64,000 nt of DNA. It comes from Spinacia oleracea (taxonomy: Eukaryota > Streptophyta > Magnoliopsida > Caryophyllales > Amaranthaceae). Shown here one piece after another: positions 1-64,000 of this stretch. Location: contig NC_079487.1 in the NCBI RefSeq assembly GCF_020520425.1, positions 126,440,385 to 126,504,384 of the forward strand. The letters run 5' to 3'. The translations under genes were made by a program, and so were the position numbers. The notes under the pieces are model-generated. The model was not told the DNA's origin, did not search any database, and worked only from the letters and a program-made list of their open reading frames with translations. The stretch's first letter is position 1, and each line of letters starts with the position of its first letter.

Positions 1-16
1 CGGGACGGAGGGAGTA
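1..16. mobile_element. right end of a Stowaway-type MITE, cut by the window edge
   Basis: The window opens with GGGACGGAGGGAGTA, the terminal inverted repeat plus TA of a Stowaway-like (Tc1/mariner-derived) MITE. The same end is seen complete at 1711-1725. Only the last bases are present, so the left end lies outside the window. Confidence 0.5.
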
Positions 17-22
17 ACAAGC

Positions 23-281
23 TACTACCTCCGTTTCAAAAAGTTCTTTACGCTTTGGAAAATGTGTCCAAAGTATGAAAACTTTGACCGTAAATTTCCA
101 CTATTGTATACATCAAAACGTTACATGTAAGATCTTGTTAGATTGGTCTCGGTATGTACTTTCAGAATATCAACTTTTTATAATTTTTCCACGTACGAAA
201 TTGGATATATTAGTAGTTAAATACTGCATTGGAGTTCGTGCAAATAGTAACTGTAAAGAACTTTCTGAAACGGAGGTAGTA
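23..281. mobile_element. Stowaway-like MITE, TA target duplication
   Basis: The inverted repeats CTACCTCCGTTTC (25 on) and GAAACGGAGGTAG (ending 279) extend about 27 bp with few mismatches and are flanked by TA at 23-24 and 280-281. The short open frame inside is incidental. The TIR and TA duplication are typical of Stowaway MITEs. Confidence 0.75.
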
Positions 282-1139
282 AAAATTAAGGAATGTATTT
301 AGAACGTCATAATTAAGTTTAAAATGTTAATTCACGTTTTTAAATTTATGAAGTCGGACTATAGGTAACATATGTCAGCTCTTTCAGATTTTGTGAATGA
401 GGGAAGCATATATATATATTTGAAAAATGTAGCTAGTAATCCGTATTAATATTAAAGATAAACCGCCCATCTAATTAGTAAGCAAAGTTTGGCTGTTTAT
501 CAATATTTGATTGATAGTATGTGACTCTTAACTGTCTTCATGATCTCTTTAGGGGTGTTTGCAAATTGCAATGGCGGCCTACATGACTTAGCTTAGGGTT
601 CGTGCTGACGATTTCTTATTATAGTAGCCGAGTACGTACATGTTTTTTAAATTTAAAATGATCGACATCACATTATACGTATAAAATTCACAACTAACAA
701 ACTCATCTTGATTTATATTATTGCTAACGAATGCCCCTTTATATTAATTATTGGTATCAGTTCTTTTTTAAAAAAAATTTTAAGGGCATTATCTATATTT
801 GATCTGCACTACATATGAAATACACATACATGAAAAATATTTTGTTGACCCTTTAGAGACTTTAGGGTTGAATAATGAATTGAATATATATGGTGAGAAA
901 ATGTCATAAAAAACAATTGTTTATACGAAGTATAACACTTTTATCCATATCTCTCTCGCAAGGGCTGCCACTTGCCACCCTAGTGGTTAATAAATCATTT
1001 TCATGTTATACCTCATTAATCCAATTCCACAAATCAATTATATAAGTGCATAGTATTAATTAATCTATTATTCTTTTAATTAATATGGCTTTAACCCTAC
1101 AAATTAAATCCATTGATATATATCTTGTATGGTTGCGTT
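282..1139. other. AT-rich intergenic DNA, no gene seen
   Basis: There is no open frame of useful length, no splice-linked exons and no clear repeat ends in this stretch. Confidence 0.5.
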
Positions 1140-1337
1140 CTATTCACCTGATTTCACTTATTTTTCCTGAACTTATCTTATCTGAACTTAACTGAACTTA
1201 ACTGAACTTATTAAAACTTATTTTAATTATAAATTGTACTTGGTCAACCCTTATTTTTTTTGAACTTATCTTATCTTAACTTAACTGAACTTATTTGAAC
1301 TTATTTTTCCTGAAATAAGTGAAAATAATGTGAATAG
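1140..1337. mobile_element. MITE-like element with CTATTCACC ends
   Basis: The left end CTATTCACCTGATTTCACTT is mirrored on the right by AAGTGAAAATAATGTGAATAG. Between the ends there are internal runs of TGAACTTA. Related sequences lie at 4011-4157 and 57709-57868. No clean TSD could be fixed, so the superfamily is left open. Confidence 0.45.
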
Positions 1338-1390
1338 TACAGGGCCTATGTACCATGCATCCTAGTAGGCTAGTACACAGATTAACGTAG

Positions 1391-1725
1391 TACTCCCTCC
1401 GTCCCGAAATACTCGACCCGGTTTGACTGGCACAGAGTTTAAGGGACTTGAATTGACTTATTTAATTTAATAGGTAGTAGTTGATAGTGGGGTATTATTT
1501 TAATGTACTTAGTGGGAGTTGAGTTAAGAGGTGGCGGGGTTGGGGGAGAGTAGGGGTTGAATTTTTAATTATTTTTTGTATGGAGTAGGGGGTAGGTGGG
1601 TTATTAGGGGTGGAGTGAGAAATAATATAATAATGTTAGAATATTTCCATTTTTAGAAACAGGTCAAGTATTAAGGGACGGCCCGATAAGGAAAACAGGT
1701 CAAGTATTCCGGGACGGAGGGAGTA
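1391..1725. mobile_element. Stowaway MITE, complete
   Basis: The termini CTCCCTCCGTCCCGAAATAC (1393 on) and GTATTCCGGGACGGAGGGAG (ending 1723) form imperfect inverted repeats of about 26 bp, with TA on both sides (1391-1392 and 1724-1725). The body is about 331 bp and non-coding. Confidence 0.85.
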
Positions 1726-3850
1726 CGTAGTAAATCAATACTTGTACTCGTTACCCAGCCCCGAGATCACTATATAGTATATACTAGTATAGTCATTTGC
1801 ATACCATCACTACGATTCAAATATAAAGGGTATGGAGAACATTGGTTAACTATCTGAAAATTTTAGTTTTTGAAAAGAAAAAGAACCCTAGGGCTTTTAG
1901 GGAGTATGAAGTATTTGCGAGTATAACTCTGCCCTGATTAATTACGAGTATGGAGTATTTGTGAGTATGACAACAATACGAGTATGGAGTATTTGCGACT
2001 ATAATTCTGCGCTAATTAATTAGGGAGATTCGGGCAAATATACATAGAAATATAGTTCAAAAATATTGACATACCCTAATGTTTTACTTAAAAAATGTAC
2101 GTCCTTACCTAAAGTTAATACGGGATATATGCATGTCATTTTCATTATATAATAAATTTAATTAATTTGTGATCAATATCATATTTGTTAACTTGTGAAG
2201 AAGAGTCTCTCTAGAGATTCAAAGTGATCCCAGATAAAATTGGGTTGCAAACATCCAACCATGTACATTTTATATATGGTTAACTACTTAGGTACAAAGT
2301 ATAGGATCATGTTATAGTTAGATGAAATTCAATCTTACATGACATTTACCACCTCCAAGACTTAACAATAAGTTTTCTTTTATTTGTAAGAAGAATGACC
2401 CTATTGAACCAACACCTATAACATAGGTCAACGCTTATTGAGAGCGGGATGGTAAGGGAATACCCATGTCACTCCAGCACTCCCAAACACAAGCAGATGG
2501 TGAGACTCGCTACAACCATTTTGTGGTCGTAATGAATACTTTCTATGTCATTTAGATGTACATGACACGTATCTAACGTAATTATAGAGAGAAGTACGTC
2601 AAACATTAGGTCGTAATGGATATATATGGTTCATAAAACTAAAATGATTCAAATTTCAAAGGTTTGAAATAGTACGCTCGTCTTCATTTAAATTTCATAA
2701 AGTTGATCGAACTATAGACAATGTCAGCAATTTCATATTTAAGGATGAGGAAAGCTTAATTAATAATTATTTGGACACAATTGAACAACCGCCCATCTAT
2801 TAACTTAATTAAGCTTGCCTCTTTGTCTATATTTTTTTTTTTTGTTTTGTTAATATGACTCTTAACTATATATCTTCAGCTCTTGGGGGCGTTTAAAATG
2901 TCATGACCTATTAGTTCTCCGCGAAATATTATATTGTATTATTGTTTATGAAAATAATTATAATTATATTCGATCACCATTAACAAAGGTTTGTATTCTG
3001 CTTGGTTTTACGCATTGCATCTTCTAATCTGCTATATATATACGGGGCATGTAAGTACATATATATATACATACATCATTACGATCCAATGAATATATAC
3101 GGGGCATGTATCATATCCTATGTTTATGAGAAAAATTTCGATGTATATATGAAGATTTAGGTCGGTAAAGATAAGATTGTAGATGTCTAATTGTCTGGAA
3201 AAAACCTCAACATCAATTCAAAACCCTACCAACAAAGAATTACGATAGTTCATAGAGGATTATTATCGCGAATTTAGTGATGTGGATGCCACGAATTAGT
3301 ATTAGTGATGGAAATTAAAAGTGGAATGAAGAGAATTGGATCCATCTATCCTATTGGAATTCCAACCTGGCCAAGCTAGCTAGCTTAACCATGAAATGTA
3401 TGGAAAAAGGGTGTCATATTACTATATTAGGTTTGTGGTTCAAAACATGAAATGATTCGAGCACGAACATGTAAGGTCTAGCTATAGCTAGGAAGTAAGA
3501 GCTCTTGTTTTCGAGTTTCGATAGTAGGATGGATATGACATTGATGGTAGTACACTAGTACGTGAAGATTATCATGAGGAGGAGAATATGGAACAAGTGT
3601 AAACCGCACAAATGATCGAGGTGGAGTATTATGGAAGATTAGTCACAAATAGAACCAAACCGGCCTATATCATTCATTCATTCATTCATGCTAAAAAGAA
3701 GGATTTGTATTGTTGGATTTTATTTCCATTGATATTCAAGTGGAGAGCGAGGATTGTGTGATTCAACTTTTAATTGGAAAGTTTGTTTGAATTTAAGCAA
3801 TCCTACAAATCAAGTTTTGGATTCTATTCCTTGTACCATTTCAATAGGAA
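1726..3850. other. intergenic DNA, no gene recognised
   Basis: No coding frame, tRNA fold or repeat with defined ends was recognised. The region is AT-rich with short TA and poly(T) runs. Confidence 0.45.
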
Positions 3851-3857
3851 ATTATTC

Positions 3858-3945
3858 TTTTTTTTTTTTTTTTTTGTTGTTAGCAATCGGTTCGTCCTTA
3901 GGGCTAATCCAGATTCGGGGCAAATTCTGGGTGGATCAGTAGGAA
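3858..3945 (-). repeat. fragment of a SINE family, 3' end only
   Basis: A T tract followed by TTAGCA...CCTTAGGGCTAATCC matches the 3' end of the fuller SINE at 17778-17957 (T tract, GTTAGCACCC, CCTTAGGGTTAATC). The tRNA-like head is missing, so this is a truncated copy in the minus orientation. Confidence 0.45.
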
Positions 3946-4010
3946 TTATTCTTCTAATATATATATATACTTGTCGCGAATTAATTAAAATAAAATAAAA
4001 CTGTATGTTT

Positions 4011-4157
4011 CGTTCACTTTATTTTCACTTATTTGAAAAGAAATAAGTCTATTATTTAAGTTCAATTCATGAAAAATAAGGAATACTGAATTTCAATTTA
4101 CAACCAAATATATGTTTAGATAAGTGGTCAAAGGTAAAATAAGTGAAAATCAATCAA
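4011..4157. repeat. degenerate MITE-like repeat related to 1140-1337
   Basis: TTCACTTTATTTTCACTTAT at the left and AAAATAAGTGAAAATCAA at the right form a loose inverted repeat that resembles the 1140-1337 family. Boundaries are approximate and no TSD was found. Confidence 0.3.
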
Positions 4158-4536
4158 GTTATATAATGCACTTGAGATTCTTTAGTCAAACTTTGTCTGC
4201 ATTATTATTTGTGAAACTTTTATCCATTTTAATGGAAAATTATCTGGCCTGTAATTAATACAGTAATTCTTAAGATGGGTTGAATATGTTTAGGATTATT
4301 TCACGTTTTTGTTGCGATATGCAAATATAGTATCTCCGTTTTAAAATGACTTTTACCGTTATTTTTTGCCACAAATATTAAGATAAAGGAGAGATAATGT
4401 ATAAAAGGTGGATAAATATAATAAAATTAAATATGGATACATTAAACAAAAATGTGGGGAAAAAAATGAATAAAGTAAGAAAATTGAATGAAAAATTGTA
4501 AATGTTGTGGGATAAGAAGGACAGGATAATAATTTT

Positions 4537-5125
4537 TATTGAGGATAAGGCAGTTATCCTATATGATAGAATATCGAATATAGTAGAGTTATGTTATAAC
4601 TAGGCTATATGATATAAGATAGAAGTCTATATGAATTAGGAAACCTATGAAGAGTTATGTTAAGTTATAACAATTTTTCTCTTGTACGAAACGACCGGAC
4701 TCCTTGAAACGACAGTAACGACAGGACTCCTTGATACGACAAGACAACCATATGACATTTTTTTCCTTGTACGAAACGACATGACTCCTTGAAACGACAG
4801 TAACGACAGGACTCCTTGACACGACAGGACAAGCATATGGCATATTTTTTTTATTTCTCCAATCGCAACGTTCGTGAAACTGCCGTTCCGATTGCGGGAG
4901 GGTATTGAGGATAAGGCAGTTATCCTATATGATAGAATATCGAATATAGTAGAGTTATGTTATAACTAGGCTATATGATATAAGATAGAAGTCTATATGA
5001 ATTAGGAAACCTATGAAGAGTAGGAGATCTAGTTTGTATTATAAATAGAGGCGTATACCCACGTATAACAGAACACAATACAAAACACAATATTATATTT
5101 TCCCTATCAATAATATATTTTAACA
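4537..5125 (+). mobile_element. TRIM-like miniature LTR element, complete
   Basis: A direct repeat starting TATTGAGGATAAGGCAG occurs at 4537-4672 and 4913-5125, and both copies end in AACA. The left copy lacks about 77 bp of the middle. The flanks carry ATTTT at 4532-4536 and 5126-5130, a 5-bp TSD. The purine stretch GCGGGAGGG just before the right repeat looks like a polypurine tract. The 240-bp interior has no coding capacity and contains two copies of an approximately 82-bp unit built from ACGACAGGACTCCTTGA-like motifs. The ends read TA...CA rather than TG...CA. The size and layout fit a terminal-repeat retrotransposon in miniature. A primer-binding site was not recognised. Confidence 0.65.
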
Positions 5126-5619
5126 ATTTTCATGTCCAAAAATTATACGAAGTATAAAAAATAATGTAAAGAGCATTATATACCGGACTAAAATGAAAAG
5201 ATCATTTTGATGAAACAGAGGTAATACTACATAGTAGTGCAGAGTATTAAGCTAAAAAATTATGGTTAAATCAGACTAATTAAGTTTCACTACAAAATAT
5301 TGTTTCACGTTATATATATATATATTTAAATTATCTTTCACTAATCTCAAACTTCTCAAGTAAACTACTAGACTCTTTTGTTAAACTAAAGGGAATATTA
5401 ATGGATGGTAATCAATACCTAGTATTTAAAAAGAATAACCATCACCATTTCAATTACACATAACCAATACTATTTTGATGACACGTGTCTCAATTTTATT
5501 AATATTTCTATTTACTTTTTTGTTATAAAAAAATAATGGTCATTCATTATTCTACTTTATTGTCATTAGTTATTACGTAGTATACTACTAATCTTCGTCT
5601 CTTTAATTTACTAGAATTG

Positions 5620-5926
5620 TACTACATCCATCTCATATTTATGGTATTATTTGACTAAAAACACAGGTTTTAAGAAAAGTGTAATATAGTACACGAAAAT
5701 TTAGAATATAATAGTACATTGATAATTGATTTGTATGAGAAAGTAAAATATAATACATGGATAAAGGAATATAGTACATGGAGAAGTTGTGGTGGTTTTT
5801 CAGTGCATTTTTAATTAATATAGTACATGAGAAAGTGGAAAACTTAATGGCCAGAAATAGAAACATGATTATAATTTGGGACGCTTAAAATAGAATCAGG
5901 ACTACAAAAACGGGACGGAGGGATTA
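5620..5926. mobile_element. degenerate Stowaway-like MITE
   Basis: The right end CGGGACGGAGGGATTA matches Stowaway termini, while the left end (TACTACATCCATCTCATATT) is only weakly complementary. It is probably an old, mutated copy. The minus-strand frame inside is incidental. Confidence 0.35.
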
Positions 5927-6082
5927 CCAAAAATTAGGATCGATACTCAACTTGATTATCATTTGGTTTAAACACCTTCCAACACCTATTTAAGAACAAA
6001 ATAACTTCTAAATTCCATTACCCGACCAACATATAACCAGCCCGTTCGTCGAACGGGCCCAAAAACTAGTATAGTTTAATGG

Positions 6083-6480
6083 CTTCATCATAACTTGGTT
6101 ACATCATTGGTTTATATGGGAAATATAACATAACTCTATTAGATTTAGGACTCTATTAGATTCCTAAACTAACACAACTCTAGTTTCCTAAATAACTAGA
6201 ACCCTAGATATACCATAACTCTAACACTCCCCCGCAATCGTAACGGCAGTAACATGAACAGTACGATTGAAGTGTAAAATCATGACGACCGAAACCATCA
6301 ATCTGATGTCGAGACAAACATGTACACTCCTGTTCCTTTGTTGCGGAACACTCCGTAATAGTTGGTGAAGAGTTTGGTGATGCTAGGACGCGTTGAGCAC
6401 CAACACAAACACAGGTATTAACTAATCCACCGGTATTAACCATAACTCTAAAATCTTTCGTATTCACTTTCTGCATATAG
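6083..6480 (-). repeat. LTR-retroelement 3' end fragment (polypurine tract plus LTR start)
   Basis: On the minus strand CGATTGCGGGGGAGTG is followed by TGTTAGAGTTATGG, the arrangement of a polypurine tract entering a 3' LTR at 6226. The TRIM-like element at 4537-5125 has the same CGATTGCGGGAGGG block before its right LTR, so the two belong to related families. The left end of the LTR, set here at about 6083, is uncertain. The upstream 90-codon frame shows no recognisable domain. Confidence 0.4.
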
Positions 6481-6496
6481 ATTGAAACATACTCTA

Positions 6497-6792
6497 TTAA
6501 AGCAACTTCAATGGTTAAAAAATGGACATAGAATAAAAAAGAAACATGTAAGTATGTAGCCCATTATTGGTACAACAATGACATAAACAACTGTTAAAAT
6601 TTTGTAGCTATTTTGGGCAGGTACGTAGCTCAAATAAATAAATTGTTTAAATTAAATATTATTGGTAGCTACAAGCTAAAGGTATTGTATCCCACCAATG
6701 TGAATGTTTGTAGGCTTGTAGCTCAAATTAATTATAGCTCTTGATGTAGCAAACTTAGCCATAACACATTGTAGCCCAGCATTGGAGTTGCT
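6497..6792. mobile_element. Tourist/Harbinger-like MITE, diverged
   Basis: Imperfect inverted ends AAAGCAACTTCAATGG and CATTGGAGTTGCTCTA bracket a non-coding body. They resemble the better preserved element at 38390-38700. The TSD is not clear. Confidence 0.4.
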
Positions 6793-6935
6793 CTATCCGC
6801 CATATTTGTACTTTTACTATATTCACATATTTCTTTTTCGCAATCTATTACTCTGTATATACCCTAAACCCTATATACATACAAGAACAATCTATAATAA
6901 TATGTTAAAAGGCGTTCTTAAGAACGTATACGTGT

Positions 6936-7128
6936 GAACCAACATAAGTTGGTGGAGTTGGTGGGGAACTCACCTTGTGACTTGGAGGTCACAATTTCGA
7001 GCCCCATCAACTGCGAAATGATTGGGAGTGGCTCAAGCGATGACCTACGGAGCTAGGCTGGTTAACCTGTGCTAGGTGCTGGTTCAGTTAGGGTCCCTTC
7101 TTCTTACCTTTAAAAAAAAAAGAAAAAA
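6936..7128 (+). mobile_element. SINE with 16-bp TSD
   Basis: This is a 193-bp element ending in an A-rich tail. It is flanked by the 16-bp direct repeat AAGAACGTATACGTGT at 6920-6935 and 7129-7144. Its head has a tRNA-like start (GTTGGTGGAGTTGGTGGGGA) and a box-B-like segment (TTTCGAGCCCCATC), consistent with an RNA polymerase III promoter. It does not fold as a functional tRNA. Confidence 0.8.
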
Positions 7129-7178
7129 AAGAACGTATACGTGTCACATATACCCCTTCTTATTACCCCACATCACCA

Positions 7179-7383
7179 AGCAATGCCTTGGCCTAGTGGA
7201 AAAGATTCCACATTCCAACCAAAAGGTTGGGGGTTCAATCCCCACTAGGGGCACTTTGAGGGAGAGTTCCCCTTACCATCCCCACTCACTCTCAAAATGT
7301 CTAGCCTGATAACCAGGGCGAGTTGACCCATGTGGGGATCTGACCTAGTGGGCACTTCATCTGACCTTAAAATAAAAATACAA
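7179..7383 (+). mobile_element. second SINE, 17-bp TSD
   Basis: The 205-bp element is flanked by the 17-bp repeat ATTACCCCACATCACCA (7162-7178 and 7384-7400). It starts with tRNA-like sequence, with box A near GGCCTAGTGGA and box B GGTTCAATCCC, and ends in an AAAATAAAAA tail. It lies only 34 bp beyond the TSD of the preceding SINE and is a different subfamily. Confidence 0.8.
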
Positions 7384-7544
7384 ATTACCCCACATCACCA
7401 GTAATCAACATCATGACATGTCATTGACAACCAAATAACAATATAGTAAGAATCGAATACTATACCTCTTTGTTAAAAGTTACACTTCCTACCATCTTAA
7501 CCAACTACAACATATGTTATAGCTTTCCATATAAATAGAAACTT

Positions 7545-8539
7545 CGGATATTTCATGAAATACCCCCGAGCTTTACCATAATTCACCAAACGCCCATCAA
7601 GTTTCAACAATTCATAAAATACCCCTCACAAATGACTTAATACCCCAAGTACCCCTTTATGACGTCATCATCCCTAATTAACTCAATTAACATCTAATTA
7701 ACCCACCCATTTACCCATTTTTCATAATTGACCCATTTTTTTTCCTTTTCCTTTTACTTTTTTGCTTCTTCCCCGACCCTTCCTCTCCCCTTCCTTCTTC
7801 CCTTTCTGCCATTGAAGCCACCACCACCACCTCCTAAAGTCGTTGAAACTCGCCTTCTCTTCGCCCAGATTTGAACTGCAACCCCCTCGCCTTCTTCGCC
7901 AGAAATTTCTGTTACCATAGAACGACGACGAGTGTGGCGGCGGCGTTTGAGCAAAGTAAGGCGAGCGAAGGTGAACCATGGGGAGCGAGATCTGACAGGA
8001 GGAGGCGCGGCATTTGAGAAGAATACAAAGAGCGGAGGTGCAGCATGAGGAGCGGGATCTGACGGATGAGGCGCGGCGGAGGAGGCACTGCAAGATCTGA
8101 AGGAAGGAGGCACAACGACGTCGATTGGGAAGATAATGGAGGAGATTTGGAGAGTCGGTGATGGTGAGTTGAGAAAGAGGTGATGGGTTGTAGGGGAGGT
8201 GAGAAGGAGACAAAAATGGCTGTGAGCAAGGGGGGTAGCCATGGAAAAAGCTCTCCCTCGCCGGAATCCTTGAGGGGGGTGGGTTAATGGAAAAAGGAAG
8301 GGGAGAGAGAGAAAATAAGAAATGGGTGGGTTAACGGGTGAGTTAATGGGGGATTAGGGGGGTTAATTAAGGATTAGGTGGATAATTAGATCGTATTTGG
8401 TTGATTATGAAGATGATGACGTCATAAAGGGGTACTTGGGGTATTAAGTCATTTGTGAGGGGTATTTTATGAATTGTTGAAACTTGATGGGCGTTTGGTG
8501 AATTATGGTAAAACTCGGGGGTATTTCATGAAATATCCG
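7545..8539. mobile_element. Mutator-like element with 128-bp TIRs, possible Pack-MULE
   Basis: Inverted repeats at 7545-7672 and 8412-8539 begin CGGATATTTCATGAAATACC and differ at one position. The 9-bp TSD TAGAAACTT is present at 7536-7544 and 8540-8548. Nine-base duplications and long TIRs are hallmarks of MULEs. The interior (about 7740-8290) is strikingly GC-rich and, on the minus strand, carries three overlapping frames of 105-163 codons without a recognisable domain. No transposase is present, so the element is non-autonomous. The GC-rich insert may be a captured host gene fragment; that is inference. Confidence 0.85.
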
Positions 8540-8548
8540 TAGAAACTT

Positions 8549-11500
8549 TGTTTTGATTTTCAAATTTGGGGTTCCAGATTGGGAAAATACGTTGTTGATC
8601 GACCGCTAATCTTGTGTCACCACCGTAATTCGATAACGACACCATCAATAAGGGAACATGTTTACAAATAATATATAAATCCGAATAAAAGTCAAAATCT
8701 GGGAAAACGCACGGGCCTAGTTTTATAAGAAAAGTGTTGCAAACAATTAAATTGAGGCTGAAAGAGCATGATTTACACGTAAGGAATAATATAGTCATGT
8801 TCATGTGAGATTTCATTAGATTCATCTAAATATATACTTTTAAATTTCAATTTCTATCATTTTTACATTCAGATAACTGAAAAGAAAAGTCTAAGTTTCA
8901 AATTTTGTGTTTGAAGTAATAAGGTAATTTTGTGTTTCAAATAAATAGTTATCTCTATTTTAGGTAGTCACAAATTTCAAATAAGTTAAGAAACAACAAA
9001 GGCAAAAATCATGGTAGGTAATAATCGTAATAATTATAATGATAGGGAATAATAAGATTGACAAATAAAAGGATCCAAGAGCTCAATTCCAATTTCCATG
9101 TAATATCACTCCGTATATATATATATAAAAAAAATGCTAATTAATTATTATTACAAAATATTGTGAGGAAAGTCCTACCACCATTTTACAAAGTGACACA
9201 CTAACCAATTAAGTCGTAACCATAAAACAGAAATGTCATTTCAATTTCTCACACTTTTTTTTTGGTTCTACTACAAGGAGTTCCCACCGCTTTTGACGAG
9301 TGGATTAATCTCCAACAGGAGTTTACATAGGTATCTCGATGGGCAACATCCCTCCCAGTTGAGATTTTTTCCATTCTCACCTTTTCTTTACCCTCTTATG
9401 ATCTTGTCTTCTAATCTGTGTGCACAGCACACAAGAGGCGTGCTGTTCCATTCTGATCAGAAAAGACCAGTTATTCAGTTTCAAATTAAGCCAGATTGCT
9501 AATGAAATAGTAAGACTTACACCCCTGGCCGTGACGGCTGTGAGTTGTGACAAAGAGGTCTTCAAGGTAATCCAAGTCAAAATTTATTTAACAGAGTGTG
9601 CTTAAGATAAACAAGTTATTATCTTTTCTAGTCAAAGTTTATGATAAACATATATTATATACAAATCTCATATTAAAACACCAAAAAAGTTAAGGATGCC
9701 ATGTCTGACTAGCAATATTTGCTAGTGAAATGTCATGCAGGCTGCAGCACACCAGCAGTTTTCGGAACATTGATTTGATTCCCTGTATTGACAAATACAA
9801 GTATATACATAATGTTTATACAAGACTTCTTCATGGCCAATAATGGAAATAAATAATATTTACATCATAATCTCGCATTATCAGACACGATAATGAGAAA
9901 AATGATAAGTAATTACATATACATAAAATGATAACTAATTACATAAAATTATGGACACTGATCACAGAAAGATGCTGTGATTCCCAACTCTGCATGCAGG
10001 CAGCAGATCGCCATTCTTCCGGTTGATAGATTTCTTTAAAGCTAAATGCATAGAGAACTATCGTGCCTTCCATGCATTATAATACAGCACCATCATTTGA
10101 AACCTTCATGCCCAATATATACATTTGGACTCCTTCCAACTTTTGACAGCCTAATCACACAAACAAAAACACAGAACAGTTTTATTTCATTTTCTGTAAA
10201 GATTCAAAACCACAAAATAAACCATAAATATGTTTAATTCCACCATCCAAATTTAATTGACACGTTGTCGAAACCTCTTGCTGTCTTGCAATCAAGGTTT
10301 CAACAAAATTCACTTAAACACCCATTCATAATAACCATCTTCTTCCAATCTCCCCAATCCAAATAAGTGGGAACAATTTGTGCATGTTTGGAATTCTAAT
10401 CTCAAATACTTCATGTATTTCTACTTTAAGAAATGTGACAAGTTCATCCGTAATTCCACACATAGTATACATGACTTTTATTTCTGAACAGAGAATGGTT
10501 TTCTTTGACAATTACACAAACATTATGGAAGCAATAAATAATATTGTACAGACAAAGGAATAAACAAGTGATATGTTATATACTTTGGAATCTCAAAAGG
10601 ATAGACACTGTCCAAGGGGTGACTTCTCTAGCATAGAGGCGGCAAGCATAGGAACAGGTACTTTGATTCAAATGTCTCATCTCATCTGGCAAATGAAGAA
10701 TAATGCACTATCATCTTGGACTTATTCAAGTAGAAATTTCCACTTGAATGCAGGCATTTCTTCTTACTTTTTTGCTTTTATAATTATTTATTCTGTCCTT
10801 ATCCTGTGAAAGCCATTTGCATAAGTTGACATCTGACAAACTGACAGATGAAAACGATACAAATACCAGATGAAAATGCCTTCACCAGTATCCATTCAAG
10901 AGTTAAAGAAGTTCTTGTTTGATTCTAGTAAAAGAAATTCAGAATTAAAAGTGAAAGACTAAAAGGCATTGAACACAATTGACATACCAAGTATAACGAG
11001 ATATCTAGCAACAAGAAGGAAAAAACATCAATATTTTCCACAGAGTTTCGTATGTTTTCCATGTATCCATTTACCTTAATACACTCATATCATATTACAT
11101 TCTCCAAAAATTTAGGATAACCTCTACTACAAAAGGAGAATAGTACACTAAGAGCAGTATCAAGCTTCATTGGATAACTCTAAACAAATTTTTCAAATAC
11201 ATTTCATTTTCACTTGATGAAAATGACTGCGCAACAAGGCCAATTACCCTTTTTGTATTTTTATAACATTTTTCAAACAATCCAATTGATTATTTCGGAT
11301 TTTCGGTGATCTGGAATCACTTTGGAGGTCAGCAACGGATATCTTTAAAAAAAGCTTAAATAGAAAGCCAACCCAATAATTTAATGATCAGGAAACATCA
11401 ACAATGTCAAATTTTTCAATTGTTCTTACTTTCCTAACTCTATTCCATGAAGGATATCACACGATATACAAACTAAGAAAAAGGGTAATTAAATTTGAGG

Positions 11501-12221
11501 CTTCTTCCCACATTGGGCATCATATGACTTGTTAAGACCAGCCTGACAGTAGACCACTCTAATTCCATATATTTGTGAATTTCCATCTATTGGGCATCTA
11601 TAGTCAGCATGTTCTTGTCAGAAACCAGACATTAGGACTCTTCCATTCACAGTCAGCTTAGATCATCAGCAAAAGGTCTTGTATGATAAGGTCAGGTATA
11701 AAAATTGGGTAAGCAGCCCTTGCAAAATAATTGTCATGTGCTCTTCCAAAATCTGCCTCATGTTTCCCAGAGATTTAAATGCTTTACACCCTAGCATTTG
11801 GATTCGACTCGAGGCTTTTTTCTTTTAGCCTCTTAATTGAGGCAAGAAATTCAACGTTTTAAGACCATACTTTTGTTCTGCCGAAGCCTTACTCAACAAG
11901 GACCTCTCTCCTTAGTAAAAGCTTCTACTTCTAAGTGAGAAATATGTACAGTCCAAAAACGAGTCTATGTGAGAATTTTTCCTTCACCAGTTCGTTTCTG
12001 CCAAATCGTAGCTCTCAAGACTATTTTTGAGAGGCTATGAAGGTTCAATATGAGATTGAACAAGAGGAATCCAACAGCTAGTCCACCAAAGTTATAATGC
12101 GGATTATTAAGCAGCAAGAGTCTAAACTCCAAAATGAACCTAAAAAACTACTCCGTAGTAATGTAATAATCATCCTGAAATAATCTCAGTCATAGACTAT
12201 ACATCCAAAAGTATCTTTTTG
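8549..12221. other. 3.7 kb without a recognised gene
   Basis: The only frames here are short (under 100 codons) and show no family resemblance. No linked exons, tRNA, rRNA or transposon ends were recognised. Part of it may be untranslated or decayed sequence downstream of WAT1-like gene A. Confidence 0.45.
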
Positions 12222-12229
12222 CCATCAGC

Positions 12230-12717
12230 TAGACTTGTAAAAAATCGAATCGACCCAAAACGCGTTACAAAACCGACCCGGAAATACGGGATCTTCAACA
12301 AAATTTTATGACCCGAAACCCGATTTTATCCGAACCCAAACAACCCGAAACATAATGGGTCAAAACCCGACCAAACCTGTTTCCACCCGACCAATCGAAA
12401 ATCATTAACTCATAGTAATAAATGAAATTATGAGGAGTTTAGCACAATAAACATTTTATTGTTACTATTGTTGGGTGTAATATGATTTTGGTTTGACTTA
12501 TCATTTAATGGTTGAATTTGACTAGCTTGTGTATAATAATATAGTATTTTATACATTTCTTTTGTAAATTTTAATGAGATGTGATTATATTTATCATACT
12601 ACTTGGTGAAATTATAATAGGCGTATTAAAATCTCTCAACCCGTTGGGTCAACCCCAACCCAAAATTCGAACCAGGCCCAAATGAACCCGAAAGTATTTA
12701 TTACAATGACAGGTCTA
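12230..12717. mobile_element. hAT-type non-autonomous element
   Basis: The ends TAGACTTGT and ACAGGTCTA are short inverted repeats. The flanks carry the 8-bp TSD CCATCAGC (12222-12229 and 12718-12725), as expected for hAT. The interior is rich in ACCCGA/CGGGT motifs near both ends and has no coding frame. Confidence 0.8.
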
Positions 12718-13269
12718 CCATCAGCCCATCAACAATGTCTTTATGTTGGATTCAGTTGATAGGTAGGCATAAAAGCCATGAAGTGTAAAAAAAAATTGTT
12801 TACCTAATGTTCTTTTTCACAGAGGAGCAACAAGATTAAGGTAGCTTATCTTAAACGTTTCACCACATTTTTTTGATACACAGAAAAACCAAGGGAAAAA
12901 AAGAACCTCCAACACTATCCTTAAACCAAAATTAACTTTCACCTCAATCCAAAACATATTTAGTTAAAACCCATCTTAACCTAATTTCACAGGTTAGCTA
13001 TGAGGCTATGACATAGGTTAGGTAATTATTTATACACTAGCATACCTTCAACGAAATCCAAAAAATACGTTGACATTATACATTAGATTTAGCCTGTAAC
13101 CTATATCATTGTAATGGACTTTGGACTTATAGGTTATAGGCCTTTTGAATAAACAAAACAACCTATATCATTGATTTTATTTCCAACATAAAAAGAAAAA
13201 GTAAATAAAAATCAACTACCATAGCCCCAACAACAATAAGAAACTCGATGAAGAGGAAATTTACCTTTC

Positions 13270-16200
13270 TTAAGCAACATAATTATCCATGTCTTCAGCT
13301 TGATTTCCCAGCAAAGGCATCTTTTCGGTCGGAGAATGCACGCTGCCTAATTGATCGGCATGGATTTTCTTCTCTTCTTTAGCCTTCCCCCACATAACAG
13401 AGTAGAACCCAAGAACTATTATAATCACCCCAAGCAAACTGCAGCAGCACTATAAATCAGGCGTCAAAAACAACACTTCCAAGGGAAAAAGAAAGGTCAT
13501 GGCGATACTCTTTCAAGAGTGTGGCAAGGGCCCAGTGCTTCTTTGTTTGAGATAACAAATTACTGGAAATGGAACATGCAACCTTCTAACAACGTCTGGC
13601 GTAAAGAATACAAGTACATTTTGAGTTACAAAAATAAATAAATAAAACCATCTAAGTATAGCATATTTTTCTTTTAATTGGTAAACTCTTTTGATCCATT
13701 TGAAGAATCATTCAAGTATATAGCCATGGTAATGATACAAGGTTACAAGGGATGAGAATCCTAGCGGTTTCATGATTCCGCAAGAAAGCTACATAAGGAT
13801 AATTAGTACTACAAGATTTACAACCTCTGTCACACATAAATGTTCCCACTAGATGTCTGACCAAAATTTCCTAAACATTAACTGCTCTGAAATCTATCAT
13901 TTTCCCACTGTGCTCATTATTAAGTTTCAATTTAGCATAATACGTTCATATATTTTGTTCAACTATAAAATGCAATTTTGTTTATCGGGGGAAAAAGAAG
14001 AAAAAAAAAACTATGCAATGCAATTTTTGTCTGATTAACTTTTGCAACGCGATATTTATTGTCTTTATGTCTAATCAAACAAGGAACACAACCAAATAGG
14101 ACGGAGCACCAATCCAACCAAATCATTTTCTCGAGCATAATGACCACAAAAATTGTCAAAATCACAAGAGAAAACTGACAAAACATAACATCAATAGCAA
14201 TGACTATATGTATGAATAGATAACGACGACTCTTAAGTCTTACGTAAGAAGGAAGAATACCTTCCAAGATAAAATGTATCCCCAAAGAAAACAACACCTG
14301 CAACTGCAGCTATGGCAATCCCCAGAGGCTTAAACATGCAAACAAAAACAGGTCCCTTCCTGCGCAAGCACCATGCGGAAAGGCCAACTTGGAGGGCCGA
14401 ACCAAAAACTGCCTGTACAATTGAATATTCCAGCAAGGCAACTTGTCAAGGATTACAGCAGAAGTTCAAAGATACTGATTTAAATTTATTTTTTTCAAGA
14501 TTAAAACTTCTTGTGACCTTGAGGTTCATTATTCTAAGCAAAAAAACGCTTTGTTTTGTATATTATGCATTGTCTAATCAATCTGTGGGACTCAAATGAT
14601 TACAAGAGGTATAAATCAGCTCTGTGAAAGTAAAACTCGTATTAAATACAAATCTCATACCCTAATAAAATGAGCAATCTGATTAGTGAATACAAAGCAT
14701 GAATTTACCGAGTAAACAACTGCAAGCAGCCTCAATGTGGGCTTCAGACTCCAAGCACTTAGATCCCTTTCCACAATAAATGTCACAATTCCAGATTGTA
14801 TAGCAACAAAGAAGCAGTAAAAGAACACAACAATGAGCTCAGCTGGATACTTCTTGAGAATTATTGCCTGAAAGTAAACATTAACAGTAAGATTTCAGCT
14901 CATCCTATTGATTGTTGGCATTAAGAAGGATTTCTTGAACATACTTGTATGATGACCCAGCTAGATGCCATAACACAATCAACAGCAAGAAAGAAACCAC
15001 CAAGAATCCATTCCTTCTGTTCTCCAAGAAAACTAAGTTGATGAGAGTGCAAAGGCACAGACCTATTTAGAAGTGGTGGACCTTCATAAAGAGTCGCAAT
15101 GAATGCTCCAGCAATCGACACTATGGTTCCCAGCAATTTTGCCAGACAAGTCATATTTCTTGTATTTACTATTTCCATCCTGAAATTACAAATTTACAAA
15201 TAAACATTGTATTATATCATTTCTGCACCATTGCACCATTTCCATCCTGAATTACAAGTAAACAGTGTATTATAATATTTATACAACATTTCATTTGAAA
15301 CCCTTTAATATGTAAACACAATAATGGAGACAACTTTTCCATTGAAGAGAGAGATATTTAAATATAGGCAGTGACATAAATAAAACATTGTCAGTACTCA
15401 TGAATCATGCAACATTTTACGGTCTATATGCCTGAGCTAAGGTGTGATCCAAGTCTATGTTGGTAAGAAAGAATGAAAATTAAATGATTACAAAATCCAG
15501 TATACTTTGGAACACTTGGAAGGTCTGGGGCCCTCTGAGCCTCTAGGGTGATAAATAATGAGAAAAAAGACAACTAGAAATAGAATGAGACAAGGGGAAA
15601 AGAAAAGAAAGGAGCATTGGTTTTTATAATTTTATGTTCTACTTCTTAGAAAACAAAAGGTTGATTGACTAACATGTAGATACAAAAATCTACTGTATAC
15701 ATGTATTTTCAAAACGAACTTTCAAAAGGGGAAGATATAGAGATTTATAATTGACATAAAGCCATTGAATTTGGGAAGCACCAGCTCATGAATAGGTGGT
15801 CATCTATTTACTAATAGCAGATGACATACAGTGATGCACTCTGCAATATGAGCATTATCAGTTGATGGTCCTAATTGGTATATTACATTATGAAGCTACC
15901 CCTAAGGGAAAACCGTGCTCATGTTTGGAAAAATGGGAATTATAGATAATGTTGCGGAATACGGGAGGCCTGGGATACAGTCTTACAGCCTTACGGGTTT
16001 ATCCTAGTGCGCTCTAGAAAGGGTCTGGCAAGGGAGATTGAATACAGCCTTACGGCGTTACCCCTGCATTGCTTGTGTTGTTTGGGACCCTGATTAGAAA
16101 AACAAGTAATCTACATTTCATCCAATAAAAAAGTAACTACTCCGAAAGAAAATATTAAGCTTATAAAGCTAACATCAGATTGCCGCGGCTCAAAAAGTAA

Positions 16201-17469
16201 TTTGACTTTTCAAAGGCTTCAAGCAATAAATCAACCGAGTTGCTCTTATACATGCCCTACCTTACCTAGTCTCTGAATAGCACTAGTCCACTACACTAAA
16301 ACCTGTAACAGAAAATCATATGCACGAGAGATAACACAAGTACAACAATGTAAATGGCCTAAGTTTGTAGTTCATGGTCAACTTTGGATCACCATTCATT
16401 CTTGGATCAAAGGGGTACATGTCTACGCCGCTACAAAATGAAAAATCCACAGACTATTTTGTATGCTAGTAGGAAGAAAATCTCATTTGCAAGTAGTGAA
16501 TGTAGTTCCAATGTAAGCCACAATACATCATAAACAATGAAGATAACAAAATTTCCTCTTTTCCTTATTACACACAACTATCACTAGTCTCCATCCTAAT
16601 CTAAAATTCAGCTTCCACAAAATTAAAAGCCATTGCAACATGGTTACACAGGACTGATTTCGAGTCTAAGGTGCTTACCACCAGAGGTCTAATGTTCACT
16701 AACAAACATCTTCATAATCAAAAGGACAAACTCAGCCTAATATTAGCTAAACAATAGCGTAACAATGTCCAACCAACAATAAGGACAATAAATAAACAAG
16801 AAGGCAAAAAATCCATACCCAAAGATGATTGCAAGCAAAAAAGTAAGTCCAGGAATAAGATTCAGCATAGCCGCCCCAAGAGTAGGAGAGCTATAATTGA
16901 TACCAGTATACCCAAATAACTGAGCCAAATACCTAAATCACAAACAAAAACAACCAACTCATTACAAAAAATCCGAAAGGGTACCATAAAACCCAAATCA
17001 GTAACCCATAATTCAAGAGTTTGAGCACAAACCCATTACACAAAATCCAAAAGGGTACCAGAAACCCCCAAATCAATAACAAATTAGAACACAACTCAAT
17101 ACACAAAATTGTATAGAGTATTATAATTATTATTCACTCACCCAAAGAGAGCAAGCAGGAAAAACCATCCAAAGAGAGAGAAATTGATTGGGGGAAGATG
17201 TGATCTGCAATCAAACCCAACAGAAGAGTCAATTTCAGCTTAAGTTTGAGGGAAATTGATGAAATTGAAGGGAAGTGAGAAAAGGGGGGAGACCTGTGGA
17301 AGAAGAGGGAGAATGGGAGGAGGATAAGGGACGCAAGAGCATTGGAGTAGGAGACGAAGACAAAAGTGGTCATACCAGTGTTCATAGCTTGTTTGCTGAT
17401 AATCATGAGTCCTACTTGGCAACATTCCGCCATTAACATTGCTATGTATGGAGCTGCCTCACTCTCCAT
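13270..17469 (-). CDS. WAT1-related EamA transporter, gene A (7 exons, 355 aa)
   Basis: Predicted membrane transporter of the plant WAT1-related (EamA/DMT) family. WAT1 itself moves auxin across the vacuolar membrane; the substrate here is unknown. Exons: 17294-17469, 17142-17204, 16819-16932, 14945-15179, 14709-14867, 14261-14412, 13270-13438. All introns are GT-AG and the phases (2,2,2,0,0,2) join without a stop. The first EamA half spans roughly residues 10-150 (motif INYSSPTLGAAMLNLIP) and the second roughly 185-315 (GPVFVCMFKPLGI). Hydrophobic segments alternate as in ten-helix family members, with a charged tail. The length is typical. The start is the first ATG after a GA-rich leader. 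It is the most divergent of the five cluster genes, for example AIILKKYPAEL where the others have TWI(A/V)RDF. Confidence 0.9.
15950..16100. repeat. possible old SINE remnant in intron 3 of gene A
   Basis: Two similar blocks, ACAGCCTTACGGGTTTATCC and TACAGCCTTACGGCGTTACC, recall the 3' halves of tRNA-derived plant SINEs. No TSD or tail can be defined, so this is tentative. Confidence 0.25.
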
Positions 17470-17777
17470 TTTTATCTCTCTCTCTCTCAACTACTTGCAC
17501 TTCTGATTTCTGAGGAAGAGCTCAAGAGCAAGAGATGAAGAGATTAGTGGAGTAGATTACAGAAGTGGAAAGGCTTCGAAAGTCGTCGGAGATGCAATAT
17601 TGGACCGGGGCAATTTTGGGGCGGGTTTGCCGTTTGTGCAGAATTTTCGACTTGAATTGGATTTTGGCCAATTTTTCAGAGTTTGGGCATGATATGTGGC
17701 CATATGGGCCCGCTCTCTTTTCACTGTCCTTTTTTTTGGGGGTGTTTTATATATTCTACTGCCGTGCTATGGATTGG

Positions 17778-17957
17778 TTTTTTTTTTTTTTTTGGATGTT
17801 AGCACCCGGATTTGCCCTGGTTCACCCTTAGGGTTAATCTGAATTAGGGCGAGTTTTGGGTATATAAGTTTCAATCCCCTCCCAATTGTTGTTGGGAGGA
17901 TCGAATACGGGTCATCTTTATCAAGTTCAGCCTCAATCACCACTGAATCAACAAACA
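17778..17957 (-). mobile_element. SINE, minus orientation, between genes A and B
   Basis: Read on the minus strand the element has a tRNA-like head (box-A-like TTCAGTGGTGATTGAGGC, box-B-like TATTCGATCC), ends in ACCCTAAGGGTGAACC...GTGCTAACATCC and then a run of A. ATTGGTT on both sides (17771-17777 and just after 17957) may be the TSD. A truncated relative lies at 3858-3945. The 63-codon frame inside is incidental. Confidence 0.6.
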
Positions 17958-18820
17958 ATTGGTTGTGCTATTGATATATTTATCACAAATTCTTATTTAC
18001 AAGGGTTGTACAATAAATATTGTACACCGGAGTAAAAGTTAACTCAAAATGCTTAAAAGTTAAGCTTATATATGTAAAAGTTATCTATTTTTTAATGATA
18101 AATTTTTTCATTTTAATAAAACTTATTTCTTCAAAATCACTAATAATATATAAAATTAATCATTTAACCCTTTAAAATGTTTATCTATCGACTTTTTTTT
18201 TTACTAATATAAAAGTCAATCAAAACTAGGTTAAAGTTACAAAAAAAATGTGTAAAAGTGATCTTGGTGTACTTGTGCGCACAAGACCTTTTGTATATTT
18301 ATATCTCTTATCTATACGTGTATTTTTTATTGTTCGCGCTTTTTTGTTTTTTTTGAAAAATTATTTGCCATATTAAATTGTTTAGATGATATGAAGTTAC
18401 GGACGGACTTTCAATATATTTGGGTGTCTAATTTACTCTGTATTATTTTTTGGAAGCGTAGGTTTATCATTTCCAGTTCTAGGGATATCCTTATGAGCAG
18501 AATCTAAGTCTATTATTTCCAACCACATTCGTATAATGAAGGAACTCAAGCATTGATAGTAAGCACAAGACTCAAATATATTGCAAAACCGAATTGGATT
18601 GCTTTGGTGATTGCTAATTTGCTACCCTTGCGAAAGGATTCAATGCAAAGAAGGTGGTTTGTGCAAGTCCTCTTCCACCACCACATCACCACTCATTCCA
18701 CCTCATAATGTGAATTAACTAGAATAATCAATAATCCTATTCCAAAACTAAGTGTTTAAATCCTATTCTGGCGATGACATTTATAGTTACAGGATAACTA
18801 CGTTATCCTTGATAATATAT

Positions 18821-18921
18821 ATTTTTTGGTGCAAATAAGCCACAAGGGCGGGGATGAGAATCGATCCCAGGATCACCTGTGGATGAAAGCACTAACCAAC
18901 TGAGTTATCCATCACTCTCAG
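18821..18921 (-). mobile_element. short SINE just downstream of gene B stop codon
   Basis: On the minus strand GGATAACTCAGTTGGTTAGT and GGGATCGATTCTCATCCCC look like tRNA box A and box B, followed by GCCCTTGTGGC and a short A/T tail. The 14-bp TSD CCTTGATAATATAT occurs at 18807-18820 and 18922-18935. The insertion is only about 30 bp past the stop of gene B, so it probably sits in that gene's 3' UTR in the sense orientation. It lacks a full anticodon arm and is not a tRNA gene. Confidence 0.75.
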
Positions 18922-18953
18922 CCTTGATAATATATGCTATATGCGAAGAAATT

Positions 18954-21900
18954 TTATGCATCTATGTCTCTATTCTGCAACATAGGAACTTTATGAGAAC
19001 CTGTCTCCTCTTCAGCACTATTTATCAATCTATTTTCATCGATTCCCTTATGTATCTCTTCCTCGGCTTTCCCCTTCATCACGGTGTAGAATCCTAACGC
19101 TATGATTAGTCCTCCAATAACACTGCATAAGAAGCATTATTTTCCAAGTTTATTAGTATCACATTATGAAACTTATCACAAGATAATAATCTCAATAAGA
19201 GACTAATAATTAAATTTAGTCTATACGGATTAGTATTCCCTGTTAATTTATACTACGAATTAGTACTCCCTGTTATTCCCCTGTTCTCTAATAGTTGCAA
19301 CGCTTTGACTACTCCGTATACGTTGAATGATGGTAAGATAAAAGTAAATGACTCGAGTAAAGAAATGCATAGTAACAAATAAAAATGATATGTGATACCT
19401 CCCAACATGAAGAACATCTCCTAGAAAAGAAACTCCCATGATAACTGCAATAATCATTTGAAGTGGCTTAAACATTGCGACAAATACTGGACCCTTCACT
19501 CTGCATGCCCAAGTATTCACGGTATTTACTATAGCAACATCTATAGCCTGGCCAAAACTAAAACGTTACGATTTTAGTGAAATGGAGGAAGTATATAATT
19601 CGAGGTTTAAGAAAATAACATAGGAGATTAGGAGTGACGATCTTTAATTAAGTTTGAATAATTACCCCAAATAGAATAGAAATTAGTTCGATGTCAAGGG
19701 TTGGTGTCCAAACACTAGCATCATTTTCTGCAATTAAAGTTACCATTGCTGCCACTATAGTCTCAAAGATGCAGCAACTTATTAGTGTTATCAGCACCTC
19801 TGAATTGAAGTCCCTTGCAATCCAAGTCTGAACAAAATGATGAAAATGAAAAAAGAGATAAATATTGTCGTCATTGTTGTTACAATTTCAGATTGAGAAA
19901 ACAAGGGCGACTGATACTACAAGAAAACATCAATTTCCCGACAACCAAAAATAGTCGGAAAAATGGTCAAATTGGTCAGTAAATTTTTTTCTGACTTAAA
20001 GTAGTCGGTACAGTGTAGTCGGAATATAAGAAAACTACGACTGAATTGAATATCTTCTTTGTGTTAGTTGACCTAAATAGTAGTTGAAAAAAAAGATGTA
20101 TTATCTTCACCTTAGGAAAAAAAATTAGGTCTAATAGTTTCAGATAAGTTTAAATTTCATCTGTCGAAGAGATATACCCTAGGAAGGAAAATAGTTTGAA
20201 TTACCTACTAAATTTGACAACGATCATTTTTATACTTTCACGATGTCTATCCCATACGGCACATACTCATGTTCTATGCCCCACATCGGCCACAAACCCT
20301 CGTTCATGTGCAGAGCATACATATATGGGAGGAGAATGTGAGAAGAATAATGATCTAAATGTTTTGAAAATTTGAATAGGTTACCTTTGCAATATAAGTG
20401 AGTGAGAAAAAAATGCTGCTAGTAGCAAGCAAGAGCCCTCCAACGGTCCAATTTGGTTGAATATCCAACAAAGAATGAAGATATGTCTTGTTTGGTGAAG
20501 GGAATAGTATGATTGGTAGTCCTTGGTAGAAGGTCACTATGAATGCTCCACTGATTGAGACAATGGTTCCTATCAACTTAAATATGTTACTCTGTGCACT
20601 TAGATTTACCATCTCCATTCTGTAGTACATTTGAAAAAGCATCGTTTCGATTAAATTAATAACCTTAATTCATAAAAAAAATCAACATCTATGAATCGAG
20701 ATATAAGTCCAATCAATAAGAACATAGGAGATTCCACCTTAGAAGCATAACACTTTAAGGGGAGTAGCTCCTTAACTTTATAAAGTGATTAACTTTTCTT
20801 ATCGTTTATCAATGTGGGACATTCATATGTGTTGTTTGGAAATGCTCTACTTCATCACGTACGTGACGTACCCATTTTTTGTAAAATGATATCTGTAACC
20901 ATACTCGATACCCGAATTTTGGATCGGGTACCCAAACCGATAGCCATATCAATCCAGGTACCCACTTTTACAGATCGGGTTTTGGGTTTTTGATTTGGAT
21001 AGTTTTGCCTAGCCCTACCGAAAATTAGTTAGGTGGTGAGTTTCCGCGAAAGAACATACCAGTACATCCCAGAATACTTGGACAAATAATTTTCTCTTGT
21101 AAAGAGTAATAAAGAAGTTTTCTTCCAAAATCTAAAATAGGTTTCAAAACTGTTAAAACAGTGTCAATAATTCGTAGTTACCTGAAAATGATGGCTATGA
21201 TGAAAGTAAAAGCAGGAGAAAGATTATTCATTGCTGAAGCAAGAGTTGGTGAGCTATAACGTATTCCAACAAACAGGAAGATGGAGCATCCACAACTGCG
21301 CACATCATAAAACCAAAACACCCAAATATTTATACAATCATTCAAACATGTGACACTATGTCATCTAATAAGAAGGACCAGATTACATGTAAGTCTATAT
21401 GACCAGAAAACATATGTTTGTCTTGGATTTTAGAAATAGTATAGATTATACTCATCGATAATCACCACTTGACATAGGCGAGTCATTCTTAAGACTAGTG
21501 GTTGCATAAAAAAATGTACGCTTTATGCATATTGCACAGTGACCGATCTCATATTAACTCTAAACTTCTTACAATAACTTTTAATTTTGTCAAACATTTC
21601 TTGTTATTCAAGATGATCAAAGCATGTTATAGTGCTTTTAAGTGATGGTAATAGAAGATTAGAACCACTTAAATATTTTCAATATCTAATGTTTGGTAAG
21701 TGAAAAAAAGTGACACAATCACTCAATCCATTACTATATTCATATGAAGTAACATTATGGTAGAAAAAAATTCACCCTTCTTAATTCCCAATTTGATACT
21801 CCAAGTGATCGATTCATTTAATAAGTTATACGGAGTACCAAACGAGGATTGCTAAACCTCAAGTGGCAAGTGACCCAAAGATAACTATTTTTAGTACCAA

Positions 21901-22324
21901 CACAACATATATCAGTACCAATAACACAAATAATTTGTATTGGTACTTCTTAGCAATGTATTACGTACCAATACTATACTAGTCTTAGTACCAATACCAA
22001 ATTAGCGGATACCAATTACAAGCCACTTGTGTCCATATGGACACAAGTCACTTGAGGCCAAGACTTCCTCGTACCAAACAACTAATAATTGAAACAATGA
22101 AGATTACTATTTCTCTTTGTTATTTGTTCCATGTACTTCAATTCCATTTCCTTTCCTAAATACGTACCAAGCCTTATGAGTTATGATAATCTGATCAACC
22201 ATAAGGGAGAAACTGAGAGAGAAAGATTAATACACACACCTGAGGATTCCAAGCAGAAAGAGCCGCAAAATTATAGACCATCCAATGACCGGAGGTCGAG
22301 TTTTTCTATTCAAAATCCAACATC

Positions 22325-22382
<58 letters not shown>

Positions 22383-22631
22383 TGAATGGTAATGTAAAGA
22401 AACGAGTAATGCGACGACTAAATCCGAATTAACAAGATTGAACACGGGCGAAGCATACCTGTGTAAAAAGAAAGCCAAAGGAAGAAGAAAGAAGAGAGCA
22501 AGGGCATGAGTGTAAGTGGTGAAGATATAGTTGCTCATTCCTTTAGCCATGGCTGCTTTGCTTAATGTATTTGTACCCACACTTATTCCTTCCATTCCTA
22601 ACAATATTATTCCCAACTTCATTTCCCACAT
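18954..22631 (-). CDS. WAT1-related EamA transporter, gene B (7 exons, 355 aa)
   Basis: Member of the WAT1-related transporter family, predicted integral membrane protein, substrate unknown. Exons: 22459-22631, 22240-22305, 21182-21295, 20385-20619, 19666-19827, 19399-19547, 18954-19122. The introns are GT-AG with the same phases as gene A and the joined frame is open throughout. Recognisable motifs are [20 protein letters not shown] near the N terminus, [20 protein letters not shown] at the end of the first EamA half, and [14 protein letters not shown] and [11 protein letters not shown] in the second. Intron 1 holds a long ATT repeat, intron 2 a Mutator-type MITE and intron 4 a CACTA end fragment. 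The ATG follows a 31-base A tract (T on the plus strand, 22645-22675). It is closest to gene C. Confidence 0.9.
19918..20060. repeat. CACTA transposon end fragment in intron 4 of gene B
   Basis: CTACAAGAAAACATCAATTT followed by repeated AGTCGG-type motifs resembles the subterminal region of CACTA elements. The opposite end is not recognised, so the element is truncated or decayed. Confidence 0.35.
21844..22070. mobile_element. Mutator-type MITE in intron 2 of gene B
   Basis: The ends GAGGATTGCTAAACCTCAAG and CTTGAGGCCAAGACTTCCTC are imperfect inverted repeats. The 9-bp TSD GTACCAAAC lies at 21835-21843 and 22071-22079. The 227-bp body is non-coding and contains several AGTACCAA-like blocks. 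Confidence 0.7.
22323..22381. repeat. (ATA)n / (TTA)n microsatellite in intron 1 of gene B
   Basis: About 19 uninterrupted AAT-type triplets lie in the 153-bp first intron of gene B, close to its 3' splice site at 22306. The length is likely to vary between individuals. Confidence 0.95.
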
Positions 22632-22638
22632 CTTTCTC

Positions 22639-22675
<37 letters not shown>

Positions 22676-23781
22676 CTCACCTTGCTTTTATTTTTCTTTG
22701 TTTCACCAAAACAAACTAAAACTAGTAGTACAAAAATACATATTGCAATATTCTTATACTTACCCCGGTTTCTATAATGGCAAGATCTACCTCAGTCACA
22801 CATTACTTAATTTAGTAAGAGGTATTAGACAAGGTAAACGAACAAATTAATTATAAAATTACCTCCCAATAACTACTGTTGTTAAATTATTTTAAGGATT
22901 TTTTCATATTTACTACACCCTGAAAATCTTCTTTCTATAATCATCCAAACGTGACCTATATTTCTCTTTCTCATCACGTGATATTTATTATGAATTGATT
23001 CTTTTGGTCCTTAAATAACAATAATCCTAAATTCCTGATATCCCGTTATTATAAATTGGTCCACCAATTTTTATTTTATTTTTGTTGAAAAAATTGGTCC
23101 ACCAATTAAGACCAACATCAACCACTTTACGGAGTAAGAAATAAAGAAAAAAGAAATTGGTCCACCATGATTGAGTATCTACTTTGTTGATTGATCCAAA
23201 AAAAAGTTAAAAAATCAAAATTTGGAAAGACTGTTTGTAGAGTTTCATACTTTCATCCACTAATGTAAGACTTTGTTTGGAAAAATCTTTCAATTATTTG
23301 AAGCATAATAATTAGCAAATTATGATCCTAATCTAGTACACAGAGGCCTTTCTAGAATGAAATGGATACTCTATACAACTTATGCGATTCATGCATGATC
23401 CGGGAACCGGATCAATATTTTGAATGGAGGTGACAACAAGTCAAGCTAACTTGAATTTGACCTAGTACTCGCTCAACAATACTTAGTTCATGTACAATTA
23501 CAACAAATAATATTTCGTAGGTGAGTATACAATCTGATATGTACAAATTCTGTACATTTTACAAAATAATGAATAATTTACAGATTAAGAAACTCTAAGC
23601 TAACACGGTGTAAATCTGATATGCACATAATTTGTACAGGGGATGTATGCAAACGATGCAGGAATCTAAGTTGAGTGATTCGGTTTTTCCTCGGATAAAG
23701 CGATCGGAATTGGACCAGTCGCACGTACAATTGCACAAAAATTGAATTTCGTAAATCTGTAATAAAACCCTGGAGAAAATT

Positions 23782-26700
23782 TTATACATCCATATTTTGG
23801 TTTTGCAAAAGAGGGGCTTTATGAGAATATGAATCTTCTTCAGAGCTATACATCAACCTACTTTCATTGACTTCTTTCGGCGACTCCTCTTCCGCTTTCC
23901 CCCTCATCACCGTGTAAAATCCAAGTGCTATAATCGTGCCTCCAATCAAACTATAGTACATAAGAGTTAAAAAAATTCAAAGGTATCAGTATATGTGTCG
24001 CAGGGTTTTGGATCCTCTAGAGTTCTAAAATAACTCTACAAGGTAGAGTTTGAGCATATCAATCATTGAATGAAAAATCAATGGTTCATAAATTATCTTT
24101 CCAAAGTTCTCCTATTTTTTCCTGATCAATATGAGCCATTGATTTTAAAATGTATGGTTTAGATAAAACTCTACCTTGTAGAGTTTTATTAAAACTTTAG
24201 AGGATCTATACTCGTGTTGCATACTACGTAAAACGCAAATGAGTAGAATTTTAAAAACGGAGGTAGTATAAGCGTACAAGTCATTGTGTACGTACCTTCC
24301 AAGATGGAGAACATCTCCAAGGAAAGACACTCCCATAATCACTGCGATTATCATTTGGAGTGGCTTAAACATTGCCACGAATAAGGGTCCCTTCTTTCCA
24401 CAAGCCCAAGTCTGGACAATATTTACCACACCGACTTCCAAAGCCTGGTAAAATAAAAGTTAACCTTCGACCATAAAAAGTCAAATATAAGCGTTATAAA
24501 AGAGAACAAAGTGCGATTTTGTTAGTTAAGATTAGTTACCCCAAATAGAATAGCAATCCAAACAATGTGAATACTTGGAGTCCAAACACTAGTATCATTT
24601 TCAGCTAGAAAGGTAACAACGGCCGCCACGATTGTTTCAAAGAAGAAGCTAATCAATGTTATAAGTATCTCTGAGTTGAAGTCCCTCGCAATCCAAGTCT
24701 GGTAAATAAAAATAATATCTTGCGATAAATTATTATAAATCCGTCTCAACTAAATAAAAAAAATAGCTTACGTACGGACGCAATAGAATGGAATAGTTAC
24801 CTTGGCTACAAAAGAGAGGGACAAAAATATGCTACTAGCAAAAAGGAATAGTCCACCAAGGGCCCAATTGGGTTGAGTTTCATTGGCAACAAGAGGAAAA
24901 TGAAGAGAAAATTGGGTTGGTGAAGGGGGAAAAATAGTAATGGGCATTCCTTGGTACAAAGTGACTATGAATGCACCTCCAATTGACACTAATGTTCCGA
25001 CTGATTTGAGTATGCTACTTCGTGCTCTCAAGTTCAATACTTCCATCCTACATATATGGGTTATTTCATAATCTAATTATTTAACTTACTAAAAATCAAT
25101 TAATTAGTTTAAATAGGTTTTAAATTACCTGAAAATGATGCCCATAATGAAGGTGAAAGCAGGAGAAAGATTATTCATTGCTGATGCAAGAGTCGGTGAG
25201 CTGTAACGTATTCCAATAAACAAAAAGATGGAGCAACCACAACTGCATACCAAATTGTTACGGAGTAAGATCTAATCCCATGAAACATCATATGCGAGCG
25301 TTCCACGTTAATAAAAGCAAAGAGAGGAGGATTATAAAACACGGATCAGAGGCGGAGATAGGGGGCGGGTGGGGGCAACAATTTTAAAAAACGCTAATAT
25401 ATAGTAATAAATACTAAAATATATCACTAAATGCTACATGTCTCAATGGTTATTTTGAGTTTAATAACTCATTTATACTCCTTGAACTAGGGTTTGAATC
25501 CTTATACGGTTATACCATATCCTTTCTTTTTAGTTTATTTTTAGGGTTACACTCTCTCCTACGAAATTCATATACTATTGTTTCTTTTTTGATATATTTA
25601 TCCGAACAACATACCTAAAGGGTTCCATTTTGTCAAACCTAAATTGTGCGAAGTATTACGTATATAGGTTTGACAAAATGGAACCCTTTAGGTCTCTAAT
25701 TGCGTGTAAGTAAAAATTATAAAAACTTAATATTCAGAATCCTCGCAGTGATACGAGTTCAACAAAATCTCACTTGACTATGTTTAATTTTACATAATGT
25801 GAAAAAATATTGTCAAAGTTGGTTGATAAATAGTGTCCAAATGAGAAACGATGCATCTATTGCGGAACGGAGATAGTAAAAGTTATTATCTCCGCAGACT
25901 CCGCTTTCATTTTATTTACTCCACTTTAACACACACATAAAAAAAAAAAAAAAAAAAAAAGGTTCTCCAAGTATTAATTTGGCAGAAGCTGAACCTTTAA
26001 TGATCCATGAAAATTTTGATAAACGTTAAAGCCAAGCATGAGCCAACAGCCCAACAAAGGACAAACCTTTTATTGTTAGGTAACAGAAAGATGTGGGCCG
26101 CCTGTGAGGTTGGCAGTTGGCACATACTTCTGTTATCCTTTGTTGGCTCGTATTTGGCCTTAAAGAAGGTTCATCAAATTTTCTACTTTTGCCTTTCTTT
26201 AGTAAGAAACTACAGTACGTAGTAAGAACTAAGGAGTGTTACACTTGTGCACATCACAAAAGCAAACTAATTTGAATATTGCCTGTTTGGGCTTCCAATT
26301 GATTCTCAATTGGGCCACTAAGTCCAAAGCCCAATGGCTCTAAACAAACAGCATCAAACCCACCAATGGCTAGTCAGCCATCCATCAAGGCCCAAGGCCC
26401 AAAAGCAATAAATGACCTATGGGCATTTATTATGCAAACACTATAAATAGGCCGCCAAGGCTCACACCTCAAGGTACGTCCAATTTACCGCCTTAAGACT
26501 ACTCTTCTAGAGAACTTCTCTCTAGAATCCGAGCATCATTCTTACTTAGGCATCGGAGGGGCTTTCCTCGGAAACACCCCCGAGGCTAGTGACTTTGCTC
26601 TTGTGCAGGTGAATTCGGACTCCACTCATTCAAACAAGCAAGATCTTCAACACATACCAAAGGGCCTTCATTCGAAGCCCATTGTTTCCATCTTTACAAC

Positions 26701-29700
26701 ACCGGAACAATTTGGCGCCGTCTGTGGGGAAGAACACTTCAAAGCCTTTGAAAGACATCAATCACCTCTTTCCGCGAAAATGGTGAATGATGTTGTTAAC
26801 AACAATGACGACGATATGATGGTGCGGTCAGATTCAGAATCTGACCAAGAGGGGCACCCTCAATCGATGGCGAGGTCACAGCCAAGCAGAGCTACGACCG
26901 CCACAAATGCAGGACCTCCGATTCCAACTAGGGAAGAGCTCACTGCGGCCATGACCATCATGCAAAACTTCCTCTTCAATGAGAAGCAGCAAGGACTGGC
27001 AAATGACCGCAGAGAAGAGAGGAGGACCAGGCGAAGGCTGAACGAGCCACCCAGTGCGGAAGTGTCCAGACCCGAACGAGAACTCCTTCCCTTGACAGGT
27101 ACACACTTGACGTCGAGGTGGATGGAAAGCACGTGGGACACCCAAAAAAGGGCACAACAGCAACCAGATTGGTTTGCGAGACCATCGCCTACTCCAACAG
27201 CTCTCCAAAGCGAATCAACTACTCGTAACCCTCGGATCCGAAGTTCGGTACTCAGCAGGTTGAGGCCCTCGGTCCACTCAAGGTTAAGACCTTCGATCCA
27301 TACGAGACTCGGGGTAGGTGAGTCGAGCAGATCTGGCGAGCGACCCGAGGTCAGTAGCCGAGAAAGAAGAAGAGACGGGAGGCATGATCGAACCCCTAGC
27401 CCCCATCGTACGCCCGAACGTTCTAATCACAGAACCTCGGCAAACGAAGGCATCAGGGCTAGACTCGGGAAAAGAATCATGACTCCTACGTCATCCCCTT
27501 TCTCGGACGAGCTGATCATGGAAGAAATACCGAAGGTAAGACTGCCAGCTCACCTAACCTACAGCGGAATCACAGATCCGAGGGATCATGTCATCTCCTA
27601 CGAGCAGCAAATGTTCTTGAGTCCTTACTCCGAAGCATGCTGGTGTAAATACTTCCCAACCACGCTAACCGGAGTGGCGGGAGAGTGGTTTAGATCGCTG
27701 CCGAAGGGATCGATCAAGAGCTGGAAAAAGCTGAAAAAGAGATTCTGCACACAGTTCGTGAGCAACAATCGCCCCGAGCGAACCACAGCAGAACTGACCT
27801 CAATCCAACAAGAAAGAGACGAAAGTCTGAGAGAATTCATGGCCAGATTCATGAAGGAATCAACAAACATACCAAACTTGCAGCCAGACGTGGCCATCTT
27901 CGCCTTGAAGCACGCGCTCCAGGAAGGGAAGTTCCGTGACGAACTCTCAATGAAGAACCCCTCCAGAATAGCCGACGTGCTCCAAATGGCTGATGCGTTC
28001 ATCAGAACCGAAGAGTTCAACAAGGCCGCTGCAAGATTGAAAGGATCGTCGGATCCGAGAGACACAAAGAATACCCAGAGCAAGCCCGAGGGCGGCTCAA
28101 GGAAGGGGAAAGAGAAAGTAGGAGCTAGAGAGATGAGCCCGAAGAAAGACGGGAGAAGGGGTGAACTTCAACCCAAATACACCAACTACACTCCACTAGC
28201 TCTGCCCCGAAAAGAGATATTTAGCCTCAACAGAAATGATGAGAAGTGGAAACTACCGGGGAAGCTCAAGTCCAACCCAGCTCGGAGAAACAAGAACAAG
28301 TGGTGCGAGTTCCATGATGACTTCGGTCACCACACCGAAGAGTGCAACTCGCTGAAAGACAACATTGAGGACCTCGTTCGCCGAGGCTACCTGAAACAGT
28401 ACTTGTTAGACCGAAGGGAGGAGAAAGAAAAGGCCGCCAGTGGCAAACAGCATGAGCAACCCCAGAAGAGGGTCTACGAAGCAACAGGACATAAGAAAAA
28501 CGACATCCTGGTGGTGTTCGGGGGGCAGAAGTCTGGCCAGGCCAGCAAGAAACACCTAAGAGCCCTCTCCCATCGGGTCAACTTCAGCGCGGTTGGAGAC
28601 AACCAACCACACCCCCCGAACATGACCTTCACTGCTGATGATTGCTTCGGAGTCCAGTACAAACATGACGATCCTCTGGTCATTTCCATGGACCTCAACA
28701 ACCACAACGTACATCGAGTGTTAGTCGACGGAGGAAGTGCCGTCAACATCATCTTCAGAAACTGCTTCGAGCAGCTGATCCTCGAAGAACCAGAGGAAGC
28801 ACTGACGAAAGTCAGTTATCCTCTGATCGGATTCAACGGATCCGCAGCTATCCCTCGAGGAAAGATCACCCTGCCAGTCACAGTGGGCGAAGGCCAGGCA
28901 GCAAAAACCCTTCGGGACGAATTTTTGGTGATGGACTGCGACTCCGTATACAACGTAATCATGGGGAGAACCATGATTCACAAGATGCAAGCAGTCCCCT
29001 CCACATACCACCAGCTGATGATATACGTCTCGGATGCAGGATTCGCCGAACGAATCAGAGGTGATCAAGAAGTGGCGAGAAGAACCTGCCACACTGCTGT
29101 CCGAAAACCCAAACTAGAGGACGGCCCCGAGGAAGGAAAAGGAGCTAAGGGAGAGGAAAGCGAGGCAAAAAGGAGAAGAGCAAGCACGAGCAGCTTGTCT
29201 CCCGCAGAAGTTGATGCCCGCCCCGAAACCCTATCTCCCGAACCAGATCAAGAAATGGAGGATATCTTCCTCGAAGATAATTCAGACAGGAGCGTCCGAA
29301 TAGGCAAGGGCCTAAGCTCGGGGCTCCGAATCGATTTGATCCGACTACTCAGGGATCACAAAGACATCTTTGCATGGTCAGCAGCAGATATGCCAGGGAT
29401 AAATCCGAAGCTGATTTGTCACAAGTTGGACGTCAACGCTGAAGCTCGGCCAATCAAGCAAAAAAAGAGAAATTACTCCTCGGAGAAAAACAAAGCCATC
29501 GCCGAGGAGGTTAAAAAGTTGCAAGAGGCCGGATTCATCGAACCATGCATGTATCCGAAGTGGCTGGCCAACGTGGTGATGGTCAAGAAAGCGAACGGCT
29601 CATGGCGAATGTGCGTGGATTTCACAGATCTGAACCGAGCCTGCCCCAAAGACTGCTATCCCCTGCCAAGGATAGATCAACTGGTTGACTCCACCAGCGG

Positions 29701-32700
29701 CCATGCACTGCTCAGCTTCATGGATGCCTTTTCAGGCTACCACCAAGTATTCATGCACCCCGATGACAGGGCAAAGACAGCGTTCATCACAAGCGCAGGA
29801 GTGTTCAACTACAAAATGATGCCTTTCGGCTTGAAAAATGCCGGAGCCACCTATCAGAGGTTAGTTGACCACGTCTTCGCCGACCAGAAAGGGAGGAATG
29901 TGGAGGTCTACGTGGATGACTCCATCGTAAAAAGCATCAAGGAGGAAGACCATGTCAAAGACTTGGCAGAGACCTTCGGAAATCTGAGGAAATACAGCAT
30001 GAAGCTGAACCCAAAAAAATGCGTCTTCGGGGTGAAGTCAGGGAAGTTCCTCGGATTCATGGTGAGCGAAAGAGGAATTGATGCGAACCCAGACAAAGTC
30101 CAAGCGGCATTGGATTTACCCGAGCCGAAGACCAAGAGAGATGTGCAGAGGCTAACCGGCAGGTTAGCCGCACTAACAAGGTTCATATCAAAAGCCTTGG
30201 ACAAGGGAGCCCCCTTCTTCAAGGCACTGAAACCAAAGAACCTCCCCGGAGGAGAAGCAGAACCAGTCAAGAAAAAGGGGGTCCCGAGGAAAGTGGATCC
30301 CGAACTGATATGGGAACAAGAGCAAAAAGAAGCTTTTCAGCAACTCAGAGCCCACCTAGCTCAACTGCCGACACTGGCCAGACCAAAGGAGGGGGAAACC
30401 CTGTACCTATATGTCGCAGTTAGCCCTGGAACCGTCAGCGCAGTGCTTCTTCGGGAAGAAGAAAAGAAGCAACAGCCAATCTACTTCACCAGCCGAACAC
30501 TCACAGGGGCCGAAACCCGGTACCCACTCATCGAGAAAGTCGCATATGCAGTAGTGGTAGCTGCACGAAAACTGAGGCCATACTTCGACTCCCACCAGAT
30601 CACAGTGCTAACTGACCAACCGCTCGAAAAAGTACTCGACAAAATAGAGAGGTCAGGAAGATTGGCTGCCTGGGCCTTCGAACTATCAGAGTTCGGCATC
30701 AAATATCAGCCGAGGACAGCAATCAAAGCACAAGCATTGGCAGACTTCTTGGCCGAATGCTCATACCAGGAAATGTTGGATGATACGAAAAGCACTTGGG
30801 AGGTCTTCACTGACGGATCTTCCACAATAAACGGCTCGGGGGCAGGAGTTGTACTAATCCCCCCGACGGGGAAAAGCATAGAGTATGCATTGAAGTTCGG
30901 CTTCAAAGCAACCAACAACGAGGCTGAATACGAGGCCGCAATCGCAGGGATAGAGCTTTGTTTATCCCTGGAGGCCGAACATGTTCGCCTCAAAACTGAT
31001 TCCCAGCTTGTAGCCAACCAGATCCGAGGGGAATATGAGGCCAAATGGCCCAGCATGACAGCCTATTTAGCAAAAATTAAATCCTTAACGTCAAAGTTAA
31101 GATCCTTTGAAGTCATCCTCATTCCCCGAGGACAGAACACGCAAGCAGACGCACTGTCAAAACTCGCAAGCTCAACACTCATCGACCTAAACAGGTCGGT
31201 CCACGTGGAAGTTCACCAAGAGAGAAGCATCGACTTGCTACCCACCACAGTATGCAGCTTACGTACCGAACCTAGCTGGATGGACGCAGTAGTTGCATAC
31301 AAAGAAAGGGGAGAACTTCCCGAAGATAAGCTGCAAGCGAGAAAACTGAAAAGATTCAACAGATGGTTCATCATCAGCGCTGAAGGAGAGCTCATGAGGA
31401 AATCATTCTCTGCTCCGCTGCTAAAATGTGTGGGTCCAACAGACGCTGACTACATCCTAAGGGAAATCCACCTCGGGATATGCGGAAACCACATTGGAGG
31501 TAGGACATTAGCACATAAAGCCCTTCGGGCTGGGTACTGGTGGCCCACTATGGTTTCCGAGGCAAAGCAGATGGCAAGGAAATGCGAGAAATGCCAAAAG
31601 TTCGCACCAGCCATCCATCAACCAGCTCAAACCCTACAATCAACACTGTATCCCTTACCATTCGCACAGTGGGGGTTAGACATCATTGGTCCCTTCCCCT
31701 CAGCGACGAACCAGAAAAAGTGGTTGATTGTAGGAGTCGACTATTTTAGCAAATGGATCGAAGCCGAAGCTGTCTCCTCCATCACCGAACCTCAGGTCCG
31801 CAAGTTCATATGGCAGAACATCATCACAAGGTTCGGCATACCAAGACTGATGGTCTTCGACCACGGGAAACAGTTCGATAACACCCCGTTGCAAAAGTGG
31901 TGCAAACAGTTCGGCATACACCTAGCGTACTCGGCAGTCTGTCACCCACAAAGCAACGGGCAAGCCGAAGCTGCTAACAAACTCATCCTCAACGCACTCA
32001 AGAAAAGAGTCGAGGATGACAAAAACAAATGGTTAGAAGAGCTACCCGGAACGCTATGGTCCCTTCGAACCACTGAAAAAGAAGCTACCGGACAGACACC
32101 GTTCCACCTTGTATACGGATCCGAAGCTGTAATTCCTGTGGAAATCGGAACAGAAAGCCTGAGGATCCAGGCATACAACAGGTATGATGGGCTCCAAGGA
32201 GAAAGCAACAATCAACTTCTATCCGAAGCTCTCGATCTACTGGACGAAGCTCGGAACGATGCAAGGACACTCAACGCAGCCTATTTGCAGAGGGTCAACA
32301 AGCATTACAACCGAAGAGTCAACGCCAGACCCCTAAAAGTCGGTGATCTAGTACTCAGAAACGCCGCCTCGGTTCAGAAAGGACGGATCCATGGCAAACT
32401 CTCAGCCACTTGGGAAGGACCATACATCATCCATTCCGAAAAAAGGCCAGGCACGTATATGCTGAAACAGTTAGATGGAACAATTCTGAAGAACCATTGG
32501 AATACCGATGTTCTCAAGAAATATTTTGTATGATCTCTGTCTGTAAACCAAGTAAGTTGTTTAATGAGAAGAGGAAAGCCATTGGCACCATGTGTTTCAT
32601 TAAACTTATCTCTATAATTATTGTCCCTTTATATATATATGCAGCCTCGGATCTGATCAATCCGAGACTAAAAACAGGTTGACTTTGCCCATTCCTTGAT

Positions 32701-35700
32701 AAAATGCAAGAAATGACCAAATCATACACTTCAGGGAATCGTCCAGAATCCTCGGATTCGCGGTACCCTAATAAAATTTGTTCGCAACAAACAGTCGCTC
32801 GAATCAAGTTATAAAACTCCGGCTCAGATCCACGGATCGCCGAAGGCATAACTAAAGAGGCAGACTAGCGATCTCTTGCCCAGGTTTCCGAACCACAAGA
32901 GATCGGAAGAACAATCCAAACCTCTGAGCAGATCGACGGATTTGAAGAGTCTGGAAACTAAAGAGTCTCTTAGCAGATCTACGGATTTCAAGAACTCGCA
33001 AAACTAAAGAGTCCCTTAGCAGATCTACGGATTTGAAGAACTCGCAAAACTAAAGAGTCTCTTAGCAGATCTACGGATTTGAAGAACTCGCAAAACTAAA
33101 GAGTCTCTTAGCAGATCTACGGATTTGAAGAACTCGCAAAACTAAAGAGTCTCTTAGCAGATCTACGGATTTGAAGAACTCACAAAGTCAAAGAGTCTCT
33201 TAGCAGATCTACGGATTTGAAGAACTCGCAAAAGTTAAAAAGTCTCTTAACCGATCTACGGATTTAAAGAGCTCGCAAGATCAAAAGGTTTTTAGCAAGT
33301 CTACAGAAAGAGGAGCTCGAGAAATCTACGGATTTAAAGACCTAAAATTGCGAAAGAACAAGTTGAAAAGAAGCAGCCAAGTAACAAACATTCATTTTTT
33401 ATTCAATATTTGGGGGAAGTACAAATACATTGAAAACCTCAAAAATTGAAAACAAAATGAAACAGTTAAAATCGGCAGCCATCAACAGACAATACCGGCC
33501 TACCGAAGTACTAAGAAAGCAAAAAGAAACGAGTACAACGCAGCGCCGAGGCAAAAGGGGGAAAGGCAAGCACATGTTCGGAAGTCCTCAACTGGAACCG
33601 ACCGACTCTGAAGAAGACGACTGCCCGAATCCCTAACTCTTGGGAGTCTCAGGAGCATCCCCCAGGGGAGCATCCTTCGAAGAACCCCCAACAGTAGTAT
33701 CACCTTCGGAAGTCGCCTTCTGGGCCCGAGCCTCTGCAAGAGCAGCTTGGCGTTCAGCTTCAGCTTCGTCCCGATCGGCCTGGCACTCCACCAAGTGATC
33801 CTGGGCCCTCATCCAGAGCGGAACCTTCTCATTCCAAGGGAAATGGGGCATATGCTTCGCGAACATCCGCCGAGCGCCCAGGATGCCATTCCAGTATTGC
33901 TCCCTACACTGATCAGCAGTGTAGAGGTCAACTCTCTCTTGCTCCAGTTTCCGAATGGCAGCATCCTTCTCTCGGATCTTCAGCTGGAGAACGGGCACCT
34001 TATCAGCTTGGTTCTGAACAATCTCCCGATTCTTGACAAACTGCTGAAGCCTCGCCTCCGCTTCCTGGCTCTGCTTAATGGCCGCCTCAAATTTAGACGT
34101 CATCTCCTTGAGAAGACTGTCTTTTTCTTCAAGTTCGCTCGCAAACTTGGCAGCCATTTCTTTCCTCTCCTTGTCGAAGGAAGCTATCTTTTCAGCATCC
34201 TCCTCGACTCGGAAAGTAAGCTTCCCAACTTCGGCCCCGATCTGCTCAGCCGATTCCCTAGCCTCACGACTGTACTGAAGGTACAGTAGCTTGAGGTCCA
34301 CCATCTCGGCCATGAGCTGTCCAGCCTTCTGGTCCAAGACAGGGATATCACGAGCATAAGCCTCTTGATACCTCCTCAACTGCCTCTCCTCAACCGAGCT
34401 ACACTCGGAAGCGAACGAGGACCAGAAAACAGCCTGGGAAAGAAGAAAAGACAAGAAAAGATGAGGAAAGAAGAAAACAACAAGCCAAAAACGGAACTCA
34501 AAACAAAATTTCCAACACTTACCTCATTCAGATAATACTGAGCCATCATAACTGGGTTCCTCTCCTCAGCTCCAGGAACCCTCCACTGCGGGTTGGCCCG
34601 AAGAAGATTCTCCCGTGCAGCTTCGGGACCCACCAAAGATCCCACGTGAGCCATGGGGTTCTCCCCCAAAACCGGAGCCCTAGCATAGCGAGCCATCGCC
34701 TCCCTTACCTCCTCGGGGATCCGTTTCAGCGGAACATCCGAGCAAGGGTCAGCGTGGATCAGTCTATCCAGGGCCGAGGTCGAAGTAGAGCCCAAGGTCG
34801 AGTGGCGCCTCTTCCTCGTCAGACCCTGCTCGGGTCGCTCCTCCTCAGCAGAAGGGACCTCCTTCTCAGCTTCGGGAACCTCCATGTGAGCCTCGGTGAG
34901 ATCCACCATCTCCTTATCTGGACTTCTCTCCCTTGCGAGAGAAACGTCAGCAGATTCTTCCCTCCGCTCGGCCACAGTAGGGACATCCGAGCCAGGAACA
35001 AGGTCGGCTTCAATTGCCTCCATCACCTTGGTTATATCCTGGATCTCGATCCCCAAAGCAGCAGACGGCTTCAGCGGAGAGGGGATGGTATCTTCCTCGG
35101 CCAACGGTTGGTCCACGGGCGGCGGTTCCGCAAACACCACACTCTTCAACTTCTGCCCTGGCAAGGGCATGAAGTGAAGGAGATTTTTGGGAGGAGGCAT
35201 GACTTCCGAAACTTCTTCCTACAGGGCAAACGCTCAAAGGTCAGTTTCAGAAAAAGAGAGAGCGGATCACAAAGGCTCCAAGTCAGAACAAATACCTTCT
35301 CCGAAGACTGAGAAGCTTTCGCTTTCTTCGGATGCGCAGAAGGCCTCAAAAGAGTGCTGCCCTTCCTTTTGCGCTGATCCTAAACAGAGGAGACCAAGGG
35401 TCAATAAATGTAAAAGAAGACAAAGGAAGGAATAAAGAAAAAACACGAAGTACCCGGTTCCTAGATAAAGAGATATCTATCCGAGCCGGAGATGAAACCG
35501 AAGGAACGGCACGCGGCACAGCGTCAGTCCCAGGACCCTAAAAAGATGGTCCAGGACCAAGACGTTAGCCGACGGCCAACCAGAAAGAAAGACAAACAAA
35601 AGATTTCGAGATATAGAAACACTCACCGGATCCGAGGTTGTCCTCAAATCAGGGAGCACGACTTTCACCGGAACAGCTTCGGGAGAAGAGGCAGAATCCC

Positions 35701-38700
35701 ACGGATCAGCTCGAACTTCAGATATCCGAGCGACACCCGACGGAGACAGCACGTAATCCTTCAAACGAGGATTACGAGGATTTTCCTTCCCGAACTTGTA
35801 ATCAGGGGTCGAGTCGTGAATGGTCTTCAGATCCAAAGAAATGCCCAAGACCACAGGATCAACGCAGCTAAAGCCGTACTCTGCAGAAACAAAGCACAAA
35901 GCAAAGTCAATAAAACGAGACAAAAAGGAGGAGGACAAACTTACTAAAGCACGGTCCCAGCCGAAAGACACCTACCCCTGTCAAAAATCCTACTGAGACC
36001 GGCAACAGCAAGAATGTCCTCCCGCAAGATATAGTTGAGGTTCGGGAGCCAGTTGGACGGCAGTTTGTAGTTGTCCTCCCGAGCCAAAAACCACTGGAGG
36101 AGATCCACGTAGTGGTGATGGTTCCGATCCGGAGCAGCCACGCTTCGCATATCAGGATCAGGAGTCACAAACCACTTCGGAGGGCGGTAAAAATGTGGAT
36201 GCTTCGGATCTGTCGGCACACGAACAAACAACCACTCCGTCTTCCAATTATGATCAGAGCTGAGGTAAGGGTAGGCCGTAATGTAGTTCGGCTCCCCCTT
36301 CCTTCGGGATCTTTTGTTGATGATGGTCCACCAACCATACCCATCTCCCTTGGAGGCATGGTTGAAAGACAGATCGTGCAGATCCCGAAACACGGCAACA
36401 GAGCATGGAAAGTTAATAAAATCGCACACCCATCTAAATCCGATGATGTGCCTCATAGATTTGGGGGTAAGCTGGGCCAAACTGATGTTGTACGACACCA
36501 GGAGCTCGGAAACGAAGGGATCCAAAGGAAAGCGGAGACCGTTCTCCAAATGATGAGTATACACAGAGATGAACCCCCTCGGCGGATGAGTCACCCGAGG
36601 ACGCTCCTGGTCGGGAAGCTCGCACCAGTACCCCAAGGCGTGCTGGATTCCGTATAACTCTTCGGCTCTCCGATGGTAGTTCCCCAGCTTCGCCTCCACC
36701 AACCAGTCACCACTGACCGATTTTTCCAAGGGACCATCGATCTTAGTGGTCTCATGCAGAATCGGGGCATACTTGCCCTGCGGATCAGCTTCAGTCCAAT
36801 GAACTGGAAACTCAGGGTAAGAGCGGCGCACACCCGAAGAGCCAGCTTTCTTACCAGAAGTTGCGCGTTCAGACACGCTAGACCCGCCAACAACATCATC
36901 TTTTGAAGCATCCCAACCAGTCGAGCGCCTCTCCACCGGCCTCTCCGAAGGCCGACCCCTCGAAGTTTTCGGTAACCTTCCCGAAGGCACGTTCTCCCTC
37001 TCACTAGAGGAATCAACGACGAACTTGCTCTTGCCCCTATTCTTTGCCATGGCCGCGAATTCTCGGTCTAGGGTTGAGATTGAGGGGTAGAAGGAAAAAC
37101 GAAGAAAAAAAGGAGAATTCAGAAACAAATTACCTTTTTCCGAAGCGGAATTCGCCGATAAAACGAACAACACAAGTTCCCGAAGTCTAAAGTTGGCCGA
37201 ATTTCGTAGATCTGAAGAAGCAAATTGCACTGCGATCGCCGGAATTTAGAGAGAGAATGGGTTTGAAAGAAGGAATAAAAAGTTCAAAGAGAGCAAAGCA
37301 CCCAGTATTTATAGAAAAGAAAAGGGCGCATCAACTTCCTCAACCCACGATCTCCACGACACGATACAACTCCCAACACTTGTCATCAATGCAAATCATC
37401 TCTTTTCAAAAAAGAGAGGGAACTTTCGGACTTCTGACAGCTGGAAACCCACCCATTTAATTCTAAATGGACCGGGTCTGGGGGGCATGTTGTTTGGGCT
37501 CCCAATTGATTCTCAATTGGGCCACTAAGTCCAAAGCCCAATGGCTCTAAACAAACAGCATCAAACCCACCAATGGCTAGTCAGCCATCCATCAAGGCCC
37601 AAGGCCCAAAAGCAATAAATGACCTATGGGCATTTATTATGCAAACACTATAAATAGGCCGCCAAGGCTCACACCTCAAGGTACGTCCAATTTACCGCCT
37701 TAAGACTACTCTTCTAGAGAACTTCTCTCTAGAATCCGAGCATCATTCTTACTTAGGCATCGGAGGGGCTTTCCTCGGAAACACCCCCGAGGCTAGTGAC
37801 TTTGCTCTTGTGCAGGTGAATTCGGACTCCACTCATTCAAACAAGCAAGATCTTCAACACATACCAAAGGGCCTTCATTCGAAGCCCATTGTTTCCATCT
37901 TTACAACACCGGAACATTGCCAATTGATTGATTCAATATTGATCAACATAAATTGGATTGACTTGAAATTATCATAGATCTGTATTTTTAAATAGACATT
38001 GATGATAGCTAAGTTTGTGGTTAAAAATTGGATTAAACAACAAATCAAGCCAATATGAACTTATATTATATGAAAGTCAAAGAAATTTGGACTACGATTA
38101 TCTTAAAAGCCCTATAAAAATTCTGAAATCAATTGATAATAAAAGGAGTAATTTATCAAGTTTATACAAGGGGGTTAACACGACAACTACGGAGTATTTT
38201 TCTTCTCTAATGAAGTTATTCCTCTGTTCTTTTTTAAATGACATAATTATTTAGGCACGTTTGCCAATGCACGATTTCAAACATTAATATCTTTCATCAT
38301 GGATAAGAAAAAATTATAAAAAGTTGATATTTAAAAACTATTTATTGAGACGAATCTAACAAGACCCCACACGACTATGATTTTTCTTAGAGCATCTTTA
38401 ATAGTAAGCTAATTTGATAATTAGCTTGTTATGCCACATAAGATTTCAAGCTATTTTATTGTTTAGCTAATTTGTGCTCCAATGGCTAGCAACTAGCTTA
38501 TTATTTAAATTTGTCCCACTTGTCCACTTGTCAATTAATTATTTGGCAATTTTGAGAGCTAGTTGTCAAGCAAATTAGCTTGTTTAAGCTAATTTGCTTG
38601 GCCAAGCTAATTTATTAGTTTCACTCCAATGGTCTAGCTATTAGCTTGGAACTTTTATAAATTTCAAGCTAGTCCCTAGCTACAACCATTGGAGATGCTC

Positions 38701-39404
38701 TTATGTATAAATCACAAAAGTAAGTCAAATGAGCTTATGTGAATAGTGTCAAAAACCCCATTGTGTCATGTAAATAAGAATGGAGGAAGTATGACTCATA
38801 TGAGCACAACTTTTTCTTTTAATTAAGTAAGAAAAAAGACTAATCAACCAACACTTTATCACATGTTACGCAGTCCAACTATGCATGTCTATCTTGAGCA
38901 ACCTTCAAACATTACGCAAATGATGGGGCTCGATCAACTCCGAGTACAACTTGAGATTTTAATACATAACTAAAAATATTGAGAGGGAGAGAGATCGATA
39001 CCAAAGGACTCCAAGTAGAAAGAGCCGCAAAATGATAGCAACACCAATAGGTGGAGATGGAGTTTTCCTGTCCAAAATTAATCCCATCCAATTAACATGA
39101 TTTGATCGATCAAATATTCATAAATACTTCCATATATGTTTTGCCGAACTAGTAGTGTGACAACTAAATCCGAATGTCAGAGGCAGCAACTAAAAGAAGA
39201 ATTATTATAAGAACAAGCTAGAATCGATTACCTGTGAAAAAGGAACGCAAGGGGAATAAGGAAGACGAAAGCTATGGCATGAGCATAAGTTGTGAAGATA
39301 TAGTTGCTCATACCTTTAGCCATGGCTGCTTTACTCAGTGTATTGCAACCCACATCCATTAATTCCATTGTTAACAGAATTATTACCATATTTGCTTCCC
39401 ACAT
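23782..39404 (-). CDS. WAT1-related EamA transporter, gene C (7 exons, 358 aa), intron 2 carries a gypsy element
   Basis: WAT1-related membrane transporter, substrate unknown. Exons: 39232-39404, 39002-39067, 25129-25242, 24801-25047, 24540-24698, 24296-24444, 23782-23950. Exons 1-2 lie to the right of the 11.6-kb retrotransposon and exons 3-7 to its left. The frame is continuous across the gap (phase 2; the split codon gives Cys) and all introns are GT-AG. Motifs: [60 protein letters not shown]. The exon 2 donor reads TTTG|GTATCG, weaker than the CAG|GT of its relatives. Whether the 13,759-bp intron is still spliced efficiently cannot be told from sequence. Closest relative in the cluster is gene B. 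Confidence 0.88.
24010..24206. mobile_element. MITE in intron 6 of gene C (family copy 1)
   Basis: The inverted ends GGATCCTCTAGAGTTCTAAA and AAAACTTTAGAGGATC, with an inner repeat CTCTACAAGGTAGAG / CTCTACCTTGTAGAG, form a strong fold. An almost identical element sits at 43957-44154 in gene D. No TSD could be fixed. Confidence 0.65.
25613..25693. repeat. perfect 29-bp inverted repeat in intron 2 of gene C
   Basis: ACCTAAAGGGTTCCATTTTG... at 25613-25641 is exactly complementary to 25665-25693, with a 23-base loop. It may be a tiny MITE or an excision scar. Either strand's transcript could fold into a hairpin. Confidence 0.8.
25939..25960. repeat. poly(A) run, about 22 bases
   Basis: This is an uninterrupted A run in intron 2 of gene C, shortly before the gypsy element. 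It could be the tail of a retroposed sequence, but no body or TSD is evident. Confidence 0.6.
26284..26709 (+). repeat. 5' LTR of the Tat-type element
   Basis: The 426-bp LTR runs from TGTTTGGGCTTCC to CCGGAACA. A TATA box (TATAAATA, 26442-26449) marks the probable promoter and start of R. The only difference from the 3' LTR is T versus C at the eleventh base. Confidence 0.95.
26442..26449 (+). promoter_or_regulatory. TATA box of the 5' LTR
   Basis: TATAAATA in an AT-to-GC transition inside the LTR is the likely core promoter for the genomic RNA. The identical box in the 3' LTR is at 37649-37656 and points towards exons 2 and 1 of gene C on the antisense strand. Confidence 0.7.
26713..26730 (+). 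other. primer-binding site, tRNA-Asp-like
   Basis: TGGCGCCGTCTGTGGGGA begins four bases after the 5' LTR. The first nine bases match the complement of the 3' end of plant tRNA-Asp (TGGCGCCGT); later bases match only partly, so the exact primer tRNA is uncertain. Confidence 0.7.
26780..32533 (+). CDS. gag-pol: Gag-Pol polyprotein of the Tat-type element (1917 aa)
   Basis: A single uninterrupted frame encodes all replication proteins of the retrotransposon. The frame is open back to 26603 in the LTR, but the first ATG is at 26780, after the primer-binding site. Order: Gag core (about residues 270-380), a Cys/His knuckle-like segment ([14 protein letters not shown], from 509), aspartic protease (VDGGSAV, Asp about 650), reverse transcriptase with YVDD at 1044-1047, the standard gypsy RNase H, a second RNase H beginning FTDGSS (Asp 1345), then integrase with an HHCC zinc-binding region and D1634, D1694, E1730, giving the D(59)D(35)E spacing. 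The second RNase H is characteristic of the Tat clade. No stop or frameshift is seen, so activity is possible. Confidence 0.95.
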   Translation: MVNDVVNNNDDDMMVRSDSESDQEGHPQSMARSQPSRATTATNAGPPIPTREELTAAMTIMQNFLFNEKQQGLANDRREERRTRRRLNEPPSAEVSRPERELLPLTGTHLTSRWMESTWDTQKRAQQQPDWFARPSPTPTALQSESTTRNPRIRSSVLSRLRPSVHSRLRPSIHTRLGVGESSRSGERPEVSSRERRRDGRHDRTPSPHRTPERSNHRTSANEGIRARLGKRIMTPTSSPFSDELIMEEIPKVRLPAHLTYSGITDPRDHVISYEQQMFLSPYSEACWCKYFPTTLTGVAGEWFRSLPKGSIKSWKKLKKRFCTQFVSNNRPERTTAELTSIQQERDESLREFMARFMKESTNIPNLQPDVAIFALKHALQEGKFRDELSMKNPSRIADVLQMADAFIRTEEFNKAAARLKGSSDPRDTKNTQSKPEGGSRKGKEKVGAREMSPKKDGRRGELQPKYTNYTPLALPRKEIFSLNRNDEKWKLPGKLKSNPARRNKNKWCEFHDDFGHHTEECNSLKDNIEDLVRRGYLKQYLLDRREEKEKAASGKQHEQPQKRVYEATGHKKNDILVVFGGQKSGQASKKHLRALSHRVNFSAVGDNQPHPPNMTFTADDCFGVQYKHDDPLVISMDLNNHNVHRVLVDGGSAVNIIFRNCFEQLILEEPEEALTKVSYPLIGFNGSAAIPRGKITLPVTVGEGQAAKTLRDEFLVMDCDSVYNVIMGRTMIHKMQAVPSTYHQLMIYVSDAGFAERIRGDQEVARRTCHTAVRKPKLEDGPEEGKGAKGEESEAKRRRASTSSLSPAEVDARPETLSPEPDQEMEDIFLEDNSDRSVRIGKGLSSGLRIDLIRLLRDHKDIFAWSAADMPGINPKLICHKLDVNAEARPIKQKKRNYSSEKNKAIAEEVKKLQEAGFIEPCMYPKWLANVVMVKKANGSWRMCVDFTDLNRACPKDCYPLPRIDQLVDSTSGHALLSFMDAFSGYHQVFMHPDDRAKTAFITSAGVFNYKMMPFGLKNAGATYQRLVDHVFADQKGRNVEVYVDDSIVKSIKEEDHVKDLAETFGNLRKYSMKLNPKKCVFGVKSGKFLGFMVSERGIDANPDKVQAALDLPEPKTKRDVQRLTGRLAALTRFISKALDKGAPFFKALKPKNLPGGEAEPVKKKGVPRKVDPELIWEQEQKEAFQQLRAHLAQLPTLARPKEGETLYLYVAVSPGTVSAVLLREEEKKQQPIYFTSRTLTGAETRYPLIEKVAYAVVVAARKLRPYFDSHQITVLTDQPLEKVLDKIERSGRLAAWAFELSEFGIKYQPRTAIKAQALADFLAECSYQEMLDDTKSTWEVFTDGSSTINGSGAGVVLIPPTGKSIEYALKFGFKATNNEAEYEAAIAGIELCLSLEAEHVRLKTDSQLVANQIRGEYEAKWPSMTAYLAKIKSLTSKLRSFEVILIPRGQNTQADALSKLASSTLIDLNRSVHVEVHQERSIDLLPTTVCSLRTEPSWMDAVVAYKERGELPEDKLQARKLKRFNRWFIISAEGELMRKSFSAPLLKCVGPTDADYILREIHLGICGNHIGGRTLAHKALRAGYWWPTMVSEAKQMARKCEKCQKFAPAIHQPAQTLQSTLYPLPFAQWGLDIIGPFPSATNQKKWLIVGVDYFSKWIEAEAVSSITEPQVRKFIWQNIITRFGIPRLMVFDHGKQFDNTPLQKWCKQFGIHLAYSAVCHPQSNGQAEAANKLILNALKKRVEDDKNKWLEELPGTLWSLRTTEKEATGQTPFHLVYGSEAVIPVEIGTESLRIQAYNRYDGLQGESNNQLLSEALDLLDEARNDARTLNAAYLQRVNKHYNRRVNARPLKVGDLVLRNAASVQKGRIHGKLSATWEGPYIIHSEKRPGTYMLKQLDGTILKNHWNTDVLKKYFV
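32915..33345. repeat. 46-bp tandem repeat block between integrase and the antisense gene
   Basis: About eight to nine copies of a 46-bp unit (core CTTAGCAGATCTACGGATTT, then GAAGAACTCGCAAAACTAAA). The middle copies are almost identical and the outer ones diverge. Variable tandem repeats in this position are known in Tat elements. No coding or obvious regulatory role is visible. Confidence 0.9.
33633..37050 (-). CDS. antisense six-exon gene inside the Tat-type element (997 aa)
   Basis: Exons (minus strand): 35976-37050, 35627-35880, 35454-35537, 35296-35379, 34523-35218, 33633-34433. All five introns are 74-95 bp with GT-AG ends. Intron 1 is phase 1 and the others phase 0, and the 2994-nt joined frame is open. 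The first ATG of the leader is used. Residues about 156-230 (from [16 protein letters not shown]) resemble the region Pfam calls 'putative gypsy type transposon' (Transposase_28). The middle is acidic and low in complexity. Exon 6 is a long Glu/Lys/Ala-rich coiled coil (about residues 750-900). Antisense frames at this position are known in Tat elements such as Grande; their function is not established. The splicing model is my own and needs RNA support. A TATA box lies upstream at 37306-37313. Confidence 0.8.
37306..37313 (-). promoter_or_regulatory. TATA box for the antisense gene
   Basis: CTATAAATAC on the minus strand lies about 255 bp upstream of the antisense gene's ATG, with no intervening ATG. 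It suggests that this gene has its own RNA polymerase II promoter instead of depending on the LTR. Confidence 0.55.
37469..37487 (+). other. polypurine tract of the Tat-type element
   Basis: The G-rich stretch GACCGGGTCTGGGGGGCA lies just ahead of the 3' LTR at 37491, the usual position for the plus-strand primer of reverse transcription. Confidence 0.7.
37491..37916 (+). repeat. 3' LTR of the Tat-type element
   Basis: The 426-bp copy matches 26284-26709 at 425 positions by direct comparison and is followed by the TSD TTGCC. Its TATA box (37649-37656) could drive a transcript running antisense through exons 2 and 1 of gene C. Confidence 0.95.
38390..38700. mobile_element. Tourist/Harbinger MITE in intron 2 of gene C
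   Basis: The termini GAGCATCTTTAATAG and CATTGGAGATGCTC are imperfect inverted repeats, flanked by TTA at 38387-38389 and 38701-38703, the 3-bp TSD of PIF/Harbinger elements. The 311-bp interior repeats AGCTAATTTG-type motifs and is non-coding. Confidence 0.8.
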
Positions 39405-40199
39405 TTTCCTCCTTTCTTTTCTTTTCTTTTTCTGAAATTGTTTTTGTTTTGTTTTTATTTTGGATTTTTGGGTTTAGAGACTTTATATTTGGATGACGTG
39501 CTACAAAGTCCTTTCGAATTAGTCCATTTTTTTGTGTTGGGCTTTGGAATAAGTCTTTTTTAATCCCTATTCCTCAATAATTAATTAAAGGACTAAAGTA
39601 GATATATACAACCAAATGCATACATCATTACCCTTAATTAAAATATACATACTCCTTTTATTATTCTGAAACCAATTAATAATAAAAGGAGTAGCTAACG
39701 TAGTAAATTAAAAATTAAATTTGATTAAGATCGATACATGCATAATATTCATATCCAACTTGGAGTAAATTAAATCTCACTACGAGACAATTATATTTTG
39801 ATTCGTCTATGTGTGTTTCGTTATTCACATGAGATCCCCATCACATTTATAATTTGTAAAGCCTTTGTTGCTCATTTGGAAAAAAAAAAAAAAAAAACTA
39901 GTAATCCTTGCAAGTTACAACCTTATCTGAAAAAATAGTTAACAAGAAATTGAGAACTTTCATTGGGCCAGAGACTCCACAGTCCACACTCCTATAGTCC
40001 TATTTAGTTGGTTTCAACATCATGGATATTAGTTAGCTAGCATAAAGGCATTCAATTAATCAAAAGTCTCCTAAATGAGTTTATATACATGATAAAATTG
40101 GTGGGATTTAATTACAAATTGCACTTGCACTAATCTGAGGAAAATCCTGTAGAACAAATTAAGATACTTCAACCTTGCGGATTTAGTTGTCACATTAAC

Positions 40200-40520
40200 A
40201 ATTTAAAACGTTTTTTTTCATGAGATGCTCTTAAGATTTAACGAAATGCACGAAATACCCTTAACTTTTCATAAATACACCAAATGCGTACCATCTTCCT
40301 CCAGTTTCGTTAACTTTTCCATTAACTTTAACTGTAATTAAATTTAATGTAACGGCGCTGGCGGAAAAGAGCTATTAAGGATATTTTGTGTATTTTTATA
40401 AAATTTTAGGGGTATTTGGTGCATTTCTGGAAAGTTAAGCGTATATGGTGCATTTCTTTAAACCTCAGAGACATTTCATTAGAGATATTTCATTTAGAAA
40501 ACCGTACTTTAAATTATACT
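40200..40520. mobile_element. MITE-like element with long degenerate TIRs
   Basis: GAAATGCACGAAATACCCTT on the left is mirrored on the right by a block reading GGTGCATTTCTGGAAAGTTA. The pattern recalls the Mutator-like element at 7545-8539, but the ends and TSD are blurred. Confidence 0.4.
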
Positions 40521-40566
40521 ATTAACCACATGTATATTTTTTTTATAAAGGTAAGGAAAAAGAACT

Positions 40567-40800
40567 TAGAGCATCATTAAAGGTAAGCAAATTGGTAAGT
40601 TGTTTTCATTTGCCATGTCAGATTTTCAAGCTATTATTTTTTTATGTGTATTTTGCTCCAATGGTTAGCAAGATGCTTGAATTTTTTTAAACCGTTTTTT
40701 TAATTTATTTTATGATTCAATTCACAAGTTTTCAAATAAAACAATTGTTTTACGTTCTTTTATTTTCCAAGCTAATTTGCTTAACTTGGCTAATTGCTCA
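40567..40800. repeat. partial Tourist-like MITE
   Basis: TTAGAGCATCATTAAAGGTA followed by AAGCTA/GCTAATTTG motifs resembles the left part of the element at 38390-38700. The right terminus is missing. Confidence 0.3.
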
Positions 40801-41158
40801 TATGTAGTACGGAATACTACTGATTCATGGGTTTTCAAGCAATCGCTATAGATACACCTCCTAATCCCCTACTTCGTATAATACTACTACATACATGTCA
40901 ATTCAATTAAATTCCGCCTTCACCGTCCAAAGGTCAGATTGTTATAATCTTCCAAAAATAGAAAAGTTTAGAATTTTTGACAATGGAAGGAATAGTTCTC
41001 CAAGTTTATATTTTTGTTATTACGTCCTTTCTTCTCCGTTATGGGACACTTAAACATGTGTATTATTTTCATATAGTGTCTCAACAATATGTAGGGCGAA
41101 AAATCCCACATTCCCACTCCATCAATCATCAATGCAAACAAATCAGCGTGTCTTTAAA

Positions 41159-44100
41159 TTATCGAAAAGATAAGTAATTGGGTGAATTTGAAGAGAAAAC
41201 AATTATGCATCCATGCTTTTGGTCATGTAACATAGGGATTTTTAGAGGATGTGACGACTCTTCTATGCTATTGTATGTCAATCTATTTGCATTGTCGATG
41301 ATATCATTTTTAAGTATCTCTTCCTCAGCTTTTCCCTTCATCAACGTATAGAATCCAAGCGCTATGATCATTCCTCCGATCACACTGCACAACAAGAATC
41401 ATTTTATTTCAAAGTAAGTAGATTTTTCGTCAAATAAACTAGGTCGATTTTTTAGTATTATATTAACTATTTATCATAACGTAACAAAACAAAGTCAATC
41501 AAAATCAAGTAATCAACCATAAACTCGATTCAGTTAAAACCACAATATTTTCATCTTAATTTCATGCATTATCAACTGCCGATTTGAGAATTAATTAGAC
41601 ATCTAAAAGTATTCTTTAGACACTTGTCATACGGAGTATTCACTTATGTTTTGGCCGGAGAACGCGCAACACATGTGAGTAGAACTACAAGAACGGAGTA
41701 GTGATGCAAACAAGATTTAAAAAGTTGACCAAATGAAAATAAAGGTACCTCCCAAGATGCAGAACATCTCCGAGGAAACAAACTCCCATGATAACTGCTA
41801 TAATCATTTGAAGTGGCTTAAACATTGCTACAAATACCGGACCTTTCACTCTACATAACCATATATCAACAATATATAACATACTAACTGTTACAGCCTG
41901 CTCAAAATTCAGATGTTACATCAAATATATTAGTTTTGCGAGCAAAATCAACAATAATAAATTCATAATATGAACTTTATATACAAAGAATTACCCCAAA
42001 CAGAATAGCTGTCAATTCGATACCATAGTTTGGTGTCCAAACACTTGAATCCTTTTCTGCAATAACAGTAACAATGGCTGCCAATATAGTCTCAAAGAAG
42101 AAAGTAATTAGTGTTATTAGCACCTCTGAAGGGAAGTCCCTCGCAATCCAAGTCTGAGAATCAAGAAAGCAAATATTATTAGCCCTAGCTAGCTAGTAAT
42201 ATCACGTACTCCCTTAATTAGGGCGTGTCTTTGAAGAAGGTAACAATTGTAACATTGAATGACACGTGATTTTGTTATAAATTCAAAGAAAGAATAATCC
42301 GATTGAATTGAAAAAGTTCGATCATTACCTTTGTAACATATATAAACGAGACAAGTATGCAACTTATAGAGAGAAACATCCCTCCAACAATCCAATTTGG
42401 TTGAGTTTGAAGTTGAACATCAAGAGATGGCGTGTTTGGTGAAGGGAATGCAATAATTGGGAGTCCTTTGTAGAAGATCACAACGAATGCTCCACTAATT
42501 GATACTATTGTTCCTATTAACTTAACTATGCTACTTTTTGAACTTAGGTTCAATATCTCCATCCTACATTTCACAATTCAATTAGGTCAATGGGAGTGGA
42601 TTTGTAGCAATCACAACACGTTAATGAGAATGAATCTGTATGTAACTTTATAAGAAAAATAATAGTAATGGTAAATTAATCTCATCAAATTGTCTCTTTC
42701 TCTTCATAAATTTTCATTACCATTCATTACCACTTGGAGTAAGGAATTTCACTTTGTTGTCAAATTATACTTAAATTATTATCATTATTGCCATTTATTA
42801 CCGGATATCAAACGTTCAGTCACAACTTTATGTATATATATGTACTGATCTAGAAATTTACCTGAATATTATGGCTATAATGAAAGTGAAAGCAAGGGAG
42901 AGATTACTTGTTGCTGATGCAAGTGTCGGTGAGCTATTACGAATTCCAGCATAGAAGAACATAGAACAACCATAGCTGCATACATTCAAATACAATTCAA
43001 AATCTTAATTTTACGATAAATGAAACCAAAGTGTACAATTAGTTTGTTGTTCAAATGATATAATAATTTTAAGTCATATCTCTCCCTCCTAGCTTTTAGT
43101 AACTTGAGGTTTGTAGGAAAAATCATGAAAAGTAAGTGTAACTTCTTGAAAATGAAAGAATCGGTGTTGTTTGGTTTGCAGAAACATCATAAGTTACACT
43201 TTTTATAAAGTCTTGTTTCTTAAAAAATTAAAGAATATTGTTTACCTAAATCCTCTCAGGTGCAGTATATAGAACTTTCCTATATTTAACCAAAGGACAT
43301 TCCTACTTCAATTACATGGAAATATTTATACATGGGTTTCTCTCTGCAAAAATTTACTTCTTTTGATCAACCAAAAGAGAAAACTGATTTCAGCACATTA
43401 TTTATTGACTATGTCATCTTAACACACATTCACGTGAATAGAGCATACGTAGTATAAAATTGTGTGTTTATAATGGATATCCTAGAATCATTTCCTATAA
43501 AATGATTACTCCCTCCGTCCTTAAATATTAGTAGTCTTGTTTTGACTTTTCAACTCGTTTCAACTCAATATTTGCATGTAAATATCTCCAAATATGTATG
43601 TTAAAAAAATATAAAAATTTGATATTGTTAAACTACATATTAAGACGAACAAAATAAGACCGCACGTGAAATGTTTTGAAGTACGTATTAGAAAGAAATT
43701 AGAAGATTATCTTAATTTATGAATAATATTAAGATTCCAAATGGGACTAATATTCGAGAACAGAGGGAGTACTAATTTACAACCGTGATTGAAAAACATA
43801 AGGCCCAACCCATATCTATAATGATATATTGATATCTAACATATTGTAGTACACAGTACTGAGTAGTGATTAATTTGTACGTATCTTGAATTGATTTTAG
43901 AAAAAATCAAGATACTCCGTAACATGAGAATCAATTGATAAAAATGAATCGGTTTTGGATCCTTTAGAGTTCTAAAATAACTCTACAAGGTAGAGTTTGA
44001 GCATATCAACCATTGATTGAAAAATCAATGGTTCATATATTATCTTTTCAAAATTCCCCCTATTTTTTCTCATCAATATGAGCCCTTGATTTTAAAATGT

Positions 44101-44517
44101 ATGGTTTAGATACAACTCTACCTTGTAGAGTTTTATTAAAACTCTAGAGGATCCGGACTCAAATGAATATTACCTGATAATTGCAAGCAAGAATATCCGC
44201 AAAATTGTAGAACATCTAATAGGAGGAGGCGGTGTTTTCCTGTTCAAAACCATTCAACATCTTCAAAACTAATGTGACAATTACTTAAATTCTGATGGAT
44301 TGAAAGTAACCTTTGAGGTATTGTTATACATAACGATGACATACCTGTGGTAGAGGAAAGTGGTGGGAGCAAGAATGAATAGAGAGATGGCATGAGTGTA
44401 AGTAATGTAAACATTGTTGCTCATTCCTTGAGCCATAGCTGCTTTTGTAATTGTATTTGAACCCACAAACACCACTTCCATTGCCACTATTATTCCAAAT
44501 ATCTTTATTTCCCACAT
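41159..44517 (-). CDS. WAT1-related EamA transporter, gene D (7 exons, 373 aa), altered C terminus
   Basis: WAT1-related membrane transporter, substrate unknown. Exons: 44345-44517, 44174-44239, 42862-42975, 42329-42563, 41995-42153, 41749-41897, 41159-41384. Introns are GT-AG with conserved phases. Motifs: [60 protein letters not shown]. Close to gene E. Near the end, after IPMLH, one extra base relative to gene E (CATGACC versus CATGCC) shifts the frame past the family stop, which would lie at 41203-41205, and adds a tail ending NSPNYLSFR. The tail is cytosolic and variable in this family, so the protein may still work. Intron 2 holds two MITEs. Confidence 0.88.
43509..43769. mobile_element. 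Stowaway MITE in intron 2 of gene D
   Basis: The ends CTCCCTCCGTCCTTAAATAT and AATATTCGAGAACAGAGGGAG are imperfect inverted repeats flanked by TA (43507-43508 and 43770-43771). Confidence 0.75.
43957..44154. mobile_element. MITE in intron 2 of gene D (family copy 2)
   Basis: This copy is nearly identical over its whole length to 24010-24206 in gene C, with ends GGATCCTTTAGAG and CTCTAGAGGATCC and the same inner repeats around CTCTACAAGGTAGAG. It ends close to exon 2 (acceptor side at 44174). Confidence 0.65.
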
Positions 44518-44599
44518 CTTTTTTCTGTTCTTCTCCTTCTTCTTTCTCTCTTTCTCTCTTTTCTAGGATTTTTTGGTCTTTTGTATTCGAAAGATTCAT

Positions 44600-46070
44600 T
44601 ATTACAAACTAAAAACAATTATTTCTTTTTAATAAAGGTGTAAATTAGTAGTAATTTATACATATAAGTGCAAATTTACTAATAACAACTCCCCTTCAAA
44701 CAAACTATATTTTAATAATATAATTAACCTTTAAATAGATCGGACCAAGTTAGAGATGCCACTAATAGGAATTAAAAAAGACCATGCCACTATGAGTCTA
44801 TGAAAGAAAATTATATACTTCGTAGTGGATTTGTTTTTTTCTTTCATCATGCACGATTTCATATTCTTAAAATAAAAACAGAATAAATGTTGTTAAATTT
44901 GTAAGGTTATTCGTCTAAGATTCTAAGATTAGGTGAATTTACATTATTTTTTGGGTTTGATCTAATTCAATGATACTTTTCTGATCATTTTTGTTTTTTA
45001 CGGGTTTGTAAAAAATAATGCGAAATAATAAATTCATGTAAAAGGCGATCTGATAGATTTTTATTCGTCATATCAGGTATGGGCTAATTAATTGGTGAAA
45101 CTAGAAAGCTAATTGCTTTGATAAAAGCTTTTGGTCAGTCCGGACATATTTCATAATATCTACTCTTATCGGCTTATATATGTTGCTACCTCACCCATTA
45201 TTTATTACGTAGTAGACAGTAAAAAAGGTGGTGATGCTAATGAGCTTTTGGCCTTGTGAATTATTTTTCTAGGAATTTTTATGTCGAAGTCCATAACAAA
45301 GCATAAAACTCAAGTCTACTTTGGTTTGACCAAAAACATTTTCAACGAAAAATGATTTTTCAAGGAAAACCCAATAAACAAAGCATACAACATAAATCCA
45401 TATTTTGGTTTGATGAAAAACATTACCAATGAAAAGAAACTCAATTCTAAGTTAGTTTTCCATTGTTTGTTGAGTTACAAGAAAAGTTATACGGAATGCA
45501 GTGGCGTATCCAGGATATTGAAACAGGGTAGACACAAAAGGTACAATTTTTTTTTAAAAAAAAGATACAATGAAAATGACAATTTGCGGAGTTATATGTT
45601 TCCATAAAATTTACCAATTTCATTGTTCACCGTTATTTTATAAATTCTAAGATTTTAAAGATTATACAATATAAATGTATACGGAGTACTACGTGTTATA
45701 GGGCAAATAACAACAAAACTTTAAAAATATATAAAGTAGAAATTAAAAATCAAATATGACGTGCCATCCCGAAAAAAAAACTTGAATTTTAAATACTTGG
45801 CAAACTTAAAATAAGGTTTATATATTTAATCTGCAACAATGAAACATGAAGACAAGATGCTAGAGTGGTTAATGAGGAATTCTAGTTATGTTAATAGCGA
45901 AAACATTTATACATCCATCAGACCCGAACCTGATATTTTTGGAGCCAAGGAGCCTCTTCTTCAAAATTGTACTTTAAATTTGAAGTTATTTTTCGATAAT
46001 AGAGATGTATTACCTCTGGTAATCTCAAGTTAAAAATGGTGTCAAGATAAAAAATAAAAACAATGTAAAC
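44600..46070. other. spacer between genes D and E, no gene recognised
   Basis: AT-rich DNA with only short frames. A CAGTGGCGTATCCAGG block near 45498 resembles one end of some hAT-like repeats, but no partner end is visible. Confidence 0.4.
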
Positions 46071-46172
46071 ATGCATAATTAACATTTGTACATGACTCGG
46101 AAATTTTTGAGGCCCATGTAGGCATGTAGCATAAACGCACATACGAGTCATGTACGAATGTTAATTATGCAT
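46071..46172 (-). repeat. 29-bp inverted repeat, hairpin just after gene E stop
   Basis: ATGCATAATTAACATTTGTA... at 46071-46099 pairs with 46144-46172, with one T/C difference that becomes a G-U pair in one strand's RNA. The loop is 44 bases. It starts eight bases beyond the stop of gene E, so the 3' UTR of that mRNA should contain a long stem. Confidence 0.8.
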
Positions 46173-46179
46173 GCATCTG

Positions 46180-49100
46180 CTAAGGGTCGACTATGACATC
46201 CATACTCTTGGCATGTAACATAGGGATTTTTAGAGAATGTGACTCTTCTTCTATGATATATGTCAATCTATTTTCATCATCTTTTTTACGCATCTCTTCT
46301 TCAGCTTTCCCCTTCATCACCGTGTAGAATCCAACTGCTATTATCGATCCTCCGATCACACTGCAAAACATAATTCTTTTATTTATGTTTCTGAATATTT
46401 TCTAAAAGTATATTGATCATGGCACTACCAGAATTTGTATCTTTAACGACAACCTAATTACGAAGGGTCAAAAATTCCGCCGCAAAAGTCTTTTGCGACG
46501 GGGCTAACAACCAAACAAATACGGGAACAACCGTCGCAAATGTCTTTTACGACGGGTAAACAACGAGATTTTTCATTAATGACGACCCCCTTTCATGACG
46601 AATTCGCGACAGAAACCCCGATCATTAATCAAGGATTTTGGTCTTTAGCGACGAGACTTACCGTCATTAATGGTACAATTTCTTATATTGTCAGTGGATT
46701 TTTTCGAAAGGAAAAAAAACTTACTCTTTAATTGTTTATCCTAATGTAACAAAATCATAGATCTCGGAGTCAATCAAAATCAAGTAATTAACCATATATA
46801 GTTAATGGGTCAACTGGCTGAATCTCAGAAAAGTTTCATGCCAATATTTTTGGCCTACACATGGGCCATGGAAACTTGATTAGTCTGAAATTTCCTAAAT
46901 AAAAAATGGATAGAACAAAGTCTCGAACAGAGTAATTCGCTATTTTTTTTTGTGAGGGAAAAGAGTAAAACGCTAGATAAAACAAGTTGACCAAGTTACA
47001 AATAATGGTACGTAGACGTACCTCCCAAGATGTAGAACATCTCCTAAGAAAGAAACTCCCATAATGACAGCGATTATCATTTGAAGTGGTATAAACATTG
47101 CTACAAATACTGGTCCCTTCACTCTACACAACCATACACTAACCATATACAATATACTAGCTGTTACAGCCTGATCAAAATTAAGACATGACACAAACAT
47201 ATTAGTTTTTTAGCAAATAAAGCTCAACCATAATAAATTTATATTCAATTATTGATCTTTAAATATGAAGAAATATGTACCCCAAAGAGAATAGCTATCA
47301 ATTCGACACCAATTCTTGGTGTCCAAACACTTGGATCACTTTCTGCAATAAAAGTAACGGTTGCTGCCACTATAGTCTTAAAGAAGAAAGTAATTAGTGT
47401 GATTAGCACCTCCGAAGGGAAGTCCCTCACAATCCAAGTCTGAGGAGAAAGAAATCAATTATTATTATATTAGGAAATTTTTAAATGTAGCCCTAATTAA
47501 GTCCCCAAGTCGATCCCCCGGGGCTTGTGTCTCATAAGATGGTACAAACACTACAAGAAATTGTACCATTAATGACTGGAAATCCCGTCGCTAAAGGCCA
47601 ATAATCATTGATTAATGACGGGATTTTCTGTCGTGAACCCGCCATAAAGGGGGCCGTCATTAATGTAAAATCCCGTTGTTAACCCATCGTAAAAAACATT
47701 TGCGACGATTGTTCCCATCTTTGTTTGGTTATTAGCCCCGTCGAAAAAGACTTTGCGACGTGATTTTTAACCCGTCATAATTAGGTTGTCATTAAAGATA
47801 CAAATTCTTGTAGTGAAATTAAAAATAAAATAAATTGAGCGATTCAGGATTTTATCATGAATCTAAAAACAAAGATCCATTATATTAAATTAAAAAAAGG
47901 GCTTATGATTACCTTTGTAACATACACGAACGAAACAAGTATGCAACTTATAGAAAGAAACATCCCTCCAACCATCCAATTTGGTTGAGTTTGATGTTGA
48001 ACATGAGAATTGAGAGATGGGTTGGTTGGTGAATGGAATACAATGATTGGGAGACCTTGGTAAAAGATTATAACAAATGCTCCACTAATAGAGATTACGG
48101 TTCCTATTAACTTAAGTATGCTACTTTGTGCTCTTAAGTTCAATATCTCCATCCTACATTTCACAATTCATTTCAATGCATGTCAATGGCTGAAAATAGT
48201 AATGTACATTAATTATGACAAAAAAAATCAAACAATCTCTACAATGTTGCTATATAACTCCTTTAATTTATAGCAAAATCCAATCAATTTCATCATAATG
48301 ATTTATACTAATTGCAATACATAAGTTATAAAGTGGAAGTTATATTGATAACTTAAAATAGACACTTATTTAGGAACAGTGAAAGTCAGTTAAAACGACA
48401 TTTATTTAAGAAAGAATGGAGTAAAAACTAACCTGAAAATGATGGCTATGATGAAAGTGAAAGCAAGAGAAAGATTACTTGTTGCTGATGCAAGTGTTGG
48501 TGAGCTATTACGAATTCCAGCATAGAAAAACATGGAACAACCATAACTGCATTTTAAAAGGGGTGGTTAGGCCGAGAATTAATTGCAAATTAAGTTCCGC
48601 AAAGTTAAAACGTTTTAGTGAAATCATCCATACAAACAAATTCACAACCACCTGAGTTACTATATTGCCGGCCCTCTTAAAATGAGAAAACTATAATTAA
48701 TCATTAAACAATCTTGACAGTTTAGCTATATCTATCATAGAGAACAACCATAGTTGCACTTAAAATACAAACAAAAAAATTTACGATCAACCAGTGCAAT
48801 CAGATCGTATCTACAAATTAAAAATTAATGTTGTTCTTCATCCTACAAGGAGACCAATTAGTGATCGTGAATCATGCCCATGATTCGTCATGTACGGTTG
48901 TGCAAATTAATGATGCAGTCGACGACCATTATAACCAATTAATCATGTACAGCCGCAGACAGTGGCGGAATTAGCGGGTTACGGGTTAATAGTGGGCGGG
49001 TTAGCCGTACAACTACTAATGGTAGGGGTTGGACTTAGGGGGATTCGATTTTGTGACATGTCGCATACATGTTTTCAATAAAAATAAATAAGTAACAATC

Positions 49101-50483
49101 GTGAATTCGCGATTAAAAACATAAGGCAAGGTTTATGTTAGACCTGCTTATTGGAAAAGGTAGTCCAATGGGCATAAGGTTAGGGTCAAGCTTAGGGTTT
49201 GTATTGGACAGTGTTCTTAATTATTGAACAAGATCAATAAAGAGTCAAATTTATAGCACAATATTTTGAAAACTAAAATAGTTATGATGCACTAAAAAGT
49301 ATATGTATAGCTTCGTATTCACTTGTACATGCATTATTCAACTCTTTTTTTTTTCATTTTTCCTTGTTCATTTAGTCATTTATTGAACAATCCACTATTA
49401 ACCCGCAAACCGTTTTAACCCGTCCATTATCAACTCACTAAAAATGACTCTTCCATTGCCCGACCCGTTTGACCCTCACTGACCCTGACCCGAACTGTTC
49501 AATAACCAGGTCTAGTCCATGTCTAAATATTTTACGTACTGCCGTATTAGAATTATTAAAAGCAATTTTCTCGTGTATTGAATTGTTTTTAGAAAAAAAC
49601 AACGAGGAGTATGGTATGAGAAGCCATGCCCATGTATATCTTGCCATCTCGGACAGGAAATTAAGATAAATAATCATGGATTCATGGGTGATGATAAAGG
49701 TCGCAAGTTGCGACAATATTTAGTTGTCGCAATCTTACGTGTCACAGTATAATTGGTACATATAAGCGTCACGTAGGTTATGAGTCATCATAATATTTTT
49801 ACTGTCAATGCAATATTTTTACTGTAAAAATATGTCGATAATATAATCGATATAAATGAGGAAACAAATTAGAATATTAAGATTTTCCTACCTTTTTAAA
49901 AACATGTAAAATAGATTATATAAGTTAAATATTTTAGTTTCCGATTTAAATCATAACACATAAGCATGCCATGTCATCATTGTGACACGGCTTATAGGTC
50001 GCATGTTGCGACCTTTATCATTTTCGAATAATCATACCTGATGATTGCAAGAAAGAAGATCCGCAAAATTGTAGAACGTCGAATAGGAGGAGCTGGTGTT
50101 TTCCTGTTCAAAACCATTCATTAACCTATCAATAATGTGACAACTAATTTCGGATGGATTTGAGCGCGCCTTAGAAGTACGGTATATAAAAATGGAGCAA
50201 GAATGACCATATGTATTGGTATTTGGTACGGTTGTACATGCAAAACTATTCAACTAACCTATAACTTCAAAACTAACGTACGTGACAACTAAATTAATTC
50301 GATGACGTACCTGTGGTAGAGGAAAGCAGCAGGGAATAGAAGGAGTAGAGAAATGGCATGAGTGTAAGTTATGTAAATATTGTTGGTCATTCCTTGAGCC
50401 ATAGCTGCTTTTGTCAATGTATTTGAACCCACATACATCACTTCCATTCCCAATATTATTCCTATTTTCTTTATTTCCCACAT
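46180..50483 (-). CDS. WAT1-related EamA transporter, gene E (7 exons, 360 aa)
   Basis: WAT1-related membrane transporter, substrate unknown. Exons: 50311-50483, 50038-50103, 48433-48546, 47913-48153, 47281-47439, 47022-47170, 46180-46360. Introns are GT-AG with the cluster's phases and the frame is open. Motifs: [50 protein letters not shown]. Differences from its neighbours include FIPLQM in place of FKPLQM in the second EamA half (Lys to Ile) and FFFKT for FFFET. Introns 2, 4 and 6 carry a hAT-type element, a Mutator-type MITE whose TSD begins two bases inside the exon 2 donor, and two CACTA MITEs. A hairpin follows the stop. It is most similar to gene D. Confidence 0.88.
46423..46696. mobile_element. 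CACTA-type MITE, diverged, intron 6 of gene E
   Basis: It starts CACTACCAGAATTTGTATCT and shares the GCGACGGGGCTAACAACCAA interior with the copies at 47549-47815 and 59744-60016. The right end is mutated (ATTGTCAGTG) and no TSD is evident. Confidence 0.6.
47549..47815. mobile_element. CACTA-type MITE, intron 4 of gene E
   Basis: The ends CACTACAAGAAATTGTACC and CAAATTCTTGTAGTG are CACTA termini, with AAA on both sides as the 3-bp TSD. The interior contains short GACGGG/CCCGTC motifs and no transposase. Confidence 0.85.
49139..49514. mobile_element. hAT-type element, intron 2 of gene E
   Basis: The ends TAGACCTGCTTATTGG and CAATAACCAGGTCTA are inverted repeats. The flanking octamers GTTTATGT and GTCCATGT match at six of eight positions, a decayed hAT TSD. 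Its ends resemble those of the element at 12230-12717. Confidence 0.6.
49678..50026. mobile_element. Mutator-type MITE abutting the exon 2 splice donor of gene E
   Basis: The inverted end motifs are GATGATAAAGGTCGCAAG and GCGACCTTTATCATTTTCG. The 9-bp TSD AATAATCAT lies at 49669-49677 and 50027-50035. The donor GT of intron 2 is at 50037-50036, so only two intron bases separate exon 2 from the TSD. A second family member, inverted, lies at 61092-61424. Confidence 0.8.
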
Positions 50484-51260
50484 CTTTTTTTTTTCTTTCT
50501 TTCTCTTCCTCTCAATTCTTTCCGATCTTTCTTTCTCTCTTTTTTTTACCTTAATTTATGTTTCTTCTCTCATCACTTTGCCTTTTGCATTTGAAAGATA
50601 CATTATTACAAACTATAAAATTCATTATATAAGACGTGCAATAATCTAATATTTACTTGCACATGTACGTGTAACTTTGCTATTTGCTAACAAACCCCTT
50701 TCAAATAAGATATCGGATCTTTTGAGTTATATAACTTTATTTTTGAATAATTCAAAGATTAATATGACATCAACTAGGATGCAAACAAGACGAGCTGAAC
50801 CAACTTTTGGTATGTTCGAGCTAAACTTGTTGAAGATATATTATTAAGTTTTGAGCTAGTACGAGCTTTGGAAATTCTTGTTTGAGTTTGGCTCGTTAAG
50901 AGTTTGAGTTCAACCTAAATTTGTTTAAGTTTTATTTACGAACATGCTCGTTTGTATTTCGATTTTGAGCTCTATTTAGATCCAAACTAGTTTTCGGGCA
51001 CGGGCAATGCTCCGGGTTACTAAATTAATAACATTTGCATTTCTTTATTTTTATTTTCGCAATGATAACATGAAACATGTCATGTCTTAGTGGTAAACTT
51101 AAAATCACGCTTACAAACAAACTTAAACGAATTGATCATGAACAAGAACGAGTCGAGCATGAATGCATTCGAGTTTTAGTCTTAAATCTTTTATTCAAGC
51201 TTGTTTATTGATTCACCTAATGAATTTTTTACCGAATCTTAACTGAGATTGTTCGGGCGT

Positions 51261-51653
51261 TGTTAGGAATAGTACGAGATAACAATCTAGACAAAGCACA
51301 CACAATCACGTCCCAACTTGTATTATTAATCAAAACCGTTATTAATAATACAATCAATCAACCTCACAGGTGTTTCTCTCAAACTATGCTCAAACTCAGG
51401 ATCTCAAGCATATCAATCATAATGGTATATAAATCCCTATTTATATACCCCAACTTCCTAACCCTAGCCCTAGTATTAGGAAACACAATATTACTAGAAT
51501 ATTACAATTTAGGAGAAACCAATATACTAACAAATCTATCCCTAAAATACAACTCGTAAAATAGGAATACAATAACATAATATATCTCCTAAATAAATAT
51601 CTATTAATATACCATAACTGAAACTCGTTGCCATATTGGGTTTAATATTAACA
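51261..51653 (-). repeat. 3' LTR of the Gag-only element
   Basis: This is a 393-bp direct repeat of 52950-53361. It lacks a short segment containing GGTATACCC that the other LTR has near its outer third. Confidence 0.9.
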
Positions 51654-51799
51654 ATTCCTCCCCTTCAACCCAATATGGCCACAACCGATTTAACGGTCAC
51701 TATTGAAACACCGTCGTCCATCCGACAATGCCTCCCCTCGAACAAGAACATCTCCATCTAACACAAATAGATTTCTTTTATTCTTCCAACCTTTGAGTA

Positions 51800-52924
51800 T
51801 CACCAACCCCTTTTAGTGACCTCCAAACTACTGTTTTTCATCATAACAGTATAACCCAAACCATCTAATCTACCCAATGAAATTAGATTCCGTTCTAACT
51901 TTGGTACGTACCTCACTTCCGCTAACTTTCGAACACGACCATTGCAAAGTTTTACCACAACCTCACCAATGCCGTCAACTTTTACCTTCTTACCATCCGG
52001 CAATGTAACCATCTTCCCTTCACACTCTTCATAGGATGAGAACCATTCCCTCCTAGCACATATGTGATGAGAACTTCCCGAGTCAAGCACCCAACCGTCT
52101 TTTGGCCCCTTATCTTCTTGAACCAAAAGAGCATCACCAACATCATCATCATCTCCTTCCGCATACGAAACACGTCCCTTCTCGCGAGTTTTCTTCAACT
52201 CCTTCAAGTCTTCTTTTGCTTTAGGACACATAGTTTGTATATGACCCAACTCTCCACAATAGAAACACTTAATATTAGGGTTATGTTTCTTACCAAATTT
52301 CTTTCTCTTGTCACGTGCATCTACCACGAATGCTCCTCTATCCGATGAGTCATCCGATCCTTGCTTCATAAATTTTTCGTTCTCTAGAAGAACAACAATA
52401 GTCTCTTCCAAAGCCAACTTCGTTTTCCCCACCAACAAAGAAGTAATCACAGTATTATACTTCTTTGGTAGAGACACAAGTAGAAGAATAGCTTTGTCCT
52501 CAGCCTTTAATTTTTCATCCAAATTATTAAGTTGGTTTATCAAGCCATTGAAACGATTCAGATGATCTCTCAAATCTCCATCTTCTTCCATCTCGAGTCC
52601 GAACAAATCTTTCTTGAGAAATAACTTGTTGGCCAAAGACTTGGACTGATATGTCTTTGTAAACTTTTCCCACAAACTTTTAGGGTTATCTTCCTCAAGA
52701 ACATCATACTTAATTTCCGGTGCAAGGGCCAACCGGATTGTCGATGCCGCACGTAACTTCATGTCTTCCCACTTTGCCTTTTCTATTTCGGTAGGCTTCT
52801 TATCTTCAAGGGTTCCATACAACCCTTGTTGGATTAGGAGATCTTTCACCGTGCTCTGCCATAAGGCAAAATTGTTCCTTCCATTGAACAATTGAATCTC
52901 GAACCTTCCACCAAATGTCTCCAT
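51800..52924 (-). CDS. gag: copia-type Gag with zinc knuckle and protease motif (374 aa)
   Basis: Retrotransposon capsid protein. The first ATG, after the primer-binding site, is at 52924; the frame is open a little further up from a GTG. Residues about 1-200 form a copia Gag (FNGRNNFALWQ, DLRDHLNRFNGLINQL). Then comes a CCHC knuckle (CFYCGELGHIQTMC) and a protease-like segment with the catalytic motif DSGSSHH followed by KLERNLISLGRL, where pre-integrase sequence would normally follow. The frame ends after KRGW and the polypurine tract lies about 130 bp on. The frame is intact, suggesting selection or recent mobility. Confidence 0.9.
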   Translation of the reverse strand: METFGGRFEIQLFNGRNNFALWQSTVKDLLIQQGLYGTLEDKKPTEIEKAKWEDMKLRAASTIRLALAPEIKYDVLEEDNPKSLWEKFTKTYQSKSLANKLFLKKDLFGLEMEEDGDLRDHLNRFNGLINQLNNLDEKLKAEDKAILLLVSLPKKYNTVITSLLVGKTKLALEETIVVLLENEKFMKQGSDDSSDRGAFVVDARDKRKKFGKKHNPNIKCFYCGELGHIQTMCPKAKEDLKELKKTREKGRVSYAEGDDDDVGDALLVQEDKGPKDGWVLDSGSSHHICARREWFSSYEECEGKMVTLPDGKKVKVDGIGEVVVKLCNGRVRKLAEVRYVPKLERNLISLGRLDGLGYTVMMKNSSLEVTKRGW

Positions 52925-52935
52925 CACGAACCTTA

Positions 52936-52947
52936 GCTCTGATACCA
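52936..52947 (-). other. primer-binding site, tRNA-iMet
   Basis: TGGTATCAGAGC on the minus strand is the complement of the plant initiator tRNA-Met 3' end and starts two bases inside the 5' LTR boundary. Confidence 0.9.
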
Positions 52948-52949
52948 CT

Positions 52950-53361
52950 TGTTAGGAATAGTATGAGATAAAAATCTAGACAAAGCACACACAATATTAA
53001 TAATGTGGTATACCCACGTCCAAACTTGTATTATTAATCAAAACCGTTATTAATAATACAATCAATCAACCTCACAGGTGTTTCTCTCAAACTATGCTCA
53101 AACTCAGGATCTCAAGCATATCAATCATAATGGTATATAAATCCCAATTTATATACCCCAACTTCCTAACCCTAGCCCTAGTATTAGGAAACACAATATT
53201 ACTAGAATATTACAATTTAGGAGAAACAAATATACTAACAAATCTATCCCTAAAATACAACTCGTAAAATAGGAATACAATAACATAATATATCTCCTAA
53301 ATAAATATCTAGTAATATATCATAACTGAAACTCGTTACCATATTGAATTTAATATTAACA
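52950..53361 (-). repeat. 5' LTR of the Gag-only element
   Basis: This 412-bp LTR has a TATATAAAT core promoter candidate near 53150 on the minus strand. The next bases after its inner edge are the primer-binding site. Confidence 0.9.
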
Positions 53362-53739
53362 GGCGTAATTCACAAACATACCAACTCACTTACATCCCTA
53401 CCACGCTACCATCAACAGAATTCTACACAAATCTCATAGAGCCGGTCCTAACTCCTAAGCTTTAGGCGGGCCAGATTTCTTTTATTTTTACCGCCAAGAT
53501 ATTGGCTTTATATTATTTGGGCTAGAAGAGAAAGTGGGCCGGATAAATTTAAAGTAGACTACCGTTTTAAGATTGCTCCCGCAACCCTCAAGCTTGGTGG
53601 ACATGACCCCACTGTCCTAGTGGCATTGGACCTCACGGGTTGTTTTTCAACAGCCCATTTACCATCTTTAAATTAGTAACATTGATTCAACGGTAACTTT
53701 TGTGTAAGACTGTCATATCGAAAATACCGTTTTAATTGT

Positions 53740-53905
53740 TTAACTAATTAGTCTAGTGGTTAACTAATTGGTTTAATTATTTAATTAATTAGTTCATTTT
53801 TCAACTAATTGGTTCTAGTACTTAACTAATTAGTTTCAGTGCTTAACTAATTGGTTCCATCACTTAACTAATTGGTTATATTGCTTAACTATTCATTGCT
53901 TAACT
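53740..53905. repeat. imperfect tandem repeat, about 22-bp unit
   Basis: Repeats of CTTAACTAATTGGTT with short variable spacers occur about six times. No function is apparent. Confidence 0.7.
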
Positions 53906-54700
53906 TATATGACATGACACCAAGGCGGTCTTTTGTGCAAGGCTATTTTTTATAAAAGTTTGTACCAATTCAACACGATAAACAATCCATTGCACCGACA
54001 TTAAGCTAGTTAAGACCAAATTTATATGCACGTGATGTGCGCCAAGATATATAAGAAAGTAAATATTGTAATTAAGTACTCCGTATTTGATTGTGACTTT
54101 CCTTATTTATTTTTGTCTTTTTTCCGGTTGTGATTAAATTTGATTTACTTATTTCCCTTGTCTTTTTATTTTATTTTACAATTAATATCCCTATAATTTG
54201 TAAGTAATAGGGGCGTTTTACACTATTCTATAGAGAGACACCAATTAGCCATGAGACACTGCAAGATTCATCCCAATTAGATAGTGAATTTGCAACATCT
54301 TAATAAACACTAGCTTTTGTGTACTTCGTACCACCTTTGTGCGTTGTTACTTAAAAATTATTAGGTGTATCCGGATTCACTGTATATTCATGGGTATTTT
54401 ATGTCAATTAATGGTCTTCTCATTTTTCTCCTCACATGATGTACTCATGTAAAGAGAGGGTGAACCGTGTACCCCGGTACATCTTAAATGTGTTGGCTAT
54501 ACTGCCCATCGAAAATTAGCAGTCGTTGAATTTAATTTAGTAGTCGTTGGTTGCCAATTCGTAATAGGAGTCATTTTATTGGAAACGAAAATAGAAGCTT
54601 CGTAGAAAGTCATGAAATGAAGTTGTACCCTCATTCCTTGTCATGAATGAAAGACCCTTCTAGGCTTGAATGTTGATTTTTATGACAAATTGATGTTTAG
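53906..54700. other. intergenic DNA, no gene recognised
   Basis: AT-rich sequence without coding frames or defined repeat ends. Confidence 0.4.
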
Positions 54701-55260
54701 TGAAAAAAAAAAAAAAATTAAAACACACACAAAGATTTAAGGTGGTTCACTTTTCAATGAGCTACATCCACCACGAGGAAAGGTTTGGAGCTTATACTAT
54801 TCTTCAATAGAGAAAGAATTACAAAGAGGAATTCTCAAAGGTAAAGAATAGAGAATTCTATATATGTTTAGATCTAGGGTTTTAACTTTTAACCTCACTT
54901 GTTAATATTGAATCTCATTACATTTGGTATTTATAGTGTTAGACATCAAAACAATCTAAGGGACAAGAAAAGGCCACGTCGATTAAAACTTACGGAGAAG
55001 AAAATAGTTCACCCGCAGAGTTCGATCGAACTTCCAGCAGGTTCGGCTTGTACCTTACTAACTACAGATTAGCTCAAATTCAACCGATTGTACAACAAAA
55101 TTTGCTTGTACACCGAAATTCACTATACAAGTTAAGATGAAATCGATAGTTCTGTTTTCTGTACACCAATAGTCCAATAGGCAATAGTAGTAAAGGTACG
55201 GAGCGTTTGTGGGAGGAAAAACAAGTCCACAACCACAAATACAATACCACACCATTGGTT
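54701..55260. repeat. possible remnant of an LTR-type dispersed repeat
   Basis: An A run is followed by CACAAAGATTTAAGGTGGTT and GAGCTACATCCACCACGAGG, a motif often seen in plant dispersed LTR sequences. Termini and TSD are not resolvable. Confidence 0.3.
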
Positions 55261-57009
55261 TTTTGGGGTCCTTATAGTAAAGGGTCCCTTTTCCTCACGT
55301 TAAATTGGTCGGCCATCTCAAGTACAATTCACTTATTTTCTAACAAATTATTTATACAAAAAGGATGAAAATGATTTTCTTAGTTGACTATATGAATAGC
55401 CAGATAAGCTATGCATAAATGTATTATATAAATCATATAATGGACTAAATCATTCTTATTCAAGTACAAGGTCACATGTAATGACTAATGAGTCAATTAT
55501 AAAGTTCGTCGATCGATTAAGTACTACGTAGTACTTGGTCTAGTGAAAATTGAATTGTATCTTCTAACAAATAGTTTGTGCGATCAATTTTCATTGGGGG
55601 ATTTTAGGAATAAGGAAGGAATCTCGCCCGCTAATCCGAATCTGATTGATTTGTACAAGTTGAGTTTTCGAGTCGTCAAGGTGTAATTTTTTGTTTTTAA
55701 TAAAATTATAAAGCTAGTCTAGTAAAACCTAGAATGTGAATATTATAGAACAAATATCAACTTGATTAAGAAATATGGGATTTTAGTTAAATGTTGCTAT
55801 TCAAACTATTTATTTATTTATACATTTGGTGATGGATGCAAGATTTACATTGTTCAACAATATCAAATGCAAAACCTAGAGGAAGATCTGGACTGAAATC
55901 GTAGGTGAAATTGGCTCAACCCGAATTGTTCTAACCGAGTGGACCAGATGGGAAAGCCATGTAGTTTAAGAACTTGAAATAATTTAGTAACCAAAATTAA
56001 TTATTTCCAATAGTTTCAAAATTGAACCGACCCAAATAGACCTGGCCTACACCATATTGTAGTTTAAAACTTGGAATTGCTTAGTTTTCATAATCAGTTT
56101 TTTTCAATTGATCGGAAGTTGACCTACCCATCCGAAGGTTCTATAATCCGATTCTGACCTGACCTGACCTGACCTAACCTAAATAGACCTGATCCTGTAA
56201 CCGATCCGAATCATCCGTTTATGGCTGTGAGTGAGTCTCCTGATGTCCAGAGAACTGCGATCGAAGAAGCCAATACAATAATTAAAAAGATTAATATACT
56301 TTGCTTAATTTGGGTTAAACACTTAAACATGACAGTTACCTAACCCATATGCAATAATGTGAGCCCAGCAAAAGAGGCCCATTAAATGGGGCCATAATTT
56401 GATATTTAGATAGAGCAGAAACTGTTTTTCTTGGATAGATGATTGGGCCCTACTGACAAAGCGGCCTAACTGGATAAGCACTTTCAGTTTAGATGATTTC
56501 AAGTCCAAATATAACATGTTTTTACATAATATCTGTCAACCCATCAACCCTAAGTTCCTTTTATTTTTCCACACTTGTGGGACCCTATGCTAAAAATTTA
56601 ATAAATTATGGCCTATAGTTATCAATACAAAAAATAAGGGATATACAGTGTGAACATTAGAAAAATTACTCATCCACCAAACTTGATTTTGAGGTATTCT
56701 GACTTGTAATATAATTTAGCTTTCTTTGTGTTAAAAAAAAGGAAAAAGATATTATTCTACTTTTGTGTGTGCGCGCGCGCGTGTGACTAGAGATTGTGTG
56801 TAAATGTCACAAATAGTGTTAAGATAGATCCGACCCAAAGTCATCTTTGTATAGGCGTCTGGAGCAATTCGGCCTATAATCTACAGTAGACATAAAATTC
56901 TAATGCTTACGTTTAAATCTTCTATAAATTCTACACACAATATAAACATATTAATTAGTTTCTATGGCCACTATTTATATGTAGTGGGGTATCGTTATCA
57001 GTTTATCAC

Positions 57010-57045
<36 letters not shown>

Positions 57046-57574
57046 TTACGTATGGTTTATGTCCATTAAAAGATAACAGAAAGTATATCATCTTACTCCG
57101 TGTTCCCTAGTCTATGTAGTAGGTTTTATTTGATTTTTTTGACTAATTGAAAGTTTGATTGTGATACTAAAGGGAGTAGATGGAGGGAGCAAGGAGTAAC
57201 AAGGTTGCAAAATGACCATGCCTCCCATGACCCATGTGATACACCTTTAATTCTGTAAAGAGAGTAAGATAAACTCGAAGTAAGAATATATTGACATTAT
57301 TAAGGCATGAAATGACATTGTTTGGGACAATTTGGGGTGGCCATTATGATATGGTTTGGTTGGTAGTTTAGGGAGGGAAATATGATTTATTGATTATACC
57401 CCCCACACTATATATGAGGTCTTCCAATCCTTAATCAGTTGGGGAACTTTTTGGTGAATGAAGCATTTTGATTATTCATTCCTTGCTTGATGATATGGTA
57501 CCCAAATAAAAAATGTATTTTTATATAATGGATATTTTACATGAATGAAGTTAATTAGTTTTTTGATGGAATTT
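55261..57574. other. intergenic DNA with simple repeats
   Basis: No gene recognised. It contains a CCTGA repeat near 56155-56178, a TG/CG alternating tract at 56764-56786 and a (TA)n tract at 57013-57041. Confidence 0.5.
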
Positions 57575-57678
57575 TGTTGGATTTGTATGTGGTCAAGCAC
57601 TATCTCAATGGGGCTTATTTTAACGTAGTAGAATATAAGCCCCGTTGAGATAGTGTTTGACCACATACAAATCCAACA
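57575..57678. repeat. long near-perfect hairpin, 44-bp arms
   Basis: TGTTGGATTTGTATGTGGTC... at 57575-57618 is complementary to 57635-57678 except at two positions, both of which give G-U pairs if the plus strand is transcribed. The loop is 16 bases. The size fits a small-RNA precursor or a very short MITE. No TSD was found. Confidence 0.85.
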
Positions 57679-57708
57679 TATGGTCATATCGCGTACTTAA
57701 GATATGTT

Positions 57709-57868
57709 CTATTCACCTGATTTGAACTTATTTTTCTGAACTTATATGAACTTAGAACTTATCAAATTTATTTTAGTTATAATTTGTTTTTGGGTAACCT
57801 TTATTTTACTGAATTTATCTAAACTTATTTTTGCTAAAATAGGTGGAAATAAGATGAAAATAACATAG
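57709..57868. repeat. MITE-like repeat related to 1140-1337
   Basis: CTATTCACCTGATTTGAACT at the left and AGGTGGAAATAAGATGAAAA at the right, with TGAACTTA motifs between them, match the 1140-1337 family. Boundaries are approximate. Confidence 0.4.
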
Positions 57869-58336
57869 TTTACGTGTTTTCACCACCTAGAAACTTAAAA
57901 TTTGAGGCTAAGGGTCACTAGTGAAGTGCAATTGGTCAAAAGTCTCCCTCTAAAAACCCCACATATAAATTGAGTCCAAGTTGTTCTCACAAATGGAGCT
58001 AGCCAGCCACATAGCTAGCTTAGGTTGATGCATGATACGATATGATTATATATAGATGCCATTTCCATCTCTCCATGATTGCAAGTCCCTTTCAAGTCTT
58101 CTGTTTGCTAAACAACCTAACATCATCAACTACGTTCCCCCACCAACTCCTACAATTATTTCACACATTCATCCCAAATTTGGGAACTCATTAATTAATT
58201 CATTAATTACTTTCCCATGATTAGTCTAATCAAATTATCATCCGTCAATGTACCCAATCTCATAAGAGGATATTTCTTTGTCTCACTAAATACATGCATG
58301 CAGGATGGTTTTATTATTGGGAAAACGATTGCCGTC

Positions 58337-58675
58337 TAGGCTCCGTTTGATAGGGCGTAAAACGTTTTTATTGTAAAATGATTTTTTATGGAAAATATTT
58401 TTCAAGGAAAACACAAAATAGTTTTCTTTTATTTGCTACCTTAAAGGAAAATGGGAGAAGATGATGAAGATTGAGGGGAAGAAAGGAGAGGTAGGTAAAG
58501 AGGAAAGAAGGAAAAGTGGTTTCCCTTCCTTTCAAATGGAAAAGGATTTTCCACCTTTGAGGGAGTCATGGAAAATTGTTTTCCATCTCTTACCCAACCA
58601 AACAACGTAAAATGATTGAAAGGGGAAAAATAATTTTCCAGGAAAACATTTTACGCCCTATCAAACGAAGCCCTA
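58337..58675. mobile_element. MITE with TAGGGCTTCGTTTGA-type ends
   Basis: TAGGCTCCGTTTGATAGGGC and GCCCTATCAAACGAAGCCCTA are inverted ends followed by matching CGTAAAA blocks. No TSD is visible, so the superfamily is uncertain (hAT-like termini). Confidence 0.6.
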
Positions 58676-59743
58676 ATTGTTATTCAACTTTCAGCGTATG
58701 GAGTATAATGTATTCTCAAAGTTCAATTGATATTAATTGTACATCAAATGATTGTGCTATATATACCAAATTTTTATGTGGTCAAGCTCTTCTTTATGCA
58801 TAGATTAGTGATTGAACTCATAAGATGGTAGCAGCACGGACAATCTTGATTAAAAATTTAAACGTAGTAGTGTACCAAGCCAAGGTAGGACAAGTAAAAA
58901 GGAGAGGAAGTGCATGCATGCAATGCATCATCGATCGATCACTAGCCACTTGCATGATCCATAGCAAAAACCTCTGAGGTCCAAATTCAGAGTAACAATT
59001 CACAAGTACCCATGTCGGTAAACGTACATACACTCTGAAATCCAATGTGTTTTTCAATTCTAGTTAAACCTTTAAAAAATAAAAATAATTGATGAATAAA
59101 TCATTTAAGGTTTAGGAGATAAGACAGTTTTATTACTCCAAGAAAAATACACTGAAATTTATATATTTTCGACATTGTATATCCAGAACTTTGTCTGCAC
59201 CTTTAATTACTTAATCACCCACATTTTTTCACTTTTTTATTTAAGTATAAATAAATACAATACCGTGTTATGAGTAAAATATGTGTGTTTCTTCTGAACC
59301 AACAAACTAATAATATGTTTAACAATATGAATTAATGGTCAATACTGATGTCTGATGGAGTGCGTATAACATGTCTTAAGTTCGAATTTTTTATTCTGTT
59401 TAAAATTTGTATTTCTGTAGTCGCTCATTTTCAACTAAAAGCTACATACATATATTACATTAAATATAACGTTATCTAATTCTCCTTCAACAATTTTATC
59501 AACATTATTTTCATGTAATAACCAATACAAGTTGGCGGGAAAACCTTATTACCTAGAAGTGATCGACAAGATCCTAAGTAGATATACGTAGTTGGGATGT
59601 AATGTAAGATAGGTGCTGGTTTAGTAGGAGTGTAATTAAAAACAAAATCTCATGCAATAGTATAATACGAAATCATATAATAAAGGCTAGCTACTAATTT
59701 AATATCACATTTAGCCACCTATAAATAATAAATTGGTCACATA

Positions 59744-60016
59744 CACTACAAGAATTTGTATCTTTAACGACAACCTAATTACGACGGGTCAAAAATCCCG
59801 TCGCCTTTTGCGACGGGGCTAACAACCAAACAATGACGGGAATAACCGTCGCAAATGTCTTTTACAACGGATTTACGACAAATTTACGACGGGATTTCTA
59901 TTAACGACGGCCCCCTTTTATGACGGGTTCGCGACAGGAAATCCCGTCGTTAATCAACGATTATTGGCCTTTCACGACGGGATTTCCCGTCATTAATAGT
60001 ACCATTTCTTGTAGTG
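59744..60016. mobile_element. CACTA-type MITE, intergenic copy
   Basis: The ends CACTACAAGAATTTGTATC and ACCATTTCTTGTAGTG lie between 3-bp ATA duplications (59741-59743 and 60017-60019). The same family occurs twice in gene E, where 47549-47815 is in the opposite orientation. Confidence 0.85.
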
Positions 60017-60019
60017 ATA

Positions 60020-61082
60020 ATTTTATATTATCACAAACTTATCTTAATATAATGAGAAGCTTTATATTATAATCCCGGACATTCCACACTACATTAAACA
60101 AGTTAAACATTCTTTTGAATCATTCTTAATTATTAGATTCTTTTTAAAAGTTTCTTAATAAAATGTTATAATATAATTGTTGGCATCTAAGAGTATAAAG
60201 GTAGATTTTCCTGCTTTGGCATATTAATTAATTGTATTGTTGTCTTTCGGCCTACATACAAAGATTTGTTATAATAATGTTTACATATATTTTTTCTTTT
60301 ATTTTCCCTTTCGAGGTTTTCGCAAGACTAGGAGAAGCATGTTTGCTAACTAATTTATGTTGCTCCAAAGGATAAGTTGCTAGTGTTTCGAACTACTCCG
60401 TATATATGGTAATATGGACTATAGAGTATACCTTTGAAATAGAAAAGTCGACAATTCAATCAATCTCGATCACAATAAGTTATTGTAAATCCGTTCATTT
60501 AAAACCGCGCAGATCATATCGGTTATAGAGGTTACTAACAAAATGAGTAATGATGGAAAAGTGGCAAGATTCGAACATTGATCTTGAAATGGGAATAAAG
60601 GGGATAATGGAGAAGTATTTTTTTCTCCCACTCCTGTGATCTTGACCAAGACTCTTCTGCCATTCTTTGTTTCCTATTTATTGTTTTTTTTTTTTTTTTT
60701 TTTTTGAGTATTTACAAAATGTATTTACCAAACTTCTGCAATCCCAACAAAATTTCATGGCACATGGCATGTTGTTATTATTATATCTTGAAGAATTATA
60801 TCAGAAAATGCCCATAATAAAACATATCTACAGTCCACAGACCAAACAATAGGGCACACCAATATAAAACCATCTCCCAATATCCATCATATTACTACCC
60901 TTTCAAACATTTGGAATCATATTTCAAGGTGGAAACTAAATAAATACTAGAGAGTGAGATTATTTCTTTTAAAAAATTGTACAATGTTCCATATGTGGTA
61001 TTTATAAAGCGTGAGATCATGTGGTATATATTAGTTATACGAGTACTCCATAATATTGCGTGTCAGATGGTTACTGGTTAGT
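60020..61082. other. intergenic DNA, no gene recognised
   Basis: AT-rich with a long T run near 60685. Nothing coding was seen. Confidence 0.4.
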
Positions 61083-61091
61083 TACTTAATT

Positions 61092-61424
61092 CGAAAATGA
61101 TAAAGGTCAATCTTTAAGCCATGTCACAATGATGACATGGCATGCTTATGTGTCATAATTTAAATTGAAAACTAAAATATTTAACTTATATAATCTATTA
61201 TACATGTTAAGAAAAAAGGTAGGAAAATCTTAATATTCTATTTTGTTTCTTTTTTTATATCAACTACCTTATTTACAATTTTTCATAGTAAAAATATCGC
61301 ATTGATAGTAAAAATATTGTTACGAAGCATGGCCTACGTGACGCCTATATGTACCAATTAAACTCCGACACGTAAGATTGCGACAACTAAATGTTGTCGC
61401 AACTTACGATCTTTATCATCACCC
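61092..61424. mobile_element. Mutator-type MITE, second family copy
   Basis: The ends CGAAAATGATAAAGG and CTTTATCATCACCC lie between the 9-bp TSD TACTTAATT (61083-61091 and 61425-61433). It is the inverted equivalent of 49678-50026, with the same interior throughout. Confidence 0.8.
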
Positions 61425-61444
61425 TACTTAATTTGGTGATCAAA

Positions 61445-61863
61445 TGTTTTGATGAGACCTATTATTATTGGAGAACATGATGCAGATGCAAGCATGGATA
61501 CTCTAACACATGATGCAGCTGCATCGAGCATCAACAAACACAACAAACACAGCAACAAACACAGCAGTGCATTGCTTGCTGCTTTGGTGACTCAACTGCT
61601 CTATCTTGAAGATCGAAGCACACAGATTGCTGACATGTAATCATTGTACATGGATTGCTGACATGTACTAAGTAGTTTGTTACAAGCAGTAGTTAGTTAT
61701 AACTAACTTTGATCATTCTGATCAAAGCCTCATGTATGCTATACATCTAGTATAAAAGCAAAGCTGATTGATAGCTTTTGTAGCTTGTAATAAGAGTTAA
61801 TTCTCTCAATAAAATTCTCTCTCTCCCTTTCTAAATTCGAAGTTCTGATTAAGAACTTCTTCA
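61445..61863 (+). repeat. probable 5' LTR of the copia element
   Basis: The right edge is set by the primer-binding site, with the LTR ending in CTTCTTCA. It contains a TATA box (AGTATAAAAGC, about 61752). The left edge is not certain. Confidence 0.6.
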
Positions 61864-61875
61864 TGGTATCAGAGC
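61864..61875 (+). other. primer-binding site, tRNA-iMet
   Basis: TGGTATCAGAGC, immediately after the LTR, is complementary to the initiator tRNA-Met. Confidence 0.9.
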
Positions 61876-62016
61876 AGGCCATTGATTCTGCCATTTTTCT
61901 TTAAAATCCACAAATTCTTAAAACTACTGAAATCAGTAGATTGTTAACCAAGTTCAAGTGAACTTGAGATTTTTTTGTGATTAGTTCTTGTTTTTTTTTT
62001 GAATTGCTGATCAAAG

Positions 62017-64000
62017 ATGACAGCAGTACAAGATCCTAATAGTATTTACTATATACATTCTTCTGAGAATCCATATGCAGCCATTGTTTCAGACAAATTT
62101 GATGGAGAAGGGTATGCAGAATGGAAAAGAGGTATTCTGTTGGCATTTGCAATCAAGAATAAGGTTGGTTTCATTGATGGTAGCTTGCCTAGGCCTTCAG
62201 TTGGTCATGCTGATTACCAAGCCTGGGAAAGATGCAATAGCATGGTTGTATCATATCTGTTAAGGTCTTTAAGCCCAACACTAGCTAAGAGTGTAGTGTT
62301 TTTGTCTACTGCAAATGAAATTTGGAAGGATCTGGAGGAACGATTTTCAATAACTTCAGGGCCACAATTCTATGGGTTACAGCAAAACTTGAGTGAAGTT
62401 TCCCAAGGTGATAGCAGTATTACTGAATTTTTTTACCAAGATTAAGATGATTTGGGATGAATTGAGCAGTGCAAAGGCAATTCCGGCATGTACTTGTTCT
62501 GGTTGTTCATGCAATGTCAGTCAGAAGTTCTTGCAAGATAAAGAAGAAGAGAGAGTAGTTCAGCTTCTGATGAAACTGCATAAGAAGCACTCACAAGTGA
62601 GAACCAATATTCTAATGATGAATCCTCTACCAAACATTACAACAGCATATAGGCTACTTGTGCAAGATGAAAGGCAACAGAAAATGTCAGAAGATCAAGA
62701 AACTAAGCCTATGGTCTTTTCTGCTATGAACAATGATGACAGAAGGAATCCTCAAGGTAGTTACAAGGGTTTTCAACCAAGAGTCCTGCAAGGTCCTGGT
62801 AATCACAAATTTGCAGTGTCAAACAAGAGAAACTCTTACAGCTGTAGTCATTGCAACATGACTGGACACACAGTTGATAAGTGCTGGAAGCTTCATGGCT
62901 ATCCACCTCATATCAAGAACAAAAAGTTTGCTGGAGTAATGCAGAGTAGTGATGAGATGGAACAAGATGAAAATGTCACTCACATTTCAGAAGAACAATA
63001 CCAGCAATTTTTGAGTTTGATTAATAATCCAGACAAGCCATCTGATTCCAGAGTAAACATGGCAGCAAGTACTTGTTTGATTACTTCTTTTAATTCAAAG
63101 TGGATTATTGATAGTGGAGCTACTGACCACATATGTTCAAACCTAGATTTATTTCTTTCTCACACTGCTGTTAGCAAAGGCACAAAAACCATTACAGTAG
63201 CTGATGGTAAGAAAGTTTGTGTCACACACATTGGAGATGTTAAAATTGGTAGTGGTATCATCCTTCAAAATGTTCTTCATGTTCCTAGTTGTCAGTTCAA
63301 TCTGATATCAACCCATAAGCTATGCAAAGACTTATCCTGTGATATTGTTTTCACTCATGACAAGTGTTTAATCCAGGGTCCTTCTCAGAACAGTACAATG
63401 GTTCTTGGTGAGATTGAATCAGGGTTGTATGCAGTTGTTGAAGAAGGCTTGGAACATGGAAAAATACAGAATAAAGCCACCTCTGAAGTTCTAGCAGCAG
63501 TTAATGAAGATGCTAAGCTGTGGCATCTAAGAATGGGTCAGTTACCTTTTGACAAATTGCACCTAGTTAATAAGAATTTGCCATCTGTTAGCAGACATTG
63601 TGACACTCTTTGTCAGATCTGTCCCAAGGCAAAACAGTGTAGACAATCTTTTACAATTAGCCAAACTAAGTCAGTCAAGTGTTTTGATATGCTTCACATA
63701 GATGTTTGGGGACCTTACAAGGCACAAACACATGACAATTGTACTTTCTTTCTTACAATTGTAGATGATTTCTCAAGAAATATATGGAATTTTCTTATGA
63801 AACACAAGTTAGATTCTGTTGATATTTTGAGCAATTTCTTGAACTATATTCATACCCAATATGGTACCAAGGTTAAGTGTTTTAGGACCGATAATGCCAA
63901 AGAATTATGTGAAGGAAGAATTCTTTCTTTATATCACAGTCAAGGCATTAAACACCAGAAAAGTTGCACAGACACTCCACAACAGAATGGAGTGGTTGAA
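62017..64000 (+). pseudogene. gag-pol: copia Gag-Pol, frameshifted in gag, incomplete at the window end
   Basis: The frame opens with ATG at 62017 and encodes a copia Gag N terminus (SSENPYAAIVSDKFDGEGYA, IDGSLPRP). A run of seven T at 62428-62434 puts it out of frame and it stops at 62445. The following frame, from 62435 to the window end, is fully open and continues the same protein: Gag C-terminal part, a CCHC knuckle (CSHCNMTGHTVDKC), protease (IIDSGATDH), pre-integrase zinc region (LWHLRMG...CQICPKAKQC) and integrase with the first two catalytic Asp (DMLHIDVWGP, FRTDNAKE) and TPQQNGVVE holding the Glu at the last codon. A one-base insertion in the T run is the simplest explanation; programmed frameshifting is not usual in plant copia elements. 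Confidence 0.85.

Follow-up and report, generated by a model that had tools for sequence, protein, structure and literature searches.

The antisense frames lying between pol and the 3′ LTR of a Retand-type retrotransposon in Spinacia oleracea very probably constitute one multi-exon protein-coding gene, predicted to have six exons and 997 codons. The gene appears to be under selection, and its splicing is proposed from the conservation of its boundaries among copies. Insofar as sequence comparison can decide, the contrast in indels and the dN/dS ratios among copies, together with an intron shared by four families, settle the reality of the gene. The explanation we favor as a whole, with confidence somewhat above even, is that of a spliced antisense accessory gene encoding a nuclear coiled-coil regulator, possibly DNA-binding.

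A predicted six-exon antisense gene in a Retand-type element

The window, that is, the whole 64,000-nucleotide stretch analyzed, contains an 11.6-kb Retand-type Tat element that surrounds the antisense gene. Its two 426-bp LTRs (5′ LTR, TG..CA, 26284..26709; 3′ LTR, 37491..37916; both on the plus strand) differ by one mismatch, and the target duplication TTGCC directly adjoins the outer side of each. Immediately internal to the 5′ LTR, a stretch starting with TGGCGCC (26713..26729, plus strand) is the likely primer binding site. Gag-pol forms one open frame (26603..32533, plus strand; earliest in-frame ATG at ~26780) comprising gag, RT, RNase H, a second RNase H and integrase, with Pfam matches to PF03732, PF00078, PF17917/PF17919, PF13456, PF17921 and PF00665. 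In residue order, RT_RNaseH (1266-1364) is followed by RVT_3 (1403-1521), which we take to be the second (archaeal-type) RNase H, and by the integrase zinc-binding domain from 1617; an additional RNase H in this position is common to Ogre and Retand (PMC6317226) and is expected of the Retand lineage. A 46-bp tandem repeat of 7.8 copies (32922..33278) separates pol from the antisense gene, and array and gene together lie in a POL-3′LTR region of 4,957 bp, in keeping with the Retand elements described in PMC11963269, where this region is long (2.9-6.6 kb), carries an antisense ORF and often contains tandem repeats. The single gag-pol frame and the presence of Transposase_28 instead of a plant mobile domain favor, on sequence features, Retand over Ogre. 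The element probably belongs to the family of cluster 'Spinacia oleracea 1', for which Table 1 of PMC11963269 gives an LTR of 425, an internal region of 10,719, a POL-3′LTR region of 4,850 and one array; the corresponding values in the window are 426, 10,781, 4,957 and one array.

On the strand opposite to gag-pol, six exons of 1075, 254, 84, 84, 696 and 801 nt (2,994 nt in sum) join into 997 codons and a stop, with no internal stops and with all phases matching, across five introns of 95, 89, 74, 77 and 89 nt, every one of them GT..AG. A preliminary description of this locus had listed the same introns, exon sizes, phases and frame, all of which were reproduced exactly; what it called a complete splicing model is best read as a prediction. 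T content is 42-56% in the introns versus 19-30% in the exons. Along the minus strand, exon 1 (35976..37050) ends in phase 1 and is followed by intron 1 (35881..35975), exon 2 (35627..35880, phase 1 to phase 0) and intron 2 (35538..35626). Exon 3 (35454..35537, phase 0-0), the weakest exon, and intron 3 (35380..35453; 74-86 nt among copies) precede exon 4 (35296..35379, phase 0-0) and intron 4 (35219..35295; 77-78 nt among copies). Exon 5 (34523..35218, phase 0-0) is then joined to exon 6 (33633..34433, including the stop) across intron 5 (34434..34522; 79-117 nt among copies), whose donor and acceptor score highest in the region.

Gene-finder tests gave results that depended on the codon model. 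A self-trained finder, whose codon model was learned only from the interiors of three long frames, returned the exact six-exon model at four of eight intron penalties (-11, -12, -14 and -16) and the same five introns with additional exons at both ends at the other four (-6, -8, -9 and -10); its top score was 252, versus a maximum of 11.7 over 200 dinucleotide shuffles. With gag-pol codon usage, finders missed the six-exon model and gave the complete model negative scores (-4.9, -18.4); in 4/5 settings they retained only intron 5, joining exon 5 from an internal ATG to exon 6. Nor was the six-exon model recovered by length-maximising finders, which under strict sites returned the first three exons followed by an extended exon 4; no shuffle attained 2,994 nt (0/200, then 0/200, 0/200 and 0/60). 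Frame length alone is nevertheless weak evidence, because the plus strand here also yields a frame of 3,210 nt when no site filter is applied. The proportion of A at third positions is 0.08-0.11 in the antisense gene versus 0.32 in gag-pol, and because of this difference in composition both the gag-pol-trained and the length-only finders were judged unsuited. Deleting exon 3 from the model loses 2.6 score units.

Constraint among copies and across Transposase_28 families

Copies of the family were added from the same genome, 29 for exons 2-6 and 10 for exon 1, with exon 6 used to select them. Distinct indels number 3 in the 2,994 nt of exons versus 12 in 414 nt of introns (Fisher p 2.9e-9), and the contrast persists when exon 6 is left out (2 in 2,193 exonic nt, p 1.5e-8). 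Exon 1 has none in 10 copies, exon 3 none in 29 copies and exon 4 likewise none, exon 2 has two, and each of the five introns has some. The splice ends of introns 2-5 are retained almost throughout the 29 copies, with GT in 115/116 cases and AG in 116/116. The preliminary description had named the absence of splice sites and frames from other copies as evidence that would speak against the gene, and the 29 copies examined did not contradict it.

Selection on the reading frame, to which the same description had pointed as a check, is evident in dN/dS: 0.091 for exon 1 (11 sequences) and 0.185 for exons 2-6 (bootstrap 0.115-0.306; 30 sequences), versus 2.04 and 1.74 for the shifted frames of exons 2-6; exon 3 taken separately gives 2.97, a value derived from very few changes. 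Constraint is ~1.6 to 3.4 times weaker than on gag-pol, the latter having been measured on another, more diverged copy set. Substitutions part exons from introns less well than indels do: in 10 copies, intron 1 diverges less than exon 1 (0.0036 vs 0.0061), and the divergence of introns 2 and 5 only slightly exceeds that of exons 2 and 5.

These data bear on two readings that dispense with a spliced gene. The antisense transcript could itself be the product, pairing with the sense RNA, feeding siRNA and tuning silencing, with the frames being incidental; an RNA product is raised as a possibility in PMC7264820, and wherever genomic RNA is produced alongside antisense RNA over the 3′ region, the two could pair. 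We regard this as improbable, since low dN/dS in frame versus high values in the shifted frames points to selection on a protein, and indels are sparse in the exons and not in the introns; an RNA effect could coexist with the protein. Alternatively, the region could hold several unspliced antisense ORFs, one encoding a Transposase_28 protein and another a coiled-coil protein. PMC11963269 does count antisense ORFs of at least 600 bp one by one, and exon 5 contains an in-frame ATG at 35200 from which the gag-pol-trained finders begin, but the distribution of indels over short exons and all five introns, the conserved GT-AG ends, the phases that join throughout and the sharing of intron 1 by four families make separate ORFs very unlikely.

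The multi-exon reading extends beyond the window family. Three distant Transposase_28 families in the same genome are also multi-exon, with exon versus intron indels of 20/2349 versus 24/302, 5/2304 versus 28/382 and 10/2628 versus 11/302. For intron 1, the window and 9/10 tested loci of these families agree in both alignment column and phase (phase 1), in frames that were not cut at the donor. One further predicted intron in these families, intron 3 (72 nt) of family FB, is probably no intron: two of five copies have CT for GT, and the finder fuses both exons in loci L020 and L022. Each of the four families has members in which basic clusters follow the Transposase_28 block. Comparison of the window protein with the other families gave no match past residue 374 at E 0.01, and a function common to the C-terminal part is thus an assumption on our side.

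Two observations concern the fate of the introns. Of the 150 copies listed, 15 have an open frame of 520-537 residues around exon 6. Precise loss of intron 5 was considered for these and rejected, as intron 5 of L057, the one of the 15 examined, carries an insertion of 28 nt. Processed copies were sought with the joined exon 5/exon 6 36-mer, representing one of the five junctions; with up to 3 mismatches allowed, it matched nowhere in the genome, and the unspliced control 36-mer gave 142 matches; the absence of processed copies is neutral, because such RNA need not be copied back.

Taken with the frames and splice sites, this constraint supports the six-exon antisense protein gene within a Tat retrotransposon that had been proposed. 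A host gene or other transposon captured in antisense and now decaying would also bring introns and a promoter of its own, like a cellular gene. The dN/dS of the window family is not that of a decaying gene, however, the gene plan with a homologous intron 1 recurs in four families of the genome, and antisense ORFs of the TRP28 (Transposase_28) type are present in 97% of the Retand clusters published in PMC11963269. Decaying capture is therefore a most improbable account; as the origin of the gene, an ancient capture is possible.

Predicted protein, promoter and mode of action

The Transposase_28-like region of the preliminary description is a match to PF04195 at residues 163-225, entirely within exon 1 (E 6.8e-10, 39.5 bits, cut-off 26.2). 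Exon 6 modeled alone gives a predicted 193-residue helix, probably a coiled coil, with pLDDT of 91-96 across ~residues 31-140. AlphaFold returned no usable fold for exon 1 (pLDDT 32), and a comparison of exon 1 with viral contigs gave no match. Exon 4 carries a bipartite NLS-like stretch, QRKRKG..HPKKAKA, by motif prediction, the pattern search having followed inspection of the window protein. The TATA box CTATAAATA (37306..37314, minus strand) begins ~263 nt upstream of the antisense ATG, on the 3′ LTR side, and its core CTATAAAT is kept in 10/10 copies; of 15 loci from the other families, 6 have a site of the TATATA or CTATAA type no more than 600 nt from the first in-frame ATG.

In the mechanism that we propose, a promoter just inside the 3′ LTR would drive transcription antisense to gag-pol, and removal of the five short introns would yield one protein with an N-terminal Transposase_28 region, a linker with the NLS-like stretch and a C-terminal coiled coil. 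The protein would enter the nucleus, dimerize through the coiled coil and contact DNA or chromatin through its Transposase_28 part. It would regulate its own element family, acting on expression or on a step inside the nucleus, and in this design it would resemble retroviral HBZ. In sense genomic RNA the introns would be present as reverse complements and stay unspliced, allowing every reverse-transcribed copy to regain them; a sense-strand gene would lose its introns each time a spliced RNA was copied. The introns would thus persist through retrotransposition because the gene is antisense.

Given a multi-exon protein gene, we lean toward regulation over other roles for its product. The protein could also be real and spliced and serve the pre-integration complex, through nuclear import, tethering to chromatin or integration, and transport of this complex is discussed in PMC7264820; the predicted NLS-like stretches in the linker and the long predicted helix, suited to protein contacts, are compatible with such a role. 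We consider it rather unlikely, as a promoter of its own and antisense expression would suit regulation better, while the data presented here do not separate the two.

Relation to known antisense genes and significance

That antisense frames occur at this site was already known, and they were unexplained (PMC11963269, PMC7264820), as the preliminary description had said. Antisense TRP28 (Transposase_28, PF04195) ORFs of Retand LTR-retrotransposons were published by Vicient 2025 (PMC11963269), where TRP28 is predicted to be DNA-binding; the window gene shares with them its antisense position between pol and the 3′ LTR, its PF04195 domain and the accompanying tandem array. That study, in which antisense ORFs of at least 600 bp counted singly number 104 (57 with TRP28; 11 Smc domains), gives separate ORF Finder ORFs, and the word intron is absent from its main text, whereas the frames in the window form six exons of one gene. 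A survey requiring single frames of 250 codons reports Transposase_28 in 23% of Retand elements (PMC6317226). Among the matches listed, as in the consulted portions of PMC9289625 and PMC11728184, no description of introns in antisense Tat/Retand genes was found; key older literature lay outside the search and may contain one.

Other systems offer partial parallels. Gene23 of maize Grande, likened to the window gene through its description in PMC7264820 only, is antisense in the same place, is transcribed from a promoter upstream of gene23 and encodes a nuclear protein. HBZ of HTLV-1 and APH-2 of HTLV-2 are antisense genes at the 3′ LTR end with spliced mRNAs and basic nuclear-localisation domains, HBZ also carrying a bZIP domain (PMC3736048); their two-exon transcripts begin in the 3′ LTR, whereas the window gene would have six exons and a promoter just inside the 3′ LTR, and the resemblance is an analogy of design only. 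Ogre, also a Tat element, has one sense-strand intron with the gag-prot and pol frames on either side, spliced from a subset of transcripts (PMC6317226), in contrast to the five predicted antisense introns of the window gene.

Retand antisense ORFs have long been catalogued as separate frames. If they are exons of one gene, ORF scans overlook part of it, and a full protein is newly defined for expression, localisation and assay; the question lends itself to testing, given five exact junctions in a family that is young and multicopy. As a broader proposal, which we advance tentatively and which may well not hold, most of the antisense ORFs that Retand elements of flowering plants carry in the POL-3′LTR region would be exons of one ancient multi-intron gene for a nuclear Transposase_28/coiled-coil regulator, antisense precisely since introns there survive passage through genomic RNA, and cassette exons that leave the frame intact, exon 4 with its NLS-like stretch among them, could switch where the protein resides. 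Judged from sequence, the element seems to possess a real, spliced accessory gene from which it benefits, and the antisense placement of this gene would provide a simple reason for the existence of an intron-rich gene inside a retrotransposon.

Structure of the antisense gene and its host element

The preliminary description joined the minus-strand frames at 37050-33633 into one six-exon gene, and the coordinates, exon lengths, phases and splice dinucleotides of this model are all reproduced from the sequence. Intron 1 is in phase 1, splitting a codon, and introns 2-5 are in phase 0; T content is 42-56% in the introns versus 19-30% in the exons. When the 246 GTs of the region are ranked by a generic plant splice model, the donors of introns 1-5 stand 16th, 7th, 19th, 5th and 1st; their acceptors stand 7th, 13th, 11th, 55th and 1st among 275 AGs. 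A self-trained exon finder, whose codon model comes from 809 codons in the interiors of three long frames, returned the exact model at four of eight penalties and the identical five introns, with extra exons at the ends, at the other four; because some of the frames it scores are those it was trained on, what it adds independently is exons 2-4 and the junctions. The six-exon model was recovered neither by finders using gag-pol codon usage, where it scored below 0, nor by length-maximising finders, which without a site filter reach 3,210 nt on the plus strand of the gene region. Third-position A is 0.08-0.11 in the antisense gene versus 0.32 in gag-pol; both values may reflect a bias in base composition along the whole strand.

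The host element spans 26284-37916, as delimited by its LTRs (426 bp, TG..CA ends) and flanking TTGCC duplications. It looks very young, since the LTRs differ by one mismatch, and the 5-bp duplications at both outer flanks are perfect; gag-pol and the antisense gene are both open. Gag-pol forms a single frame, open as far as 32533, that matches Retrotrans_gag, RVT_1, RNase H models, Integrase_H2C2 and rve, along with RVT_3, which represents a second RNase H. Placing this second domain between the first RNase H and integrase is the arrangement described for Ogre and Retand (PMC6317226). After pol lies a 46-bp tandem array of 7.8 copies. Repeated segments (families D2-D5, D7 and D8) flank the element on both sides, at 20400-25250 and 39200-48550. 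Their minus-strand translations are membrane-protein-like, and by eye we take them to be WAT1/nodulin-like; the one 58-aa piece searched had no Pfam match. We read these repeats as tandemly arrayed genes that the element's insertion interrupted. Two copia-type gag frames identified by domain matches, at 51803-52948 (minus strand; PF14223, PF22936) and 62017-62442 (plus strand; PF14244), are pieces of further LTR retrotransposons.

Conservation among copies in the spinach genome

The assembly searched (894 Mb in 242 contigs, six of them 115-189 Mb) has at least 150 loci matching PF04195, the Transposase_28 model (150 scored among 2,698 candidates), and at least 150 copies of an exon 6 piece at ≥94% identity (150 scored among 935 candidates). 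The 30 best exon 6 loci, the window among them, left 29 others for comparison; exon 1 with 85 nt of intron 1 was compared in 10 copies and the remaining parts in 29.

The splice sites and frames of a functional gene had been expected to recur among family copies. The splice sites do: in introns 2-5 of the 29 copies, all 116 acceptors retain AG and 115 of 116 donors retain GT, the sole exception being intron 3 of one copy, L034. The frames are kept in most copies, and three of the 29 carry a change in exons 2-6: a frameshift (L036), a stop with an 18-nt deletion (L051) and an in-frame deletion (L057). In L057, an insertion lengthens intron 5 to 117 nt, which is divisible by three and lets exons 5 and 6 read through; open frames of 520-537 residues surround exon 6 in L057 and 14 further exon 6 copies among the matches listed.

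Distinct indels relative to the window separate exons from introns: none in exon 1 (10 copies) and, in 29 copies, two in exon 2 (one frameshift, one of 12 nt), none in each of exons 3, 4 and 5, and one of 18 nt in exon 6, versus 12 in the 414 intron nt sampled (2, 1, 4, 1 and 4 in introns 1-5; Fisher p 2.9e-9, or 1.5e-8 with exon 6 left out). Substitutions part them less well, the mean difference to the window being 0.0036 in intron 1 versus 0.0061 in exon 1, 0.0182 versus 0.0167 for intron and exon 2, 0.0176 versus 0.0129 for intron and exon 5, and 0.026-0.028 in introns 3 and 4 versus 0.003-0.005 in exons 3 and 4.

The proposed dN/dS comparison among copies bears out that the accessory gene is under constraint: pairwise Nei-Gojobori ratios are 0.091 for exon 1 (11 sequences) and 0.185 for exons 2-6 (30 sequences; codon bootstrap 0.115-0.306), against 2.04 and 1.74 when exons 2-6 are read in the shifted frames. 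By exon, the ratios are 0.119 (exon 2), 2.97 (exon 3, which means little because dS is only 0.0026), 0.106 (exon 4), 0.276 (exon 5) and 0.125 (exon 6). In gag-pol, the 500 codons on either side of the RT piece used for picking copies give 0.054 and 0.057 (12 sequences; dS 0.126 and 0.084); the value is 0.009 within the RT piece, which was the basis for choosing the copies. Constraint on the accessory gene is apparently weaker than on pol, in a loose comparison of different copies at different divergence.

Intron 1 in three further Transposase_28 families

Twenty other-family loci, hand-picked among the 150 PF04195 matches scored of 2,698 candidates, resemble the window protein within exon 1 (25-38% identity in the main stretch), with no match past residue 374 at E 0.01. 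By DNA they form families FA (10 loci), FB (7) and FC (3); a single stray match, upstream, links L012 and L017. Exons were predicted with the window gene's codon model, which fits exon 1 poorly, so that many models start too far downstream; those of L011, L013, L015, L017, L019 and L024 are partial or broken. A 116-nt exon follows the first in 5 of 10 FA and 3 of 3 FC loci, succeeded mostly by 375 and 765 nt in FA, and by 331-363 and then 153-185 nt in FC, where the last exon is 690 (L018) or 600 nt (L026), or split (L027). FB exons after the first measure 161, 114 and 190-193 nt (or a single 355-379), about 185, and finally 411-615 nt.

For the intron 1 alignment, frames were read through to their own stops, since donor-cut frames could force ends together. 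The donor falls in the same column and in phase 1, six residues past a shared GL, in the window and 9 of 10 loci (FA 5/6, FB 1/1, FC 3/3); in L011 the finder's site lies five residues beyond that column. L021 alone stands for FB, and its five sister loci keep GT..AG at intron 1. Indels again distinguish exons from introns: 20 in 2,349 versus 24 in 302 nt in FA (7 loci; p 2e-12), 5 in 2,304 versus 28 in 382 nt in FB (6 loci; p 1e-19), and 10 in 2,628 versus 11 in 302 nt in FC (3 loci; p 2e-6). The exon indels include frameshifts (13/20, 3/5 and 7/10, respectively), so some copies are decaying. Relative to the reference locus of each family, GT and AG are kept in 17/18 and 17/18 cases in FA, 22/25 and 24/25 in FB, and 8/8 and 8/8 in FC. 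The end of pol was reached in 8 of the 20 loci, with pol on the opposite strand in all eight; the same orientation check gave an upstream match to a 36-residue piece in L015 on the same strand.

The encoded protein and its proposed function

The Transposase_28-like region noticed earlier is confirmed by a domain match at residues 163-225. The residues contributed by exon 4 include a bipartite basic stretch. Basic clusters, a pattern picked after the window protein had been seen, also follow the Transposase_28 block in members of FA and FC and, more weakly, of FB, with none in the partial models of L011, L015 and L024. Exon 6 is predicted to form one 193-residue helix (whole-piece mean pLDDT 79). 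On general principle, the antisense introns are not introns within the genomic RNA undergoing reverse transcription, and their persistence would follow from this strand arrangement; a genome search for a spliced copy of one junction found none, with a positive control search.

Antisense TRP28 ORFs of Retand elements and tandem arrays are already described in PMC11963269, whose Table 1 entry 'Spinacia oleracea 1' is probably the window family, as is the nuclear gene23 protein of maize Grande in PMC7264820. Within the literature searched, and allowing for possible older exon accounts, four points are new: the antisense frames as exons of one gene, the first intron conserved in four families, selection across the spliced frame, and a basic stretch lying in an exon so short that ORF scans overlook it.

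The antisense gene is multi-exon and constrained. Its transcription would start from a TATA box at about 37313, and the transcript would be spliced. Precedents are maize gene23 for the promoter and nuclear protein (PMC7264820) and, for an antisense regulator that is spliced and nuclear, HBZ and APH-2 of HTLV (PMC3736048); Vicient likewise compares Retand with retroviral antisense genes (PMC11963269). The spinach protein may be pictured as one that would enter the nucleus, contact DNA or chromatin, and regulate its own element family.
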